64,000 bases of DNA, taken from Pseudodesulfovibrio sp. S3. Lineage in GTDB: Bacteria; Desulfobacterota; Desulfovibrionia; Desulfovibrionales; Desulfovibrionaceae. The notes below the pieces were generated by a model that made no database searches, had not been told where the DNA came from, and was given only the letters and a program-made list of their open reading frames with translations. The stretch spans positions 62,001 through 126,000 of the forward strand of contig NZ_QTZO01000002.1 in the NCBI RefSeq assembly GCF_004025585.1, in the 5' to 3' direction. Of this stretch, positions 1 to 64,000 are shown piece by piece. Position 1 is the first letter of the stretch; every line of letters starts with the position of its first letter. The translations under genes and the position numbers were made by a program.

Positions 1-5
1 ATTAG

Positions 6-2522
6 TTACTCCTCCTTGAGAGCAATTGTATTTACCTGGGTTATGTTGGAGGCGACAACCGCCTCCTTTTCCTCTGGGGTCGGGATCATGGCCATGATCA
101 ACGTGGTGGCGACGCACAAGGCGTAAAATCCCCACATGGCCTGCACACCTGTGAGTCCGAGAACCGTGCCTCCGGTGAAGACCAGGCTGGCCACGAAAAG
201 ACCGAGCAGAGTTTGATAACCGATGGAAAACAGCATCCATTTCGTGGAATTGGATTGGCTCCGAACCATGATGGATGCCGGAACGCACGGTGGGTACAGT
301 GCCATGAAGAGCATCAAAGCCAGGGCGTGAAGCGGAGTGAAACCGCCCTCTCCCGCCTTCATGCTCTCCTGGACCGACTGATCGGAACCGTCGATGCCGT
401 AGATGGAGCCGAGGGTCGCTGCAGAATTCTCCTTGGCTGCAAAAGCCGACAAGAGTGCGATATTGATGCGCCAGTTGAATCCGGCCCACTGGGTGACAGG
501 CTCAAGCGCCCGGCCCATGGTACCGAGGAAGCTGGTTTCAAACCGCTCCGCACGGGCTTCCCGCCGGATCTGTTTGCGAACCCGGATCACTTTCTTGAGC
601 GACTTGTTCAACGCCTTGCCGTCCTTGCCCACACGCCGGGCAACGGCATAGTAAGCCGGGTTTTCCTCTTGGAACTCCGCATCAATCAAGGCCGCCCGAT
701 CCTGATCCGTGACGGCACGCTTCGCATCCCTGATGGCTTCGCCAAACAGGATGATGGGCAGCACGTCTTCAGAGCCGATCTCGTCCTTGAATCCGGTCCT
801 GCCCACATCCGCCATGAACGCGGCAACAGCCGCATCCTGCATGTCCTCATAATGAGCCTTGCGGCTGTCGGTCAGTCCCGGATAATTGATGAGCACGAAG
901 ACCACCACGGCCACGGCAGCGACCACGGTGACGATTTTTTTCATGAACAGCCAGACACGCTCGATCGCCCGGCGAAGCACACCGGATATGGTCGGAACGT
1001 GATAAGGAGGCATTTCCATGATGAACGGCGCACTGGGCCGCTTCTTCAGCACGGTTATGGAAAGAATCTTGGCCACGGGCAGGGCCATGAAGAGCGTCAC
1101 CGTGGCGATGAAAAACATGGTCGACCCGGCCACATCCGAGAAATAGGCCCCGATGAGAATGAGGTACAGCGGAACCTTGGCAAGGCAATTCATCATAGGG
1201 ACGATCATGATGGTGGCCAGACGCGCCCGCTCATCCGGGATCGCCTTGGTGGCCATGACGCCGGGGATGGCGCAACCGCCGACATACACACCGCCCAGGA
1301 TCATGGGCAATGTGGACTGTCCGTGCAGCCCGAAACGGCGGAAGAGACGATCAAGGATAAAGGCCATGCGCGGCATGTATCCGCTGTCCTCCAACACGGC
1401 GATGAGGCTGAACAACAGAAAGAAAATGGGCAGATAATTGAGAATGGCCGTAATGGATTTGACCACCCACAAGCCGAGTGAACGCAGTATGGGGTCATTC
1501 AGGAATCCGGCCTGGGGCAAAACGTCGCCGGCAAAGCTCTCCAACGCCCCCCACAGCGGCCAGATCTGAAGGGCAAGCCAGTTGCCGAAAACGATCGAAA
1601 TCTCATAGAGCACGAACAGGATGGCTATGAGGATGAGCGGGCCGAGCAACCGGTTGCACACGTACCGGTCGGCGCGGTCAGAAAGGTTGCGTCTTTTTTC
1701 CTCCGGAAACGTCACGGTTTCGCGTATGATCTTTGCACAACTGCCATGGCGGGTGAAGGCAATATGCCGCTCGCATGCATGGCCCTCTTCCTTGTGAAAA
1801 CGTTGTCGACAGGATTCGACACGATCAAAAACCTTCTGCGCATCAAGATGCGTCCCCGTGAGAAGCTCCGTTACCCCAGCATCGCCTTCAAGCAGTTTGA
1901 TGGCAAACCAGCGAACCGGGTACTGTACGCTGAGGACCGGATCTTCGACCAGCACCGCTTCCAATTCAGAGATATGGTCTTCAAGCTGACCATAATCGAT
2001 CTTGTAAACCGGGCCGTGCGCCTTGCCGACCAAGGACTTCACCGCTGCTTTCAGGGCCTCTTTACCTTCACCCTTCTTGGCCTTGGTAGGGACAACAGGG
2101 GTGCCGAGTATTTCCTGAAGCTTGGCCACATCAACCCTCTGCCCGCGGCGTTCAACCACATCCATCATATTCAAATTGAGAACAGTGGGAACCTCCATCT
2201 CAAGGAGCTGAAGCGTAAGATACAGATTGCGCTTGAGGTTGGCGCCATCGGCAACGTCGATAACCACGCTGGGGAGATCGCCAAGCAGAAAATCTCGCGC
2301 CACTCGCTCTTCCAAAGAATATGACGTGAGGCTGTACGTTCCCGGGAGGTCCACCAGCTCCACATGCGTGTCATCAAGATCAAAGAAACCGGTCTTCTTC
2401 TCCACGGTGACGCCGGGATAGTTGGCCACATGCTGACGCGCCCCGGTGAGCATGTTGAAGACAGTTGACTTACCGCAATTTGGCTGGCCAGCCAGGGCAA
2501 CGAGCAGATTCCGAGGGGACAT
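6..2522 (-). CDS. feoB: Ferrous iron transport protein B
   Basis: Inner-membrane Fe(II) transporter with a cytoplasmic G-protein domain (838 aa). The N-terminal GTPase shows G1 GQPNCGKST (residues 12-20), G3 DLPG (58-61) and G4 NMMD (118-121). It is followed by a helical NFeoB region and a membrane half with several long hydrophobic segments and the Gate-type motif GGCAIPGVMA. Length is slightly above the usual 750-780 aa because of a charged insert at about residues 565-665. The start codon overlaps the feoA stop by one base, so the two are translationally coupled. It is the last gene of feoA-feoA-feoB, with a Fur box upstream of the first feoA. Identification is firm. Confidence 0.97.
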   Translation of the reverse strand: MSPRNLLVALAGQPNCGKSTVFNMLTGARQHVANYPGVTVEKKTGFFDLDDTHVELVDLPGTYSLTSYSLEERVARDFLLGDLPSVVIDVADGANLKRNLYLTLQLLEMEVPTVLNLNMMDVVERRGQRVDVAKLQEILGTPVVPTKAKKGEGKEALKAAVKSLVGKAHGPVYKIDYGQLEDHISELEAVLVEDPVLSVQYPVRWFAIKLLEGDAGVTELLTGTHLDAQKVFDRVESCRQRFHKEEGHACERHIAFTRHGSCAKIIRETVTFPEEKRRNLSDRADRYVCNRLLGPLILIAILFVLYEISIVFGNWLALQIWPLWGALESFAGDVLPQAGFLNDPILRSLGLWVVKSITAILNYLPIFFLLFSLIAVLEDSGYMPRMAFILDRLFRRFGLHGQSTLPMILGGVYVGGCAIPGVMATKAIPDERARLATIMIVPMMNCLAKVPLYLILIGAYFSDVAGSTMFFIATVTLFMALPVAKILSITVLKKRPSAPFIMEMPPYHVPTISGVLRRAIERVWLFMKKIVTVVAAVAVVVFVLINYPGLTDSRKAHYEDMQDAAVAAFMADVGRTGFKDEIGSEDVLPIILFGEAIRDAKRAVTDQDRAALIDAEFQEENPAYYAVARRVGKDGKALNKSLKKVIRVRKQIRREARAERFETSFLGTMGRALEPVTQWAGFNWRINIALLSAFAAKENSAATLGSIYGIDGSDQSVQESMKAGEGGFTPLHALALMLFMALYPPCVPASIMVRSQSNSTKWMLFSIGYQTLLGLFVASLVFTGGTVLGLTGVQAMWGFYALCVATTLIMAMIPTPEEKEAVVASNITQVNTIALKEE

Positions 2523-2743
2523 TACGCTTCCACCTCGATGTGCTTGGCCTCGTTATGCCGAATGGAGACATGATAGCCGTCCAGATGCAGTTCCACCGGA
2601 TCGATCAACGGCGCATTGCGCACGATTTCGATCAAGGCTCCCGGACAAAATCCGAGATCCATGAGCCGCTGGCCGAGAGCTCCGTCAGCAGTCATATCCT
2701 TCATGGTGCAGCAGACACCCGGCTGAAGTTCATCAAGAGTCAT
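2522..2743 (-). CDS. feoA: FeoA family protein, proximal to feoB
   Basis: Small SH3-like cytoplasmic protein (73 aa) of the Fe(II) uptake system. It carries the family pattern of a C-terminal beta-barrel: GALGQRLMDLGFCPGALIE followed by a run of hydrophobic strands (VELHLDGYHVSIR). FeoA is thought to act on the FeoB GTPase or complex assembly. The stop codon overlaps the feoB start, and a second, different feoA lies 39 bp upstream, so all three form one operon. Confidence 0.93.
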   Translation of the reverse strand: MTLDELQPGVCCTMKDMTADGALGQRLMDLGFCPGALIEIVRNAPLIDPVELHLDGYHVSIRHNEAKHIEVEA

Positions 2744-2782
2744 AATTCCCCCTTCAAGACTAATTGGTACTAATTCGACAGA

Positions 2783-3007
2783 TCATGCCACGAGGACTTT
2801 TTCGGCAATGCCGCGCTCGACCATGATGCGACCTTCGCCCACGGAAACAATCAACGGCCCCCCCCCGTTATTGAGTACATCGATCTCAACGCCGGGAATG
2901 ATGCCGAGAGATTCGAGTCGGGTCCGGGCCTTCCACCCGGCATCCACAGCAACGACAAACGCGTTTTCACCCGCCCCGACTGTCCTGAGCGTTTTTCGAA
3001 AAGACAT
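2783..3007 (-). CDS. feoA: FeoA family protein, first gene of the feo operon
   Basis: A second FeoA-type SH3-like protein (74 aa), with the motif TRLESLGIIPGVEIDVLNN and the closing strand GRIMVERGIAEKVLV. It is clearly divergent from the FeoA next to feoB, so this is a paralogous pair rather than a recent duplication. Two FeoA proteins with one FeoB are common in Desulfovibrio-like genomes. The Fur box at 3047-3065 lies about 40 bp upstream of its start and should control the whole feo operon. Confidence 0.92.
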   Translation of the reverse strand: MSFRKTLRTVGAGENAFVVAVDAGWKARTRLESLGIIPGVEIDVLNNGGGPLIVSVGEGRIMVERGIAEKVLVA

Positions 3008-3046
3008 GGCACCCCCCTCAATTTCTCAACAAGAATGGTTGCAATT

Positions 3047-3065
3047 GATAATGAATTTCGATATC
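3047..3065. promoter_or_regulatory. Fur box upstream of the feo operon
   Basis: GATAATGAATTTCGATATC matches the classical 19-bp Fur consensus GATAATGATNATCATTATC at 14 of 18 defined positions. It lies between feoA (-) and the divergent Fur-like gene (+), closest to feoA, and could affect both. Confidence 0.8.
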
Positions 3066-3214
3066 AGAAATAGGCCTTGGAACACATAGGGTCAACAAAA
3101 AACGACCTTTGACACAGAGTCTCACCAACCCCATCCACAAGGCCGGAACTGGCAATTAGTTGAGATTGAGAGTCAATCACAAAAAACGGTATTCACAAGC
3201 AAAAGAAAGCGAAC

Positions 3215-3679
3215 ATGCAGGAAGCACTCAAAGCGTTCAAAATGTATTTGGCGGGCAACAACCTCAAGCTGACACAGCAAAGACTGCTCATCTTCAAGGT
3301 GTTCATGAGCGACGAAAAAAAGATGAGCCCAGAGGAGTTGCTCATGGAAGTCCAAAACATCGACACCAGCATCAGCCGCTCTACCGTGTATCGAACCGTC
3401 AAACACCTTCACAACGCCGGAATTGCCCGATGCATTCACCTGTCGGACGGGGCAACGCACTATGAACCCATGGGGGACCAATATTGCCAGATGATCTGCG
3501 AGCGGTGCGGCCGTGCAATACCCATCAAAAACCCTTACCTGGAATGCCTCCAGCAGGAGACGGCCCGCCAGCAGGGGTTCACCCTTTTCCGGTATCAGAC
3601 CTTTCTCTACGGCCTCTGCTGCCAATGCAGCGGCAACACATGCGCGGGCGTATCAAGATCAAACAGTTCTAACCAATAA
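3215..3679 (+). CDS. Divergent Fur-family regulator lacking the usual Fe-sensing ligands
   Basis: Fur-family winged-helix regulator (154 aa). The DNA-recognition helix region SRSTVYRTVKHLHNAGI (residues 54-70) is typical. The structural-zinc cysteines are kept: C95xxC98 and C135xxC138, with an extra C136. The canonical HHDH metal motif before the first CxxC is replaced by Q-Y-C-Q (residues 89-92), and the His of the later RH motif is Tyr (Y127). It therefore probably does not sense Fe(II) as standard Fur does. It is transcribed away from feo. A weak palindrome at 3160-3176 (TTGA...TCAA, 11 of 17 to the local Fur box) lies upstream, and no strong ribosome site is seen. A role in feo control is inferred from position only. 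Confidence 0.85.
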   Translation: MQEALKAFKMYLAGNNLKLTQQRLLIFKVFMSDEKKMSPEELLMEVQNIDTSISRSTVYRTVKHLHNAGIARCIHLSDGATHYEPMGDQYCQMICERCGRAIPIKNPYLECLQQETARQQGFTLFRYQTFLYGLCCQCSGNTCAGVSRSNSSNQ

Positions 3680-3688
3680 GGAGCAGCC

Positions 3689-3844
3689 ATGACATTTCGG
3701 ACGACAATCAACAGCAAGTCAAAACCAAAGGATTTTCTGCAACGCGGGTTCAAATCCATGTTTTCCGACTATGATGCACCAAAGACAGCGACCACGCCTG
3801 TCGACACCGAGAAAGACAAAAACGACAAGCAACCCACGCGATAA
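3689..3844 (+). CDS. Small Lys/Thr-rich hypothetical protein
   Basis: 51-codon ORF starting 9 bp after the Fur-like gene, with a clean ribosome site (AAGGAG, 5-6 bp before ATG). It ends just before a strong terminator, so it is probably the second gene of a two-gene transcript. The product is basic in the first half (SKSKPKDFLQRGFKSMF) and polar, Lys/Asp/Thr-rich in the second, with no cysteine and no membrane segment. I do not recognise a family. It is below the length most gene finders report. Confidence 0.55.
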   Translation: MTFRTTINSKSKPKDFLQRGFKSMFSDYDAPKTATTPVDTEKDKNDKQPTR

Positions 3845-3854
3845 GGCAGCCAAA

Positions 3855-3895
3855 AAAGAACGTCCCGGCAGATCTTGTCTGCCGGGACGTTCTTT
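3855..3895. terminator. Bidirectional rho-independent terminator
   Basis: Perfect 14-bp stem (3859-3872 with 3878-3891) around a 5-nt loop, flanked by an A-run on the left and CTTT on the right. It separates the convergent Fur-like/small-ORF unit (+) and fur (-), and can end transcription from both sides. Confidence 0.9.
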
Positions 3896-3917
3896 GATCG
3901 GATCACTTGCTTTCACA

Positions 3918-4358
3918 TCATTTTTCATCAAAACGGCAGTCCGAGCAGACACCAAAAAGAAACATGCGGTGGCGTGTCAATTCAAACCCATGCTCCTCCG
4001 CCACCCGTTCCTGCCGTTCTTCAATGACCGCATCGCATATTTCCAGTGTTTTCCCACAGTGTGCACATATGAAATGGTCATGATGCGCATGGTTGTACGA
4101 ATGCTCATAAAGGGAAACCCCATCACCCGGATCAAATGCATCAGCCAGGCCTGAATCCACCAGAAGCTTCAACGTCCGATAGATTGTCGCCTGCCCGATA
4201 TCCACCGCCTTTCCCTTGACCAGGGAACACAATTCCTCAGCGGAAAAATGCCCTTCGGCTTCCAAAAACGTTTCGACAATGACTTTACGCTGGGGGGTCA
4301 CGCTGAGATTGCTCTTTTGGAGATACTCGACAAACATCTGCTCTGCTGATTTGGACAT
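3918..4358 (-). CDS. fur: Ferric uptake regulator Fur
   Basis: Canonical Fur (146 aa from the ATG at 4358). It has the recognition helix region GQATIYRTLKLLVDSGLA, the metal-sensing cluster H92-H93-D94-H95, a later H130, and structural Zn cysteines C98xxC101 and C138xxC141. This is the best candidate for the protein that binds the repeated palindromes in the window. A longer reading to 4436 is open, but a Fur box (15 of 17) sits 8-24 bp before the 4358 ATG, which both fixes that start and implies autoregulation. It lies 37 bp after a hypothetical gene at the end of the sia-moxR run, so read-through from that operon is also possible. Confidence 0.93.
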   Translation of the reverse strand: MSKSAEQMFVEYLQKSNLSVTPQRKVIVETFLEAEGHFSAEELCSLVKGKAVDIGQATIYRTLKLLVDSGLADAFDPGDGVSLYEHSYNHAHHDHFICAHCGKTLEICDAVIEERQERVAEEHGFELTRHRMFLFGVCSDCRFDEK

Positions 4359-4365
4359 AAAGGTA

Positions 4366-4382
4366 ATGAAACTCATTTTCAA
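4366..4382. promoter_or_regulatory. Fur box immediately upstream of fur
   Basis: ATGAAACTCATTTTCAA matches the local consensus TTGAAAATCATTTTCAA at 15 of 17 positions, 8 bp before the fur ATG. Suggests negative autoregulation, possibly by blocking an internal promoter at the end of the long minus-strand run. Confidence 0.75.
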
Positions 4383-4395
4383 AATCAAAGCAAGC

Positions 4396-4857
4396 CTAAA
4401 ATCCGACAGCCGACAGGAACCTGGCAGAAACGACACCAGTCGCTATGTGCTTGCGCGTTCCCTGGGTGAGTTCCAGATTCTCGACCACATCCAATGGCGC
4501 ACTGTCATGGGCATTCTTCAGGATCAATTCAAAGTCAGCTCGAAGCCGTTCAAACGCCATTTTAATATCGAGAAATTCTGAATCCGGAGCGCGCCAGGGC
4601 AGGGTCAGGGACTCCGAGAACCTCTTCATTGAATGAGATGGGGTCATCAGCCGATACCAATCAAGTCCCGCGCCTGCCCGCTCGTCCTGGTCGGGATAGC
4701 AAAAGGAACGCCATGCGGAAGGCGGCCTGGCGATGGCGCTTTCCAAGACAACCTGCGGAACAACGAGATCGATCTCGAATTGTTCCAACTCGATTGAATA
4801 GTTAAGAACCGGCCTGTGATTGCCCCGCTTTTTCTGAATGGTCCATTCAATTTTCAT
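4396..4857 (-). CDS. Hypothetical protein between VWA protein and Fur
   Basis: 153-aa cytoplasmic protein from the ATG at 4857, which has a good ribosome site (AAGGAG 5 bp upstream); a longer reading exists but lacks one. No signal peptide or membrane segment. The sequence is mixed alpha/beta with a Trp/Arg/Pro-rich middle (RPPSAWRSFCYPDQDE) and many charged residues. I do not recognise a family. It follows the VWA-domain gene by 20 bp and precedes fur, so it probably belongs to the moxR-VWA unit. Confidence 0.8.
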   Translation of the reverse strand: MKIEWTIQKKRGNHRPVLNYSIELEQFEIDLVVPQVVLESAIARPPSAWRSFCYPDQDERAGAGLDWYRLMTPSHSMKRFSESLTLPWRAPDSEFLDIKMAFERLRADFELILKNAHDSAPLDVVENLELTQGTRKHIATGVVSARFLSAVGF

Positions 4858-4877
4858 GGCAACTCCTTGTCCATTTG

Positions 4878-6185
4878 TCAGCAGATTTCCATGATGTCGC
4901 CGAAGGGAGGCACCTTGCCCCCCTCGCCGACCTGTGCCCACAGAACCGGATACTCCGGTTCATGCTCCGGGAAATGCACACATTCCATGTCCGTCAGATA
5001 TACCAGACACGCAGGATCAATGCCCTGCTCGTCCACCCACCGGAAAACAGGACGATAGTCTGTCCCGCCCCCCCCTTCAGGGTTGAGTGACAACGGAAGG
5101 TCTGCTCGCCCGAAGGAATCCGACCCTGAAACCCGGCTGTCGCAATAGACAACGTGGATGGTTGTATCAAAGGCGTCAAGAACCCCGGACACCTCCGCCG
5201 CAAACTGCTCCATCTCTTGCGCCGTCACACTGCCGGAGGTGTCCAGGGCCAAGACGACCTCCGGCAGCTTTTGGTGTGACAGGGACGGCAGAATAATGTC
5301 CATATGCAAAAAACGTTTGTTGGGAGGTGCCCAGCTGTAATCATCCCGTGCCCGGTCGCTGATATAACGCGAGAGCAGTTCCCGCCAATCCAGTTTGGGA
5401 TTCAACACATCGTTGACAAGCCGCTCCAATCCACCCGGCAGTTCGCCTATATCCCGTGCCTGCTGTGCGGCCTGTGCCAAGGCCAGTTCCCATTGTTCAT
5501 CCGAGCTTGCATCATCCGTGGCACCGCCCAGCCCCGCCTCCTCACTGTCGCGAACCTCTCCGCTCCCGCCGGGGTCACCGGTCTGGTCACCCCCCTCGTC
5601 ACCCGGATCATCGCCGGCCGAACCTTCTTCCACCAGGCCGTCCCCACCGACTTCGCCGTCATCGGACTCGGACGTATCGCCGGGATCTTCGCCTTCGCCA
5701 GCCTGTGCATCCATCTCATCCGCATCGATTTCGCCATCCGCTTCGCCCTGCTCCTTGGAGATGGAAGGCCTCTCCTCCCCGCCATGATCACCGCAGAGCG
5801 CAACGTAAATCTCGTCAGCACTCTTGCCGTGATACGCGGGATTATCGAGGTACTTGGGAGGCAAATCCAGCCCGGCATCCAGCAATATCCAATTAATGGC
5901 ATAGTCACAGGCCATATTCCACGTGGCAGGATCTCGCCCCATGCGTCTGACATGATGCTGACAGGCTGGATGCATGATCGTGTGGGCCATCAGCCCCTGC
6001 ACCTGCCGATCCTTGAGATTGGCGACATAACGGGGATTGTAGGCCAACGTCCTGCCGTCGGTCCACGCCGTGGCGCACCGGTGATCCTCCTGCGGCTCCA
6101 TTCGTAAACACAGAGAGCCGAAAAAAGGATGTTCCAGCAACAGGCCGGTTCTCGCCTTGAGTATTTTCTTGCGAACGCTATTCAT
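4878..6185 (-). CDS. VWA-like protein with degenerate metallopeptidase domain (DUF2201-type)
   Basis: About 435 aa. The N-terminal part (to about residue 130) resembles the putative metallopeptidase domain of the COG3864/DUF2201 family. The expected HExxH is HTIMH (about residues 70-74), so the catalytic Glu is missing. A highly acidic Gly/Asp/Glu linker spans about residues 150-225. The C-terminal third is a VWA-like fold with a MIDAS-type motif LDTSGSV. Such proteins usually work as a pair with a MoxR AAA+ ATPase, and the moxR gene here directly precedes it. I chose the ATG at 6185; a GTG at 6191 abutting the moxR stop is the alternative. The substrate is unknown; metal-centre or complex assembly is the usual idea for the pair. 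Confidence 0.85.
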   Translation of the reverse strand: MNSVRKKILKARTGLLLEHPFFGSLCLRMEPQEDHRCATAWTDGRTLAYNPRYVANLKDRQVQGLMAHTIMHPACQHHVRRMGRDPATWNMACDYAINWILLDAGLDLPPKYLDNPAYHGKSADEIYVALCGDHGGEERPSISKEQGEADGEIDADEMDAQAGEGEDPGDTSESDDGEVGGDGLVEEGSAGDDPGDEGGDQTGDPGGSGEVRDSEEAGLGGATDDASSDEQWELALAQAAQQARDIGELPGGLERLVNDVLNPKLDWRELLSRYISDRARDDYSWAPPNKRFLHMDIILPSLSHQKLPEVVLALDTSGSVTAQEMEQFAAEVSGVLDAFDTTIHVVYCDSRVSGSDSFGRADLPLSLNPEGGGGTDYRPVFRWVDEQGIDPACLVYLTDMECVHFPEHEPEYPVLWAQVGEGGKVPPFGDIMEIC

Positions 6186-6191
6186 GGTCAC

Positions 6192-7172
6192 CTAAAGAAG
6201 CACATCGGAGTTGGCCGTCGCCCAGCACGAAAAGGCCGGAGACTCGACCACGGGCCTGTGAGTTTTCACGGCATCACGGACCAGCAACACTCCAAACTCC
6301 GAGGGCAGCCTGGATGCATAGGTGATGATTGAATCCGCCGTCTTGTCTCCGGCTCTTTTCGCTAGGGCCTCGCACAACGCGTACAAGGTCGCGGGTTCCT
6401 CGGGGATTACAGCTGTGGTAGGGTGGTTGATGACAGCATCTGGATCGGGCAATTGCCTGAACATCCGGGAGAACCCTGCGAATTCCGCCGCAGCGCCAGG
6501 ACCGATCGTTCCCTTTAACAGACTCAGTTCCACATCCGGGTCCGGGGTCGAGGCAATAATCCTGGCGGCGAACTCCCATGATCTTGGTGAAGGGAAGGCC
6601 TTCTCATTCTTCTTAGGTTCAAAATCGTGCAACAGGTTGGGCCGAAAACGGATGAAAGCCAGTATTTCTTCCGGGAATTCCATCCCTTCGGCCCACTCCA
6701 GCCATGTGTTCACGTCAACCGAAAAATCAAGATGCACGAAACGGTTGGCCAGGGCCGAAGGCATGCGATGCGTAACGGCGCGATCGGTCTCGCGATTACC
6801 GGCGGCGATCACGGTCCACCCGTCCGGCAACATGTATTCTCCCACCTTTCGGTCCAACACCAGCTGGTAGCAGGCAGCCTGCACCAGGGGAGGAGCTGCG
6901 TTCAATTCGTCGAGAAACAGCACGCCCTCTCCGCCCGTGGGCAAAAAAGACGGCGGGTTCCAATGGGCAACGTCACCTTTCACCGACGGCAGACCTCGCA
7001 GATCCACCGGGTCCAGAAGCACCGCCCGGATATCTATCAACTCCAGCCCCAGATCCCCGGCCACCTGGGCCACGACCTGACTCTTGCCGACACCGGGAGC
7101 ACCCCAGAGAAAAACCGGCTGCCGCAAGGGAATGAGCGTCCTCAAGGATTTATCTATCTGCCTGGAATTCAT
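6192..7172 (-). CDS. MoxR-family AAA+ ATPase
   Basis: 326-aa cytoplasmic AAA+ ATPase. Walker A is GAPGVGKSQ (about residues 25-33), Walker B FLDELN, and a sensor-like IAAGNRETD follows, as in MoxR/RavA-type chaperone ATPases. The start has a good ribosome site (AGGGAG). It is coupled to the downstream VWA-like gene, and the two likely form an ATPase/adaptor pair that remodels a client. It follows siaC by only 9 bp, which places it in the sia transcript. Confidence 0.9.
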   Translation of the reverse strand: MNSRQIDKSLRTLIPLRQPVFLWGAPGVGKSQVVAQVAGDLGLELIDIRAVLLDPVDLRGLPSVKGDVAHWNPPSFLPTGGEGVLFLDELNAAPPLVQAACYQLVLDRKVGEYMLPDGWTVIAAGNRETDRAVTHRMPSALANRFVHLDFSVDVNTWLEWAEGMEFPEEILAFIRFRPNLLHDFEPKKNEKAFPSPRSWEFAARIIASTPDPDVELSLLKGTIGPGAAAEFAGFSRMFRQLPDPDAVINHPTTAVIPEEPATLYALCEALAKRAGDKTADSIITYASRLPSEFGVLLVRDAVKTHRPVVESPAFSCWATANSDVLL

Positions 7173-7181
7173 GTCGTCTCC

Positions 7182-7577
7182 CTACTTGTCGGTATATTCT
7201 ACAAGGTTGAATTTTATCTTTTCCACGTCTTCCATGAATTCTTCTCCGCACTCCATGGCGGACTCGTTTTCCTCGTGGTACCACCAGTTGACCACGATCT
7301 TTTTTCCTTTGCAGGCCTGTTCATCCAACAGATCGAAAAAATCCATGAACGTCTTTGACGAGGATGAATTGAAATAGAGAATTCGCATATCAATCTCGAC
7401 CACATCCTCGCTGCCGTGGTTGAAATAACGCTCAAGCCACTCGAACATGGGACCGTAAAAAGCCCTGCAATTCTCGGGGTAGGATTCTCCCCTGATCTCG
7501 AAAGGCATTGCCATGGGATCGAAATGTATCTCTGGCGACGAAGTGGTCGCCCTCACGGTATATTTGGTCATTGTCAT
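7182..7577 (-). CDS. siaC: SiaC-type regulatory phosphoprotein (DUF1987)
   Basis: 131 aa. It matches the SiaC/DUF1987 family: an N-terminal beta region with SPEIHFDP and the phosphosite segment LYFNSSSSKTFMDFFDLL (Ser/Ser/Ser/Ser at about 71-74). In Pseudomonas aeruginosa SiaC the equivalent Thr is phosphorylated by SiaB and dephosphorylated by SiaA, and unphosphorylated SiaC activates the diguanylate cyclase SiaD. Here all four genes are present, in the order D-A-B-C. The residue used in this protein is probably one of the serines (inference). Confidence 0.88.
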   Translation of the reverse strand: MTMTKYTVRATTSSPEIHFDPMAMPFEIRGESYPENCRAFYGPMFEWLERYFNHGSEDVVEIDMRILYFNSSSSKTFMDFFDLLDEQACKGKKIVVNWWYHEENESAMECGEEFMEDVEKIKFNLVEYTDK

Positions 7578-7580
7578 CTC

Positions 7581-8135
7581 CTACTGAGTCACCACTTTCA
7601 TGGAAAAGAACGAGGTGTTGACATCCACGGGAACGATGTCGAAATCCAGTGGGCGGGAGGCCTTGCGCGCCATCTCGACAAAACCGAGCCCTGCGCCCTT
7701 GTCCGTCGCGCTATCGGGCCTCTTCCGGCACTCCCTGTAGTATGCCTTGAGTTCATCCTTGTTCATGGAACGCAGGATCTCGATGTGTTCGGCAAGCTCC
7801 ATGCAATCGGCAGAGCCCACCTTGTTCCCGCACGCCACGAAGAAATGACCGGCCTCTTCACGCCCCACGACGATCTGACCATGGGCCATCTCTCCCTGAT
7901 GCGAACCGTTGTCCATATGGCGCTCGGCCGAATAGCGGACGATGTTCTGCATCAACTCCACCAGAATCGCGAACACGCGCTGAACCGCCCCCATGGCAGC
8001 ATCCTCGGCGCGCATTTTGGCACGCATGAGTTCAGCCATCCCTTCCACCATGGATTGGGATACAGGGCCATTAAAATACAAAATGACCCCATCCTTCTGC
8101 ATTTCCTCATAATATTTAAACAAACTGGTTCCCAT
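7581..8135 (-). CDS. siaB: SiaB-type protein kinase
   Basis: About 184 aa from the ATG at 8135, which has an AAGGAAGAG ribosome site; the start overlaps the end of siaA by 20 bp. GHKL-type kinase features are an N-box-like ELMQNIVRYS and a glycine motif GAGLGFVEMARK. It belongs to the SiaB family that phosphorylates SiaC and so shuts off c-di-GMP synthesis. Its partners lie on either side. Confidence 0.87.
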   Translation of the reverse strand: MGTSLFKYYEEMQKDGVILYFNGPVSQSMVEGMAELMRAKMRAEDAAMGAVQRVFAILVELMQNIVRYSAERHMDNGSHQGEMAHGQIVVGREEAGHFFVACGNKVGSADCMELAEHIEILRSMNKDELKAYYRECRKRPDSATDKGAGLGFVEMARKASRPLDFDIVPVDVNTSFFSMKVVTQ

Positions 8136-9315
8136 TTTTCTCTCTTCCTTTGAGTTCAAAACCAAGAACAGTCACGTCATCCCGACGAGATTCATCTCCC
8201 TGATATTCTTTCAATACATGCATGATTTCCGCCCCCTGCGCGGCAATAGGAGCGTGACGGCGCTCCTCCATGAAGGCCATGAATCGGCTTTTGCCAAAGG
8301 GAAATCCCCCTTCACCTCCAACCTGATCCACAAGGCCATCGGAGGTGAGATAAAATCGCGTACGGTCCGTCACCGGAACAACAACGTCCCTGAAGACAAA
8401 TTCCCGTGAAGAACGGACGTACCCGAGCCCGCACCGATCACCCTTGATGCAGCGGGGACCAGTCGAGTCCAGAACGTAAAGAGGAGAATTGGCCCCGGCA
8501 AAAACAACCTCTCCTTCAACGGGGTTCACGTAGCACAAGGCGCAATCCATTCCATCGTCGGACTTGGCGTCCCGGTCATTCTGCCCCAAGGCATCTTTGA
8601 TGAGACAATTCATCCGGGAGAGAATGACCGCCGGACTCACGACCCCGTCAGAGGATGCCTTTTCCAGAAGCGCGGTTACGATAAGCGTCATGAACGCGCC
8701 GGGAACGCCATGTCCGGTGCAGTCGATAACGCCCAGGAAAAACCCGTTCAGGCTCGTCCTGAGCCAATAGGCATCCCCGCCCACAGTATCCCTTTGAGCC
8801 CATATGAGAAAATGGTCCGGAATATAATCATACAAATCCACCATGTTGGGGAGAAACGATGTCTGGATCAGGCTGGCGTATTCCAGGCTTTGCCCGACCT
8901 GGTGTTGCGCGGCAGCCAGATCAGACATGGCCTTCTGCAGCTTCAGTTCGCGCACGGCAATGGAATGGCCCATCCAGTGCATGTTGCGCTTCAACGTCAG
9001 AAAATCATGTCCATCGCAATCAGCGGAAGGAAGATCCAACTGGGTGTAGCTGCCCTGCTTGAGAAGTCGGCATTGCTCATTGAGCTCCCGAATATTTCGC
9101 AGGGCAACGACATGACTCATCCATTTCGCGAAGGGAACCAATAGGATTATGGATGCCACACTCAAAACGATGAGATAATTGCTCGTCGCGCCGGCCCCAT
9201 GAGAATGCAGAACTACAAACGACGAAAGGGGAAACACGACCACCCCCATGAGAAGCATGACCGTCATCTTCCGTTCAACGCTCCAGTTACGAAGGGACTG
9301 AAAGAACGTGTTCAT
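8116..9315 (-). CDS. siaA: SiaA-type membrane PP2C/SpoIIE phosphatase
   Basis: About 399 aa. Two N-terminal hydrophobic segments (roughly residues 18-36 and 46-65) anchor it in the inner membrane, with only a few residues between them, so it lacks the large periplasmic sensor of Pseudomonas SiaA. A HAMP-like/coiled region leads to a SpoIIE/PP2C catalytic domain with GGDAYW and DCTGHGVPGAFMT metal-binding motifs. Predicted to dephosphorylate SiaC. I chose the ATG at 9315 (GGCGGTG ribosome site) over the GTG at 9324. It begins 5 bp after siaD. Confidence 0.87.
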   Translation of the reverse strand: MNTFFQSLRNWSVERKMTVMLLMGVVVFPLSSFVVLHSHGAGATSNYLIVLSVASIILLVPFAKWMSHVVALRNIRELNEQCRLLKQGSYTQLDLPSADCDGHDFLTLKRNMHWMGHSIAVRELKLQKAMSDLAAAQHQVGQSLEYASLIQTSFLPNMVDLYDYIPDHFLIWAQRDTVGGDAYWLRTSLNGFFLGVIDCTGHGVPGAFMTLIVTALLEKASSDGVVSPAVILSRMNCLIKDALGQNDRDAKSDDGMDCALCYVNPVEGEVVFAGANSPLYVLDSTGPRCIKGDRCGLGYVRSSREFVFRDVVVPVTDRTRFYLTSDGLVDQVGGEGGFPFGKSRFMAFMEERRHAPIAAQGAEIMHVLKEYQGDESRRDDVTVLGFELKGREKNGNQFV

Positions 9316-9320
9316 CAAAA

Positions 9321-10514
9321 TCACCGCCCCTTTCCCGGAAGCCTGGCTTCCTCAGCATAGGCCGAGCGGGAAATCGGGAAGCAATGAGGCTCACGGCGAT
9401 ACACCTCAACGCGGTCACGCCCTTTTTTCTTGGCCGCATACAGGGCTATGTCCGCAAACTTGAGCAGCCCATCAAGATCATCGTCACCCGATTCCAGAGA
9501 GGTCAGCCCCACACTCACGGTCAATGGAATCCGGACCACACCGCAGTCAATGCGCTCACTCCGGATATTGCCCGTGATACGGTTGGCCACGACGCACGCC
9601 TCTTCACGGGAAGCATCCGGCAACAATACGACGAACTCTTCGCCGCCGTATCTGGCGACAATGTCCACATCACGCACCGACGCCTGAAGAACCCGGCTCA
9701 ACGCAACCAGTGCCTGGTCCCCGATGCAGTGACCGTGGGAATCATTCACTGCCTTGAAATAATCCACATCCATGATGAGCAGGGAAAGACTTCTCCGATT
9801 GCGGGCGCTCCGTGCGACTTCGAGCTTCGCCAACTCCATGAAATACCCCCGATTCCACAGCCCGGTCAGGCTGTCGGTCCTGGCCAGCTTGCACATCTCT
9901 TCCAGCATCATCTTACGCTCGGTCACATCCGTCAGAATGCCGACAATGCCGTCTTCCGCACCCTCGACGCCCTCCCTGCAAAAAGATGTCGCGCTGATCT
10001 CCAGCCAGAGCGTTGCGTTGTCAGGGCCGCAGGCCCGCATCTCCTGACGCTTCACACCGTCCGCGGCCAACGCGCTCTCATACTGCTTGTAATCGTCCAA
10101 AGAGCAGAACAACTGCTTGATATTGCTTCTCTGCGCGAGGAATTCTTCCTGATCACGAAAACCGAACATCGCGGCCATGGCGGGATTCGCTTCAAGCAAG
10201 GCACCGTCAGGCTCGCACCGATAAATTCCCTCGGAGACATTCTCGAAAATGCCACGGTATCTTTCTTCGCTGACGATCAAGTCACGATTCAACCGGTTCA
10301 GGGAATGCTGCATGCGATCCCCCATGGTCACGAGCCTCCGGCTCTGGCGCAGGAGCTTGCCATACTCCTTGACCAAAACCTGAAACGCAGGATCTTCGCT
10401 CATTCCACTGGTGTCACTCTTCTCGAGCGACTCCATGGCCCGGCCCAAAACCTGCTCTTCTTTCTGAAACACTTCTTTGTTCATTGGATTGTCGTACACT
10501 TTGACTTCATTCAT
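9321..10514 (-). CDS. siaD: SiaD-type PAS-GGDEF diguanylate cyclase
   Basis: About 397 aa. An N-terminal helical part resembling SiaD (EEQVLGRAMESLE) is followed by a PAS domain (about residues 95-220) and a C-terminal GGDEF domain with active-site GGEEF. An RxxD inhibitory site (RDVD) lies five residues before GGEEF. It should make c-di-GMP when bound by unphosphorylated SiaC. The start is uncertain: ATGs at 10514 and 10484 and an upstream reading to 10598 are possible, none with a clear ribosome site. A near-perfect Fur palindrome at 10722-10738 lies upstream, so the operon is probably iron-repressed. Confidence 0.87.
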   Translation of the reverse strand: MNEVKVYDNPMNKEVFQKEEQVLGRAMESLEKSDTSGMSEDPAFQVLVKEYGKLLRQSRRLVTMGDRMQHSLNRLNRDLIVSEERYRGIFENVSEGIYRCEPDGALLEANPAMAAMFGFRDQEEFLAQRSNIKQLFCSLDDYKQYESALAADGVKRQEMRACGPDNATLWLEISATSFCREGVEGAEDGIVGILTDVTERKMMLEEMCKLARTDSLTGLWNRGYFMELAKLEVARSARNRRSLSLLIMDVDYFKAVNDSHGHCIGDQALVALSRVLQASVRDVDIVARYGGEEFVVLLPDASREEACVVANRITGNIRSERIDCGVVRIPLTVSVGLTSLESGDDDLDGLLKFADIALYAAKKKGRDRVEVYRREPHCFPISRSAYAEEARLPGKGR

Positions 10515-10598
10515 GCCGGTTGATTCAGAGACATTATGACACCATGCTTCACGACCATTATAAGAACGGCAAAAAAGCACTGGTTCCTGAGCTAGCAT

Positions 10599-11108
10599 TA
10601 CAGAGAAAACTCGCTGTCCCGTCTCCTTGGAACTCCACGCCTGCTACCATCTGTTTTTCAATATATGCGGCTGTCATGGCCGCCTTGACCACATGGTCAA
10701 GATGATCGATTTTTATTGAAATTGAAAATCGTTTTCAAGTAAATATTGAGAGTGATGGAATTTGTCAACCCCTAAATCCCGCTGATGCCCGAAAGGGATT
10801 GGACCGGATAACGCCTCCATGCAACCCCTAAGCCCCATGGTTTTGGCGGTGTCAAACACCATGACGGTTACAAGAGGCACTCCTCGCCTGGAATTGCTCC
10901 AAACATCATGTCAGAAGGTACAGTTCGGTCCCGTACCACTGCAAACTGCCGCAGTGAAACGGACAAGGACTCGAAAATGCCGACATTACCCCCGTCCTGT
11001 TCCCACACGAAATCAGTTCCATACATATCCGGCCTACAACCGTCACTTCGGGCATATTGAACACCGTACACTTCAATGAAATGCCATTTCAAAGACCCGT
11101 CGCCGACT
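10599..11108. other. Intergenic region between siaD and araC-type regulator
   Basis: About 0.5 kb with no gene I can support. It holds the Fur palindrome at 10722-10738 near the siaD side. A 74-codon minus-strand frame (10868-11092) lacks a ribosome site and any recognisable motif. Confidence 0.6.
10722..10738. promoter_or_regulatory. Fur box upstream of the sia operon
   Basis: TTGAAAATCGTTTTCAA: 7-bp perfect arms around a 3-nt centre, the most symmetrical Fur-type palindrome in the window. It lies about 210 bp before the siaD ATG at 10514 and about 440 bp before the divergent AraC gene, which has its own box. Confidence 0.8.
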
Positions 11109-11127
11109 GAAATTGACTTTCATTATC
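11109..11127. promoter_or_regulatory. Fur box upstream of AraC regulator 1
   Basis: On the minus strand GATAATGAAAGTCAATTTC, 14 of 18 to the classical Fur consensus, about 50 bp before the regulator start. Confidence 0.75.
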
Positions 11128-11179
11128 TTTAATCGTATGATAAAACCCCGTTACACCTCAACCTGGCGGAGTGAACGCA

Positions 11180-12166
11180 GTGAACACAGATACCCCTGCC
11201 GACAGGCCTTCACACAAAAACAACATGCTGAAATATTCACGGAAGGAAGGCATCACCGGCCCCAGGACCTTTCAATCCTGCAAGCTCAGACCGGGACTGA
11301 CGTTGACCATTGCCAAACCGTCACAGGACGCTCCGCTCAAAACCAGCTTCGACATGGATGACGCGCCCATACAGTTCGGTTTTACTCTGTCCGGCAAGAA
11401 CAGATGCCTTTACTCCAGCGGCGGCCTGCGCAACCAGACCAACGAGATGCAAACAGGCTCCAACGGCATCTTGTACCTGCCCAAGACGTGCGGCACCCTT
11501 GAACAACCCAGTGACAATCCGGCCTGCATCCTGGGCATCACCGTCTCCCCAGAACTCCTGTGCAGTTATTTTGCCGACAACCTGGCGCAACTCCCCAAGC
11601 AGCTCCGAATGGGCTTAGAAGGCTGCAAGGAAACCCCCACTGCCTGGTTCGGCTCGGGCTCCCCGATCAAACAGTGCCTGCTGACCCAGATCCTGGACTG
11701 CCCGTATACGGGAGGGATGCGCAAACTGTTCCTGGAAAGCCGGGCCATGGAACTGATGGCCATGCAGATTCACGAATATATACTGTCGGAGAGTCAGAGA
11801 CACCCCAAGCAGGCGCGTCTGTGCCCGGCGGACGTGGAACGCATTCGCCATGCCCGCGACATCCTGGTCCGCGATCTGGAAAACCCGCCCAGCCTGCCGG
11901 AACTCGCCGCACAGATTGGTGTCAACGAAAAGAAACTCAAAACCGGCTTCCGCCAAGTCTACTCCACCTCGGTCTTCGGCTACTTCCGAGACCACAGGAT
12001 GCATAAGGCATACAAAATGCTGCAACAGGGAAACCACAACGTGACCGAAGTCGCCTATGCCGTGGGCTACCAGAGCCTGAGCCACTTCAGCCACGCCTTC
12101 AAAAAGCTTTTCGGCATCCTGCCCAAGGACTTTCTGACCAGCCAACGACGCTTGCTGGCGTCCTGA
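11180..12166 (+). CDS. AraC-family regulator of uptake cassette 1
   Basis: About 328 aa. The C-terminal 100 residues are a double HTH of the AraC family (LAAQIGVNEKKLKTGFRQVY ... VTEVAYAVGYQSLSHFSHAF). The N-terminal domain is of the ligand-sensing type seen in the siderophore regulators FoxR, PchR and YbtA. The GTG at 11180 is preceded by GGCGGA at 9 bp; a GTG at 11171 is too close to it. The TonB receptor gene starts 120 bp downstream on the same strand, so it probably activates that receptor when the matching ligand is sensed. It is under its own Fur box. Confidence 0.9.
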   Translation: MNTDTPADRPSHKNNMLKYSRKEGITGPRTFQSCKLRPGLTLTIAKPSQDAPLKTSFDMDDAPIQFGFTLSGKNRCLYSSGGLRNQTNEMQTGSNGILYLPKTCGTLEQPSDNPACILGITVSPELLCSYFADNLAQLPKQLRMGLEGCKETPTAWFGSGSPIKQCLLTQILDCPYTGGMRKLFLESRAMELMAMQIHEYILSESQRHPKQARLCPADVERIRHARDILVRDLENPPSLPELAAQIGVNEKKLKTGFRQVYSTSVFGYFRDHRMHKAYKMLQQGNHNVTEVAYAVGYQSLSHFSHAFKKLFGILPKDFLTSQRRLLAS

Positions 12167-12234
12167 GCAATAAGTCCGGCTACCGACAACTTTCGCCCTG
12201 CCCGGGTTAGTCACCCCGCATTCGGCCATGTATT

Positions 12235-12253
12235 GATCATGATTATCAAATTC
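12235..12253. promoter_or_regulatory. Fur box upstream of TonB receptor 1
   Basis: GATCATGATTATCAAATTC, 14 of 18 to the classical Fur consensus, ending 32 bp before the receptor ATG. An overlapping TGATTAT...ATATCA symmetry runs on to 12259. Confidence 0.75.
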
Positions 12254-12285
12254 ATATCAATATGCTGTTTTTTCAGGGGAGTGCC

Positions 12286-14355
12286 ATGCATAGTTTAAAA
12301 TTCTTTGGCTTCGTATTCACGGTTTCGCTGCTTCTTTCATGCCCAGCCTTTGCGTCAGACGAACAAACCGATGAACCCGTGACGCTGGATGCAGTCACGG
12401 TCACTGCAACCAAACGGGAGGGATCGATCAAGGACTTTCCCGGCAACCTCACTGTCCTGGATGACGTCTTCATTGAAGCTCGCGGGGTGAACACGCTTGG
12501 AGACCTTGTGCGCTTTGCGCCCAATATCTACGTCAAGGACACAAGTTCAGGCGGTTCCATCGTTTGCCGGGGTATCTCCACCATCGACACCTCCCTTTTC
12601 AGCCCCATGGGCCTGTATGTGAACGATGTGGCCTACCCCATGGGCTACATGGTCAACCAGGGACTCCTGGATGTGGAAAGAGTGGAAGTTTTGCGGGGTC
12701 CCCAAGCCACCCTTTACGGACGCAACAGCGAATCCGGGGTGATCAACATCGTGCTCAAGGAACCGGACAACGAGCAGCGCAACAAAACGCTTTTCGAACT
12801 GGGCAACTACGCCACAGCCCGTTTGGGAGCCAGTACCAGCGGCCCCATCGTGGACGACACCCTCTTCTACAACCTCTCCCTTCAAGGGTACACCACTGAT
12901 GGATATGTCAAGAATATCGACACGAAAGACACGGACGTAGCCGGGGAAAAGACAGTGAACGGAGCTGGCACCCTGCGTTGGACCCCTACGGACGACTGGG
13001 ACATTTCCCTGAATCTGGACGGGGCCAAACGCGACCTGGGGATCAGTGCCCTGCGCTACGAAGAAGGCCCCAACACAACCGGACGAAACGAAGTCCACAG
13101 CAACGAGAAGGACAAGGCGTACGAAACCGAACTCGGACAGTCCACTCGGGTCAAATACAGTTGGTCAGGCACGGAGCTGACCTCCATCTCCAGCCACCGC
13201 TCATTTGACCGCGAACATCATCTGGATTCCGACAGGACCGCTGCAGCTCTAAGTTATTCTGAACTGGATGTGGAAATGGACAGCTGGAGCCAGGAGTTCC
13301 GCCTGGCCTCAAAAGACAACTCCACCCTGAGCTGGCTGCTTGGCCTCTACGGGCGTTACGAAACCATCGACGCGGGCATCGACTTCAACCATATCAATCC
13401 CCTTTTGGCCTCCAAGCGTTCGGGAGACAGCAAAGACCTGGGCTATGCGGGCTTCGGGCAGGCCACCTATGAAATCGTCGACGGCCTGCGGATCACAGGC
13501 GGACTGAGGCTGGACATTTCACGAAACAGCGGCAAGCAGACATACACGCCCAACACCGGCCCGGTTTCCTATGAAGACGATGTTAACGGGACCGAACTGC
13601 TGCCCATGGCCTCCCTGGCCTACGACTTCTCGCCCCATGTCACGGCGTATACCGCCTACTCCAAGGGATTCCTGGCTGGCGGCTTCAACTTCTACTCGGC
13701 CATCGACAAGGACAGCTTCACCTACGAGGCGGAACACTCCACCAACTACGAGGTCGGCATCAAGACCAACTGGATCGAAAACACCCTGAACCTCAATGCC
13801 ACGGTTTTCTATACGGACATCACCGACAAGCAGGTGCGCGAAGAAATAGCCGGAGCAGGCATGGGTGTCTGGAAATTCACCAACGCGGCAGGAGCCCACA
13901 CCCAGGGCGTGGAACTGGAAGCACAGTACAGGCCCGTCCCAGAAATCGAACTGACGGCAGGATTGGGCTACGCCGAATCCAAGGTGGATGACTGGACAAC
14001 CACGGTCGGTGGAACCCCGGTAGACTACAGCGGCAACAAGCTGCCCTGGGCACCGGAATATACCTACAACCTCGGGGTGGCATACACCCACCCCAACGGT
14101 TTCTTTGCCATGGCCGACCTCCTGGGCACCGGCGAACAGTACTTTGATGCAGCCAACGAGCTCAAGGAAGACGGATACCAGACCGTGAACCTGCGGGCTG
14201 GCTACAGAATCAATGATGCCGAAATCTCCCTGTGGTGCAACAACCTGTTCGACGAGGAATACGCAGTCAAAAAAGTCAACAGCGGAGCCGGTCTTGCCAT
14301 GGTGGAAGACGGAACTCCCAGGACATTCGGATTCACATTCAACTGGAGATTCTAA
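12286..14355 (+). CDS. TonB-dependent outer-membrane receptor 1
   Basis: 689 aa from the ATG at 12286 (ribosome site AGGGGAG), with a signal peptide ending near ...CPAFASDEQ. A TonB-box-like stretch (VTLDAVTVTATK) precedes a plug domain with RGIS, VERVEVLRGPQATLYGRN and GVINIVLKEP. A 22-strand-type barrel ends in the aromatic residue of FTFNWRF. It should import an iron chelator using the Ton system encoded at 18.9-24.0 kb. It is the first structural gene of cassette 1, followed after 4 bp by a methyltransferase and then an ABC transporter. The ligand is unknown. Confidence 0.95.
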   Translation: MHSLKFFGFVFTVSLLLSCPAFASDEQTDEPVTLDAVTVTATKREGSIKDFPGNLTVLDDVFIEARGVNTLGDLVRFAPNIYVKDTSSGGSIVCRGISTIDTSLFSPMGLYVNDVAYPMGYMVNQGLLDVERVEVLRGPQATLYGRNSESGVINIVLKEPDNEQRNKTLFELGNYATARLGASTSGPIVDDTLFYNLSLQGYTTDGYVKNIDTKDTDVAGEKTVNGAGTLRWTPTDDWDISLNLDGAKRDLGISALRYEEGPNTTGRNEVHSNEKDKAYETELGQSTRVKYSWSGTELTSISSHRSFDREHHLDSDRTAAALSYSELDVEMDSWSQEFRLASKDNSTLSWLLGLYGRYETIDAGIDFNHINPLLASKRSGDSKDLGYAGFGQATYEIVDGLRITGGLRLDISRNSGKQTYTPNTGPVSYEDDVNGTELLPMASLAYDFSPHVTAYTAYSKGFLAGGFNFYSAIDKDSFTYEAEHSTNYEVGIKTNWIENTLNLNATVFYTDITDKQVREEIAGAGMGVWKFTNAAGAHTQGVELEAQYRPVPEIELTAGLGYAESKVDDWTTTVGGTPVDYSGNKLPWAPEYTYNLGVAYTHPNGFFAMADLLGTGEQYFDAANELKEDGYQTVNLRAGYRINDAEISLWCNNLFDEEYAVKKVNSGAGLAMVEDGTPRTFGFTFNWRF

Positions 14356-14359
14356 GACA

Positions 14360-15397
14360 ATGACGACATCGCAACAAACTCCCATCCAAAGCCCCAACCC
14401 CGGCATTGTGTTCGAACTGATGATCGGCCCCATCCGCATGGCGGTTCTGGATACTGCATTGAAACTGGGAATGGCCGACATCCTGGCCCAAAAACAGGAT
14501 CTGCAATCCATTGCCAGAGCACTGGAAGTAAAAACAGACACAGCCAATCTGGCGCATTTTCTCGATGCCATGGCCTCCATGGGCTTTGCCGACAAAAGGG
14601 ATGAACGCTACTTCAACACACCTTTTGCAGAATCCTGCCTGCGAAAAGAGAGTCCGTCATATTTGGGAGATCTCGTAAGCAACCTTTCACATATGCAACA
14701 CCGCAACCTGGACCGCATTCCCGAGCTGATCCGCCAGGGGCCGCCGGAAGTAAGCAAACAGGATCAACTGCATGAAGAGGAGAGATGGAAGCAGTCGGTA
14801 CGACACCTGGCAAGCTACCATAAAGCGGGCATGGCAGACCTCGTAGCCGAGCTGGTGGCTGCGCTCCCGGAATTCCCGTCCATGAAGCGCATGCTGGATC
14901 TCGGCTGCGGCCCGGGCATCATGTGCATGACGACCGTTTCCCGCCACCCTTCCCTTGAAGGGGTCCTATGCGACTTCCCCTCTGTCATGGAAGTGGCCCG
15001 CGAAGAAATTGCCGCCGCCGGCATGGAGTCGCGCATCAGCACCATAGAAGGTGACTACAACAAGGTGGACTTCGGCAAAGGGTACGATCTGGTATGGGCC
15101 AGCCACACCTTGTACTATGCCAAAGACCTTGACGCCATGTTCGCGAGAATCCATGAGGCGCTCAATCCGGGCGGTGTTCTCATCACGTTCCACGAGGGTC
15201 TCACCCATGAACGGACTCAACCGACGGAGCTCATATTGTCCCGTCTTTCATTGGCTTTGGAAGGTCAGGACGTCTCTTTCGAGCAAGGCCAAATAGCGTC
15301 CCATCTGCCCAAGGCGGGCTTCGCATCCGTGGACACCCGAACCATAACACTGCCCATGGGCCCCATGGAACTCGTTGTGGCCCGCAAACAAGGATAG
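14360..15397 (+). CDS. SAM-dependent methyltransferase (O-methyltransferase family 2 type)
   Basis: 345 aa. The N-terminal helical dimerisation-type domain (to about residue 110) and the Rossmann SAM site LDLGCGPG (179-186) with ...GDYNKVDFGKGYDLVWASHTLYY match the plant/bacterial O-methyltransferase layout (PF00891-like). It starts 4 bp after the TonB receptor and ends 4 bp before the solute-binding gene, so it is part of the import operon. A methyltransferase there may modify the imported chelator or a cofactor; the substrate is not known from sequence. Confidence 0.87.
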   Translation: MTTSQQTPIQSPNPGIVFELMIGPIRMAVLDTALKLGMADILAQKQDLQSIARALEVKTDTANLAHFLDAMASMGFADKRDERYFNTPFAESCLRKESPSYLGDLVSNLSHMQHRNLDRIPELIRQGPPEVSKQDQLHEEERWKQSVRHLASYHKAGMADLVAELVAALPEFPSMKRMLDLGCGPGIMCMTTVSRHPSLEGVLCDFPSVMEVAREEIAAAGMESRISTIEGDYNKVDFGKGYDLVWASHTLYYAKDLDAMFARIHEALNPGGVLITFHEGLTHERTQPTELILSRLSLALEGQDVSFEQGQIASHLPKAGFASVDTRTITLPMGPMELVVARKQG

Positions 15398-15401
15398 ATC
15401 C

Positions 15402-16364
15402 ATGCGAATCGCGTTCACGGCCTTCCTGCTCCTGTCCCTTGCCTGTCCGCCCCCGGCCGATGCGGCATCCACCTTGAGAATCTCAGGCCCGCCCATTGCC
15501 GAAAGCGTTCCCCTGCTGGTCATGGCACAAGACGACCGGGAATGGGAGCAGGACTTTGACGCGCAGTTCATACCCTGGCATTCGCCGGACATGCTCCGGG
15601 CCATGGTGGCAGGCGGCCAGGTGGATGCAGCCATCGTCACCACTGCAGCGGCCAGTGCCCTGCGCAACAAGGGCGTCAACTGCCGGGTGGCCCTGCTACA
15701 CGAATCCCCGGTCTGGATCGTCTCGACCAAACCCGGTCCCGACACACTGGAATCTCTGGAAGGCACCCTGCTTTTCCCCTTCGGGCCGGGAGAGATGCCC
15801 GAACTCTTCTACCGGGCCACCATGGCGGGCAAGCCGTGCAGAATCACCACCAGACACACGGGCGGCTCCCTGGAGGCGGTCAATCTTCTGCTGGCCGGCA
15901 GGGGCGACCACGCCATGCTCAGCGAACCCACGGCTTCCGTCGCAGTGCTGCGCTCCAAATCCCTGCACACGGAAGGGGCACCGCTGTTGGTGAAGCGCGT
16001 GGATATGCGCAAGGCCTGGGGGCGCGCTTTTCCAAAGCATCATCTGGCCGCAAGCTGTGTCGCCTTTTTCGGGCCTGAGGCAGACAACCACCTAAAAATA
16101 CAGGCCTTCAACAGGACCTATGCACAAGCCTGCCAATGGATGCAGGAGAATCCGGACCAGGCCCTTACGCTGGTCAGGAAAAAGTTCCCGGCCCTGGCCT
16201 CTCAGATGAGGCAGGGGACAATGGACGATTTCACGGTCCGCATCCTGAGCGGAACACAGGCGCAGACAGACGCCCTCTTCTTCCTGAACAAAATATACGG
16301 GATATCCCCTGGTGCCGTCGGAGGCTCCATGCCCGGAAAAGACCTGTTCGAGGTAGGTCAATGA
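15402..16364 (+). CDS. ABC transporter solute-binding protein, NitT/TauT (NMT1/SsuA) type
   Basis: 320 aa with a signal peptide cleaved near PPPADAA. The pattern of the SsuA/TauA/NMT1 class is visible: LRISGPPIAESVPLLVMAQ at the N-terminus and VDAAIVTTAAASALRNKG. Together with the next two genes (ATGA overlaps) it forms a complete importer. That family normally carries sulfonates, nitrate or pyrimidine precursors, not siderophores, so its presence in a TonB/iron cassette is unusual. Confidence 0.87.
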   Translation: MRIAFTAFLLLSLACPPPADAASTLRISGPPIAESVPLLVMAQDDREWEQDFDAQFIPWHSPDMLRAMVAGGQVDAAIVTTAAASALRNKGVNCRVALLHESPVWIVSTKPGPDTLESLEGTLLFPFGPGEMPELFYRATMAGKPCRITTRHTGGSLEAVNLLLAGRGDHAMLSEPTASVAVLRSKSLHTEGAPLLVKRVDMRKAWGRAFPKHHLAASCVAFFGPEADNHLKIQAFNRTYAQACQWMQENPDQALTLVRKKFPALASQMRQGTMDDFTVRILSGTQAQTDALFFLNKIYGISPGAVGGSMPGKDLFEVGQ

Positions 16365-17128
16365 AAGACGCCTACACTCGCAAGTGGCCGCCCTATGCCT
16401 TCCATTTGCTGGGCCTGATGATGCTGATCATGGGATGGGAGATGCTGGCGCGCACCTTTTCCGGGCTGGTCGTGGCCGGGCCGGGAGAAACCCTGACCGC
16501 GCTCTTCCGGCTGGTCGGGAATGAAACCTTCCTGACCCTGCACATGGTCCCCACCCTGAAACGTATCGGCCTGGCGCTGGTCTTCGGCATCGGAAGCGGC
16601 ACGGTGCTGGGCATCCTGGCAGGGTTCGTGGAACCCGTCCGGCTCATGCTCGCTCCGGCACGCTGGATTCTCATGAGCATCCCGGGCGTGATCATCGTGG
16701 TGGTCTTCATGCTCTGGTTCGGCATGGGCACCACCATGGTCGTATGCATCACGGCCACCATGATGGCCCCCATCATCTATGTGAATGTGACCGACGGCAT
16801 GATGAACGTGGATCGCAACCTGCTGGAAATGGCCAAGGTCTATCGTCTGCCCTTGCACATGCGACTGATGCGCATCTACGCCATGGCCCTGGCCGGGCCG
16901 CTCCTTTCCGGGGTGGTTATCGCCACGGGCAACGGTATCCGGCTCGTGGTATTAGCGGAAATGCTCGGCGCCAACGAAGGCATCGGTCATGCGCTGGCCA
17001 TATCCCGGGCCAACCTCCAAACCGACGAACTCTACGCCCTGACCCTGCTGGCCATGCTGGTCATCGGCGGAGTGGAAGTGCTCCTGCTGTCCCCGGCCCG
17101 CAAGGCCGTGCAAAGGAGGCGGGCATGA
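16361..17128 (+). CDS. ABC transporter permease, NitT/TauT type
   Basis: 255-aa inner-membrane protein with about six hydrophobic segments and the EAA-like cytoplasmic loop (DRNLLEMAKVYRLPLHMRLM...), as in SsuC/TauC-type permeases. It starts in an ATGA overlap with the binding-protein gene and ends in an ATGA overlap with the ATPase gene. It presumably forms a homodimeric channel for the ligand brought in by the TonB receptor of the same operon. Confidence 0.9.
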   Translation: MKDAYTRKWPPYAFHLLGLMMLIMGWEMLARTFSGLVVAGPGETLTALFRLVGNETFLTLHMVPTLKRIGLALVFGIGSGTVLGILAGFVEPVRLMLAPARWILMSIPGVIIVVVFMLWFGMGTTMVVCITATMMAPIIYVNVTDGMMNVDRNLLEMAKVYRLPLHMRLMRIYAMALAGPLLSGVVIATGNGIRLVVLAEMLGANEGIGHALAISRANLQTDELYALTLLAMLVIGGVEVLLLSPARKAVQRRRA

Positions 17129-17787
17129 ACCCCATTATCGAACTGAAAGATATCCACAAACGATTCGCCATGCGCCCGGTCATCACCGGGTTCAACCTTA
17201 CCGTGCAACAGGGAGAAATCCTGGGCATGCTCGGTCCAAGCGGTATCGGAAAATCCACCGTCCTGCGCATGATCGCCGGGCTGACCGCCCCGGACTCGGG
17301 ACATATCCGGGTCAATTCCAACCATATAGGATACGTATTCCAGGAAGCGCGTCTGCTGCCCTGGGACACCGCGCTGAACAATGTCGTGCTGCCCCTGCGC
17401 GCACAGGGAATCAACAGGCACAAGGCCCTTGAACATGCCCGCTATTATCTCCGGTGCATGGAACTTTCCGAATCCGAAAACGCCTACCCCCACCAGCTTT
17501 CCGGCGGCATGCGGCAACGGGTGGCCCTGGCCCGAGCCTTTGCCATAGGCCCGGACATCCTGCTTCTGGACGAACCGTTCACCGGTCTGGACGCAACTCT
17601 CAAGGAAACCATGCGAAATCTACTGGATTCCGCCCTTGATGCGTGCCCGGCAACTATCATACACGTGACCCACGACCCCTCGGAACTGCTCAACAGGACC
17701 AACCGCACGATCCACCTGGAGCAGAAGCTCGAAGGATACACAGGTGCCTGCCTGACCGAAACTGATCAGCAAAGACAATTGTCCTAA
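17125..17787 (+). CDS. ABC transporter ATP-binding protein, NitT/TauT type
   Basis: 220 aa. Walker A GPSGIGKST (about 33-41), Q-loop VFQEARLLPW, signature LSGGMRQRVALARAF, Walker B LLLDEPF and H-loop VTHD are all intact. The VFQEARLLPWDT segment is typical of SsuB/TauB-like ATPases. It completes the importer of cassette 1. Confidence 0.92.
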   Translation: MNPIIELKDIHKRFAMRPVITGFNLTVQQGEILGMLGPSGIGKSTVLRMIAGLTAPDSGHIRVNSNHIGYVFQEARLLPWDTALNNVVLPLRAQGINRHKALEHARYYLRCMELSESENAYPHQLSGGMRQRVALARAFAIGPDILLLDEPFTGLDATLKETMRNLLDSALDACPATIIHVTHDPSELLNRTNRTIHLEQKLEGYTGACLTETDQQRQLS

Positions 17788-18075
17788 CCCAAGCCACTAT
17801 TTTCGGGCAGCGTTTCAAATACTTCCGGGGTGACCGCCGCATCGAAAAACAAGCTCATGCACCGATTTCACAACAACTCCTGAACCAAGGATTTTCTGAC
17901 AACACGTATTGACAGCGCATGAGGTTGAATGTCATTTTCATTTACTGCATTTCAATGGACGCCGATCTTCTGTGCGATGCCACATTTTCTGGCAGTTCAT
18001 GCGCAGGCGGCAACACCGTATACACCAGCGTCCAACACATGAATCCGAGGGGCGCCACAAACAAATGGAGACTCC
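17788..18075. other. Intergenic region before methyltransferase 2
   Basis: 288 bp with a Fur box at 17925-17941 and no clear terminator after the ATPase gene. Short open frames on the plus strand (from 17909 and 17919) run into the next gene in other frames and look spurious. Confidence 0.5.
17925..17941. promoter_or_regulatory. Fur box upstream of methyltransferase 2
   Basis: TTGAATGTCATTTTCAT matches the local consensus TTGAAAATCATTTTCAA at 14 of 17 positions, about 135 bp before the start codon. It implies this gene has its own iron-controlled promoter. Confidence 0.7.
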
Positions 18076-18903
18076 ATGCAAAAAATCAACACCGAAGGCA
18101 TTTCAGACGCAGTAGCGGACACCCTGTTCATCACTTTGTACATGCGTTGCCTGGAAACCAGGAGACCGGACAGAATCATCAAGGACCAGGCAGCATGCAA
18201 TATCGTGGAGTCCGTGGATTACGACTTTTCGAAATATGACGATGCGATTCGGAGTCAGGTCGGAATCTGCATCCGGGTTCAGTACTTTGACGAAATTGCA
18301 AGGAGATTCCTCGACAACAACGCCTCTCCGGTCGTGATAAACCTCGGGTGCGGACTCGACACCCGGTCCACCCGGATAGGCCTGAACAAGGGCACTTTCT
18401 ACAATATCGATCTTCCGGAAGTCATGGAATTGCGCGACAAGCTGTTGCCGCCGGATGAACACAACATTTCCATCCACAAGTCGATGTTTGACCCTTCCTG
18501 GACTCAAGAAATCCGGGAAAAACACCCGCAAGCGAATATCCTTATCATGGCTGAGGGCGTATTCATGTTTTTCCCGGAAGATGAAATCCGCCCGGTTCTC
18601 GAACAGGTCGCCCGCTCCCTGTCCCCTGGAGAACTTGTCTTTGACGCCTGCACGGCCTTCGGCTGCAGGATGTCTTCCCGGCACGACACGCTAAAACACA
18701 CCAACGCAAGCTTTCAATGGGCCCTGAACGACGACACACTCCCTGAAAGATGGGCTTCCAACCTGCATTTGCAGAATGTTGCCTACTACATGGACAAGGA
18801 AAAAAAACGGTGGGACAACCTCTCCAGGTTCATGTCCATGTTCCCCATTCTCTCCAAGGCGTTCAAGATGCTGCACTTCCAAATGACTCCGGCACAGGCT
18901 TAA
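18076..18903 (+). CDS. SAM-dependent methyltransferase, leucine carboxyl methyltransferase (PF04072) type
   Basis: 275 aa. The SAM motif NLGCGLDTRSTR (about 89-100), followed by YNIDLPEVMELRDKLLP and ILIMAEGVFMFFPEDEI, is diagnostic of the LCM/PPM (COG3315) family, which O-methylates carboxylates in polyketide-like or other small molecules. It has its own Fur box, closes cassette 1, and is unrelated in fold class to methyltransferase 1. A strong terminator follows. The substrate is unknown; a carboxylate of an imported chelator is one guess. Confidence 0.88.
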   Translation: MQKINTEGISDAVADTLFITLYMRCLETRRPDRIIKDQAACNIVESVDYDFSKYDDAIRSQVGICIRVQYFDEIARRFLDNNASPVVINLGCGLDTRSTRIGLNKGTFYNIDLPEVMELRDKLLPPDEHNISIHKSMFDPSWTQEIREKHPQANILIMAEGVFMFFPEDEIRPVLEQVARSLSPGELVFDACTAFGCRMSSRHDTLKHTNASFQWALNDDTLPERWASNLHLQNVAYYMDKEKKRWDNLSRFMSMFPILSKAFKMLHFQMTPAQA

Positions 18904-18922
18904 CCGCAATAAGAAGGCAACG

Positions 18923-18968
18923 GCCAAGAAAAGCCCCCGGAGCAATTGCTCCGGGGGCTTTTCTTGGC
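18923..18968. terminator. Bidirectional rho-independent terminator (perfect palindrome)
   Basis: A 46-bp perfect palindrome with a GC-rich core (GCCCCCGGAGC) and AAAA/TTTT flanks. It sits between the convergent methyltransferase 2 (+) and TPR gene (-). Confidence 0.93.
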
Positions 18969-18992
18969 AAGAAGTTCAGCCGCGCATATCAG

Positions 18993-20165
18993 CTACTCCA
19001 GAGCCTCCTTGCGTGCCAACTCAATATCATCGATCACAGAGATAGGGGCCTTAACGCGTCCAACGAATTCCCGATTCCCAGACAGCGCATCCAAATGCAC
19101 CCTTGCCGTTTTCCAATCACGGTTTTCCCAGGCGCACATGGCAAGGAAATAACGGCTTTCCAGGGCGTTGGCATTCTTTTTCAAAATATCCAGAAACACC
19201 TGCTCCGCCTCCTTGAACCGACGGGCCCGATATAGGATCTCCCCCTTTTCCTCGGCCAACGAAACAGAGGGCGCGAACCGGGAGAGTTGTCTTACCGCTT
19301 CATCGGTTCGTCCCGAGGAAGCGGTAAGTTGAGCGATCCTAATTGCATGTTCCTCATCAGAAGCTCCGGGGTAGGCGCGTTTCAGGGCGTCCGATGCCAT
19401 GAGCGGAGCGTTCACATAAACATACAGCGAGGCCAGCCGTTCAAGCTCCTTGCTGGATGGAGAACCGAGCCGATAACAAATCTCAAGGGCGCTGGCGGCC
19501 TTTGCGTATTCCTCCCTGTCCAGATGCAATTTGGAAAGAAGTTGCCAGTAAGGAGCATCATCCGGATTCGACGCCAGATAGGTATGGAGCATGCTTTCGG
19601 CACGCTTGAACTGCTTGGCCTCGAGATGGGCGTGGACCGCCAGGCGTACCCATTCCTTTTTCGGATTCTTGTCCACTGCAAGCAACCGGGCCATGACCTT
19701 CGCGGCAGCGGCATATTCTCCCCCGCTGTAATAAGCCGACCCTGCGTGAAACAGCAAAACCGACTCGGGCGGAGATTTGAGAGCATAGGTTTTCTCAAAC
19801 AACCGGCCTGCGTCCGCGTACCGTCCCAGCTCATAGCAGGCCACGGCGCTGTTACGGGCCAACTCAACATTGTCGGGATAGGCATCCAGTCCTTTGAGGA
19901 ACACCTTGAACGCCTGTTCCCTGTCTCCTTTTCTGTATTGTGCGCCGCCGAGCATGAGATACGCCTGGGGAGGAATCGCCTCCTCAGCCTGCTCCATATA
20001 TTCCCGCAGAACGGAAACAGCATCGGCAAAATGAGCGTCGTCGATGCTCATTTGCGCCTTATGCAGGACCTGCCGGGCCTGAGGGGAAAGCCGTTCCGCT
20101 GCATATGCCGATCCTGAAACAAGAACTATTGCCAGGATTAAGAGAAGTATTCTTGCCATGATCAT
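18993..20165 (-). CDS. Periplasmic TPR-repeat protein of the Ton complex operon
   Basis: 390 aa with a signal peptide ending near SGSAYAAERL and about eight TPR-like helical pairs (for example AYLMLGGAQYRKGDREQAFKVF and LHLDREEYAKAASALEICY). It is the last gene of the DUF3450-ExbB-ExbB-ExbD-TonB unit; its ATG overlaps the tonB stop. TPR proteins are regular partners in this type of Ton cluster in marine gamma- and deltaproteobacteria, probably as a periplasmic scaffold. The exact role is not established. Confidence 0.88.
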   Translation of the reverse strand: MIMARILLLILAIVLVSGSAYAAERLSPQARQVLHKAQMSIDDAHFADAVSVLREYMEQAEEAIPPQAYLMLGGAQYRKGDREQAFKVFLKGLDAYPDNVELARNSAVACYELGRYADAGRLFEKTYALKSPPESVLLFHAGSAYYSGGEYAAAAKVMARLLAVDKNPKKEWVRLAVHAHLEAKQFKRAESMLHTYLASNPDDAPYWQLLSKLHLDREEYAKAASALEICYRLGSPSSKELERLASLYVYVNAPLMASDALKRAYPGASDEEHAIRIAQLTASSGRTDEAVRQLSRFAPSVSLAEEKGEILYRARRFKEAEQVFLDILKKNANALESRYFLAMCAWENRDWKTARVHLDALSGNREFVGRVKAPISVIDDIELARKEALE

Positions 20166-20824
20166 TGCGTCAGCTCAAAGACAAAGGGCAGAAGAACCCA
20201 GGTATCCACGGCCTCTCCCTTGTATTTTCCCGGCTGGAACCGCCAGCGCTTGGCCGCATTCAGGGCGGCATCATCAAAGACGCCAGCCGGTGTTGAGGAG
20301 TGAATGGTAATATCTTGCGGCGTGCCTTTAGCCGTGACAAGCATACGGACCACGACCTCCCCTTCCACCCTGTTCCGCTTGGCCACATACGGATAGTCGG
20401 GGGGGACACTGCGCAACACCTGCGGGATGTCATCCACCTCGTCCATGGTAAAGCCTATGCCGCCGAAATCTCCCGAGGGAAGGGAAATGTCACCGGCCAA
20501 CCCAGGATGCGTATCTGCTGAAAATCGGGGGGTGCTCATTGTCATGACAGGCTTGACGGGTTTGCTTTTCACCTTGTTCGAAAACTGCTTGGGGAGTTCC
20601 TTGGGTGGCTTCATCTCATCCAATTTCCTGCGCTGCAACTCCGGCAAGGGTTTGTCGCGTTGCGGCTGGGCAAGACGGATGGCTCCCTCCACAATCTCCA
20701 TGCCCTTGGGAACAGGGGCGTCATTGAGCAGCAGGATTCCGACATACACCAGCCCAACCATACAAGCCGCAACCATGCATGAGGCCACGAACTCCCCGCC
20801 CCCCCTGGCTCGTGCAACGATCAT
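20162..20824 (-). CDS. tonB: TonB energy-transducing protein
   Basis: About 220 aa from the ATG at 20824, which overlaps the exbD stop. One N-terminal membrane anchor (FVASCMVAACMVGLVYVGILLL), a Pro/Lys-rich periplasmic linker (PKELPKQFSNKVKSKPVKPV), and a C-terminal TonB domain (PDYPYVAKRNRVEGEVVVRM ... AAKRWRFQPGKYKG). It is rather short in the linker, as in Vibrio TonB2. It should energise the three TonB receptors in the window. Confidence 0.93.
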   Translation of the reverse strand: MIVARARGGGEFVASCMVAACMVGLVYVGILLLNDAPVPKGMEIVEGAIRLAQPQRDKPLPELQRRKLDEMKPPKELPKQFSNKVKSKPVKPVMTMSTPRFSADTHPGLAGDISLPSGDFGGIGFTMDEVDDIPQVLRSVPPDYPYVAKRNRVEGEVVVRMLVTAKGTPQDITIHSSTPAGVFDDAALNAAKRWRFQPGKYKGEAVDTWVLLPFVFELTQ

Positions 20825-21231
20825 TGCTTCCTCGCCGCTATGCTGATGTTCTTGACCCCTGCCAGGCGGCATTGGTCCAACACCTGGACGGCATTTCCGG
20901 TGGTGCTTTCCTGATCGGCAACAATGACGACCGAACCATCCGGTGTTTCCGCGAGAAAACGTTCCATGTAGGCGCGCACGGACCGGATATCAAGCGACCT
21001 GCCTTCAACGAATATCCGCCCGTCGCTGGTCAATCCGAGAAGGACATTGGCCTTCTCCTTGGTTTCAGCGGACTGGGCCGAAGGACGCTGGACCTCGACA
21101 CCTGATTCACGGACAAAGCTCGTCGTGACAATGAAAAAGATGAGCAGGATGAAGACCATGTCGATAAGCGGCGTCATGTTGATTTCGCTTTTGCGCGATC
21201 TGACCCCACGGGCATAACGGATGCTTTTCAT
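20821..21231 (-). CDS. exbD: Biopolymer transport protein ExbD
   Basis: 136 aa from the ATG at 21231 (GGGACGGGAA upstream). It has the ExbD/TolR signature INMTPLIDMVFILLIFFIVTT with the proton-carrying Asp in the single membrane helix, then a periplasmic domain. The longer open frame upstream overlaps exbB and lacks a ribosome site. Proton-channel partner of ExbB. Confidence 0.94.
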   Translation of the reverse strand: MKSIRYARGVRSRKSEINMTPLIDMVFILLIFFIVTTSFVRESGVEVQRPSAQSAETKEKANVLLGLTSDGRIFVEGRSLDIRSVRAYMERFLAETPDGSVVIVADQESTTGNAVQVLDQCRLAGVKNISIAARKQ

Positions 21232-21241
21232 TTCCCGTCCC

Positions 21242-21862
21242 TTACCTTGCCATTCCTTCGGTCTGATGCTGCAAGCGGATGCAGAACAATTCCATACGAC
21301 CCCTGAGCTTTCGGGCACGCTGGAACAGGAAACCGCCGAGCAACAGGCCGGGAACAGCCACCACCAAACCGCTTTGCGTGGTCACGAGGGCCTCGGAAAT
21401 ACCGGAAGCCAAAGCACGAGCATTGCCTGTGCCGAACTGGGAAATCACGTCAAACGTCGTGATCATGCCGGTTACCGTGCCGAGCAGACCAAGCAGCGGG
21501 GCCACGGCTGCAAGAATCAGGATGGTCCCGATATAGCGCATGGCCTTGAACTCCTGACGCATGCGCATTGCGTCCAGCATATCACGGTTGAGATCCTGGT
21601 CCTCGCACCGTTGTTCCATGTATTGGGAAAGAATGTCCCATTGCCACTGGGCAAGACCGGCCTTGCAGACACTGCTTTCCCCCCGGAACAGATCCAGGCT
21701 GCGCTCCGGGGTCGCCTCTCTGCGCCGTTCGCGCATGAACCTGAAGCTTTTGACAATGGCCAAAGTCCACATGATCAGGGAAAGGACAAACAGGGGGAGC
21801 ATGATATCCCCGCCTGCCTGGAAATAATCCGCCATTCGTTCCGCAAGGCTATGCAGCTGCAT
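21242..21862 (-). CDS. exbB: ExbB/MotA/TolQ proton-channel protein (second copy)
   Basis: 206 aa with three membrane segments and the family core RYIGTILILAAVAPLLGLLG followed by TGMITTF...SEALVTTQSGLVVAVPGLLL. The start (GGGAGGAA ribosome site) overlaps the previous gene by 14 bp. This is the classical-size ExbB of the cluster; the longer upstream relative is TtpC-like. Confidence 0.94.
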   Translation of the reverse strand: MQLHSLAERMADYFQAGGDIMLPLFVLSLIMWTLAIVKSFRFMRERRREATPERSLDLFRGESSVCKAGLAQWQWDILSQYMEQRCEDQDLNRDMLDAMRMRQEFKAMRYIGTILILAAVAPLLGLLGTVTGMITTFDVISQFGTGNARALASGISEALVTTQSGLVVAVPGLLLGGFLFQRARKLRGRMELFCIRLQHQTEGMAR

Positions 21863-23273
21863 CGAGTTCCTCCCGTGTTTTGATTTTACCCAGCTTCATC
21901 AGCGCCACGGCAAAACCGGTGCCCTTCTCCTCCATGTCGCCGATGATCTTGTCCACCCGCCGCTCAAGTATGTGGTGCAGAATCATGATGGGTACGGCCA
22001 CCGCAAGGCCGAGCTGGGTGGTGACAAGAGCTTCGGAAATGCCGCCCGACATCATGCGAGGATCACCGGTGCCGTAAACTGTGATGATCTGAAAGGTGTT
22101 GATCATGCCGGTAACCGTACCGAGCAGGCCGAGAAGCGGGGCCACGGCCGCAAGCACGTTCAGCGTAGGCAAAAACCGTTCAAGCATGGGCAATTCCTTG
22201 AGAAGCCCTTCCTGAAAAGCGTTTTCGATGATCTCACGCGTATTGCCGAGATATTTGAGTGTGTGACCGATGATGCGGCAGGTGGGATACATGGATTGTT
22301 CCCGGCAGAATTGTCGGCATTCCTTCCACTTCCCATTGTCGACCATGCCCAGAATCGTGGCCATATTGCGGTCCGAGTTGCCGCGTATCTTGCTCAAGGA
22401 GTAGAAACGCTCGACCACCAGAACCAGCGCGGCAATGCCCACCAGAATAATGGGCCACACCAGAAGCCCCCCGGCGCTCAGCCACTCGTATATTCCCTTT
22501 TGATCCTGAGCCAACCGGGTGAACGCGGCACCATTGGAGATGTCCACCGGAAAGACCGTACCCTTCCCCTCAAAATACTCGCGCATCAAACCCGAGAGCT
22601 TCCATCCAGGAGCGCCCTGCACGGCGACCAGGGTGCTGGCGTCGTTTCCGGGACGCAGGAATCCGAGGGATCCATCCGGCAGGCGGTACGCCATGGTGAA
22701 GGAACCTATACGCAGGAGATCGCCGGTCTTGTCTTTTCCATCGGTGCCGATGAAACTCCCGGTACGCCTTGCGACGGTGCCGGAAACCTGCAATTCTTCA
22801 AGCAACAACGTGAGCAGGTTCTGAATGCCCTCGAGACCGGGAAACTTTTCAGGCTGAAGCACTTCGGCCAGTACGGTTTCCCGCTGGGGAAACTCCGGGG
22901 TGGTCAGGCTTTCATGAAAATAATCACGCGCCTGCTTGGCTGCCGTACGAATGGTACCGTCAATGGTCTTGAGTTCATGAGCCTGTTCAGCAAGTTCTTC
23001 CTGCAGGACTTTTTCCTGTTGGAGAAGAGCATCATATTGAGCTTTCAGGGTGCTGAACTCCTTCTGCCTGACATCAATGGAATCCTGCAGGGCATTCTTC
23101 TCAGCCGAGATTTCACGCCGCTCTTGGGCGATAATGGACTCGGTTTGACGGACGTTTTCCTGCACCGTCCCGGCAACGGTTGTGACCTGTTGCGCCACCT
23201 GCTGCCACTGTTGGGCATAAGCCGGCATCGACAGCGCCAGAACAAAGAAATACGTGACAATCAGAGTTCTCAT
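21849..23273 (-). CDS. TtpC-like long ExbB-family proton-channel protein
   Basis: 474 aa. A signal peptide (MRTLIVTYFFVLALSMPAYAQ) and a long periplasmic coiled-coil region (about residues 25-130, then a globular part to about 250) precede an ExbB/TolQ domain with AAVAPLLGLLGTVTGMINTF and SEALVTTQLGLAVAVP. This layout matches TtpC, the extra essential component of Vibrio TonB2 systems. Its start overlaps the DUF3450 gene by ATGA. Confidence 0.9.
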   Translation of the reverse strand: MRTLIVTYFFVLALSMPAYAQQWQQVAQQVTTVAGTVQENVRQTESIIAQERREISAEKNALQDSIDVRQKEFSTLKAQYDALLQQEKVLQEELAEQAHELKTIDGTIRTAAKQARDYFHESLTTPEFPQRETVLAEVLQPEKFPGLEGIQNLLTLLLEELQVSGTVARRTGSFIGTDGKDKTGDLLRIGSFTMAYRLPDGSLGFLRPGNDASTLVAVQGAPGWKLSGLMREYFEGKGTVFPVDISNGAAFTRLAQDQKGIYEWLSAGGLLVWPIILVGIAALVLVVERFYSLSKIRGNSDRNMATILGMVDNGKWKECRQFCREQSMYPTCRIIGHTLKYLGNTREIIENAFQEGLLKELPMLERFLPTLNVLAAVAPLLGLLGTVTGMINTFQIITVYGTGDPRMMSGGISEALVTTQLGLAVAVPIMILHHILERRVDKIIGDMEEKGTGFAVALMKLGKIKTREELDAAA

Positions 23274-24025
23274 TGGGCGGCTCCTATGGGCAGGTCAAGA
23301 AGTTCAACAGCACGCTTTCGCTCCGCCATGTCCCTGGCCCGGCGCAAGGTGCGTGCATACTCCTGGGACAGGGGTCTCCAGGAACTTGAGGCCTTGTCCC
23401 AAACCCCCGCGGCAGACCCGTCAGCCGCCAGGTAGAAAAGAGCTGTCCGGCCAAGCCTGAAAACGGAAACCCGGGTTGGATTGCCGTCTATCGGCAACTC
23501 CCTGGTGGTTGTAGCAATGTTTCGACCATACTCCGTTTCCACAAGAAGGGCTTCGAACACCCTGCGCAACTTTTCGCTCAGGCTGAGCCGGTAGTCGTCA
23601 AGCGAGGTATGGAGAAAGGCGATTCTCGCCTGTCGCTCCTCCGGCAGGAACTGCAGATCGCGGGCCACGAACCCGTCAAGCGTGTCCACAACCGTTTCAA
23701 GAAAAGGCTCAAGCTCCATGCGAATCCTTTTGGCCTCCTCCTTGCGCCGCTCCAACTCTGCAATCACCACCTTTTGCCTTTCGATATATTTAGCGTATTT
23801 CTTGTTCTGAAAGCCGAGCCAGTCATCCATGGCCTTCATGTCTCGTATTTCATCCGACATCTCCAATTTCTTATCCGTCCAGTCGACATATTTGGACTGA
23901 GCTTCAGCCTCGGACGCCACGGCCCTGGTCAGATCCGCATGGACCTCTTCCGGGGTTGCAGCCCCTTTTGCCGAAATTGGTGACAGCAGCAATAAAGCCA
24001 CTGCAATCGTGCTTCTAATCAACAT
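23270..24025 (-). CDS. DUF3450-family periplasmic coiled-coil protein
   Basis: 251 aa from the ATG at 24025 (AGGAGT ribosome site). A signal peptide ends near SAKGAAT. A long charged coiled coil (about residues 25-125) is followed by a small beta domain (RVSVFRLGRTALFYLAADGS), the pattern of DUF3450. The gene is regularly first in TtpC-type Ton operons; it probably works with the TtpC-like protein in the periplasm. A Fur box lies 110 bp upstream. Confidence 0.88.
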   Translation of the reverse strand: MLIRSTIAVALLLLSPISAKGAATPEEVHADLTRAVASEAEAQSKYVDWTDKKLEMSDEIRDMKAMDDWLGFQNKKYAKYIERQKVVIAELERRKEEAKRIRMELEPFLETVVDTLDGFVARDLQFLPEERQARIAFLHTSLDDYRLSLSEKLRRVFEALLVETEYGRNIATTTRELPIDGNPTRVSVFRLGRTALFYLAADGSAAGVWDKASSSWRPLSQEYARTLRRARDMAERKRAVELLDLPIGAAQ

Positions 24026-24533
24026 CTGTACTCCTGGATGAAGCCCGATACCGGGCAATTCAACAAATGAGTTTGATTCTTGTTCATAGGGCTACGCATG
24101 ACACTCTCTCTGCGAAGACAAACATCAAACGATGATGAAAATCATTTTCAATATCAGAACGATTTCTTACACACAACAAAATCCAATGTAAAGCCCCTCT
24201 CAACTTCTTTTGGAAAAAATATTTTTCCCCGCTATTATCGTAAATTACCATCAATGAAACATCGCCTGCAGAGGAATCGGAATGCCTCCCCCTCCAATGA
24301 AACCCATCATAGATATCCTCTGGCAGCAAAGGGGCCTGGTTTTCCCCGCATCGAACACCTGCCTGAGGGAGTGCGTACAAAAGCTTAAGGGCATCAAGAC
24401 GCCATGGACGAATTGCATATACATTCCACCCTCCCTAAAGCCCGGAAACAGACACATCACGTGAATTATTTAGAATCCGCGCATGATCCCGCTTCGGCCC
24501 CCAGAGGGACAACTGCCAAGCCCTCACCCTCTC
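24026..24533. other. Intergenic region between Ton operon and RND exporter
   Basis: About 0.5 kb. It holds the Fur box at 24135-24151 for the Ton operon. I see no gene or clear terminator in the rest, only short frames without ribosome sites. Confidence 0.5.
24135..24151. promoter_or_regulatory. Fur box upstream of the Ton operon
   Basis: ATGAAAATCATTTTCAA, 16 of 17 to the local consensus. It is about 110 bp before the DUF3450 start, so the energising complex is iron-repressed together with its receptors. Confidence 0.85.
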
Positions 24534-26879
24534 TCAATCCATCCTCTCCTTTCCGAAGGGCTTGGTCTTGAACAGCAACACCGGCGTGATGAAAAAATCG
24601 GCGGCAAGGGCGGAGAACAGTCCTGCGCCGACCAGAAACCCCATGCTGACGAAGATCTTTACAACCGAAGCCATGTACGCCGAGAAGCTCAAGGTCAGTA
24701 CGACCGTTGTCATGAGCAGGGCCCCGCCAACAGCAAAGAAGGTCCGCCGGTTGCTCTCGACATACTTGCCGCAACGTTCGAATTCCAACTGACTGTGGTT
24801 GATAAAATGGATCGTGTCGTCGACCGCCAACCCCAACAGCATTGGGATGATTGTGACGGTGACAAGGTCGAGAGGAATATCCGCAAACCCCATGATCGCT
24901 CCGACCACAAGGGCAGGGGCAACGTTGGGAATCATGGAGATGATCCCGATGCGGATACTGCCAAAGACGATCATCATGAGGATGGTGACAATGACGAGCG
25001 CAATGAAAAAGGATCTTATCTGCCCGTAGGAAACGTATTCCTGCATGACCGTGTATTGTGATATTGCCCCGGTCAGCACCACATGCGCGTCCGGGAAAAG
25101 CCGCCCCGCCTCCTGCTGTATCCATTTGAGCTCCCGGGCCGCTTCACCGGAATTGTAATGCCCCATCTCCACTTGCAGCTTGAGCCGTTGATAGTCGTAG
25201 TCAATCCAACGCTCGACCTCGGCTCCGCCTGCATTTTCATAAAGAAGAAGCAACTGCGCCACCATCTCCCGGCTCTCGGGCAACCGGTACCACTCGGGAT
25301 CACCCTCGTGCATGACCTGATTGAGATCCTTGAGTATCTGCAACAGGGACGTTGTCTTCTTGGTCAACTCCAACTTGTCAACATCCCTCACCAACATTTC
25401 GAATTTCTTTAAATTCTCCGGATCTTTTGCCGCACCGGGCGCATCAAACTCCAGGGCCAGATTATATGAATAAAGCGAGCCGACCTGCGATTGTCCGACC
25501 TCGTAGATTCGGTCCACATACGGAATCTTGCGGCCAAAACTCCTGAGGACATCAAACGAAACCTCGATCCGACTCACACCCACGAGGCAAGCACCAATAC
25601 CGACCGCCAGCATGAAAAGATATAATCCCTGCCGCTTGAGGGAGATGTCTGCCAACCATGCCATGAATCGTTGCATACGGGTTTCACGAACAGTAATTTC
25701 GCCGGAGGGGCACTCACGGTCCTTGCCGAAACTGAGCAATGCGGGAAGCAGCGTCAGAACCACCAGGCAGGCCAGGAATACCAATGAGGCGGAAGTGAGA
25801 CCTACCCAGCGAATGGGACGCAACGGTATCAACAGGAAGGAAAGCAGCGCCGCAACGGTCGTCAGAGCACTGAATATGAGCGGCCACCCGACCTCTTCAA
25901 CGGCAATGACCAGAGACTCCTTTCTTCGACCGGTTTTCCTGAATTCGTCATTGAAGTGGTTAAAAAGGTGAATGGAATACCCGATGGACACGGCAAGGGT
26001 TATGAAAATAGGCATGAATATGACGGTCGGGTCGGTTTGAATGCCGAGGTACCCCTGCAGGCCAAACACCATGGTCATGACACAAAAGACCGTGGCAAGA
26101 GGAAAAACGACCCCACGCAGACTGCGAAGGAAAAAGAAGAGAATCAGAGTGGTGAAGACAAGTGAGATGCCCAGCAGGCGAGGTGTTTCCTTGTTGAAAA
26201 AATCAAGTTTCTCCGCAGAGATCACCGGCAGGCCGGTAGCTTGCGGATGCAGCGAAGTGTATTGGGGCTGGCTGACAATCTCATTGAAGAGGTGACCAAT
26301 GGCCATTATGGACTCTTCGCCATTGATCTGTTTGACGGACTCGGGCACATTCTTCAGGCGCAGGATAAGCCAGGTTTCGGTGCTGTCCCCGGAGACCAGC
26401 CTGCCCTTCAATGATTTTCTTGAAAGAGCCTTGCGCCGTATGGCCTCCAGCTGCCCCTTGTCTTCGGGAATGTTCTCCGGCACAAGATCTGCAATCCTGA
26501 TGCCGCCCGACACCCCTTCAGTGAACTCCATGTCGGTCAAGGACAGCACGTCGTCCGCATACGGAACCCTGTCCAGGAGTTCGTCGCCAAGCTGCCGCAG
26601 AAGACGAAGATTTTCCGATTCGAAGACATCGTCCACCGTGATCAGGGCCGCACAGAAATCCTCGTTGCCGAATAGATGTTCCATCCGATCCTTGGCCGCG
26701 AGCAACGCGTCGTCTTCCATGAACCATTTATCCTGATCCACATCGGTCTTGAGACGCGGAAGCCCTGCCGCCGCCGCAAAAGCCAATGCAAAGAACGCAA
26801 TGAATACGACCCAGCGATAGCGTATTATAGCCACGCCATATGAATGAAAAACAGCATTGATCCTGCTTATGTTAAGCAT
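24534..26879 (-). CDS. RND/MmpL-type inner-membrane exporter (COG1033)
   Basis: 781 aa from the ATG at 26879 (AAGGAG ribosome site); the upstream extension is not coding. Twin-repeat RND layout: one N-terminal helix, a periplasmic loop, six-helix bundle (TVFCVMTMVFGLQGYLGIQ..., SIGYSIHLFNHF), a second loop and second bundle (LVTVTIIPMLLGLAVDDTIHFINH). It is the HpnN/MmpL-like class rather than AcrB-like. It is the last of four minus-strand genes behind a Fur box. The substrate is unknown; export of a chelator or lipid under iron control is an inference. Confidence 0.9.
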   Translation of the reverse strand: MLNISRINAVFHSYGVAIIRYRWVVFIAFFALAFAAAAGLPRLKTDVDQDKWFMEDDALLAAKDRMEHLFGNEDFCAALITVDDVFESENLRLLRQLGDELLDRVPYADDVLSLTDMEFTEGVSGGIRIADLVPENIPEDKGQLEAIRRKALSRKSLKGRLVSGDSTETWLILRLKNVPESVKQINGEESIMAIGHLFNEIVSQPQYTSLHPQATGLPVISAEKLDFFNKETPRLLGISLVFTTLILFFFLRSLRGVVFPLATVFCVMTMVFGLQGYLGIQTDPTVIFMPIFITLAVSIGYSIHLFNHFNDEFRKTGRRKESLVIAVEEVGWPLIFSALTTVAALLSFLLIPLRPIRWVGLTSASLVFLACLVVLTLLPALLSFGKDRECPSGEITVRETRMQRFMAWLADISLKRQGLYLFMLAVGIGACLVGVSRIEVSFDVLRSFGRKIPYVDRIYEVGQSQVGSLYSYNLALEFDAPGAAKDPENLKKFEMLVRDVDKLELTKKTTSLLQILKDLNQVMHEGDPEWYRLPESREMVAQLLLLYENAGGAEVERWIDYDYQRLKLQVEMGHYNSGEAARELKWIQQEAGRLFPDAHVVLTGAISQYTVMQEYVSYGQIRSFFIALVIVTILMMIVFGSIRIGIISMIPNVAPALVVGAIMGFADIPLDLVTVTIIPMLLGLAVDDTIHFINHSQLEFERCGKYVESNRRTFFAVGGALLMTTVVLTLSFSAYMASVVKIFVSMGFLVGAGLFSALAADFFITPVLLFKTKPFGKERMD

Positions 26880-26889
26880 ACTTTGCTCC

Positions 26890-28143
26890 TTAGAAGCTGT
26901 ATTTTGCCTTGACCCAAACCTGGGAATTGTCGTGATACTGGCCATAACTGCCACTCTGGCGTCCATTGAACATGTCCGTTCCGAGGAGAAAATGAACCCC
27001 GTCTGCCATCTCATAGTCCGCCTTGGTACGGACGAACGAATCCTGATCGTTGACATTGAAATAGACCATGCAAGAGAGGGTCAGGGTCTGCCGCAAGAGT
27101 TTTTTTGAAATGTTCAACGTGGCGGTGAAGTCATGCTGATTCGCTGACAAGACAGACTCGTAATCGAGTATTTCCTCTTCGAACAACTGGAAGATCACGC
27201 TCCAGTCGTCGCCCGGAGTCCAATCTACTCCGGCCAGCCATTTAACGGAATTCTTGCGCTTGGGCTGGATGTCGAGCAGCTTGGTATCAAAATACCGGCC
27301 CAGATACCCCGCGATCTCGCACCGAAAGACGAAATCCGACCAGGGACGGGAAAAATCCAATCCCAGCACCGTCATCCTGTGGTGCTTCGGTGAAAACGTG
27401 ATCGAAGGCGTCCCGCCAGACATGGTCACAACTCGATGGTTCGCGGCAAAATCATCCCACGTGTAAAAGGCCGAGGCCGAAACATCGAAACCTGAACGGT
27501 ACGTTGAGACCTTCAGGGCCACCTCGCTGTTTTCAAACGCCAAATCAGGCTCGTCTGCGGCATGGGTGACCACGCTGGTGCCTGCGGGCCATGTTATTTT
27601 CGTGGCCCAGGGATTGTCCCCCTTGGGCAATTCAGCAGCTTCAAAAACGGGAATCCAGATCAACTCCATATCCATGTCCGAACTCAGCAACCGAAATTTG
27701 GCAGCGTCCACAGGCATGCGGATTTCATCCAGATCACGAGTGATGGACTCGGTATAGTCCGGCGGGCAAATCACGTCCGTTATCTGCACTCCGTCCGCCT
27801 TGCCCCAAATGATCGTCTGCCTTCCCAGCCGCAGGTCCCACCCGGATTCCGCATGCTCCAGCCAGAACTCGTGCAGATCCACACCGCTTTTGGACCCTAT
27901 CTTCCAGTTCTTCTCCGCATCCGCAGAAATACTTGCATACACGTACTCAAAATCCGCATCCAGATTGAGACGCATCCGCGCGCGGGACGTAATTGATTCG
28001 TGAGGGGCATACACTCCCCTGGATTGAATCGTTTCGATCCATCCTGACAAATCAAGCCGATCCGTCCAGCTCTCAGCGATCTCGGCACATGCGTCGGAAA
28101 CCATTATGACAACCAGGACGGCAACCAAGCTCACGAGTTTCAT
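26890..28143 (-). CDS. Outer-membrane beta-barrel-type protein, DUF1302-like
   Basis: 417 aa with a signal peptide ending near VSDACAEI. Alternating amphipathic strands fill the length (LRLGRQTIIWGKADGVQITD, RMTVLGLDFSRPWSDFVFRC), and the chain ends in an aromatic residue (KAKYSF), as in outer-membrane barrels. The RQTIIWGKAD motif is typical of DUF1302-like proteins that travel with COG1033 RND exporters and LolA-like proteins. It starts 5 bp after the LolA-like gene. Confidence 0.82.
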   Translation of the reverse strand: MKLVSLVAVLVVIMVSDACAEIAESWTDRLDLSGWIETIQSRGVYAPHESITSRARMRLNLDADFEYVYASISADAEKNWKIGSKSGVDLHEFWLEHAESGWDLRLGRQTIIWGKADGVQITDVICPPDYTESITRDLDEIRMPVDAAKFRLLSSDMDMELIWIPVFEAAELPKGDNPWATKITWPAGTSVVTHAADEPDLAFENSEVALKVSTYRSGFDVSASAFYTWDDFAANHRVVTMSGGTPSITFSPKHHRMTVLGLDFSRPWSDFVFRCEIAGYLGRYFDTKLLDIQPKRKNSVKWLAGVDWTPGDDWSVIFQLFEEEILDYESVLSANQHDFTATLNISKKLLRQTLTLSCMVYFNVNDQDSFVRTKADYEMADGVHFLLGTDMFNGRQSGSYGQYHDNSQVWVKAKYSF

Positions 28144-28148
28144 GGTTA

Positions 28149-28928
28149 CTAAAGTCGTCCCCGTTGGATGCTGGAGACACGAAAAAGGTCGTCTCCAAGG
28201 CCGGTGTCATAGGTCACCCCGGCAGTCTCCATGGTGGTCTTGTGTTCCCTGCTGACATTGTCCATTTCCGAAAGCAACACGGTCCAGAAACCGTTCTGCT
28301 TCTGGATATTCAATGCCCTGAAAATCTTCAGTAACCCGTCCTTGTCAAAATACTGGGCCTGGACGAGCACCAGGGCTTCCTTGTCCACCCAAAGAATTCT
28401 TTTGGTGTACATATCTTCCGGATCCACAGGGATGGATTCGATCTTCCAGCAATCGTGACCCATGACGGACTCCTCGCCCAGCAGACGATGCGTATCCTCG
28501 TCCACATTGCGTTTGCCCATGTCGTCGTAAGTGAAGTCCGTACCCATGAAGTATTCGTTTCGGGAAGCTCCGCTGATGCGCCGCGTCTTTTTCATGGCCG
28601 GCATATACAGCCACTTGTCTTCTTCCCTGTCGACGTCGTCATACTCCCACGACAAAAAGGCCGTCTTTCTGACATCCGCAGGTTCACAAAACACCATGAC
28701 CGACTTCTTGTCCCTGCCAAAGTCCTTGGAATAGCTTTTCACTTCCCTCACCCGCTTGCTGCCGCTCTTGTTTATCAAGGTCATGGTTATGACCGATGTC
28801 CGGTCCTCGCCATCCGGCCGGTCGTCCACCATTGTCATGATCTCATGGCCGGACAATTCCCCGGCCATGACCGGGGCAACACCCAGCGCACAAAAAAGAA
28901 CCATAGCGGCTACAGTCAATTTCCACAT
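28149..28928 (-). CDS. Outer-membrane lipoprotein-sorting-like protein (LolA-like)
   Basis: 259 aa from the ATG at 28928 (AAGGAG 11 bp upstream; a GTG at 28940 overlaps that site). A signal peptide ends near APVMAGE. The body matches the LolA-like family (KKSVMVFCEPADVRKTAFLSW, DKWLYMPAMKKTRRISG, FMGTDFTYDDM) found beside RND exporters. It is probably a periplasmic carrier for a hydrophobic cargo between the RND protein and the outer-membrane protein; the cargo is unknown. Confidence 0.87.
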   Translation of the reverse strand: MWKLTVAAMVLFCALGVAPVMAGELSGHEIMTMVDDRPDGEDRTSVITMTLINKSGSKRVREVKSYSKDFGRDKKSVMVFCEPADVRKTAFLSWEYDDVDREEDKWLYMPAMKKTRRISGASRNEYFMGTDFTYDDMGKRNVDEDTHRLLGEESVMGHDCWKIESIPVDPEDMYTKRILWVDKEALVLVQAQYFDKDGLLKIFRALNIQKQNGFWTVLLSEMDNVSREHKTTMETAGVTYDTGLGDDLFRVSSIQRGRL

Positions 28929-29012
28929 GTTGACGATCACTCCTTGTTTTCGGGAAGGGGCCAGAAGGTTTCCGGGATAAGGCCAGGGCCCCGAAGAACC
29001 CTGGCCCGATGA

Positions 29013-29897
29013 TTATTTCACGATAAAAGTCAGACTTGCGGCTTGGTACACCTGATCGGCTTTTCCGTAGAGATCCTTCAAGGGGCCGTCCTTCGTGACG
29101 TCGTCCTTGAGATTGGTGTTGATCATCCACTGGCCGGAGCCCTGCACGCGGAACTGGGCGAGGCCTTCCATAATGTAGGACTGCAAGGTAAAATGGTCGC
29201 TCTGGCCGAAGCTCGGGCTACTGGCCGAGATGTAGTTGATGCTCTTGGCGGTGGAGCTAACAGGTTCGCCATTGAACAACACCTTGAGTTGAATCAAGTC
29301 ACCCACATGCACGTTGCTCAGATCGGTCAGCGGAATGATCTCCAACCCATGACCGAGCGGAGCGGGCTGAGTCCATTCCTTCACCGTCATATAGGACTTT
29401 GCAAAAGCCTGAAATTTAACAGACATGAGCACTTTGTCGATATCCTTGACCTCATCGCGAGGTTTGAGCGCCAGACGTTGACGGCCTTTCTTGTCAAGGT
29501 ATTGTGTATAAAATGTCGGCTTGGACACTGCGCTGAACTGATAGACTCCGGGTTTGCTGTCCGCCTTCAAAGCGATCTTCTGGACAGCGAGATCCCCGGG
29601 ATACACATCGAAATCGCTTGTGTTCTGCGACGGTTTGCTTTCTTCGAAAGAAGGCTTTTGCAATGCGGTTCTGTGCAGATCCGGGCCTATCACCTCAAAG
29701 CTGTCGAGAAGAATTCTCCCGTTGGGCGAGTTCGGGATATCGTCCATGGGCAGCGCATGCCCCCAACCGATGGAAACCATCGCATGGGGAGGAACATGGG
29801 CATCGGAATAAAAATTGTTGATCCAGACCGAATGGGCCTGAGCGCCCGACACAGTGCCGAACACCACAAAGCACAATGTAAAAAGAAAACGTTTCAT
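29013..29897 (-). CDS. DUF4198-family periplasmic protein
   Basis: 294 aa with a signal peptide ending in GAQAHSVW; the mature N-terminus starts with His, a feature of DUF4198 proteins, which are linked to metal (nickel/cobalt or iron) uptake. Beta-rich body (PGVYQFSAVSKPTFYTQYL, PLTDLSNVHVGDLIQLKVL). It is first of the four-gene unit behind the Fur box at 29950-29968, so it is probably induced under iron limitation. A free N-terminal His plus HxxH-like residues could bind metal (inference). Confidence 0.87.
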   Translation of the reverse strand: MKRFLFTLCFVVFGTVSGAQAHSVWINNFYSDAHVPPHAMVSIGWGHALPMDDIPNSPNGRILLDSFEVIGPDLHRTALQKPSFEESKPSQNTSDFDVYPGDLAVQKIALKADSKPGVYQFSAVSKPTFYTQYLDKKGRQRLALKPRDEVKDIDKVLMSVKFQAFAKSYMTVKEWTQPAPLGHGLEIIPLTDLSNVHVGDLIQLKVLFNGEPVSSTAKSINYISASSPSFGQSDHFTLQSYIMEGLAQFRVQGSGQWMINTNLKDDVTKDGPLKDLYGKADQVYQAASLTFIVK

Positions 29898-29949
29898 GTT
29901 AACTCCATTTGGTTATGGGATTAAATGGCATCACCGTCACCTTGAAGAC

Positions 29950-29968
29950 GATAATCAAAATCATTACA
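29950..29968. promoter_or_regulatory. Fur box upstream of the DUF4198/RND unit
   Basis: GATAATCAAAATCATTACA, 14 of 18 to the classical consensus, about 55 bp before the DUF4198 start and downstream of the receptor 2 stop codon. Confidence 0.72.
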
Positions 29969-29983
29969 AGGGCAAAAAAAACG

Positions 29984-32140
29984 TTAAAAGTTGTACAAGA
30001 CACCTAGGCCGAAGGTTCTGGGTTCAGAAACACCGGCAATACTTGCCATACTATTTGAACGGAAAGCTGTGACGTATTTCTCGTTGGTGATGTTGTCGAC
30101 ATAGGCGTAGACATCAAAGTCCGAGAAACGGTACCCGACCTTGCCGTCAACAACGGCGTAGGGATCTGCCTTGGTAAACGACGCACTCGCATTGTCCTGG
30201 AACGAACGCGAACCAAAATACCGTCCGTCCGCACGGGTATAGAACCCGGAAGGATCGTGATAGGCAGCACTCAAACGGACGGAATGTGACGGCGTCTGTT
30301 CGATATCCTCACCGTCGAATTTTTTCGTACCGGTGTCGTAGTCGTCGTATTTGGCCTTGATAATGCTGAAGGAGCCGCTCAATTCCAGCGTATCCGTTGG
30401 CATATACGTTGCCTCGAACTCGAACCCTTGGGAGTGGGCCTTCTTGGCATTATCCGTCACGTACATGGTGCCTACGGTCTTGTAGACGTGGATGTCTTCG
30501 ATATCCATGTAGAACAGGGCCGCCGACATCCTGAATTTATCATAGCCGGCTTTCACGCCCCATTCGTAGCTTACGGATTTCTCCGGCTCGAAAGTGTTGT
30601 CCTCATCTGACCCTCCCATGGCAAAGTCGTTAAAACCGCCCGGCATGTATCCGTGGGTATACGAAAGGTATGAGGTCCAATTGTCATTGATGCTGTATGA
30701 AAGCGCAGCCTTGGGCAATAATACGTTCCAAGTCTTGTCCGTGTTCATGGAATAGAAGAGCGCAGGAGGGGCGCCGACCGGATTCATGTACATTTTCAGG
30801 TCGATATCCTTGTGGATACTCTGGAATCGACTCCCCAGAGTCAATTCAAAGCTTTCCCCCAACGGCACCATGACCTGGCCAAAAGCCGCCTTTGTCCGAC
30901 TGTGCTGTCTGGAATGGGCATCCATATCCATGGCAGGAGCACCTGCCACCTGCTGGCCGTAAGGCCCCTTTTTGAACTCTTCCATGTCCGCATAGATGCC
31001 GCACATCCAGCGGAAGCCCGTGGTTGCAACGCTGGAGAAACGGAACTCTTGCCCCCAGGAATCCGTCTCGCCGTTGTCATACATGATCAACCCGGCATAA
31101 GCAGGATCATCGCCGTGGTCGCTATCATAGACTCCTTCAATCTCCTGGCTCCTATGCGTTGAAATGGAATCCAGCTTGAAACTGTTGAATGCATATTCGA
31201 CCCTCAGACTCTGGGCGTCATTATCCGTCTTTGTCCATGTATCGACGTCGTAACTGATATGCTTGGCATCATCGGCATCAAAGGAGTCGAGACTCGAACC
31301 GACAGGCATGGCATACTCATCACCCCAATAGGTCTTTTCACGATTATGCTGCACGGCAAACCGCACTCGCAAATCATCATTGGGCGTATAAAGGATATAG
31401 CCGTTGAGCCGTTTGTCCCGCTCCCGGTTGGCATCTTCCTCCATGCCCGGATAGTCGTTCTTTATCCAACCCTGATCCCTGTCATACTGTGCACTGAAAC
31501 CCAAGAATAGCATGTCCTCGACAAGGGGGCCGTTCGCACTGGCGAACCCTTTCATATAATTCATGCTGCCATACTCCGCCCCAGCCTTTCCAAGCCACTC
31601 ATTGGTCGGGTCCTTGGTGACGACATTGATAACCGCACCCATGGCGTCCTTGCCGTACAGGGTGGACTGGGCTCCGCGCAGAACCTCCACCCGCTCCACG
31701 TTGACCAAGGACGTGTCAAAACCATAGCGGCCGCTATAGCCGACGCCATCAACGAACAAAGTCACGGGGTTGTTCTGGGTAAACATTGAGGCATTCAAGC
31801 CACGGAAGTTGACGGCAATGCCATGGTCCTTGGAAAAGGACATGCCCGGCACGGTATCAATGATGTCCGCAACGCTTTTTATCCCCTTTTCCTGAATTTC
31901 CACCTCATCGATGACGGTAATGCTCTGCGGCACATCCATCGGGTCCTCTTCCATCTTGTTCGCCGTAACCTTGACCGCTTCGAGTTTGACCACGCCGGTT
32001 TCCGATTCCTTTTCCTCGGACGCCAGGGCACCTGCGGGAAGGACAGCCAAGGCAAAGACGGACAAAAGGACCGCCGTTACCCCATACAATAAAAAAACCT
32101 GTAGGCCTCCGGTTTTCGAAAGCCTGGAACTGTTGTCCAC
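29984..32140 (-). CDS. TonB-dependent outer-membrane receptor 2 (FyuA-like context)
   Basis: 718 aa from the GTG at 32140, chosen because GAGGAGGT lies 7 bp upstream; the open frame extends further but without such a site. The signal segment is long, with the hydrophobic core VFLLYGVTAVLLSVFALAVL and cleavage near PAGALASEE. The plug has the TonB-box-like LEAVKVTANK, RGLNASMF and VERVEVLRGAQSTLYGKDAMGAVINVVT. The barrel ends in ...LGVLYNF. It lies downstream of the YbtP/YbtQ-like ABC pair and an AraC regulator, the same set of parts as yersiniabactin uptake, although similarity to FyuA itself would need alignment. Confidence 0.93.
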   Translation of the reverse strand: MDNSSRLSKTGGLQVFLLYGVTAVLLSVFALAVLPAGALASEEKESETGVVKLEAVKVTANKMEEDPMDVPQSITVIDEVEIQEKGIKSVADIIDTVPGMSFSKDHGIAVNFRGLNASMFTQNNPVTLFVDGVGYSGRYGFDTSLVNVERVEVLRGAQSTLYGKDAMGAVINVVTKDPTNEWLGKAGAEYGSMNYMKGFASANGPLVEDMLFLGFSAQYDRDQGWIKNDYPGMEEDANRERDKRLNGYILYTPNDDLRVRFAVQHNREKTYWGDEYAMPVGSSLDSFDADDAKHISYDVDTWTKTDNDAQSLRVEYAFNSFKLDSISTHRSQEIEGVYDSDHGDDPAYAGLIMYDNGETDSWGQEFRFSSVATTGFRWMCGIYADMEEFKKGPYGQQVAGAPAMDMDAHSRQHSRTKAAFGQVMVPLGESFELTLGSRFQSIHKDIDLKMYMNPVGAPPALFYSMNTDKTWNVLLPKAALSYSINDNWTSYLSYTHGYMPGGFNDFAMGGSDEDNTFEPEKSVSYEWGVKAGYDKFRMSAALFYMDIEDIHVYKTVGTMYVTDNAKKAHSQGFEFEATYMPTDTLELSGSFSIIKAKYDDYDTGTKKFDGEDIEQTPSHSVRLSAAYHDPSGFYTRADGRYFGSRSFQDNASASFTKADPYAVVDGKVGYRFSDFDVYAYVDNITNEKYVTAFRSNSMASIAGVSEPRTFGLGVLYNF

Positions 32141-32265
32141 TAGCCGTACCTCCTCAATCCATTTTATAGTTTGAGTCGACTTCATTCGCCAAACAGCGGC
32201 CGCCGTCCACCCGATGCGGGAAAAAACGACAACCCCATTCGGGAAAAACGCCGGAGAAACCGCGG

Positions 32266-34059
32266 TTACTTCAACGCGGTTGCAAAATGCCAATCCTTGA
32301 CGGACTGCTGGGCCTCCCACATATTCCTGTAGCGCCCACCATTTTCGAGCAACTCGGCATGGGCACCCTGTTGGACAATTTTCCCTTCCTCAAGCACCAA
32401 AATCGCATCGGCACCGACGATGGTCGAAAGGCGGTGGGCTATGACGATGACGGTCTTGTCTCGAACGAGCGTGTCTATGGCCTGCTGCACCACCAACTCG
32501 CTTTCCGTGTCCAGGGCGGCCGTGGGCTCGTCCAGAATGACTATGGGAGCATCTTTGAGAATGGCCCGGGCAATACTGATACGCTGTCTCTCGCCACCGG
32601 AAAGGCAGCCGCCGATGTCCCCCACGCGGGTTCTGTACCCGTCGGGCAGGCGAGTGATGAAGTCATGGCAGTGGGCGGCACGGGCAGCGGCTTCCACTTC
32701 CGCATCATCGGCGTCGGGACGCCCCATGAGGATGTTTGCACGGATAGTATCGTCAAAGAGATAGACGTCCTGAAAAACCACCGAGATGTGCCGCATCAGA
32801 TCATTCTGCTCCATGGACCGCACATCCACGCCTCCGATCAGGACCCTCCCTGCATGCGGGTCGGCATAACGCGTAATCAACCGGGTAATGGTGGTTTTCC
32901 CCGAACCGGACAATCCGACCAGCGCAGTAAGGGAACGTTCCGGCAAGCTGAAACTTGCGTGGTCAAGCACATCTTCCTCAACCTGGGCATAGCGAAAACT
33001 CACGTCCTCAAAACTGACGTCAAATCGCTCAGGCGTTTCCGGCTGGGCGGGTACGGGCAAAGGCTTGACGGCAAGCAGCTTCTCAACCTGCTCGAAACCG
33101 GCCTCCATATAGTCGAATACCGGGCTTATGCCAAAAAGCAACGCCAGGGGTTCGCTGAAACGGACGACGACAACCAACAAAGCGACCAGAACGGCAATGT
33201 TCAGGGTGCCGGCAAGAATGAACCAAACCCCGAATGAAAGTGCCACGATCAGGCCAATTTGCACCAGCGAGGAGAACAGGATTCCCGGCCAAACCAACAA
33301 CAACTGCTCTTTTTTCTGGACCTCCAGCAAGTCATACAAGGCAACCTGGACCTTCTCGGCCTTCCGCCCCACCTGATTCGTGGCCCGCAGCACGGGAAGG
33401 CCCTGGGCATACTCGACCAATTCGGCAGAGGTGCGAGCATGAGCCGCCCCGATGCAGCGATAGGCCCTGCTGGAGGCATGCCTGCGCCAATAGTACAGGG
33501 GGAGCGCCAGCGGAAACACCAAGGCCATGGACAGCGCCAGCCTCCAGTCCACGACCGCAGTGGCCAACATTGCCACCACGGGGGTGACGATAATGCTGAT
33601 AAAGGCCGAAGAAAGCATGCCCATGGGAGTGACCACCTCATCGACGTTCCCTGTGAGAACGGCGGAGAGTTCACCGGCACGTTTCCTGTAGAGGCATTCC
33701 AACGGCATCCGGCGAAGCTGTTCCCCGAGTTTTATCCGCAACTGGTGCGTCACCTCGGCGATGCAACTGGAGTAGTCAAACCGTCGGGCCGACCAAACGA
33801 AAACCATATCAAGAATGGCGCAAACAGAGAGAATGGACGCCCAGGTGCACACGCCAGCCCACTGCACCGGCGAGCTCAAAAGGTTGTCCAACAATGGATA
33901 GAAGCAGGCAAACCCCAATCCCTGCACCACGGCGGACAGTAGAGTAAACACCATGCACAAACGCAGTTGCCGGACCTGATCGCCACTGGCCTGCTGCATC
34001 CTCTTCCACGTATCGGCCAGAGGAGGCGCGGACCATTCTGTATTGATATTAGACGTCAT
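32266..34059 (-). CDS. YbtQ/IrtB-like ABC transporter (fused permease-ATPase)
   Basis: About 597 aa from the ATG at 34059 (AAGGGGG 9 bp upstream; ATG at 34065 is the alternative). Six-helix exporter-fold membrane domain, then an ATPase with Walker A GLSGSGKTT, signature LSGGERQRISIARAI and Walker B VILDEPTAALDTESE. The last motif is characteristic of YbtQ/IrtB proteins, which import Fe-siderophore despite their exporter fold. It pairs as a heterodimer with the gene just upstream. Confidence 0.9.
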   Translation of the reverse strand: MTSNINTEWSAPPLADTWKRMQQASGDQVRQLRLCMVFTLLSAVVQGLGFACFYPLLDNLLSSPVQWAGVCTWASILSVCAILDMVFVWSARRFDYSSCIAEVTHQLRIKLGEQLRRMPLECLYRKRAGELSAVLTGNVDEVVTPMGMLSSAFISIIVTPVVAMLATAVVDWRLALSMALVFPLALPLYYWRRHASSRAYRCIGAAHARTSAELVEYAQGLPVLRATNQVGRKAEKVQVALYDLLEVQKKEQLLLVWPGILFSSLVQIGLIVALSFGVWFILAGTLNIAVLVALLVVVVRFSEPLALLFGISPVFDYMEAGFEQVEKLLAVKPLPVPAQPETPERFDVSFEDVSFRYAQVEEDVLDHASFSLPERSLTALVGLSGSGKTTITRLITRYADPHAGRVLIGGVDVRSMEQNDLMRHISVVFQDVYLFDDTIRANILMGRPDADDAEVEAAARAAHCHDFITRLPDGYRTRVGDIGGCLSGGERQRISIARAILKDAPIVILDEPTAALDTESELVVQQAIDTLVRDKTVIVIAHRLSTIVGADAILVLEEGKIVQQGAHAELLENGGRYRNMWEAQQSVKDWHFATALK

Positions 34060-34073
34060 CCTCATTTTCCCCC

Positions 34074-35891
34074 TTAAGATTTTACAGTGCCACGTTGTCC
34101 CAAAGTCCAGCCGCGCGCTTGCTCGTGGCTGCTCCAAAGCCGAGCGTAAACGCCTTCCGCCGCCACCAGCTCCGCATGCCGATCGACTTCCACCACACGC
34201 CCGAGATCCATTACGACGATCTGGTCCGCGTCACGAATCGTGGAAAGCCGATGCGCGATAATGATTACCGTGCGTTCCTTCATGAGATTGGCGAGTGCCC
34301 CGATGAGCGCCGCCTCATTTTCCGGATCGGCAAATGCCGTGGCCTCGTCCAGGACCACCACCGGGCAGTCCTGCAGTATTGCGCGGGCAATGGTTATGCG
34401 CTGGCACTGCCCGCCGGAGAGACGGGCACCCCGCTCTCCCGCCACAGTCTCATAGCCTTTCGGCAAGTCCTGGATGAAATCATGTGCCTGGGCGGCACGG
34501 GCTGCCTGCTCCACCTCCTCCATGGATGCATCGGGACGCCCCATACGAATGTTGGCCGCTATGGTGTCATGAAAGAGAAAGGGATCCTGAAACACGAAGG
34601 AAACATTTTGCATGAGCGTTTCCGAGGTCATGTTCCGCACGTCTACACCGCCGATGCTGACCGAACCCCGGCTCACGTCCCAAAAGCGTGGAATCAACCG
34701 GGCAACCGTGCTCTTTCCTGCACCGGAAGGCCCCACAAGAGCCGTTACGGTTCCGACCGGAACCTTGAAACTGACACCGTGCAGGGCATCATCACTCCTT
34801 CCCTCATAGGCAAAGCTCACATTATCGAAGACAACGGTGGCATCTTCCGGCACGCGGGGCGTTCCGAGCACGGACAGTGCAGGAACTTCCAGCAGATCCT
34901 GTATGCGATGCGCGCTGGCATTGGCCTTGCGGATGAAGAAATTAAGCCACATGAGTGGAGCCAGGGATTCCGCCATGCCCGTACCAAGCAGCAAAACCAC
35001 CGCCCAGGAAGAAAAACTCAGGGTTCCGTCATGATAAAATATCAATCCGGCCACAGTCAGGGCCAACAATGTAGGCATGGGCGCAAGCACCGTTATGGCA
35101 ACCTTGGCACTGGTGCCGGAAGCCTGCAGCCACTTGACCATGATGGATTTGAACCCGTCGAGAGCGGCCTGATAGCGACCAAAAGAGGTTCCCCCGTCGT
35201 CAAAGGTCCGCACCACGGGCATGGCCTGGACAAATTCCACGACCGCACTGTTTATTTTTTCTCTTTCCGCATCATATCGGAGCTGCATCTCCTTGTTGTT
35301 ACGCATCCCCACCCGCATGAACAGCGCACCAGCAACCAGCACGGCCAACGCCACCAATGCCAGCCTCCAATCCACCACCAGCAGCAAAGCCAGAGTCGCC
35401 AAAGGTGTGGCAACGCTCCGTCCGATCAGCGGCGTGCTGTCAGCCACGAAGGCGTGAAGATTCTTGACGTCATCCTGCATCACTTTGGAAATGGAACCGG
35501 CGCCATGGGTCAAAAGATAGCCCAGCGGGATATGAGCCAAATGCTCAGTGAGATCGGTACGCAGCTTGATTTCCAACTTGAAAGCCGCCAGATGGGAAAC
35601 GGTAAACGAATACACGCGAAGCAGTATGCCGGCCACGGTCAACCCGACGGATACGAACACCCAGTTCCAGACCTGGGAATCATCCGCAAACAGAGCCGTA
35701 ACCACCAAAGCCAGTGCGGCCACTCCTCCAAGACCCGCAACAGAACCCAAAGCCGACATGGCGATTGCCAAACGAATACCCGGATTAACCGGGCGCATCA
35801 GCCCCCAAATGCCGCGTTTCATTTTTTCTCCGCCACTGAATGATGGCGAGGGCTCTTGAGCGCGGTATGAACAACTTGACTTCGAATGCAT
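34074..35891 (-). CDS. YbtP/IrtA-like ABC transporter (fused permease-ATPase)
   Basis: 605 aa from the ATG at 35891 (GAGGTG ribosome site); an ATG at 35822 with GGCGGAG is an equally good start and would remove 23 residues before the first helix. The membrane domain includes VQAMPVVRTFDDGGTSFGRY, and the ATPase has GPSGAGKST, LSGGQCQRITIARAIL and VVLDEATAFADPENE. The last is a YbtP/IrtA-type motif. With its neighbour it should bring ferric chelate across the inner membrane. It stands 15 bp before the partner gene. Confidence 0.9.
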   Translation of the reverse strand: MHSKSSCSYRAQEPSPSFSGGEKMKRGIWGLMRPVNPGIRLAIAMSALGSVAGLGGVAALALVVTALFADDSQVWNWVFVSVGLTVAGILLRVYSFTVSHLAAFKLEIKLRTDLTEHLAHIPLGYLLTHGAGSISKVMQDDVKNLHAFVADSTPLIGRSVATPLATLALLLVVDWRLALVALAVLVAGALFMRVGMRNNKEMQLRYDAEREKINSAVVEFVQAMPVVRTFDDGGTSFGRYQAALDGFKSIMVKWLQASGTSAKVAITVLAPMPTLLALTVAGLIFYHDGTLSFSSWAVVLLLGTGMAESLAPLMWLNFFIRKANASAHRIQDLLEVPALSVLGTPRVPEDATVVFDNVSFAYEGRSDDALHGVSFKVPVGTVTALVGPSGAGKSTVARLIPRFWDVSRGSVSIGGVDVRNMTSETLMQNVSFVFQDPFLFHDTIAANIRMGRPDASMEEVEQAARAAQAHDFIQDLPKGYETVAGERGARLSGGQCQRITIARAILQDCPVVVLDEATAFADPENEAALIGALANLMKERTVIIIAHRLSTIRDADQIVVMDLGRVVEVDRHAELVAAEGVYARLWSSHEQARGWTLGQRGTVKS

Positions 35892-36233
35892 CGACACCTC
35901 ACTTGGATGAGGCGGGGAAACCCCGGCAAAGGGAATCCCCACCCCGAAAGAGTTTAAAACATAAGTCCGACAGGCGTCCCGCAGAGCATGCACGAAACCC
36001 GGCCTGCTCTTCTAAAGACAAGCGGACAATGCAGTGCCGTGCCGCGAATCTCTACCCCGATCAGTAGAAACTCACGCGCGAACAGGAAAAACGGTTATGA
36101 TGGACAATGAAAAGAGAGGGTGAAGCGGCATCCGGCATTGACTTTGCCAAGGGACGTTATCGCCGCCTGCAGCAAAAAAGCACGGACAACACCGCCCGGC
36201 ATCGCCCCCTATCCTCGACTGCTAAAAGCACTC
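35892..36233. other. Intergenic region between AraC regulator 2 and the ABC pair
   Basis: 342 bp without a credible gene. It presumably holds the AraC-activated promoter of the ABC-receptor operon. I see no strong Fur palindrome here, and short plus-strand frames look spurious. Confidence 0.5.
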
Positions 36234-37286
36234 TTACCGGATAAGAAACGAGGAAGGCAGACGACCGTGAAAACGCTTGAACGCCTTGCTGAAGTGACTG
36301 GGATTGGAATAACCCACGAATGTTGCGGCCTGAAGGACCGAACAGCGTCCTGACTTGATGAGATTCAAGGCTCTTTCCATTCGGAGCTTGCGCACATATG
36401 CCCCGATGGACAACCCGGTTTGTTCACGAAAATCCGTCTTCAGGTAGCATTCGTTGACGCCGACCCTGCGCGAGAGCGATGAAATTGTCGGCGGGGCACC
36501 CCATTCCTCATCAAGAATGCTCCTGGCCTGTTCCACGGCCTTCTGTCTTTGCGGCAAATTCTCTGAGGAATGCCTTTTCAAGGACTCCTCCAGCATCAAC
36601 AACTGACACAATAAATCAAGGGCCAGAGATTCGAACTGCAACCTGCCGCAAACAGTATCCCGCCTCGTCATGCACAGATTGTTGGCGGCAAGCCTGGCCG
36701 GATGGTTGTGCGGGAGGGCGCGGGCCTTTGGCATCGCTCCGCACAAGGCAGGGGCATTTCCATGCAAACGCATTTTCATGTGCCTTTCGAGAGAACGGCT
36801 CAACTCGCAAGAAGTTCCGCCGAGCCAAGCATCCAACATGCCCTGAGACAATACAATCGATACGCCGCTGATGAATCTTTCAGCAGGCTGCATGCAGCGC
36901 ACCTCCCCCTCTTCCCCGTTGCAAAACCAGATGTCGCCAGTTTGCACCGTCTCCGAATGCCTGCCATCTGGTGAAGCGATCTTGAAGTGGCCCGAAAGAA
37001 GCAGACAAAAACTGAAAGAGGTGCTGAATTTCCGATAGAGACTGTCCAAAGAACTGCCGAGCCTGTAACCGCACAGCCCCACACCGGGACCGCTGTTAAG
37101 ATGCTGAAGTTCCGTAAACCCCTCACCGAACCCCTGTGCAACCTCCCATCGGTAGCTTTGGTCAGCACCATCTTTTAATGCTGGTATTTCCACAAAAGAA
37201 CGCTGCTTGCCATAGTATTCCCGGTACTGCTCGACAATGGGCGAATACCCCTTGGTCCACACGCCGCAATGTGATTCCATGTACAT
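36234..37286 (-). CDS. AraC-family regulator of uptake cassette 2 (YbtA-like role)
   Basis: 350 aa from the ATG at 37286 (AGAGGGG 11 bp upstream). C-terminal AraC double HTH (ISSLSRRVGVNECYLKTDFREQTG ... VLQAATFVGYSNPSHFSKAF). The N-terminal domain (about residues 1-230) resembles PchR/YbtA-type effector domains. It lies upstream of the YbtP/YbtQ-like genes on the same strand and has a Fur box at 37409-37427. Expected to activate the operon when the siderophore enters. Confidence 0.88.
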   Translation of the reverse strand: MYMESHCGVWTKGYSPIVEQYREYYGKQRSFVEIPALKDGADQSYRWEVAQGFGEGFTELQHLNSGPGVGLCGYRLGSSLDSLYRKFSTSFSFCLLLSGHFKIASPDGRHSETVQTGDIWFCNGEEGEVRCMQPAERFISGVSIVLSQGMLDAWLGGTSCELSRSLERHMKMRLHGNAPALCGAMPKARALPHNHPARLAANNLCMTRRDTVCGRLQFESLALDLLCQLLMLEESLKRHSSENLPQRQKAVEQARSILDEEWGAPPTISSLSRRVGVNECYLKTDFREQTGLSIGAYVRKLRMERALNLIKSGRCSVLQAATFVGYSNPSHFSKAFKRFHGRLPSSFLIR

Positions 37287-37408
37287 AAAAACAATAACCC
37301 CTCTTTTATCCAACCCCACTCATGCCGAAAGGAACCAAACCTGCCAAAAGCATCTCCGAGTACTTGTCCTGAAAGCCATATCGTCAGAAGAATAAGCATA
37401 TTGTTTAT

Positions 37409-37427
37409 GAATTTGATTTTCATTATC
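37409..37427. promoter_or_regulatory. Fur box upstream of AraC regulator 2
   Basis: Minus strand GATAATGAAAATCAAATTC, 14 of 18 to the classical consensus, about 125 bp before the start at 37286. Confidence 0.75.
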
Positions 37428-37549
37428 AAGCAATGTATTCTCTGTCAATGCAGTAATGCCACATACTTTTCCTGAGTGTTTCATCGGCATTCATATCATT
37501 GACGAAATATGCGGCGGCGTATCAGGCGGATATGCACCTCGTCTTGACT

Positions 37550-37566
37550 TTGATTTTCATTTTCAA
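37550..37566. promoter_or_regulatory. Fur box upstream of AraC regulator 3
   Basis: TTGATTTTCATTTTCAA, 14 of 17 to the local consensus, about 70 bp before the start of the plus-strand regulator. Confidence 0.75.
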
Positions 37567-37636
37567 TATTGCTGTCCGAAATAATCCCGGCCAATCAGAC
37601 CCTCCCGACCGACTAACAAGGATGGAGTAAGAACCA

Positions 37637-38635
37637 ATGCGCATGAAAGTAACCTCACTGACGCACGAGGAAACGGGCATAGCCGCAGAGAATGATCGGG
37701 CGTTTCTCTCAGCCGACCTGAGTGCGCCGGTCACGGCGATCGAACTGCGGCCCGACATGGCGGTGTGCTTCTGGGAATGCTACACGCGGGAAAAACAGGC
37801 CTTCCGCGTGGCCTTTGACTGCCCTGTGCTGCGTCTGAGTTTCACCCTTGAAGGCGAAGGCCTGTCCCAGGCCGATGATCAGGAAGATTTTGCACGGCAC
37901 AGGGGGATAATCGAGATCCGGTATTTTCCCGGAACTTCGGGCACGATGACCCTGGGCGCAGGCCAGCAGCATACTTGGCTGGACATCATCCTCAAGCCCT
38001 CCTTCCTGGCCCTGGCCGTGCCGGATGAATTGGGCCAGTTGCCAGGAGCCATGCGCCGCATCATGAAACAAGGGACCTCTACAGTTCCCTGCGACAGCCG
38101 GAAAATGACGCCGGACCAGTTCGTGGCGGCCACGCAACTGGCCCACTGCCCATACACCCACGCAGCGCGAACCATATACCTCAAAAGCAAGGCCCTGGAG
38201 TTGCTCTCCCATGTCCTGGCCGAGCAAAGCCCTGCGTCCTGCCGGACACGGCTCTCAACCTACGAGGTGGAATGCCTGCAAAAAGCCCGAAGCCTGCTCA
38301 TCGCCGATCTGGAGTCCCCCCCGAGCCTCGAAAAACTTGCACGGTCCGTGGGACTCAACCAGACAAAGCTCAAAAAGGGCTTCAAGGCCCTGTTCGGGCA
38401 GACCGTGTACGGGTATTTTCGTACCTATCGAGTGGAGCTGGCCCGGCAACTGCTGCTGGAAGGAACGGCAACCATCAGCGAAGTGGCTTCCACCGTGGGG
38501 TATACCAACATCAGCCACTTCAGTGCAGCCTTCAAGGAGCGGCATGGGGTAACCCCGTCCCGATATCGCAAGGACAACCTTTTTATCACCAACCCGGCAC
38601 GCCCGACACATACACCAGTTCCGAGCGGTATTTGA
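37637..38635 (+). CDS. AraC-family regulator of uptake cassette 3
   Basis: 332 aa. C-terminal AraC double HTH (LEKLARSVGLNQTKLKKGFKALFG ... ISEVASTVGYTNISHFSAAF). The sensing domain differs from those of the other two AraC proteins. The start follows a hydrophobic-poor leader region with a GGATGGAGTAAG ribosome-like site. It is followed by a terminator-like hairpin and then the GTPase-ATPase-binding protein-receptor run on the same strand, which it probably activates. Confidence 0.9.
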   Translation: MRMKVTSLTHEETGIAAENDRAFLSADLSAPVTAIELRPDMAVCFWECYTREKQAFRVAFDCPVLRLSFTLEGEGLSQADDQEDFARHRGIIEIRYFPGTSGTMTLGAGQQHTWLDIILKPSFLALAVPDELGQLPGAMRRIMKQGTSTVPCDSRKMTPDQFVAATQLAHCPYTHAARTIYLKSKALELLSHVLAEQSPASCRTRLSTYEVECLQKARSLLIADLESPPSLEKLARSVGLNQTKLKKGFKALFGQTVYGYFRTYRVELARQLLLEGTATISEVASTVGYTNISHFSAAFKERHGVTPSRYRKDNLFITNPARPTHTPVPSGI

Positions 38636-38681
38636 ACCGCCAGGGGTGGTTTGCCTACCGCACTTGAGCTAATTCATCACG

Positions 38682-38710
38682 ATCCCGGCGCTCACTTGCC
38701 GGGATTATTT
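38682..38710 (+). terminator. Probable terminator after AraC regulator 3
   Basis: 8-bp stem ATCCCGGC/GCCGGGAT with an 8-nt loop, followed by TATTT. The T-run is short, so termination may be partial. Confidence 0.6.
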
Positions 38711-38721
38711 CGACGACGTTG

Positions 38722-38738
38722 TTGATAACGAATTTCAA
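38722..38738. promoter_or_regulatory. Fur box upstream of the GTPase gene
   Basis: TTGATAACGAATTTCAA, 13 of 17 to the local consensus, ending 16 bp before the ATG at 38755. Its position next to the start suggests iron-controlled expression of the whole cassette 3. Confidence 0.65.
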
Positions 38739-38754
38739 CCTCAAGGAACTGCCC

Positions 38755-39456
38755 ATGAAACTCATCACCATTGCAGGCGCGCCCAGCGCAGGGAAAACCG
38801 CAATCACCCTGCACCTGATCCGCCAACTTTCGAAGGACGGCCACAGGTCGGCTGCGGTCAAGTTCGACACCCTGGGAACCACCGACGACCAAACCTACCG
38901 TGACCGGCTCGGCATCCCGGCCATCAAAGGGTTGTCCGACTATCTCTGCCCGGACCATTTCTTCGTCTCCAACCTTGAAGAAGCATGGTCTTGGGGCCAT
39001 GCGCAGGAAGCGGACTACCTGTTCCTGGAAACAGCCGGGCTGTGTTACCGCTGCGCCCCGCACATCAAAAACTACCCCGCCATCACGGTCATCGACAATC
39101 TGGGCGGCATGGAGGCCCCGCGAAAGATGGGTCCGGCTCTGACCCTGGCCGACGTGGTGGTGGTCACCAAAAGCGATCTGGTCTCCCAGGCCGAAAAGGA
39201 GGTCTTCGCCCACCGCATCTCCCAGGTGAACCCCGATGCGGACGTCATCCATATCAACGGACTGACCGGAACCGGCACGTTGCAGCTCAAGCGCATCAGC
39301 GGAGCCTGGCCCGAAAGCGAAGCCCTTGAAGAGCACAAACTCCGCTACTCCATGCCCGCCTCCATCTGTTCCTACTGCACAGGCGAGACACGCATCGGAA
39401 AACGCTTCCAATCCGGCAATGTGGAAAAACTCCTACTTGAAAGAGACGCAGCATGA
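38755..39456 (+). CDS. P-loop GTPase with two CxxC motifs (HypB/CobW/CooC-like)
   Basis: 233-aa cytoplasmic protein from the ATG at 38755 (AAGGAA ribosome site). P-loop GAPSAGKTA (8-16), a Walker B/G3-like LETAGLCYRC (91-100) and a G4-type TKSD (138-141) place it among the SIMIBI metallochaperone-type NTPases. It has C97xxC100 and C205xxC208 (SICSYCTGE), plus C65, which could hold a metal or Fe-S cluster. No His-rich metal store is present. It overlaps the next gene by 4 bp and is the first of a three-gene set ahead of a TonB receptor, behind a Fur box. An iron-handling role is inferred; the exact family is not recognised. Confidence 0.85.
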   Translation: MKLITIAGAPSAGKTAITLHLIRQLSKDGHRSAAVKFDTLGTTDDQTYRDRLGIPAIKGLSDYLCPDHFFVSNLEEAWSWGHAQEADYLFLETAGLCYRCAPHIKNYPAITVIDNLGGMEAPRKMGPALTLADVVVVTKSDLVSQAEKEVFAHRISQVNPDADVIHINGLTGTGTLQLKRISGAWPESEALEEHKLRYSMPASICSYCTGETRIGKRFQSGNVEKLLLERDAA

Positions 39457-40208
39457 TTATCGAAAAAATGACCATCCTTTCCGGAACCGACAAACAGGGC
39501 AAGGCCGAACCGCTGAAGCAGGTGGACCTGTTCCCCGGCGACTCCCTGGCCCTGGTCGGCCCCACGGGGTCGGGCAAGAGCGAATTGCTTTCGGACATCG
39601 AGCAGGCCGCCTGCGGGGACACCCGCTCGGGGCGCACCATCCTGATCAACGGGAATCCGCTCACCGGGACTTCAACGGGTCTGGTAGCCACCCTTTCCCA
39701 GAAGACCAACTTCGTCATGGACGCCAGCGTGGAGCAATTCATCATGCTGCACGCGGAAAGCCGGGGCAGGGAGGGCGAGCCTCTCCTCACATCCATCCTG
39801 GATATGGCCAACGGCCTGTGCGGCGAACCCATCACCCGGGACATGTCCCTGCAAGTATTGAGCGGCGGCCAGGCCCGTGCACTGATGATCGCCGACATAG
39901 CCCTGCTCTCGAACACGCCCATCGTGCTCATCGACGAGGTGGAAAACGCCGGGATTCACAAATTCAAGGCACTGGAGGTTCTGGCCGGTCATCGCAAGAT
40001 CGTCATTTCAGCCACCCACGACCCGGTGCTGATTCTCATGAACGACACCCGCCTTGTCATGAAGACCGGCGGCATGACCGCCCTGCTGTCAGCCAATGAC
40101 GGAGAGCGGGAATACGCCGAACAGCTCAAAAAAATGGACGGTGCGCTGATGCAGGCCCGCGAATGCCTGCGCAGGGGACAGACCCTGGGCCTTCAGGAGG
40201 CGATGTGA
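39453..40208 (+). CDS. Orphan ABC-type ATPase beside the GTPase
   Basis: 251 aa. Walker A GPTGSGKSE (36-44), Q83, signature LSGGQ (136-140), Walker B IVLIDE (157-162) and His189 of the H-loop are all present, so it is an active-looking ABC ATPase. No permease gene is adjacent: the gene before is a soluble GTPase and the gene after a binding-protein-like protein without signal peptide. It overlaps the GTPase gene by 4 bp and the next gene by 1 bp, so the three are tightly coupled. It may power a soluble machine rather than transport (inference). Confidence 0.85.
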   Translation: MIIEKMTILSGTDKQGKAEPLKQVDLFPGDSLALVGPTGSGKSELLSDIEQAACGDTRSGRTILINGNPLTGTSTGLVATLSQKTNFVMDASVEQFIMLHAESRGREGEPLLTSILDMANGLCGEPITRDMSLQVLSGGQARALMIADIALLSNTPIVLIDEVENAGIHKFKALEVLAGHRKIVISATHDPVLILMNDTRLVMKTGGMTALLSANDGEREYAEQLKKMDGALMQARECLRRGQTLGLQEAM

Positions 40209-41083
40209 TGCAGCCCAATTCCGTATACCTGGCCATAGCGCCCAACATCCTTCGCAAGACAGTACAGGATCTGTCCCGCATGGACTTCGACCTCGACCTG
40301 ATACCGCCCCAGACCCACCAGGAGATGCTCGACTTCTCCGTGGCCTACGGCAATAACGGTTCCGTGCCCGGTCTGTCCATGTGCGCCTATCCCCAATTCC
40401 TGCACAACGTACTCCAACACCAGTCCACCGGGACACTGGCCGCACTGCCCGACTCCCTGCCGCCCATGCGGAGGGAATTGACCGCCCTGGGCATGGCCGA
40501 ACCGTCGCGCCATTTTCGGGTCGTCTGCTTCGTGCCCTTTGTCATTGCCGCATCCACCGGCCTGAATCCGCCCGTTGAAGACTGGGAGGATCTGTGCCGC
40601 CCCGAAATCGCGGAACATGTGGCGGTCCCACCGCACGACACCCCCATGCCCGACCTGTTCGACACCATGATGCGAACCCTCTACGGACAACGCGCCGAAG
40701 CGGTCATTGCCGCCAAGAACACCGACTATACGCCCCTGGACATCAACAAACGGATCGACTCGGGAGAATTCCTGGCCGGCCTGAACATCCCGGCCTTCAG
40801 CCGGACCTATCGGGAAGGCAATGGCCGCATGGTCTGGCCGCGTTCCGGGGCCTGGGCCGTTCCCCTGATGGTCACGATACGCCGGGACGCGTCCCCGGAC
40901 GCCACGCGTTTCCTGCACTATCTGCTTTCCAACGAATACCAAACCTACCTGGCGGATTCCGGATGCCTCGTGCCCGTAGTGGAAGGGATCCCCTGGTTTA
41001 CCGAAATGGCCGACAACAATGGTCGTCTGCAATGGCCCGGATGGGACGCCCTGGCGGCTTTGGGTCGGCCAAACGCCGAGTGA
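40208..41083 (+). CDS. Solute-binding-protein-like protein without signal peptide
   Basis: 291 aa starting at the ATG overlapping the ATPase stop (AGGAGG 8 bp upstream). The C-terminal half reads like an iron-binding AfuA/FbpA-type periplasmic protein (ATRFLHYLLSNEYQTYLADS, GCLVPVVEGIPWF). The N-terminus (MQPNSVYLAIAPNILRK) has no hydrophobic signal segment, and no alternative upstream start supplies one. It is therefore predicted to stay in the cytoplasm, which is odd for this fold. It is third in the GTPase-ATPase set and followed after 26 bp by TonB receptor 3. Confidence 0.83.
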   Translation: MQPNSVYLAIAPNILRKTVQDLSRMDFDLDLIPPQTHQEMLDFSVAYGNNGSVPGLSMCAYPQFLHNVLQHQSTGTLAALPDSLPPMRRELTALGMAEPSRHFRVVCFVPFVIAASTGLNPPVEDWEDLCRPEIAEHVAVPPHDTPMPDLFDTMMRTLYGQRAEAVIAAKNTDYTPLDINKRIDSGEFLAGLNIPAFSRTYREGNGRMVWPRSGAWAVPLMVTIRRDASPDATRFLHYLLSNEYQTYLADSGCLVPVVEGIPWFTEMADNNGRLQWPGWDALAALGRPNAE

Positions 41084-41109
41084 CTGATAAAAAAACAAGG
41101 GAGAAACAC

Positions 41110-43107
41110 ATGAAACGGCGATTGTATCCCGTCCTGCTGACAGCGTTCCTGATCACACTGTTTGCCGGATGGGCGGAAGCGAAAGAAATCACCCTGGACA
41201 AGGTCATCGTGTCCGCACGCGGAGAGGAAAGCACCCAATCACAGACTCCGGGCGGCACCGGCGTGGTGGAAAAGGAAGAGATAGTGCTCGTGCCCACGGC
41301 CAGCCTGGCCGATTCCCTGTCGCGCATCTCCGGCCTGACCAAGACAGGAGAGTCCCCCTGGGGACAGGACGTCTCCATCCGGGGCATGACCGGCGCCTCG
41401 GTGGTGGTACTCATCGACGGCATGCGCCTGAACACGGCCACCGAGATCAACGCGCGTCTGGGCTTCATCAACCCCCTGGACGTGGAACGTATCGAAGTGC
41501 TCAAGGGGCCGGTCAGCTCCCTATACGGTTCAGGCTCCACGGGCGGCGTAATCAACGTCATCACCAAGAAAGGCTCCTTTTCCGCCGAGCCAGAACTCGG
41601 CGGGGAATTCATCGGCAGTTGGCGCACCAACCCCCAGGGGCCGGACGGCTATCTGCGGGCCAATCTCAGCAAGGAAGACCTGTGGCTGCAGCTCTCGGGC
41701 GGATTGAGGGACCACGGAGACCTGTGGGGCGGGGACGACACCCGTATCTCCAACAGCCAGTATGAGGACACCTACTTCCGCCTGGCCGGTGAAAAGGCAT
41801 GGGGAGAACGGTTGACCACCCGGTTCCAGGCCATGAACCTGGAAGGCAACGAAATCGGTATCCCGGGCGGCTCAAGCACCATGCCCGCGAACGCGGACAT
41901 CACCTACCCCCGGACCAAGAACACCCTGATCAGCCTGGACACCAACTACGCCCCGGACTCCGACACCTTCAAAGCGGTGGAGCTCAACATTTACTACATG
42001 AAGAACGACCGCCGGGTGCGCATCGACAATCCCAACGCCCTGGTATCGGCCATCAAGCCCTCGGCCGAACATGAGACCGTGGGCGGAAAACTCCAGACGA
42101 AATTCGACCTTGGGGAACATTCCATCGTTGCCGGTGCCGACGCATACAACTGGCACATGATCTCGAAGCGTGTGCGTTACATGGTGGCAGGCACCACAGT
42201 TACGGACAATCCCACGCCCAACACCACCCAGCTGTCCATGGGCATCTTTGCCGAGGACGACTGGAAGCTGACGGATCAGTTCACCCTGAACATGGGCGCC
42301 CGCCTGGATCACAACGACATCGACAACCAGAAAAACAGCTACGTTGACGCCGGGTCCAGCAAAGAACTCGGCTGGAACTTGCATACCGGGCTGACCTGGC
42401 GGCCGGCCGAACACTGGTCGCACACCCTGATCGCGGCCAGCAGCTACCGGGCAGCGGACATCATCGAACGGTTCAAGTATATCAACCTAGGCGGCGGCGT
42501 GACCTCCGTCGGCAACCCCGACCTGGACCCCGAGACCTCCTACTACGCCGAATACGGATTGCACTACACCACCCCGACCTTCAGCGCATCCGGGGCCGCA
42601 TACATCAACTACATCACCGACTATATCGACGAAAAGCTGCTCAACCCCACCACCTACCAGATGGAGAATATCGGCGAGGCGCGCATCTATGGCCTGGAGC
42701 TGGACGCGGACTGGAAATTCCTTCCCCAATGGACCGTTTACGGCAATCTTGCCCTGGCAAACGGACAGGATATGCAAGACGACGAAGCCTTGCGCAACGT
42801 GGCCCCGGCAAGCGGTATGACCGGCCTGCGCTACGATCAGGGCAACGGCTTCTGGGCAAGGCTTGAGTCCCCGTGGGCTCTGCGCCAAAGCGAAGTCCCG
42901 TCCGGTGCCGACCGCACAAACGGCTGGATCACCTTCAACGCGGCCACGGGATACGGCTTCGAATGGGGCAAAACCCGCAACGAGATATCCCTGGCCGTGG
43001 ACAACATCTTTGATACGAAGTACCAAAACTACCTGGCCAATTCGCGCGGCATCGACTTGCTGGAATCCGGACTGAGCGCCGCGCTTACCTACCAGGTGAC
43101 ATTCTAA
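41110..43107 (+). CDS. TonB-dependent outer-membrane receptor 3
   Basis: 665 aa from the ATG at 41110 (AAGGGAG ribosome site). Signal peptide ends near AGWAEAKE; TonB-box-like ITLDKVIVSA; plug with SIRGMTGASVVVLIDGMRL and VERIEVLKGPVSSLYGSGSTGGVINVIT; barrel closing with TYQVTF. It resembles the BtuB/CirA class more than receptors 1 and 2. The open frame extends upstream into the preceding gene but that part is not coding. It is followed 10 bp later by a binding protein and ABC transporter genes. Confidence 0.94.
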   Translation: MKRRLYPVLLTAFLITLFAGWAEAKEITLDKVIVSARGEESTQSQTPGGTGVVEKEEIVLVPTASLADSLSRISGLTKTGESPWGQDVSIRGMTGASVVVLIDGMRLNTATEINARLGFINPLDVERIEVLKGPVSSLYGSGSTGGVINVITKKGSFSAEPELGGEFIGSWRTNPQGPDGYLRANLSKEDLWLQLSGGLRDHGDLWGGDDTRISNSQYEDTYFRLAGEKAWGERLTTRFQAMNLEGNEIGIPGGSSTMPANADITYPRTKNTLISLDTNYAPDSDTFKAVELNIYYMKNDRRVRIDNPNALVSAIKPSAEHETVGGKLQTKFDLGEHSIVAGADAYNWHMISKRVRYMVAGTTVTDNPTPNTTQLSMGIFAEDDWKLTDQFTLNMGARLDHNDIDNQKNSYVDAGSSKELGWNLHTGLTWRPAEHWSHTLIAASSYRAADIIERFKYINLGGGVTSVGNPDLDPETSYYAEYGLHYTTPTFSASGAAYINYITDYIDEKLLNPTTYQMENIGEARIYGLELDADWKFLPQWTVYGNLALANGQDMQDDEALRNVAPASGMTGLRYDQGNGFWARLESPWALRQSEVPSGADRTNGWITFNAATGYGFEWGKTRNEISLAVDNIFDTKYQNYLANSRGIDLLESGLSAALTYQVTF

Positions 43108-43117
43108 GGAGGTTATC

Positions 43118-44107
43118 TTGGTCAAACGCATTACGGTCCTGTCCGTCCTGTGCCTTCTGGCGATATGGGGCGGCCTGCACCTGCTGACGCAATCCATGAC
43201 GTCCGCCCCGGCAACGGGGCGGACCGTCCTTTCGGTATACACCACGGGCCAGGCCACCACACCCCAGATGCCGCTGTGGAAAGCCCTGGCCGAAGGCGAC
43301 CTCGATTTCACGGCCGACATACACTACTGGAAAGATCTCAATGACCTGCGCGGCCTGCTCCTGTCCGGCAAGGGCGACATCTGGGTGGGGCACATCGACG
43401 GTTTTGCCCAGGCTGCCCTGCGCGGCGCCCCCATACGCCTGGTCAGCGTGACCGGATGGAAGAAATTCTACATCCTGTCCAGCCGCGGGGACGTCATCAG
43501 CTTCGACCAGCTCATGACTCTTGCCCCCGGCACGGAGATCGCCGTTACCCCGCCCCAGTCTCCAGGCGTGGCCGTACTCCGCGCCATGGAACCCCACGGC
43601 CTGCCTGCGTTCACATACGCCCCGTTCGAGTCCAAGCAACTGGCACTCAAAACGGTCCAGGGCACCGTGGGGCTGCTCGTTGCACCGGAACCGCTGGTGA
43701 CCGTGCTGTTGCAAAAGAATCCCAAGCTGCACATCATTGCCTGTGTTGAGGAACAATACGGACGCATGACCGGCAAACCGGCCATGCTGCCCATGGCAGG
43801 CATCGCAGTGAACACCCGCACCCTGGAACGATATCCCGAACTGGCCGACCAGTTGGAGGCTGCCATGGCCAAACAAGAGACCTCTCTGCTGCACAATCCC
43901 GAGGCCGGTCTGGAAACCCTGCCCAAGGCCTTTGAAACATTCATCCCCCGCGACACGGTGCGGGCCTCGCTCGCTCGCGACATCATCCGCGTACGGTCGG
44001 CGCAGGAAGCCAGAGACATGATTCAGGACTACCTGGCCATGGTCTTTCCCGACGGCGGTTCAAACGGACGAGCCTTGCCCGACAGTTTCTTCGGAGCACC
44101 ACGATGA
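43118..44107 (+). CDS. ABC transporter solute-binding protein, NitT/TauT type, with TTG start
   Basis: 329 aa. The start is a TTG at 43118, supported by AAGGAGG five bases upstream and the preceding stop at 43107. The N-terminus is a signal or anchor segment (VLSVLCLLAIWGGLHLL). The body matches the NMT1/SsuA class (GDIWVGHIDGFAQAALRGAPIRLVSV). It works with the next two genes as an importer in the same operon as receptor 3. As in cassette 1, the transporter family is not the FecCD type expected for siderophores. Confidence 0.87.
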   Translation: MVKRITVLSVLCLLAIWGGLHLLTQSMTSAPATGRTVLSVYTTGQATTPQMPLWKALAEGDLDFTADIHYWKDLNDLRGLLLSGKGDIWVGHIDGFAQAALRGAPIRLVSVTGWKKFYILSSRGDVISFDQLMTLAPGTEIAVTPPQSPGVAVLRAMEPHGLPAFTYAPFESKQLALKTVQGTVGLLVAPEPLVTVLLQKNPKLHIIACVEEQYGRMTGKPAMLPMAGIAVNTRTLERYPELADQLEAAMAKQETSLLHNPEAGLETLPKAFETFIPRDTVRASLARDIIRVRSAQEARDMIQDYLAMVFPDGGSNGRALPDSFFGAPR

Positions 44108-44859
44108 AAGGACTTTCCCTCGTCGTATCCCTGGGGCTGGCCCTCGGCGGATGGCAACTCTGTTCCCTGGCCGTCGGCACCATGCTGGTCCCCTCCCCCA
44201 TGGAAGTGGGCCGGGAACTGCTGCACATGGTCATGCAGGCCGAAACCTGGCTGACCCTGTCCATCACCGTGGCCCGAGGCGCGGCAGGCTTGCTCGGCGC
44301 CCTGGTCTGTGCCCTGGTCCTGGGCATCGCCACAGGTAGCAGCCCCAAGGCCATGCGGCTGCTCGCCCCCCTTGTGGCAGCCCTGCAATCCTGCCCGCCG
44401 GTACTCTGGATCACCTTGCTCATGGTCTGGGCCGGAACCGGTTCCCTGGTTCCCATGGCCGTGGTTTTCGCCACGGTATTCCCCCTGCTGTTCGCCAATG
44501 TGGCCCAAGGCTGCCTGGCTCTGGACCGACGCCTGTTCGATATGGCCAAGCTCTACCACGTGCCCCGCTGGCGCATCCTGTGCCGAATCATCCTGCCCGG
44601 GATCACGCCCTACCTGCTGGCGGGCCTGTCCTATGCCGCCGCCACCAGTTGGAAGGTCACGGCAGTGGCCGAATTCCTCGGCTCCTCCACCGGCATCGGG
44701 GCGAAACTGTTCTGGGCATACCGCATGTTGAAAATGCCTGAAATCTTTGCCTGGGCCAGCATCGTCGTCCTGTTGGGCGTGGTTCTGGAATTGATGGTCA
44801 TTGCCCCGCTCAGACTCTCGGCCGAGTCATTCACCGGCAAAATCCGGGAGAAGGCATGA
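44104..44859 (+). CDS. ABC transporter permease, NitT/TauT type
   Basis: 251-aa inner-membrane protein with six predicted helices and the permease loop ALDRRLFDMAKLYHVPRWRIL. Overlaps the binding-protein gene (ATGA) and the ATPase gene. Paralogue in type, not a close copy, of the permease at 16.4-17.1 kb. Confidence 0.9.
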   Translation: MKGLSLVVSLGLALGGWQLCSLAVGTMLVPSPMEVGRELLHMVMQAETWLTLSITVARGAAGLLGALVCALVLGIATGSSPKAMRLLAPLVAALQSCPPVLWITLLMVWAGTGSLVPMAVVFATVFPLLFANVAQGCLALDRRLFDMAKLYHVPRWRILCRIILPGITPYLLAGLSYAAATSWKVTAVAEFLGSSTGIGAKLFWAYRMLKMPEIFAWASIVVLLGVVLELMVIAPLRLSAESFTGKIREKA

Positions 44860-45476
44860 TCCATTTAAACAAGGTATGCAAAAGACACGGAAACACGGAC
44901 CTTGTCCTGAATTGCTCACTCACGGTCGAGTCGGGGCAGGCGGTCTGCCTGTGCGGCCCATCGGGCATCGGAAAAACAACGCTCCTGGAAATCATGGCCG
45001 GACTCACTCCGCCGGACTCCGGCACCGTCCGGCTGGATTCGAAACGGATAGGCTGCGCCTTTCAGGACGACATTCTCGTGCCCTGGCTCAACGCCCTGGA
45101 CAACCTGCTCCTGGTGCTTCCCACGGACACCCGATCTCCCGAATCCGCAGCCCTGACCTGGCTGGAACGATTTGACCTCAATCCACACATCCGGCCCACG
45201 AAAATGAGCGGCGGCATGCGACGACGGCTGTCGCTGGCCCGCGCCTTTGCGGTCAATCCCCGCATCCTGCTCCTGGACGAACCCTTTGCCTTTCTGGACC
45301 CGGCCTGGCAGTCCACCGTGGCCGACTGCACCGAACGCCACCGGGCCGCAGGCAACACCGTGCTTCTTGTCAGCCATCAGATGGAACACATGGAAGCCAT
45401 CGACTGCCGGACCATAACCATCTCCCACGGTCCCATCAGCGATTTACGGGAAGCCCACGCACCCCTTCCCGCCTGA
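44856..45476 (+). CDS. ABC transporter ATP-binding protein, NitT/TauT type
   Basis: 206 aa, at the short end for this family. Walker A GPSGIGKTT, Q-loop AFQDDILVPW, signature MSGGMRRRLSLARAF (Met in place of the usual Leu), Walker B LLLDEPF and H-loop SHQ. The H-loop His is present, followed by Gln rather than Asp. Last gene of cassette 3; a hairpin terminator follows at 45547. Confidence 0.91.
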   Translation: MIHLNKVCKRHGNTDLVLNCSLTVESGQAVCLCGPSGIGKTTLLEIMAGLTPPDSGTVRLDSKRIGCAFQDDILVPWLNALDNLLLVLPTDTRSPESAALTWLERFDLNPHIRPTKMSGGMRRRLSLARAFAVNPRILLLDEPFAFLDPAWQSTVADCTERHRAAGNTVLLVSHQMEHMEAIDCRTITISHGPISDLREAHAPLPA

Positions 45477-45546
45477 ATCAACCGCCCCTGAAACAGCACT
45501 ACATCAGGTCCTCCCCGGCATTAGGCCGGTTATTCCCCTGCATGAG

Positions 45547-45582
45547 AACAGGACTGGTCCTTCGGGACCGGTCCTGTTTAGC
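45547..45582. terminator. Rho-independent terminator after cassette 3
   Basis: 14-bp stem AACAGGACTGGTCC/GGACCGGTCCTGTT (one G-T pair) closed by a TTCG tetraloop and followed by TTTAGCCTTT. It ends the plus-strand ABC operon. Confidence 0.85.
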
Positions 45583-45594
45583 CTTTATCTTTAT

Positions 45595-45672
45595 TGGTGA
45601 AGTTGAAGTGAATCGACCCGCGACCTCTTGGGTGACACCCAAGATTTGACCTTGTACCGCTTGAGATCATCA
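45595..45672 (-). pseudogene. Weak tRNA-like remnant
   Basis: On the minus strand the sequence ends in CTTCACCA and has an anticodon-arm-like CTTGG-loop-CCAAG (loop GTGTCAC) and a GGTCGAT-like T-loop. The T-stem arms do not pair and the D-arm is unclear, so it is not a working tRNA. Its 3' end resembles the remnant at 58130-58236. Confidence 0.3.
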
Positions 45673-45761
45673 ATGCCATTCGGACACATTTTTTTCGGGA
45701 CACCCGTGTCCAATATCACTTTTATCAAACTATCACATATCGTTACAGTGCAGACAAACAA

Positions 45762-45795
45762 AAAGGGAGAGGTGCCCATTCGCACCTCTCCTTTC
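45762..45795 (-). terminator. Rho-independent terminator of the aldehyde oxidoreductase gene
   Basis: 10-bp stem GGAGAGGTGC/GCACCTCTCC with a 6-nt loop, followed on the minus strand by CTTTTTGTTTG. Confidence 0.85.
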
Positions 45796-45815
45796 AAATC
45801 GAATTCAGTCGCTAC

Positions 45816-48536
45816 TTACAACTTTTTCAAAGCAGCCAGGATTTTTTCAGGCCGGGCCGGCAAATCGGTTATCCTCACGCCGCATGCCTGGGTGATCGCA
45901 TTGATGACCGCAGCATGAGGCGTGGTCAACGGGAGTTCTCCCATGCCGGATGCGCCGAACGGCCCTTCAGGACGCGGAGTCTCGACGTATATCAACTCCA
46001 TATCGTCCGGTATCTGCTTGATATAGGGGAACCCGGCACCGAGCAAGGTTGAGTGCTTCTCGATATCCTCATAGTCTTCGAACAGAGCCATACCGATGCC
46101 CTGGGCGATGCCGCCGTACATCTGGCCATCCACGACAAGCTTGTTGCCCACGGTGCCGATGTCTGCCACCAGGGTCATCTTTTCGACCTCAGTGAAACCG
46201 GTTTCCAGAGTTACGGCGACTTCCGCCATGAACAGGCCGTACATATAGAAGATGAAAGGCCTGCCTTGCCCGTTCTCGTCACACGGTTCAGCCGGAACCG
46301 TCCAGGACCCGCTGTATCGCAGGGCCTTGCCCTGCCGGGTCATCTCTTCATAGGTGAGGAACCCGCCATCCGATCCGGTCATGGCTGCGATCAACTTTTC
46401 GCACGCGTCGATTATGGCGCGCCCGATGATGACCTGTGAACGGCTGCCGCCGGACGGACCGCCATCCGGGCAGCGGCTGGTATCATTCAGCACAAGACGA
46501 ATGTCCTCGGGAGCCATGTTCAAGGGACGCAAGGCTTCATGGGCCGTACCGGTCACGCCGCTGTCCGCGCCCTGTCCATGGTCCTGCCAAGTCGTATACA
46601 GGGTGACTGTCCCATCCCGATTCAATTCGATATCAGCCGAACCATGATCAGGGCCATCCAGTCCGGCGCACAGAACACCGATGGAGACGCCGACGCCACG
46701 CTTCACTGCATCGGTCGAATTCTCAGCCGCTCTCTTCTGCGCCTCCTTGTAGGCAGGCCGCAGTATGTCGATCATCTCAGGCAGGGAATACACCTCCGGC
46801 GCCTGCCCGGTAGGTGTGGTCGAGCCTTCACGGTATACGTTGACATACCGCAGCTCCAACGGATCCACCCCGAGTTTTTCAGCCAACTCGTCCATGAGCA
46901 CTTCAGAGCCGAACTCGCCTTCGGGAGCGCCAAACCCACGGAATGCGGCACCCCATGCATGGTTTGTTGCGACACAGCGGCCAACGCCGCGGATGTTGGG
47001 GATATCGTAACCTGATCCAATGAACTGAGCCCCGCGCAGGGTGAGCAGGTCTCCGAATTCAGAATACGGTCCATGGTCCACGGTCCAGTCGCTTTCCATG
47101 GCCAGGAGTTTGCCCGAGCTGTCCGCAGCCAATTTGACACGGGTGAACCAGGGCGAACGTTTGCCGGTGTAGGTCTGTTGTTGTGTATAGTCATAGCACA
47201 AGGCCACGGACCGCCGGGTAGCCAATGCCGCCACACCAAGCAATGCCTCCATGGTCGGATTGAACTTGTAACCGAATGTTCCTCCGGCCGGATTCTGGAC
47301 AAGAACCAGCTTCTCCGGCTCGATGCCGATGCCCGGCGCGATCATTGCGTGGTGAAGGTTGAGACCGATTGATTTGGAATGCACGACAAGGCGGTCTTCG
47401 TCATCGAAGTAAGCAAATCCGACGTCCGGTTCAATGGGCATGTGCGGCTGGCGTTGGGTATAGAAATCATTTTCGACCACAGCGTGGGCGTCTGCGAATA
47501 TGGAATTCGGGTCCGCCCCCTTTTTGACGCTCTGTTCGAAATAGACATTGGGCGTGCCTGGATGAATCTCCAGGGCGTTGTCGGACATCGCTGCGGGCGC
47601 ACTCATGTATTCCGGCAGGCGCTCAAGCTCTACGGTCACCCTGGCAGCAGCGGCCTTTGCATGCGCCGCAGTGTCGGCACAGACAATGGCCAGGGTATCG
47701 CCATACTGGAAGACCTTTTTATCGCACAGGATAGGACGGTCCCATCCATCGCCCTTGTTGGTAGGGAATGTGATCAGACCGGTGATGCGGTTCCTGCCCG
47801 GAACATCCGCGTGCGTCACGACCTTGACCACGCCTGGCATGGCTTCAGCTTCGGCTGTGTCCATGGACAGTATGTTTGCATGGGAGACTTCCGCCTGGAC
47901 CAGCGCCAGATGCAGCGTGTCTTCAGGCATCTTCAAAATCCTGTCGGCACCGAAGTCAATCATTCCCGTGACCCTGGCAACGGCTGAAGGCTTGGGATAC
48001 CGGGTGCCCCAGATGCGCTGGTCCTCGGGCAGTTCCCAGGACAGCTCCCGTATGTCCTTTTCCCCACGCATGACGGACGCGGCATCCATGACAGCGTCAG
48101 TGAGTTGCTTGTAGCCGGTGCAGCGACACGCATTCTTGTGCTTCTGGAACCAGTCGCGGATATCCTTGCGGGAAGGTGCGGGGTTTGCGTCCAGCAGCGC
48201 CTTTGCAGAAACGATGAAACCGGGCGTACAGAAGCCGCACTGGGCACCGCCGTGAAGTATCCAGGCAAGCTGCAGGGGATGCAGATTGTCAGGGGTACCC
48301 ACGCCTTCGATTGTGGTAATGGCGGCGTGCTGTTGCAACCGCTTGAACTTGTACGAACATGACCGGACAAGCTTGCCGTTGACAATGACATTGCATGCGC
48401 CGCAGTGCCCGGTGTCACACCCGACCTTTGTGCCGGTCAGCAAGAGATTCTTGCGTAAAATTTCCGCAAGCATGGTCTCGTCATCTGCAATGACATCCCG
48501 GACAATCCCATTGACAATCAAGGTCTTACTCTTCAT
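45816..48536 (-). CDS. mop: Molybdenum aldehyde oxidoreductase (Desulfovibrio MOP type)
   Basis: 906 aa, single-chain xanthine-oxidase-family enzyme that oxidises aldehydes to acids with a molybdopterin cytosine dinucleotide centre. The first [2Fe-2S] cysteines are C40, C45, C48 and C60, and the second set C100, C103, C137 and C139, the same positions as in D. gigas MOP (907 aa). The catalytic Glu is in GASGMGELPL, about residue 867. No FAD domain, as expected for MOP. It has its own terminator, and a GAF-LuxR regulator gene lies upstream on the same strand. Confidence 0.96.
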   Translation of the reverse strand: MKSKTLIVNGIVRDVIADDETMLAEILRKNLLLTGTKVGCDTGHCGACNVIVNGKLVRSCSYKFKRLQQHAAITTIEGVGTPDNLHPLQLAWILHGGAQCGFCTPGFIVSAKALLDANPAPSRKDIRDWFQKHKNACRCTGYKQLTDAVMDAASVMRGEKDIRELSWELPEDQRIWGTRYPKPSAVARVTGMIDFGADRILKMPEDTLHLALVQAEVSHANILSMDTAEAEAMPGVVKVVTHADVPGRNRITGLITFPTNKGDGWDRPILCDKKVFQYGDTLAIVCADTAAHAKAAAARVTVELERLPEYMSAPAAMSDNALEIHPGTPNVYFEQSVKKGADPNSIFADAHAVVENDFYTQRQPHMPIEPDVGFAYFDDEDRLVVHSKSIGLNLHHAMIAPGIGIEPEKLVLVQNPAGGTFGYKFNPTMEALLGVAALATRRSVALCYDYTQQQTYTGKRSPWFTRVKLAADSSGKLLAMESDWTVDHGPYSEFGDLLTLRGAQFIGSGYDIPNIRGVGRCVATNHAWGAAFRGFGAPEGEFGSEVLMDELAEKLGVDPLELRYVNVYREGSTTPTGQAPEVYSLPEMIDILRPAYKEAQKRAAENSTDAVKRGVGVSIGVLCAGLDGPDHGSADIELNRDGTVTLYTTWQDHGQGADSGVTGTAHEALRPLNMAPEDIRLVLNDTSRCPDGGPSGGSRSQVIIGRAIIDACEKLIAAMTGSDGGFLTYEEMTRQGKALRYSGSWTVPAEPCDENGQGRPFIFYMYGLFMAEVAVTLETGFTEVEKMTLVADIGTVGNKLVVDGQMYGGIAQGIGMALFEDYEDIEKHSTLLGAGFPYIKQIPDDMELIYVETPRPEGPFGASGMGELPLTTPHAAVINAITQACGVRITDLPARPEKILAALKKL

Positions 48537-48625
48537 ATCGCAACTCCTGTCAGGTTGATGAGGGTTCAGATATTATGGAGTATAGAGCGATTTTTCCGAA
48601 GAACAATGGGAATGAATGGGAGCTT

Positions 48626-48647
48626 AGTGGTAGTCTCTCCTACCACT
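48626..48647. repeat. Inverted repeat between LuxR-type regulator and mop
   Basis: AGTGGTAG, 6-nt spacer, CTACCACT: perfect 8-bp arms overlapping the regulator stop codon and about 90 bp upstream of mop. It lacks a T-run, so it may be a protein site or a weak hairpin. Confidence 0.5.
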
Positions 48648-49635
48648 CCTCAAGGGATAGCAGGTAGGTCTGCAAATTGACGTCCTTGTTGCTGATGGAC
48701 AGCTTCTTGCGAATGTTTTTCCGGTGAAAATTGATTGCGTTGATGGAAATATCCAACTGCTCGGCAATTTCCTTTGTTTTGAGACCGGATTTGATCAGGA
48801 TGGCTATCTGGAATTCCTGGGGCGTGAACGTGACATTCATCAAACGTGAATGCGACAGGAGAGACGAGCCACACCCTTCGAGATTTTCTTGTAGTTTCTC
48901 CAGCAAGAAGAGTTGGGCACTGTTCAATTCAGTCTGCTTCAACTGATCAATGTACGGCGTTGTCAGCCGCTTGAGATTGCTTGTAATGGTGGTCTGAATA
49001 ATTCTTGGCAGTTCCTCCAATTGCTCGGCGGCAGCCTGCCCCCCCTCACCCTCAGGAGATGCCGCGCGGTGTTTCATCGGGGCATGAGATGGAGTTTTCG
49101 CGTCATCCAACTGAAACCGTTTCAAGGCGTGGGCAAAGAGCACGGCAACCTGACTGACGTTCTCCAGGTCCTGGTCATTGTAGTCATCCTCGGAATTTGC
49201 CAGACTGATCTGTCCGCACAACTCATCTCCTAAAACAACTGGCACTGAAAGAAATCGTTCGATTTTCACATGATCGGAAGGCAGCCCTTTGGACGCAGGG
49301 TGTTCACCCAGGGCGTTCGTATAAAAGGGAGTTCTGGTATTCAGAGCGTGGCCCCATAAAGTGGGGTATTCCCCCGTAGATCCGACCGGAAACACAATGC
49401 CGCTTTTGCTGGGCGGAATCCGGCAGGAATCACCGATCATACCCGTAAGTGTATGGCAGATATTGTTTTTAGTCATAGGATCGATAACTGAAGCATAGCC
49501 AAGAGTACTTTGAGTTACATTTTTGGCGTAATTAAGGACAATATTGGCGATGCCGGTAGTCGAATATCCAGACGTGATTAAACTATAGGAGAGATTAGAA
49601 ACAACTTGATCAAAATTCGCGTTTTCGGCTGGCAT
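48640..49635 (-). CDS. GAF-domain LuxR-type transcriptional regulator
   Basis: 331 aa from the ATG at 49635 (GGGAG upstream); a longer frame to 49698 is open. The N-terminal GAF-like domain is about residues 20-175 (FPVGSTGEYPTLWGHALNTR, FLSVPVVLGDELCGQISLAN). A linker with low-complexity Glu/Ala/Gly precedes a C-terminal LuxR HTH (TPQEFQIAILIKSGLKTKEI, then INFHRKNIRKKL). It is likely a one-component sensor; control of the adjacent mop is inferred from position. Confidence 0.87.
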   Translation of the reverse strand: MPAENANFDQVVSNLSYSLITSGYSTTGIANIVLNYAKNVTQSTLGYASVIDPMTKNNICHTLTGMIGDSCRIPPSKSGIVFPVGSTGEYPTLWGHALNTRTPFYTNALGEHPASKGLPSDHVKIERFLSVPVVLGDELCGQISLANSEDDYNDQDLENVSQVAVLFAHALKRFQLDDAKTPSHAPMKHRAASPEGEGGQAAAEQLEELPRIIQTTITSNLKRLTTPYIDQLKQTELNSAQLFLLEKLQENLEGCGSSLLSHSRLMNVTFTPQEFQIAILIKSGLKTKEIAEQLDISINAINFHRKNIRKKLSISNKDVNLQTYLLSLEEW

Positions 49636-50265
49636 GGTACGTTGCTCCCGAATGGTTTGCCATGAGGCTACAACACGCAGTTGGCCCTGTAAACTCATGT
49701 AAAGAAAAAGAACTCATGAAAATGACATTGACTCCTCCTGATTGTTTCCCGTGCAAACATCATCTAACCATCCAATTCAACAGTATATATTATAGATTCG
49801 AGGAAGGCGTTGGCAGGAGAGACGGTAGCGGTTTTCCGGACAGGCCGTTTGGATGGAGTCCAAGACGACAGGGACTTCGGACAATGGCCGGGAGAAGCCG
49901 CTTCCAGCCTGATCAGAGGCCAAGTCGAGCTGGATGCACTGCCGGGCGAGACGACGCTCGGATCTGTCCGGCAAGGACAAGATCCATCCGATCCGGACTC
50001 GACATGGAAGCAACAAGCCAAGGACAACCGTTCCACATCCGACGTGTCGGGCGTCCCCGTACCGGCCCGCGGACTGCGAATCGCCCCTTCCAACCAGGCC
50101 CGGTGCGCCGACAGCCCCTGCATCCCGGTGAACGAGGATTACCATACCTCGTGTGATTCTGGAATGGCATGGCCGAGCAGTACTGTCGCTGCGTTTGCCG
50201 AATACCATGGGACGGCAAAGCGTCCAACCGGGACATATCAGGGGACTTCCGACCTGTCCGGCCTG
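49636..50265. other. Region without a supported gene
   Basis: 630 bp between the GAF-LuxR gene and the 3' end of the histidine kinase. Several open frames cross it on both strands, one on the plus strand continuing antisense through the kinase gene, but none has a recognisable motif or good ribosome site. It could be gene debris. Confidence 0.5.
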
Positions 50266-51522
50266 TTACCCGATGATTACCCGCACCAGGAAGAGCTTGC
50301 CTTCCTCTATGACCTGTATGCGCCACCCAATCTTCTTGGCCAACTGTATACTCAACTGCAGGCCCAGGCCATAGCCGTCCATGTCATCGGAGGCAGGCCC
50401 TTCCGATATTTCGGCCTGGTTCGAGATTTCGAACTGCTCCGAATCCGCCTTGATCGTGATTGTGCCTTCGTAGGTATGCTGGAAGGCGTTGCGGACCAAG
50501 TTGACCAGGACTATATGGGCCAGTGTCTTGGGGCACCGGATGGATACAGGGGCCAAACAGGTTGTCAGGGAGACGTCCTTTCCTTCCAGCAGATAGGCGT
50601 TGTCATCGATAATTTCACGAATGAAGCCAACTATTTCGAAGTCTTCCACGGGCAAGGGGGTGTTGGATTCACGGGCGAGCCAGAGCAGGGACGTGGTCAA
50701 GTTACGCATATTCCGAACGGCCTTGACCATACGCGCATGCGAGGTCTGGTAGCGGTTGTCTTCGGTTATTCCCAACCGCTCGAGCAGTTCCAGGTTGTTC
50801 TGGAGGATGGCGATGGGGGTACGCAGTTCATGGCTTGTATATTTCTGGAATCGCTTCTCCCGCTCCACCCCGGCAACCAGCCGCCGGGACGTGGTAAGGA
50901 TCAGATTGGCCAGGTTGTTCAATTCGTCGTACTTGAAATGCAACGGTTCCTTATCCAAATTTTCCGGAGACAGGCCGATGGCCCATTCGTGCAACTCTTC
51001 CACAGGCCGGGTAATCCACTTGAACATGCGAAAAGCCAGGAACAGGACCGCGGCGATGGACAGCAGCCCGGCTACAATCGGAGTATATAAATAATAGAAG
51101 TCGAAACGCCGCACCGATTCCGCACTGAGTTCACTTTCGGTAGTGGTGAAGACCAGATAGACGGTTTTCCCGTCCGGCCGTTCGACTGCACATACTTCGT
51201 AGTGTATGTTGCCCTTGTGAATATAGGTAAATCGCTCATTCTTGATCTGCTCGGGCGTGGCGACCGAGCGAATATCGGCATGCAAATCTTCATATCGTCC
51301 ATAGCCTTTGACAGGGCCCACTACCGGCAACGGTACCTCGGGGTCCTCGGCAAAGGCATGCAGATAGTTCTCAGCGACTTCCTCAAGCCGAAACTCCACG
51401 AAAAGCCCGAAGCCGCGGGTCAGATACTGGCTCAGGAAAAAGGTATACCCGACCACGAGCACCGCGCAGGTGATCACAAAATAGGATGTGATCGATCTTC
51501 TAAAGCTTCGTCGGCATTTCAC
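50266..51522 (-). CDS. Sensor histidine kinase of the RND operon
   Basis: 418 aa. Two membrane helices (about residues 12-32 and 145-165) flank a periplasmic sensor; HAMP, then H-box SHELRTPIA, N-box NLVRNAFQHT and glycine box GYGLGLQLSIQLAKK. The C-terminus is compact. It overlaps the response regulator gene by 23 bp. The pair ends an operon with MFP and RND efflux genes, so it probably controls efflux in response to an envelope or drug signal. Confidence 0.91.
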   Translation of the reverse strand: MKCRRSFRRSITSYFVITCAVLVVGYTFFLSQYLTRGFGLFVEFRLEEVAENYLHAFAEDPEVPLPVVGPVKGYGRYEDLHADIRSVATPEQIKNERFTYIHKGNIHYEVCAVERPDGKTVYLVFTTTESELSAESVRRFDFYYLYTPIVAGLLSIAAVLFLAFRMFKWITRPVEELHEWAIGLSPENLDKEPLHFKYDELNNLANLILTTSRRLVAGVEREKRFQKYTSHELRTPIAILQNNLELLERLGITEDNRYQTSHARMVKAVRNMRNLTTSLLWLARESNTPLPVEDFEIVGFIREIIDDNAYLLEGKDVSLTTCLAPVSIRCPKTLAHIVLVNLVRNAFQHTYEGTITIKADSEQFEISNQAEISEGPASDDMDGYGLGLQLSIQLAKKIGWRIQVIEEGKLFLVRVIIG

Positions 51523-52192
51523 TTGGTTCCCTCAGGACGAACCCCACGCCCGGGACGGTTTTGATCAGGGAGTAGGGAAAAGGCTTGTCCACCTTTTGCC
51601 GCAACTTGTGCATATGCACTTTAAGGCTGTTGCTCTCGGGCAGGTCCTCACCCCATACGGCCCGCTGCATCTCGTCCCGCAGGGCGATATTCGGGCTCAT
51701 CTTGGCCATGTATTCCAGCAGGGCCCATTCCTTTGGCGAAAGAGACAGTTTTATCCCCGCCCGGGTGGCCTCATGTTGCTCCATATCCACTGCCAGGTCG
51801 CCGACCACATACCGCCTCGGCTGACTGCTCCTGCGTTTGGCCAGAGCCTGAACGCGAAGCAGCAGCTCCTTGAGGGCAAAGGGCTTGACCAGATAATCGT
51901 CAGACCCGGATTCGAATCCCTCGACCTTGTCATCCAGGGTATCGCGTGCGGTGATCATCAGCACCGGAACGTCCAGTCCGTCACGCCGAAGGCTGGCGCA
52001 CAAGCTCAGGCCGTCAAGCTTGGGGAGCATGCGGTCGAGCATGATGACATCGTATTTGTATTCCCGGGCGAGCTGCAGGCCATGGACGCCATTTGCCGCA
52101 TGGTCGCAGATGACACCTTCCAATTCCAGGTATTCGATGAGCGAGGCCGCAAGATCCAGATCGTCTTCCACCAGCAGTGCATATATATTCAT
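51500..52192 (-). CDS. OmpR-family response regulator
   Basis: 230 aa from the ATG at 52192. Receiver domain with acidic pocket VEDD (8-11), phospho-acceptor D53 in IMLDRMLPKLDG and KPF lysine. The C-terminal winged helix is of the OmpR/PhoB type (LSPKEWALLEYMAKMS, SLKVHMHKLRQKVD, IKTVPGVGFVL). The upstream open frame is not coding. It may bind the 11-bp-spaced direct repeat at 56696-56714. Confidence 0.92.
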   Translation of the reverse strand: MNIYALLVEDDLDLAASLIEYLELEGVICDHAANGVHGLQLAREYKYDVIMLDRMLPKLDGLSLCASLRRDGLDVPVLMITARDTLDDKVEGFESGSDDYLVKPFALKELLLRVQALAKRRSSQPRRYVVGDLAVDMEQHEATRAGIKLSLSPKEWALLEYMAKMSPNIALRDEMQRAVWGEDLPESNSLKVHMHKLRQKVDKPFPYSLIKTVPGVGFVLREPSEMPTKL

Positions 52193-52265
52193 GGCGTTTC
52201 TCTCGGTAACGCGATGGCGTATGGCTCCGGACGGACAATAGCCCGCCGGAGCCGGTTTGACAAAC

Positions 52266-55200
52266 CTATTCGGACGGCATTTCGGTCGATGCCTGCGGCT
52301 TCTTGCCGCGGAACCGGCCGGCCAGGGACAGAACCCCCACGAAGAAGACCGGTGCAAAGACGATGCCGAGCACCGAAGCGCTCAACATGCCGCCGATAAC
52401 GCCGGTGCCGATGGCTCTTTGGCTTGCCGCTCCTGCCCCGGTGGCAACAGCCAGGGGAATGACGCCCAGAATGAACGCCATGGACGTCATGAGGATCGGG
52501 CGGAAACGTAATCCTGCCGCCTGGATGGCGGCATCCATAAGTCCGACACCGTTGGCGTGAAGGTCCTTGGCGAACTCCACGATCAAAATGGCGTTCTTGG
52601 CAGCCAGACCTATGATCGTGATCAGGCCGACCTTGAAGTAGACGTCATTGCTCATGCCCAGCACAGTGACCATGAGCACGGAGCCCAGGGCGCCGATGGG
52701 CACGATGAGCATGACCGACAAAGGAATGGCCCAACTCTCATACAAGGCCACCAGCAGCAGGAAGACAACCAGCAGAGCCAGGGAGAAGAGCATCGGAGCC
52801 TGGGAACCGGATTGCTGCTCCTGATAGGACAGCTCGGTCCACTCGTAGCCGATGCCTTTGGGCAGGTCCTGCATGATGCGCTCCATCTCGGCCATGACCT
52901 CACCGGAGCTGTGTCCCGGTGCCGCATCGCCGGTGAGTTTGAAGCTCTCATAGCCGTTGTAGCGGACCATCTGCACCGGACCGATTTCCCACTTGGTATT
53001 GATCACCGAAGTCAGTGGCACCTGATCACCGGTGGAGTTGGGGACATACAGTTCGTTGAGGCTCTCCGGGCTGCGCCGGTATTTGGCGTCGGCCTGGACC
53101 ACAACGCTCTGCATCCGGCTCCTGTTGGCGAAATCGTTGATCGTACTGGAACCGAAGGCGCTGGCCAGGACTGTTTTGATATCGCTGAAGTTGACGCCCA
53201 GTGTCTCGGCCTTTTCGCGGTCGATTTCCACTCGAAGCTGAGGTGCGTCGGGCAGGCCGTCCAATCGGGCATATGCCAGAATTGGCGAGGCATTGGCCTG
53301 TTGCAGGATCATACCCGCAGCCTGACCCAGCACAGCCCTGCCCACACCGGCCCTGTCCTCCAAACGGAGAGAAAAGCCGCCGGTGTTACCCAGACCGTCA
53401 ATGGGGGCAGGGTTAACCGCAAAGGCGAATCCATCATCCAGGGTGGAGAAGGCCATGTTTGTCTTCAGGATAAGGTCCGTGGCCGACTCTCCGTCGCCGC
53501 GTTCGGACCAGTCCCTGAACATGGGAAAGGCTGCAGCTGCATTCTGTCCCTGACCGGAAAAGCTGAATCCGAGAACGGTAAAACCATATTCTATGGCGAG
53601 TGTATTTTGGAAGAACGTTTCCACTTTCTTGACCTGGGTGAGTGTCCGAGAATTGGTGGCGCCGGGAGGCAACTGCATGCTGCAGACCATGTACCCCTGA
53701 TCCTCGCCAGGGACGAAGCCGGACGGCAGGCGCATATACGCGTAGCCAAGGGCTATCAGGATAATCAGATAGATGAGCATCATCCGTCCGGTGCGGTTTA
53801 CCAAACGACCGGTCAGCCCCTGGTACGCATTGCCGAGTCTGTCGAAACGGCGGTTGAACCAGCCGAAAAAGCCCTCCTTGGTTTCATGGCTTCCCTTGGC
53901 CACGGGCTTGAGCAGCGTGGCGCACAAGGCCGGGGTCATGGTCAGTGCCAGGAACCCGGAAATGAGGATGGAAACGGCCACGGAGACGGCAAACTGGCGG
54001 TAGATAACGCCTACCGATCCGCTCATGAAGCCCAGGGGAAAGAACACGGCGGACAGCACCAAGGTAATGCCCACAACGGCCCCGGATATCTGTTTCATGG
54101 CCTTGCTGGTGGCTTCCTTGGGCGGCAACCCCTCCGTGGACATGATGCGTTCCACGTTTTCCACCACAACAATGGCGTCGTCCACCAGAATACCGATGGC
54201 CAGGACCATGCCGAACATGGTCATCATGTTGATGGAAAAGCCCAGCGCGTACATGATCCCGAAGGTTCCCAACAGGCAGACAGGCACGACAATGGAGGGA
54301 ATCAGGGTATAACGGAAGTTCTGCAGGAACAGGAACATGACCAGGAAGACCAGGAACATGGCCTCGAACAGGGTATGAACCACCTTTTCGATGGCCACAT
54401 CCACGAATTTGGACGTGTCCAGCGGCACGATCAGTTTGACACCGTCGGGCAGGGTCTGCTGGATTTCATCGAGTTTTGCCCGCACGCGTTCCACCGTGCC
54501 CAGGGCGTTCCCGCCCGGGGACAACTGAACGGCCGCCGCTGCGGTTTCCATGCCGTTGATACGGGCTTGGGTGTTGTAGGATTCCGGACCGACCTCGGTG
54601 CGGGCCACATCGGACAGGCGGACCACGGAGCCGTCCACATCGGCGTGCAGCACGATACGACCGAATTCCTCCGGAGACTGCAACATTCCCTGGACGAGCA
54701 GAGTGGCCTCCAATTCTTGACCCTCGTTGCCCGGCCTGGAGCCGAAACTTCCTGCCGGGACCTGGATGTTCTGGGCCTGGATGGCCTGGTTCACGTCATT
54801 GATGGACAGGCCATAGCTGAGCAACTTCTGGGGATTCACCCAGACGCGCATGGCGCTTTCTGCGGCAAAGAACTGGACCTTGCCCACTCCCTCAATACGG
54901 CGGACTTCGTTGTTCACGTTGCGGGCCATGAGGTCAGCCAAAACCTGGGGGTCTTGGCCGGTGTCCTCGTTGTAGACCATGGCATAGATCATCAAGAATC
55001 CCGCGCTGGTCTGCTCCACCTCGATACCCTGATCTAAAACGGCCTCGGGCAGGCTCGATTCCGCGTTGGAAAGACGGTTCTGAACATCGACCTGGGCAAA
55101 GTCCGGATCGGTCCCGGGCTTGAAGGTGACCGTGATCTCGGCCGTGCCGTTGGAGTAACTGATCGATTCATAGTACAGCATTCCCTTGGCACCGTTCAGC

Positions 55201-55403
55201 TCCTCTTCGATCTGACTGACGACCGTGTCGTTGAGGGTCGTTGCCGAGGCACCAGGGTAAACCAGCTTGATGGCAATTTGAGGAGGCGCAACAGCCGGGA
55301 ATTTCTCCATGGACATGGACGGAATGGCCAGGAGGCCGGCCAGGGAGATGAATATGGCCACGACCCAGGCGAAGTTGGGCCTGTTGATAAAGAATTCGGA
55401 CAT
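52266..55403 (-). CDS. HAE1-type RND multidrug efflux pump (AcrB/MexB-like)
   Basis: 1045 aa, the usual length. N-terminal MSEFFINRPNFAWVVAIFIS, then porter, docking and twelve-helix membrane domains; the central motif GILVDDAIVVVENVERIM (helix 4, with the proton-relay Asp pair) and FFPLGFMSG are typical of HAE1. Second inner-membrane RND protein of the window but unrelated in class to the exporter at 24.5-26.9 kb. It follows the MFP gene by 40 bp. No TolC-like outer-membrane factor is in the operon, so one must be supplied elsewhere. Confidence 0.95.
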   Translation of the reverse strand: MSEFFINRPNFAWVVAIFISLAGLLAIPSMSMEKFPAVAPPQIAIKLVYPGASATTLNDTVVSQIEEELNGAKGMLYYESISYSNGTAEITVTFKPGTDPDFAQVDVQNRLSNAESSLPEAVLDQGIEVEQTSAGFLMIYAMVYNEDTGQDPQVLADLMARNVNNEVRRIEGVGKVQFFAAESAMRVWVNPQKLLSYGLSINDVNQAIQAQNIQVPAGSFGSRPGNEGQELEATLLVQGMLQSPEEFGRIVLHADVDGSVVRLSDVARTEVGPESYNTQARINGMETAAAAVQLSPGGNALGTVERVRAKLDEIQQTLPDGVKLIVPLDTSKFVDVAIEKVVHTLFEAMFLVFLVMFLFLQNFRYTLIPSIVVPVCLLGTFGIMYALGFSINMMTMFGMVLAIGILVDDAIVVVENVERIMSTEGLPPKEATSKAMKQISGAVVGITLVLSAVFFPLGFMSGSVGVIYRQFAVSVAVSILISGFLALTMTPALCATLLKPVAKGSHETKEGFFGWFNRRFDRLGNAYQGLTGRLVNRTGRMMLIYLIILIALGYAYMRLPSGFVPGEDQGYMVCSMQLPPGATNSRTLTQVKKVETFFQNTLAIEYGFTVLGFSFSGQGQNAAAAFPMFRDWSERGDGESATDLILKTNMAFSTLDDGFAFAVNPAPIDGLGNTGGFSLRLEDRAGVGRAVLGQAAGMILQQANASPILAYARLDGLPDAPQLRVEIDREKAETLGVNFSDIKTVLASAFGSSTINDFANRSRMQSVVVQADAKYRRSPESLNELYVPNSTGDQVPLTSVINTKWEIGPVQMVRYNGYESFKLTGDAAPGHSSGEVMAEMERIMQDLPKGIGYEWTELSYQEQQSGSQAPMLFSLALLVVFLLLVALYESWAIPLSVMLIVPIGALGSVLMVTVLGMSNDVYFKVGLITIIGLAAKNAILIVEFAKDLHANGVGLMDAAIQAAGLRFRPILMTSMAFILGVIPLAVATGAGAASQRAIGTGVIGGMLSASVLGIVFAPVFFVGVLSLAGRFRGKKPQASTEMPSE

Positions 55404-55443
55404 GTAGTATACCTAAATTGAGTTTGGAGAGGGAACAGGCCGT

Positions 55444-56598
55444 CTACTGCTCGGCGACCTTGTCCGAAGCGGGCTGGCCCGGATCAAGAATCATGCCCGG
55501 CTTGACCTTGTTGGCGCCGTTGACGATCACACGTTCGCCCGACTTCAAGCCATCCACGATCTGCCACTGGTCGCCACGCATTTCGCCGGTCTTGACCGGG
55601 CGCACCTGGACCGTGTTCTGCTCATCCAGCACGAAGAGGGTGGACCCGCTGGCCTGGGACATGGCAACCGCGCGTTGGGGAACATAGATGGTGGTTCCTT
55701 CCTCGGGCAACGTGATCAGTATGCGGACAAACAATCCAGGCAGGAGCATGCCGTCCTTGTTGGGAAATTCGCAGCGCAGGGAAACCTGGCCCGTCTTTTC
55801 ATCCACGGACACGTCCGAAAAGAGCAGGCGGCCCTTTTCAGTGTAGTCCACGTTGTCGATATGCACCGAGACCTCAGGCTCCCTGCCTGCGCCCTTGTTG
55901 GCATTCATGGCCGCCCGCACCTGAAGATATTGGGCCACAGGCTGGTTGATGTCGGCATAGATGGGGTCGAGTTGTTGGATCTTGGCCAGTGCGGTGGCCT
56001 CGTTCTTCCCAACCAGGGCGCCTTCCGTGACGTAGGCGGCCCCGATCTTCCCGGAAATGGGCGCTTCCACCGTGGCGTAGCTCAGGTCCAAAGTGGAGGT
56101 CCTGACCGAAGCCTCGGCCGCTTCCTTTTCCGCCTTGGCAACCTTGTAGTTGGCGGCAGCGGTGTCGTAGTCCTGCTGGCTGATGACCTTGGCCTTGAGC
56201 AGCGGGCCGTAGCGGTTCAGAGTGGCCTCGTAGTCGGCCATGCTGGCTTCCGCTTTGGCCAGATCGGCCTTGGCCTGAGCCTGAGTCGCCAGGAATTGGG
56301 ACGGGTCGATGTGGAAAAGGACTTGTCCCTTCTCGACGAAACTGCCCTCCTCGAAATCGCGAGTGATCAGAATACCGGCCACACGCGCCCGAACCTCGGC
56401 ACTCCTGACAGCGGATATGCGACCGGGCAACTCCATGATCTTGTTGTAAGGGGTGGCCTTCACGGTGATGATATCCACCTTGGGCATATGCGGCGGCGCA
56501 GCCTTGGCCTGGGCCTGTTCCTCACTGTTGCACCCGGAAAGGGCAACCAGTGCGGTCAAAGCCAAAAACAATGCCAGCCATGATATCTTGGTGCGCAT
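55444..56598 (-). CDS. RND efflux periplasmic adaptor (AcrA/MexA-like lipoprotein)
   Basis: 384 aa. Lipoprotein signal with lipobox ALSGC (Cys23), then barrel-sandwich hybrid (GRISAVRSAEVRARVAGILITR), alpha-hairpin (about residues 105-165), lipoyl half (YATVEAPISGKIGAAYVTEG) and beta-barrel (RGALVGKN... LPGLFVRILITLPEEG). It links the RND pump to an outer-membrane channel. First gene of the operon; the ATG has GGGAG about 10 bp upstream. The direct repeat at 56696-56714 lies 100 bp upstream. Confidence 0.95.
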   Translation of the reverse strand: MRTKISWLALFLALTALVALSGCNSEEQAQAKAAPPHMPKVDIITVKATPYNKIMELPGRISAVRSAEVRARVAGILITRDFEEGSFVEKGQVLFHIDPSQFLATQAQAKADLAKAEASMADYEATLNRYGPLLKAKVISQQDYDTAAANYKVAKAEKEAAEASVRTSTLDLSYATVEAPISGKIGAAYVTEGALVGKNEATALAKIQQLDPIYADINQPVAQYLQVRAAMNANKGAGREPEVSVHIDNVDYTEKGRLLFSDVSVDEKTGQVSLRCEFPNKDGMLLPGLFVRILITLPEEGTTIYVPQRAVAMSQASGSTLFVLDEQNTVQVRPVKTGEMRGDQWQIVDGLKSGERVIVNGANKVKPGMILDPGQPASDKVAEQ

Positions 56599-56695
56599 TT
56601 TTCTTTATTCTCCCTGAATTATTCAATTATGTGCCGCAGCACAGATCAATCATTCTTCTTTTACAGCCTGAAGAATGCGCACATTAGCCGCATGT

Positions 56696-56714
56696 GGGTT
56701 AACAACGGGTTAAC
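56696..56714. promoter_or_regulatory. Direct repeat GGGTTAAC x2 with 11-bp period
   Basis: Two exact copies of GGGTTAAC start 11 bp apart, about 100 bp upstream of the MFP gene. Tandem sites one helical turn apart are typical for OmpR/PhoB-type regulators, and such a regulator is the third gene of the operon. Confidence 0.6.
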
Positions 56715-56827
56715 GCGTTGCGACACGCATATTCCAGGTAAAATGATATCCAAGAAAAGCGAGGCCACATTGTTGCCCCCCTGAACGACGATTTTTCGAT
56801 GGCGCTCGAAGCGACACCCGATTTCAT

Positions 56828-56934
56828 TTGTATATTCCACGAAAAAAGGCTTGGGAGAAAAACCTTCCAAGCCTATGAATCCATTGGTGGAACTGATGGA
56901 AATCGAACCCACTACACTTGAATGCCATTCAAGC
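56828..56934 (-). repeat. Decayed tRNA-Ala(GGC) 3' half with terminator, copy A
   Basis: On the minus strand the anticodon arm (CTTGA-ATGGCAT-TCAAG, anticodon GGC), a GTGGGTTCGATT T-arm half and ...CAGTTCCACCA can be read, followed by a terminator hairpin (GGCTTGG/CCAAGCC type with AAAAAA on the plus strand). The T-stem no longer pairs and the 5' half is missing. The stop codon of the gene at 56935 lies exactly at its edge. Confidence 0.7.
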
Positions 56935-57927
56935 TTATTGTTTGTAAATCACTTTTCCCTCGAACGCTTTCGGCAGATGTATATCAAACCGCTTCAACCC
57001 TTTTGGATTGAAATACATGATCCCATGTTGATCATCCGCTGTCGACAAATCCAGCACTGATATTCCATCAAGGATCTTTTTGGCGATAACGCCAGCAAGA
57101 CGTCCATGCTCTTCACCGAACACAACGAGCGCACCGATAACGCCCTGGTCCCCAACGGCATAATCCTGGGTTGCGAAGACAGGGACCGGACTGTTCTTCG
57201 AAGTCCAAGAAACAACCTCATCATAGGGAATATGGGTTCCGTTTTCATTCTTAAGCGAATGATATATCGGCATCAAGATAATCTCGCTTTCGGATTCGAG
57301 CACACTGCGTTGCCAATCCGCCCAATCTGTGGCTTTTTTCCAACCAACAGTCTTCTCCTCGAATTCAATCCAGTCTCTCCCGCGAAAGGAGGATTTGATA
57401 ATTGCATCCGCAGTAGGGCTCGTATCCATAAGGACGAGAAGGGAATCGGCTTCGGGTATGATATCAAACAGTATTCTGACCCAGTGCAACAGGGGGATCC
57501 GTTCTATCAAGCCGGTCACATTTTTCGGTAAAGAGACAAAATAATCACGAGGATTTCCGTTAATTCCAAAATACACTACCGGGACTCCGGTCGCGGCTAT
57601 CTCCGGCCCGACCAAACGGAGGGCAGTGTCATCGCTCACCATGACCAGGTCAGGTTGTATCCGCCTGAACTCCTTCACTACCATTTCTGCCCTGCTTATA
57701 AATTTCTCCTGAGGAATTCTCTTGGTGTCCATGAAGAGTCTTTCGATGGACACGTCGCCGGGCAGGGCCTCCCGTATTCCCTTATCGCATTGCCGGGTCC
57801 AAGCTAAGCCTTCATCATAACTGTACACTATCAAAACTGTCCGCTGCTCGGCCAGGGAGGGCATTGCCAATGCCAAGACAAAGGTCAAGACGACAAACCA
57901 ACTATTTCTCATTGTCCTTTTTGACAT
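56935..57927 (-). CDS. PF04392-type ABC substrate-binding protein
   Basis: 330 aa with a signal peptide ending near AMPSLAEQ. The fold is that of PF04392 binding proteins (TVLIVYSYDEGLAWTRQCDK, LVMVSDDTALRLVG, GVPVVYFGINGNPRDY, DQGVIGALVVFGEEHGRLAG). In related bacteria such proteins are often fused to, or encoded beside, sensor kinases, but none is adjacent here, and there is no permease. The stop codon falls at the junction with the tRNA-Ala remnant A; the C-terminal sequence still looks natural, so the gene seems complete. Confidence 0.85.
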   Translation of the reverse strand: MSKRTMRNSWFVVLTFVLALAMPSLAEQRTVLIVYSYDEGLAWTRQCDKGIREALPGDVSIERLFMDTKRIPQEKFISRAEMVVKEFRRIQPDLVMVSDDTALRLVGPEIAATGVPVVYFGINGNPRDYFVSLPKNVTGLIERIPLLHWVRILFDIIPEADSLLVLMDTSPTADAIIKSSFRGRDWIEFEEKTVGWKKATDWADWQRSVLESESEIILMPIYHSLKNENGTHIPYDEVVSWTSKNSPVPVFATQDYAVGDQGVIGALVVFGEEHGRLAGVIAKKILDGISVLDLSTADDQHGIMYFNPKGLKRFDIHLPKAFEGKVIYKQ

Positions 57928-58129
57928 GCAGACCAGTCCTATGGATTCCCGGAAACACCCTTGGGATAACGCCTTTTTCTTCTTACATATGGTAACATGG
58001 CTAACACAAACAATATAGTAAATTAGAAATTGGAACTACTAAGAGCAGGCGCTTTTTCCGGATCGCCGAACGGCAAGCATGAAAAACGGATGCCACCTCC
58101 TACAACACTCTGATCCATTCGTGTGTTCT

Positions 58130-58236
58130 TTGTATATCCCACGAAAAAAGCTCAGAGGTACAACCATCCAAGCCATTTGATCCATTGGTGAAGTTTGAAC
58201 AGATCCAACTTGCGGCCTCCTGAATGCCGTTCAAAG
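58130..58236 (-). repeat. Decayed tRNA-Ala(GGC)-like 3' half, copy B
   Basis: Same layout as copy A: TTTGTATATCCCACGAAAAAAG, a broken terminator hairpin, TCCATTGGTGAA and an anticodon arm with GGC (minus strand ACGGCATTCAGGAGG). More decayed than the other copies; the terminator stem and T-arm no longer pair. Confidence 0.6.
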
Positions 58237-58505
58237 GGGCCCTTTTTTCATGCTAAGAATATTACTGTTTTTTTAGTCGAAGATCGTTTGCAGATGCCAA
58301 ACCACGCCAGTGTGCTGTAAAGGCCATCACTGAAGATAAGACTTCACGTTATTTGGGCATAGCTTCCTGGCTGCATCTGTAAAGCCCTCCACCATCCGTT
58401 GCCGTACATTCCCCCGACCGATCACAGGATAGAAGGCAAACTGAAGCCGGATCAGCCCGGACATGGTGGGTTTGCACTGTATGCCAAAACAACAAAAGGC
58501 AAGAC

Positions 58506-58533
58506 CTGACCCCATTTCTCTGACCCCATTTCT
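58506..58533. repeat. Tandem 14-bp repeat with TGACCCCA core
   Basis: Two exact adjacent copies of CTGACCCCATTTCT. An inverted partner AAAGTGGGGTCA lies at 58941-58952, so about 450 bp containing one small gene is bracketed by opposed TGACCCCA motifs, which resembles the ends of a small mobile element. Confidence 0.5.
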
Positions 58534-58549
58534 CTGTGTTTGGCGGGAA

Positions 58550-58786
58550 TCAGATGTACTGCCAGACTTTGCCGATTGTTGTTTCCATAACAGCAACGGC
58601 GCAAAGATCGCTACAGGCTATCCCGACAAGCTCGGCCCGAAGCCTCTCTTCCCCCTGCCTTTTGTTGAAGGCGTCCATTACCGCAATGGATTCGCTGCGG
58701 GTGCGCGATTGCGGAGAGCTGCCGTCATGCGTCCGGGGATGGTAGCCTATGTAAATCTGTTTGACCTTTTCCTGTTCACTGTTCAT
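58550..58786 (-). CDS. Small hypothetical protein
   Basis: 78 aa from the ATG at 58786 (AGGAT just upstream, close spacing); a 103-residue reading to 58861 is also open. Charged and soluble, with two cysteines far apart, no membrane segment and no family I recognise. It lies inside the segment bracketed by TGACCCCA motifs. Weakly supported. Confidence 0.35.
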   Translation of the reverse strand: MNSEQEKVKQIYIGYHPRTHDGSSPQSRTRSESIAVMDAFNKRQGEERLRAELVGIACSDLCAVAVMETTIGKVWQYI

Positions 58787-59469
58787 ATCCTGCCCTCGTT
58801 GGTTTATGGTTGTTCCGGGTTGTATCCTGGGCCGGTATCCGTAATCCGGCCTGGGGGTCAATGAATTTCATCCGCCTACACTTAATCCCTGGCGGTGCCT
58901 GCAAGCCTGTCCGCATCTCAAGCAGGCCCTTTTGCAATTAAAGTGGGGTCAGCCTCATTTCACTTAACAGCTAAAGTGCTATAAAAATGGCTTTTTTTAT
59001 TAAATAGTCAAGTTTTTCTTGTTCGTGCCAAGCATTTACGCAGGACACGTTCTGCGCTACCGCACTCTAAGGCCGAAACACGCTGAAAATCCATTCAAAC
59101 ATGCCGCCCCCCAAATCCAAGCTGGGAGTAGCTGTTTTACGTTTCATCTCTGCATTTTTTTTTTTGTTCCAACGGAAGCGAGTCCACTTTTCGGACCACT
59201 GAGTGACATGCAGCTTAGTCAGGCTGCGCCTTCATGCCATCCACCCGATATCATATGCGTATCCTTTGTATATCCCACAAAAAAAGGCTTGGAAGGAAAT
59301 CCTTTCAAGCCTTTAAATCCATTGGTGGAACTGGAAGAAGTCGAAACTCCGGCCCTTGAATGCCGTTCAAAGACACAACCCATGGCAACGCATCTTCAAG
59401 CCTCGCAAGGCGGAAGCCCCTTGAGTGGGCTCAAGGCAATCACGCCCTGGGTCTCTGGCGTCAGCGGCA
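58787..59469. other. Non-coding mosaic with tRNA-Ala remnant C
   Basis: About 0.7 kb without a supported gene; it holds the AAAGTGGGGTCA motif at 58941-58952 and the remnant at 59266-59371. The base composition around 58970-59170 is visibly more AT-rich than the coding parts. Confidence 0.5.
59266..59371 (-). repeat. Decayed tRNA-Ala(GGC) 3' half with terminator, copy C
   Basis: Best-preserved flank: TTTGTATATCCCAC, A-run, hairpin GGCTTGgaAGG/CCTTTcAAGCC, then on the minus strand an anticodon arm CTTTGAACGGCATTCAAG, T-loop-like TTTCGACT and ...CAGTTCCACCA. The D-arm and 5' acceptor strand are absent. Confidence 0.68.
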
Positions 59470-60282
59470 TCATCCTCCGGCAGTGACCAGAGTGGTGATG
59501 CCGGAGTCGGCCGAAGGATTGAACACCGAGAAGGAATTGAGAACGATTTTCTTTGGTCCGTAGAAGGCAAAGGGCCTGTTTTTTACATACGCCCAACGCT
59601 GGGTACCGTATTCAAAATGCCACCACTCGCCGTGGTAGTTCACGAATCCGGCCCGGGTCATGACGTCGAAAAGCAAACGGCGATTACTGAGAGCCACTTC
59701 TTCTTCGTCACTGAGTCCTTTCCCGCACTCAAGGCACTCCTCAAAGTAGCGGGTATTGGAAATCGGCCCGGGGTAGTCAAAGGGCGCTCCAAAGAAGAGT
59801 GGGACGCCGTCCGTGGTCGCGATGGTCAAATCCACCGCCCCGCCCGTTGCATGAGGCGACGGGCGGGTTTTTTCCAAACTGGGCGGCGCCACGAATTCTT
59901 CGGTCATTTCCTTGATGCTCTTCTCGTCCTTGTCCGGGTACGCCTTGGCCAGGGCCGAGCTGCAGGCACCGAACAGTGCGACCTGGGTTTCCTTACTCCG
60001 CCAGCTATCCAGAATGATCAACCGCAACCCTTCGGGAAGCAACGCATTGGCTTGCAGCAGCCTTTTTCGGATGGAGTCGCGGGCGTAGCATTCCGGCAGG
60101 GCCCGATCTATGCCCGCACCATAGTATGCCGGGCGGACCAGTATCTGATTTTCGGCAAGGGACAGGGGAACGAAATCCTCGTTGTTCTCGCGGATTTCAA
60201 CGCCAAAGACGGTCTCCCATGATGGTGTACCCATTTTCGGGATAGATGGCGGATTGATTGGTTGTGTCATCGGTATTTCCAT
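59470..60282 (-). CDS. D-alanyl-D-alanine dipeptidase (VanX-like, peptidase M15D)
   Basis: 270 aa. Zn-binding and catalytic residues of the VanX family are present: SPHATGGAVDLTI gives His144 and Asp151, and GEWWHFEYG gives catalytic Glu219 and zinc His222; the Arg-containing LDSWRSKETQ matches the substrate-binding Arg region. No signal peptide, so it acts in the cytoplasm on D-Ala-D-Ala, usually for nutrient recovery rather than vancomycin resistance; no vanH or vanA is nearby. It follows the TRAP dctM gene by 70 bp on the same strand. Confidence 0.92.
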   Translation of the reverse strand: MEIPMTQPINPPSIPKMGTPSWETVFGVEIRENNEDFVPLSLAENQILVRPAYYGAGIDRALPECYARDSIRKRLLQANALLPEGLRLIILDSWRSKETQVALFGACSSALAKAYPDKDEKSIKEMTEEFVAPPSLEKTRPSPHATGGAVDLTIATTDGVPLFFGAPFDYPGPISNTRYFEECLECGKGLSDEEEVALSNRRLLFDVMTRAGFVNYHGEWWHFEYGTQRWAYVKNRPFAFYGPKKIVLNSFSVFNPSADSGITTLVTAGG

Positions 60283-60351
60283 ATGTATTTCAGTAGAACC
60301 TTGGGCTTTCGTGTGTAACGGGGAATCCTTGCATGTCGTGAAAGGTCAGGA

Positions 60352-61635
60352 TCAATAGCCCAGCAATCGCGGCAGGAAGAGCGAGACCGTTGGGCAGAAG
60401 ATCAACACGAGCTGACAGAGGATGGCGACCAGGACAAACGGCCAAATGTGCCTGAACATCTTTTCCAGGGGCACGGAGCCGATGGAGGAAACGATGTACA
60501 CGCAGGCGCCCATGGGCGGAGTGATCAACGCGATGGTGATGTTGAGCGTCATCACAATGCCGAAATGGAGAGGATCGATTCCCGCGGCAACGGCAAGCGG
60601 CGCGAACACGGGTGTCAGCAGAACCAACGCGGCGATCTCTTCCATGAACATGCCCACCACGAAAATGATCAGGCTCATGAAGAGCAGCACCATTGACGGC
60701 GTCTTGGCATACTCCAGGACAATGGGAGCCAGCTTCTGCGGCACCTGTTCAGAGGACAGAATCCAGCCGACGATGGTGGCCGCACCGATAACGACAAAGA
60801 TGACGCTGGTCAGCCGCACCGTACTGGCAATGGCTTTGGCGATGCTCTTCAAGGTCAGTTGGCGGGTCCAAAGGAACCCAACGATCAGGACATAAAGACT
60901 GGCCACTGCGCCCGATTCCGTCGGGGTCATGAATCCGAAAAGGATGCCGCCGATGATGATACCGGGCGCGACCAGCGAGGCCACGGCCCCACCCGTGGCC
61001 CTGATGAGTTCCGAAAAGGAAAACCTTGCATTGACGGTGGGCAGGTTGAGCCGGGAAGCGCTGATCCTGTGCATGCCCATGAAGGCGATACCGAGGAGCA
61101 ACCCGGGGAGCACCCCAGCCATGAACAGCGCACCGACATTGGTTTTGGTCATGGCTCCGAACAGGATCATGAAGATGCTGGGCGGAATGATGGGACCGAT
61201 AAGCGAACTTCCGGCGGTGAGCCCCGCGGCATACGATGCAGGATAGCCCCCTTTTTTCATGGCCGGTATCATGATGGAGCCGACAGCAGATGCGTCAGCG
61301 GCGGCAGAACCGTTGACTCCTGCGAAAATGATGCTGGCCACGACCGTGACATAGCCCAGGCCGCCCTTGAGGTGACCCACAAGGGCTTCTGCAAAACGAA
61401 GCAGGCGCGTGGTCAGCCCGGAACAGCCCATGAGTTCACCGACCAGGATAAAATATGGAATCGCCAAGAGTGAAAACGGCTCCATGCCTCCGTAGAATTG
61501 CTGAATCATAAGCCGGAACTGCGAATAATCCCCGATGTAGACAAAACCGCTGATGGCCGTCGCCAACATGGCGGCAAAAAGCGGCAGACCGCAAATCAAT
61601 GCAATGAAAAAGACGGCTAGGAGCACAAAACTCAT
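60352..61635 (-). CDS. dctM: TRAP transporter large permease subunit DctM
   Basis: 427-aa inner-membrane protein with about 12 hydrophobic segments and TRAP-M motifs (MEPFSLLAIPYFILVGELM, GLTAGSSLIGPIIPPSIFMI, TPTESGAVASLYVL). It overlaps the dctQ stop by 4 bp. With DctQ and DctP it forms a sodium-linked importer of an organic anion; the substrate cannot be told from sequence. Confidence 0.95.
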   Translation of the reverse strand: MSFVLLAVFFIALICGLPLFAAMLATAISGFVYIGDYSQFRLMIQQFYGGMEPFSLLAIPYFILVGELMGCSGLTTRLLRFAEALVGHLKGGLGYVTVVASIIFAGVNGSAAADASAVGSIMIPAMKKGGYPASYAAGLTAGSSLIGPIIPPSIFMILFGAMTKTNVGALFMAGVLPGLLLGIAFMGMHRISASRLNLPTVNARFSFSELIRATGGAVASLVAPGIIIGGILFGFMTPTESGAVASLYVLIVGFLWTRQLTLKSIAKAIASTVRLTSVIFVVIGAATIVGWILSSEQVPQKLAPIVLEYAKTPSMVLLFMSLIIFVVGMFMEEIAALVLLTPVFAPLAVAAGIDPLHFGIVMTLNITIALITPPMGACVYIVSSIGSVPLEKMFRHIWPFVLVAILCQLVLIFCPTVSLFLPRLLGY

Positions 61636-62138
61636 GATGCATCCTCCCCGACGGAATGAGCATCGCCGACCATTGGAATAAACTGTTGCAGGGTATACTG
61701 AATCAGCATGAGTCCCATGCCCACCGGGATGGACATCAGGGGGATGCTCTTCTTGATGCCCAGAGTCATGATGGTGAACAAGTGAAGCTTATAGGCATAG
61801 TTGTACCCGTAAAAGACCATGAACATAAGGATACCGGAAAAAACCAGCCCCCTGAGCACGGCAATGACCTGCCGCTGCGTCTTGGGCAGCCTGTCCACGA
61901 CAATGCGGATGGCCATATGCTCCCCGCGTTTGAGGGCTGGAGCCGCGGCCAACATGATCATCCAGACGAGGGTGATCTTGGCGAGATCCGTGGTCCACAT
62001 GGGAGGGCGAAAGAAACGACCGAACACACCAAGCATGACATCCAGCAGATTGATGATAAGGAGCGCCCCTGCCCCCATCAGACAGAGGCGCTCCAGGATG
62101 TCAGAAGCTTTTTTGCAAAAGCAAGCGACTGATTGCAT
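61632..62138 (-). CDS. dctQ: TRAP transporter small permease subunit DctQ
   Basis: 168 aa with four predicted helices and the DctQ core (VMLGVFGRFFRPPMWTTDLA, RGEHMAIRIVVDRLP). It lies 2 bp after dctP and overlaps dctM. Confidence 0.93.
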   Translation of the reverse strand: MQSVACFCKKASDILERLCLMGAGALLIINLLDVMLGVFGRFFRPPMWTTDLAKITLVWMIMLAAAPALKRGEHMAIRIVVDRLPKTQRQVIAVLRGLVFSGILMFMVFYGYNYAYKLHLFTIMTLGIKKSIPLMSIPVGMGLMLIQYTLQQFIPMVGDAHSVGEDAS

Positions 62139-62140
62139 TG

Positions 62141-63163
62141 TTATTCGGCTCCTGCTGCATTGGCCTTCTTGGCATCCTCAATGGCCAGATCAATCCAGGA
62201 GGAATCAATTTGATCCTTGAGCCAATTCACGTAGGACGGGCTGCCAAGGGCCTTGAATTGAGCGGATTCCTCGGCAGTGGGCGTGTAACTGATCATGCCC
62301 TTCTCCTCAAGGAACTTGACGCGGTTTTCCACCTGTGACTCGACAAATTCGCGAGTCTTGACGGTAGCTTGGTGCGCTGCGGTTTTCAGGGCAGTCTGCT
62401 GCTCGGCGCTGAGGGAGGAAAGCAATTCGTTGTTCATCAGCAGGAACTGATCGGAATACTGGACATTTGCCAGGGTGAGATGCTTCTGCACTTCATACAG
62501 GCTGCCCATGATGATATAGGTCGGCGGGTTCATCTGGCCGTCGGCAACACCGGTCTTGAGTGCCAGATAGACTTCAGTCCACGGAATGGGGGTGCCGGAA
62601 GCACCGAAAGCTTCATACATGGCAACCTGGCTGGCATCCATGGCCCGGTACTTGAGACCATTGAAATCGGCAGGTGAATGGATGGGCTTGTTGCAGGTGA
62701 ATGCGAGAAAGCCGCCTTCTTCGATTACTTCCAGCAATTCGATACCCGTGCGCTCACGCAGGGTGGTGCGGGCCTTGTCCATGAAGCTGCTGCCGTCAAA
62801 AAAGAGGTGGGCGGCCTTGTAGCTGTCAAAGAGGAAAGGGATATTGGTGGCAAACATCTCAGGGAACACGGTCTGCAATCCGCCATACGAGGCAACGTTG
62901 ATCATGGGACCGCTCATGACCTGCTCCATGCGCTGCTCTTCATTGCCGAGTTGGCTGTTCGGGAACAGGTTTATTTCGAGGTCTTTGCCGGTGGCTTTTT
63001 CAACCAAATCCTTGAACGTCACGGCGAAGTAGTGAACAGCATTGTCCTGCTCACTCGGCGGACCGTTGTAGCTCATTTTGATGGAAGTAGAAGCCAGGAC
63101 GCTCGCAGGAATGGCGAGCGCCAACATCAGCACCAAGCACATAAATACGGTAAAACGCTTCAT
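62141..63163 (-). CDS. dctP: TRAP transporter solute-binding protein DctP
   Basis: 340 aa with a signal peptide ending near ASVLAST. DctP-family pattern: NLFPNSQLGNEEQRMEQVMSG, MDASQVAMYEAFGASGTPIP, and WTEVYLALKTGVADGQMNPP. The Arg in the KYRAMDASQ region (RAMDASQVAMYEAFGA) is the usual carboxylate-binding position, so the ligand is probably an organic acid. First gene of the TRAP unit. Confidence 0.95.
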   Translation of the reverse strand: MKRFTVFMCLVLMLALAIPASVLASTSIKMSYNGPPSEQDNAVHYFAVTFKDLVEKATGKDLEINLFPNSQLGNEEQRMEQVMSGPMINVASYGGLQTVFPEMFATNIPFLFDSYKAAHLFFDGSSFMDKARTTLRERTGIELLEVIEEGGFLAFTCNKPIHSPADFNGLKYRAMDASQVAMYEAFGASGTPIPWTEVYLALKTGVADGQMNPPTYIIMGSLYEVQKHLTLANVQYSDQFLLMNNELLSSLSAEQQTALKTAAHQATVKTREFVESQVENRVKFLEEKGMISYTPTAEESAQFKALGSPSYVNWLKDQIDSSWIDLAIEDAKKANAAGAE

Positions 63164-63623
63164 GGTGTCCCCTTTGAGAAGTTGAGATTTATTACTGTAA
63201 AGGCAGGCACCCCATGTGCATGCTTATTTATCAACAAAGTATCGGGCAACATATCCTGCCCGGTTCAAGCAGCAAGACAACCCATTCCGACGCCCCCCTG
63301 TCCGGAGACAGCATCCCATCGCCACACTACTCGTCCTCTTTGCCCTTGCCCCTTGCCTTGCTATGTATTTGCTTTTAAGAATACTTTTATTTTAATATCG
63401 CAATGCAATGTATAGTATTGCATTGCAATTTATCTGTGCAGATAGACTTTGTCAAGATTACTTTTCACAATAACCGACAACTCTACGCCATCAACCTTGG
63501 GGATAACGTTGAGTTATAACAAAACAGTGAATCGGAACGCCAACGCCTTGTACGCCGAAACACAGAGTCCCATTGTCAAAAAAGGAATTGGACTGAATCA
63601 AAAAGACAAGGTATCCCCTAGCC
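63164..63623. other. Divergent promoter region between TRAP operon and IclR gene
   Basis: 460 bp between dctP (-) and the IclR gene (+). It holds the perfect inverted repeat at 63400-63426 and AT-rich flanks. No gene seen; a plus-strand frame from 63449 reads through the IclR start in another frame. Confidence 0.6.
63400..63426. promoter_or_regulatory. Inverted repeat, candidate IclR operator
   Basis: GCAATGCAAT, 7-nt spacer, ATTGCATTGC: perfect 10-bp arms midway between dctP and the divergent IclR gene. Within each arm the sequence is itself a near-repeat (GCAAT-GCAAT). Confidence 0.6.
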
Positions 63624-64000
63624 ATGGTAAAGAAAGAGAAGACAAAACGAGATAACCCCCTGTTCGTTGCATCGCTGGAAAAAGGCGTAGTGCTGTTGGA
63701 AGCCTTTGATGAAGGCCACCGACGCCTTGGGCTGAATGATCTTGTGAAGTTGACGGGATTAAACAAAAGTGCTGTGCAACGTTTCCTGCATACCTGGGTG
63801 GCTCTTGGATACTTGTCCAAGAATGCCGAGACAAAACTGTACCGACTGACTCCCAAGGTCATGAGCCTCGGCTACAATTTTCTCAGAGGCGAACGTCTGG
63901 TGGAGGTCGCCACGCCCTTTCTGCTGGACGCCCGGGAACGAACCGGCAATTCCGTCTACCTGGGAACCCTCTACGACACTTCCATAATTTACCTGATTCG
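63624..64000 (+). CDS. IclR-family regulator (truncated by window end)
   Basis: The first 125 codons are visible. The winged-HTH part reads FVASLEKGVVLLEAFDEG, LGLNDLVKLTGLNKSAVQRF and LGYLSKNAETKLYRLTP. The start of the effector domain follows (VATPFLLDARERTGNSVYLG). The gene is cut by the end of the window, not by a stop. It is divergent from the TRAP operon and probably controls it through the inverted repeat at 63400. Confidence 0.9.
   Translation, partial: MVKKEKTKRDNPLFVASLEKGVVLLEAFDEGHRRLGLNDLVKLTGLNKSAVQRFLHTWVALGYLSKNAETKLYRLTPKVMSLGYNFLRGERLVEVATPFLLDARERTGNSVYLGTLYDTSIIYLI

Follow-up and report, generated by a model that had tools for sequence, protein, structure and literature searches.

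The yersiniabactin uptake gene set comprises FyuA, YbtPQ and YbtA, and in the mycobactin cycle import through IrtAB is paired with export through MmpL4/5. The TetR-ABC-ABC-MMPL-LolA operons of P. gingivalis and P. intermedia place an ABC pair together with MMPL and LolA-type genes and are strongly induced by iron depletion, a condition in which related operons of Bacteroidota rise 13-223 fold (accessible text of PMC10434189). AmeABCD of Castellaniella includes a DUF1302 barrel, a LolA-superfamily protein and an HAE3 RND pump (accessible text of PMC6394551). Within the accessible part of the open-access literature, no MMPL-LolA-DUF1302 set was found proposed as a metallophore exporter.

We analysed a window of 64,000 nucleotides from Pseudodesulfovibrio sp. 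S3, and compared its genome (G000) with a set of 247 genomes of the class. The first-pass annotation had described four genes, for DUF4198, LolA-like, DUF1302 and RND proteins, as a unit behind the Fur-like box that follows the receptor gene. All four genes are real and intact, with matches to PF10670, PF17131, PF06980 and PF03176 above the cut-offs (Table 1). However, they form the last four genes of an eight-gene operon on the minus strand (AraC – YbtP-like ABC – YbtQ-like ABC – TonB receptor – DUF4198 – LolA-like – DUF1302 – RND/MMPL), whose first four genes run into them and which has a Fur-like box of its own before AraC1. The ABC pair and the receptor had been overlooked, and this is the biggest change to the picture of the locus. 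Neighbourhood conservation, the check named beforehand, showed the eight-gene order in three further genomes from the genus, namely G001, G017 and, across two contig ends, G027, which rules out a stand-alone unit of four genes. AraC1 occupies the same position in loci L018, L019 and L020, and an E. coli megablast gave no match.

Table 1. Positions in the window of the genes, operons and sites discussed, with the scores or matches on which each assignment rests.
Feature	Position	Strand	Evidence
AraC, TonB receptor and O-methyltransferase genes, one gene matching no family, then permease, ATPase and LCM-type methyltransferase genes	11171..18903	+	
Operon of DUF3450, ExbB, ExbB, ExbD, TonB, TPR (likely energiser)	18993..24025	-	family profile matches
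Fur-like box before the DUF3450/Exb/TonB operon	24131..24155	.	16 of 19
RND/MMPL (HAE3-like) inner-membrane pump	24534..26879	-	PF03176 123.2 bits, cut-off 20.5
DUF1302 outer-membrane beta-barrel	26890..28143	-	PF06980 only 33.4 bits, cut-off 23.2
LolA-like periplasmic carrier	28149..28928	-	PF17131 203.6 bits, cut-off 30
Stem-loop, DUF4198 stop to LolA start	28929..29012	-	strong stem in 4/4 genomes
DUF4198 periplasmic protein with mature N-terminal His	29013..29897	-	PF10670 126.5 bits, cut-off 34
Fur-like box between receptor and DUF4198	29944..29968	.	overlapping sites, 14 and 15 of 19
TonB-dependent siderophore-type receptor	29984..32188	-	PF00593 159.1 bits
ABC2, YbtQ-like half-transporter	32266..34065	-	best solved chains 6p6i_B 597.2, 8vsi_B (named YbtQ) 595.9 bits; next 444.1
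ABC1, YbtP-like half-transporter	34074..35993	-	best solved chain 6p6i_A 572.6 bits; next molecule 433.3
AraC1, AraC-family regulator, first gene of the operon	36234..37319	-	PF12833 69.7 bits
Fur-like box before AraC1	37409..37427	.	15 of 19

The first half of the operon resembles the yersiniabactin uptake set in its AraC regulator, its ABC pair nearest to YbtP and YbtQ and, less clearly, a receptor for which the pesticin receptor is the best-scoring solved chain. ABC1 and ABC2 score 139 and 153 bits, respectively, ahead of the next unrelated molecule, and chain 6p6i_A pairs with a YbtQ chain within the same structure entries. The margin for the receptor is narrow (114 bits to 4epa, 90.8 to Fiu), and its score of 206 bits against TIGR01783 lies under the cut-off of 223.5. 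Unlike the yersiniabactin set, the operon in the window adds DUF4198, LolA-like, DUF1302 and RND genes, and the genome has no NRPS. A DUF3450/Exb/TonB set also lies directly after the RND gene in G001 (L019).

The LolA-like, DUF1302 and RND genes (hereafter the triad) are spaced by 5 and 10 bases. No gene lies between them, and the fourth, COG4447 periplasmic protein that AmeABCD possesses is absent there; AmeABCD further differs in its DUF1329 carrier and its monoterpene cargo (accessible text of PMC6394551). Solved relatives of the LolA-like protein are 9tp6 (247 bits), 4z48 and 3bk5. The open frame of the pump is listed to 27056, overlapping the DUF1302 gene, and the ATG at 26879 is the start that fits its relatives. 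Assignment of the pump to HAE3 by TIGR00921 was rejected, since its 201.4 bits, obtained over nearly the whole length, are below the curated cut-off of 351.9; the Pfam MMPL match is above its own. The VDDT motif of the second repeat is invariant in 21/21 sequences. The best solved relatives of the pump include the hopanoid-linked HpnN (34 bits) and MmpL3 (18.7 bits), and for E. coli a role of RND and LolA-like proteins in placing aryl polyene lipids has been proposed (accessible text of PMC8253772). The triad might thus supply the outer membrane with a lipid or hopanoid-like molecule in iron stress and be merely co-regulated with uptake. We consider this quite improbable, as no recurrent lipid-biosynthesis gene was recognised in the annotated loci, where many frames are nameless, whereas recurrence was seen for NRPS/PKS genes, ABC pairs, receptors and AraC regulators. 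The predicted barrel (pLDDT 92.5; the window protein aligned with 36 of the 65 barrel frames listed) also resembles substrate porins and the alginate exporter, with Z of 21-23 to MOMP, OprD/Occ porins and AlgE. Membrane remodelling, one of the first-pass guesses, gained no positive evidence here.

A consensus match places a candidate Fur box at the promoter. Sites at 15 of 19 also precede AraC1 in L018, L019 and L020, and the core TGATTTTGATTrTyG of the box between the receptor and DUF4198 genes is kept in 4/4 genomes. A first-order model of the window predicts 0.1 sites at exactly 15 of 19, and all 12 sites scoring at least 14 in positions 1-46000 are intergenic. No box of at least 15 of 19 was found in the importer loci of G190, G176 and G215. 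The locus would be Fur-regulated and is expected to respond to iron in this organism.

We then looked at the linkage of these genes across the class. An ABC protein of the YbtP type (>800 bits) occurs in 8 of the 247 genomes, and seven of these eight contain all the close copies of the LolA-like (at least 375 bits) and DUF4198 (at least 390 bits) proteins found in the set (hypergeometric value 8e-13 for each of the two proteins, uncorrected for kinship); the eighth, G143, offers just a 4-kb contig at that place. A heterocyclising-type NRPS (E<=1e-150) is present in 25/247 genomes and a LolA-like match (E<=1e-40) in 29/247; 11 have both, and in each of the 11 the two lie 1.8-16.4 kb apart. In G159, G190, G226 and G235, LolA and RND genes, with DUF1302 in between in three of the four, share the strand of the PKS, NRPS-TE and dehydrogenase genes that precede them, and in G190, G226 and G235 an ABC pair comes next, together with an AraC gene. 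The NRPS of G159 is nearest to bacillamide synthetase, with dihydroaeruginoic acid synthetase high among its matches, and adjoins a DHB-AMP-ligase-like enzyme; a strict pattern for the Cy motif did not find it in the terminal NRPS module and located it in one G159 module only. Judged from their lengths, some contigs carry two labels (L032 = G027:C7, L028 = G176:C101, L036 = G226:C124, L029 = G178:C146, L030 = G111:C102, L052 = G021:C132), and the two label sets were never summed.

The genome of the window itself gave no match to the NRPS condensation domain PF00668, for which control genomes were positive, and is therefore not classed as a producer. This rejects an NRPS-made siderophore of its own, and an IucA/IucC-type synthetase is likewise rejected, as none was found in the genome; the triad here thus has no known endogenous cargo. 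The staphylopine-type dehydrogenase PF10100 had matches neither in this genome nor in the control genomes, so this negative carries no weight. NRPS metallophores are rarely recorded in such anaerobes, with 5 regions in 847 Desulfobacterota genomes (accessible text of PMC12971057).

Taken together, these results favour a locus under Fur control that handles a yersiniabactin/pyochelin-like (aryl-thiazoline) metallophore, composed of an import half and a LolA-DUF1302-RND export relay, and we put the probability of this reading at roughly 0.6. The receptor, driven by the adjacent Exb/TonB operon, would bring in the metal-loaded carrier, and the YbtPQ-like pair would carry it further inward. In the outward direction, the metallophore would pass from the RND pump at the inner membrane to the LolA-like carrier in the periplasm and on to the DUF1302 barrel in the outer membrane. 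The presence of the pump inside the iron-carrier synthesis clusters of relatives suggests that it sends the carrier back out, and since triads directly follow thiazoline-type PKS/NRPS genes in four genomes and LolA-like genes lie near such an NRPS in 11/11 genomes with both, metallophore export, one of the first-pass guesses, is now favoured. In those relatives the relay would serve secretion; as the window genome lacks NRPS, the triad here more probably serves the recycling or expulsion of a spent foreign metallophore that has been scavenged. This would tie the transport set to metallophore traffic in anaerobes, as a case of export without synthesis, and provide a testable function for the widespread set of an MMPL-type RND, a LolA-like protein and a DUF1302 barrel, for most of which no cargo is known. 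Mycobacteria pair an ABC importer of mycobactin with an MMPL exporter of siderophores, and the locus would be a Gram-negative counterpart to this. Both have an ABC importer of exporter fold and an MMPL-family RND, but the envelopes differ and the homology of the pump to MmpL4 is very weak (21 bits).

Against the metallophore reading stand the missing condensation domain and IucA/IucC in the window genome, the lack of boxes of at least 15 of 19 in the importer loci named above, the Cy motif result and the very weak match to MmpL4. The reading also has to accommodate triads that lie far from iron genes. Only 3 of 58 more distant triad loci have an ABC pair nearby (L097, one of 59 initially selected, had no LolA frame and was left out). 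The ABC linkage of the triad changes six times in a quickly built tree that gave long-branch warnings and in which 32 of 74 rows carry no ABC label. Several termite-gut and Bacteroidota relatives bear a different ABC pair that is not YbtPQ-specific, so the YbtPQ type is not a universal partner of the triad. The operons of P. gingivalis and P. intermedia were compared through the Bacteroidales loci L041, L037 and L042 rather than those strains' own sequences; the ABC type of L041 differs from that of the window in the tree, and neither a receptor nor DUF4198 is named in those operons (accessible text of PMC10434189).

The export of monoterpenes by a comparable set also counts against a metallophore, and the tolerance to monoterpenes that AmeABCD (DUF1302, DUF1329/LolA, RND) confers (accessible text of PMC6394551) would suit a triad that expels hydrophobic antibacterial thiazoles or amphiphiles entering through the receptor and ABC pair, and that provides self-resistance in producers. 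Bilothiazoles, from a Bilophila cluster, are antibacterial (accessible text of PMC11934131), and that bil cluster is, by its published description, very similar in make-up to G159, which has an aryl-AMP ligase, an NRPS, a KS-AT-KR PKS, a C-A-MT-PCP-TE NRPS and a type II thioesterase; the window differs in having transport genes and no synthetase. The main text of the bilothiazole paper (PMC11934131) contains neither MMPL nor TonB. A TetR regulator in the Bacteroidota versions (L034/L041; accessible text of PMC10434189) would also suit detoxification. We nevertheless regard detoxification as unlikely, because regulation looks iron-type, with Fur-like boxes, and because the P. gingivalis operon genes respond to hemin supply without a chelator (accessible text of PMC10470040). 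As they also react to loss of hmuS, the view that dipyridyl induces the Bacteroidota operons simply as a xenobiotic was rejected (accessible text of PMC10470040 and PMC13227078). Genomics hardly separates detoxification from export of the same cargo.

Family profile searches found no solute-binding protein gene in the eight-gene operon, and the LolA gene directly follows those of the receptor and DUF4198, an arrangement in which the LolA-like protein could be the periplasmic carrier that hands a lipophilic ferric metallophore to the YbtPQ-like pair. Such an aid to import is highly improbable, since it leaves the pump and barrel without a role and the triad follows synthetases in four producers, one of which, G159, showed neither a receptor nor an ABC pair in the stretches read.

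A more specific form of the metallophore reading is that of a siderophore borrower, in which a non-producing anaerobe imports foreign aryl-thiazolines, strips the metal and re-exports the carrier through the RND-LolA-barrel relay that serves secretion in producers of the class. Homologues of both methyltransferases of the gene group at the low-numbered side of the DUF3450/Exb/TonB genes occur in related triad operons, and stripping could perhaps proceed by methylation of phenolate or carboxylate ligands by the linked O-methyltransferase and LCM-type enzymes. As a whole, this proposal is tentative and rather doubtful.

In the metallophore reading, DUF4198 would bind or handle metal in the periplasm. 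The N-terminal histidine noted at first pass was borne out: H22 follows ...AQA, a cleavage site read by eye, and is invariant, together with H34, H38 and H47, in 6/6 aligned homologues. A family match with an N-terminal His past the signal peptide places the protein in the DUF4198 family and makes it a putative metal binder. The structural model (pLDDT 81; alignment of 5 loci plus the window) gave Z of 19.9 to Zcp and 18.1 to a Ni-bound DUF4198, with the next at 9.0, and the protein is predicted to share the fold of solved Ni/Zn/Co/Cu-binding proteins. Binding of Ni/Zn/Co or iron is published for a DUF4198 protein of I. sakaiensis (accessible text of PMC12537917). The coupling of the triad to DUF4198 and Fur, initially called unusual, is only half so, as DUF4198 next to Fur-controlled or iron-responsive TonB receptors (accessible text of PMC3751524 and PMC7190382) and an iron-responsive MMPL/LolA/ABC operon of Bacteroidota (accessible text of PMC10434189) are already in print. 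The idea of a canonical terminator separating DUF4198 from LolA was rejected, as the T-run is absent in the window; the strong stem-loop there makes it possible that DUF4198 is partly uncoupled from the triad.

The first-pass annotation had described four genes behind a Fur box, and all four are present and intact. The unit had been drawn too short, since genes for an AraC regulator (AraC1), two ABC half-transporters (ABC1 and ABC2) and a TonB receptor precede them on the same strand. We placed the RND start at the ATG at 26879 rather than 27056; the LolA-DUF1302 and DUF1302-RND gaps (these three genes are called the triad) are 5 and 10 bases. A further AraC/TonB receptor/ABC cluster lies on each flank, and the window is an iron island.

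Features of the operon and its surroundings
Feature	Position	Strand	Remark
FeoB	6-2522		left window edge
Left-flank cluster	11171-18903		AraC, TonB receptor, O-methyltransferase, family-less gene, permease, ATPase, LCM methyltransferase
DUF3450-ExbB-ExbB-ExbD-TonB-TPR operon	18993-24025	minus	downstream of RND
Fur-like site, 15 or 16/19	24131		before DUF3450
RND/MMPL	24534-26879	minus	intact
DUF1302	26890-28143	minus	intact
LolA-like	28149-28928	minus	intact
Stem-loop	28929-29012		after DUF4198 stop codon
DUF4198	29013-29897	minus	intact
Fur-like site, 15 or 16/19	29950		receptor-DUF4198 gap; overlaps 29944
TonB receptor	29984-32188	minus	ahead of the four genes
ABC2	32266-34065	minus	ahead of the four genes
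ABC1	34074-35993	minus	ahead of the four genes
AraC1	36234-37319	minus	ahead of the four genes
Fur-like site, 15 or 16/19	37409		before AraC1
Right-flank cluster	37637-45476		AraC, TonB receptor, SBP_bac_6, ABC; divergent from AraC1

The methyltransferases of the left-flank cluster reappear in metal-uptake loci of relatives. The right-flank cluster is separated from AraC1 by two Fur-like sites and also lies close to the operon in the compared genome G001 (locus L117). The TonB energiser operon has an unusual composition and recurs near triad loci (L019, L028, L022, and in genomes G190 and G218). In L022, L034 and L108, relatives of FeoB adjoin triad or NRPS genes.

The nearest solved chains of ABC1 and ABC2 were, by wide margins, YbtP (572.6 bits versus 433.3 for the next) and YbtQ (597.2 versus 444.1), and that of the receptor was, by a small margin, the pesticin receptor. 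The mature N-terminal His of DUF4198 and three more His were invariant in 6/6 homologues. Its model (pLDDT 81) matched Zcp with Zn, Co or Cu at Z 19.6-19.9, Zcp being identified by structure entry titles, and a Ni-bound DUF4198 at Z 18.1; the next row had Z 9.0. One DUF4198 protein is described, in excerpts of its report, as a nickel binder with a Kd of 18 nM (PMC12537917). The DUF1302 model (pLDDT 92.5) resembled MOMP, OprD/Occ porins and AlgE (Z 21-23). The VDDT motif of the second RND repeat was kept in 21/21 sequences, and iron-type members, by eye in the alignment, lacked an acidic residue at the matching first-repeat place; coupling may rest on one half of the pump.

All eight genes stand in identical order in G001, G017 and, across two contig ends, G027; LolA was found in 11/36 genomes of the genus, the majority of matches being distant. 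Across 247 genomes of the class, YbtP-type proteins (>800 bits) occurred in eight. Seven of these, and no other of the 247, also held LolA at ≥375 bits and DUF4198 at ≥390 bits; in the eighth, G143, this region is covered by a 4-kb contig only. The type of methyltransferase encoded at 14213-15397 lies between DUF4198 and LolA in G190, G176 and G183 and beside LolA in G215, and LCM-type enzymes adjoin or lie near RND or LolA in G017, G027 and G183. NRPS condensation domains were present in G190 and G143 and were not found in the other six YbtP-type genomes (G000, which is the window genome, G001, G017, G176, G183 and G215). In G215, a 1123-aa frame without a Pfam match (L108:5197-8565) sits between the receptor and ABC genes.

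A scan of named genomes yielded 80 loci, across which the triad is almost general. Among those with LolA at ≥43% identity (n = 21), an ABC pair or half was nearby in 13, a TonB receptor in 9, AraC in 9 and DUF4198 in 4; the respective counts for more distant loci (n = 58) were 3, 5, 3 and 2. The RND tree placed the window in a 22-row clade (SH-aLRT 100) and in a nested 12-row clade (SH-aLRT 99) with the ABC pair in 11/11 assessable rows. The ABC label required 6 changes versus a shuffled mean of 13, and 0/500 shuffles were as low. The coupling is repeated in a separate lineage, as RND-LolA-DUF1302-receptor-YbtPQ-type ABC pair-MFS in L050 (Deferribacterales), whose MFS best matched the RhtX/FptX siderophore family below cut-off, and as AraC-DUF4198-RND-LolA-DUF1302 in L089. 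Other iron-type loci hold a different ABC pair.

Some relatives, the producers, carry aryl-thiazoline-type synthesis genes. Large synthetase genes immediately precede the triad on the same strand in G159 and Mailhella (L036, G226), namely a PKS (KS-AT-KR-PCP in G159), an NRPS (C-A-MT-PCP-TE) and a zinc-type dehydrogenase; further upstream, G159 also has genes for an aryl-AMP ligase, a PPTase and a thioesterase. Among solved chains, the G159 NRPS was nearest to bacillamide synthetase (730 bits), with dihydroaeruginoic acid synthetase (595) and Irp2 (279) also listed. Across the 247 genomes such an NRPS occurred in 25, a LolA match (E ≤ 1e-40) in 29 and both in 11; the distance between the two was 1.8-16.4 kb in each of the 11. 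With one NRPS place per genome, finding ≤20 kb in every case would have a probability of roughly 10^-20 under independence, which these genomes, from 7 genera, do not have. The composition of the G159 type fits the Bilophila bil cluster as described in excerpts of its publication, according to which the cluster makes arylthiazoles akin to yersiniabactin and pyochelin; MMPL and TonB are not mentioned in the main text (PMC11934131). Loci were read in nine of the eleven genomes (all except G134 and G141). Synthetase, dehydrogenase, LolA, RND, ABC pair and AraC are found together in G235, G190 and G226, DUF1302 not being seen in the G190 NRPS-LolA locus, and G159 matches this set as far as RND, where its contig ends. 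Additionally, an LCM-type methyltransferase occurs in the G065 and G091 loci and DUF4198 in those of G122, G187 and G218. G190 carries a YbtPQ-type importer locus and an NRPS cluster about 100 kb apart, and both have a LolA and an RND of their own (L109, L110, L127, L128).

Protein families, synteny, Fur-like boxes and the linkage to YbtPQ-type import and aryl-thiazoline-type synthesis are observed directly; the triad is most likely, by inference, an outward route for a metallophore. Between the roles guessed by the first-pass annotation, metallophore export or membrane remodelling, genomic linkage lends support to the former. At the inner membrane the RND pump would pick up the ligand, which the LolA-like protein would then shield through the periplasm until its release by the DUF1302 barrel. 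In producers such transport would amount to secretion; in the window genome, which has no NRPS, it would recycle or expel a ligand that was scavenged. DUF4198 may take or buffer periplasmic metal, and the ligand may be a substrate of the recurring methyltransferases. Precedents, as given in excerpts of the sources, are RND-LolA-like transport of aryl polyenes, itself proposed (PMC8253772), AmeABCD with monoterpenes as cargo (PMC6394551) and mycobactin export by MmpL4/5 (PMC12803245). The parts and their families are known; what their combination adds is a new and likely cargo assignment.

Sites were scored against the 19 bases of the classical Fur consensus. A first-order model of the window predicts 0.1 sites at exactly 15/19, and 12/12 sites scoring ≥14/19 in window positions 1-46000 are intergenic. 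A 15/19 site also precedes AraC1 in L018, L019 and L020; the DUF4198 site keeps its core in 4/4 genomes, the remainder of the gap having diverged. Two producers of one genus, G235 and G226, have the same 14/19 site at the LolA start. No site of ≥15/19 was found in the importer loci of G190, G176 and G215, so control may differ there. The strong stem-loop after DUF4198 is present, with changed sequence, in 4/4 genomes, has no T-run in the window copy, and may set a lower level of the triad.

In excerpts of published work, P. gingivalis PG1175-81 (ABC genes, LolA-type, MMPL, TetR) rose 13.4-136.2 fold with dipyridyl and P. intermedia operons with that gene content 40-223 fold (PMC10434189), their homology to the window being judged via Bacteroidales loci L041, L037 and L042 rather than those strains' sequences. 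For some parts of this P. gingivalis operon, lower levels in excess hemin and higher levels in an hmuS mutant are likewise reported (PMC10470040, PMC13227078).

The window genome also holds a second, divergent LolA-RND-DUF1302 set (G000:C2:299875-302898; L024), which has AraC regulator and TonB receptor genes beside it and a 16/19 Fur-like site at position 6443 of L024.
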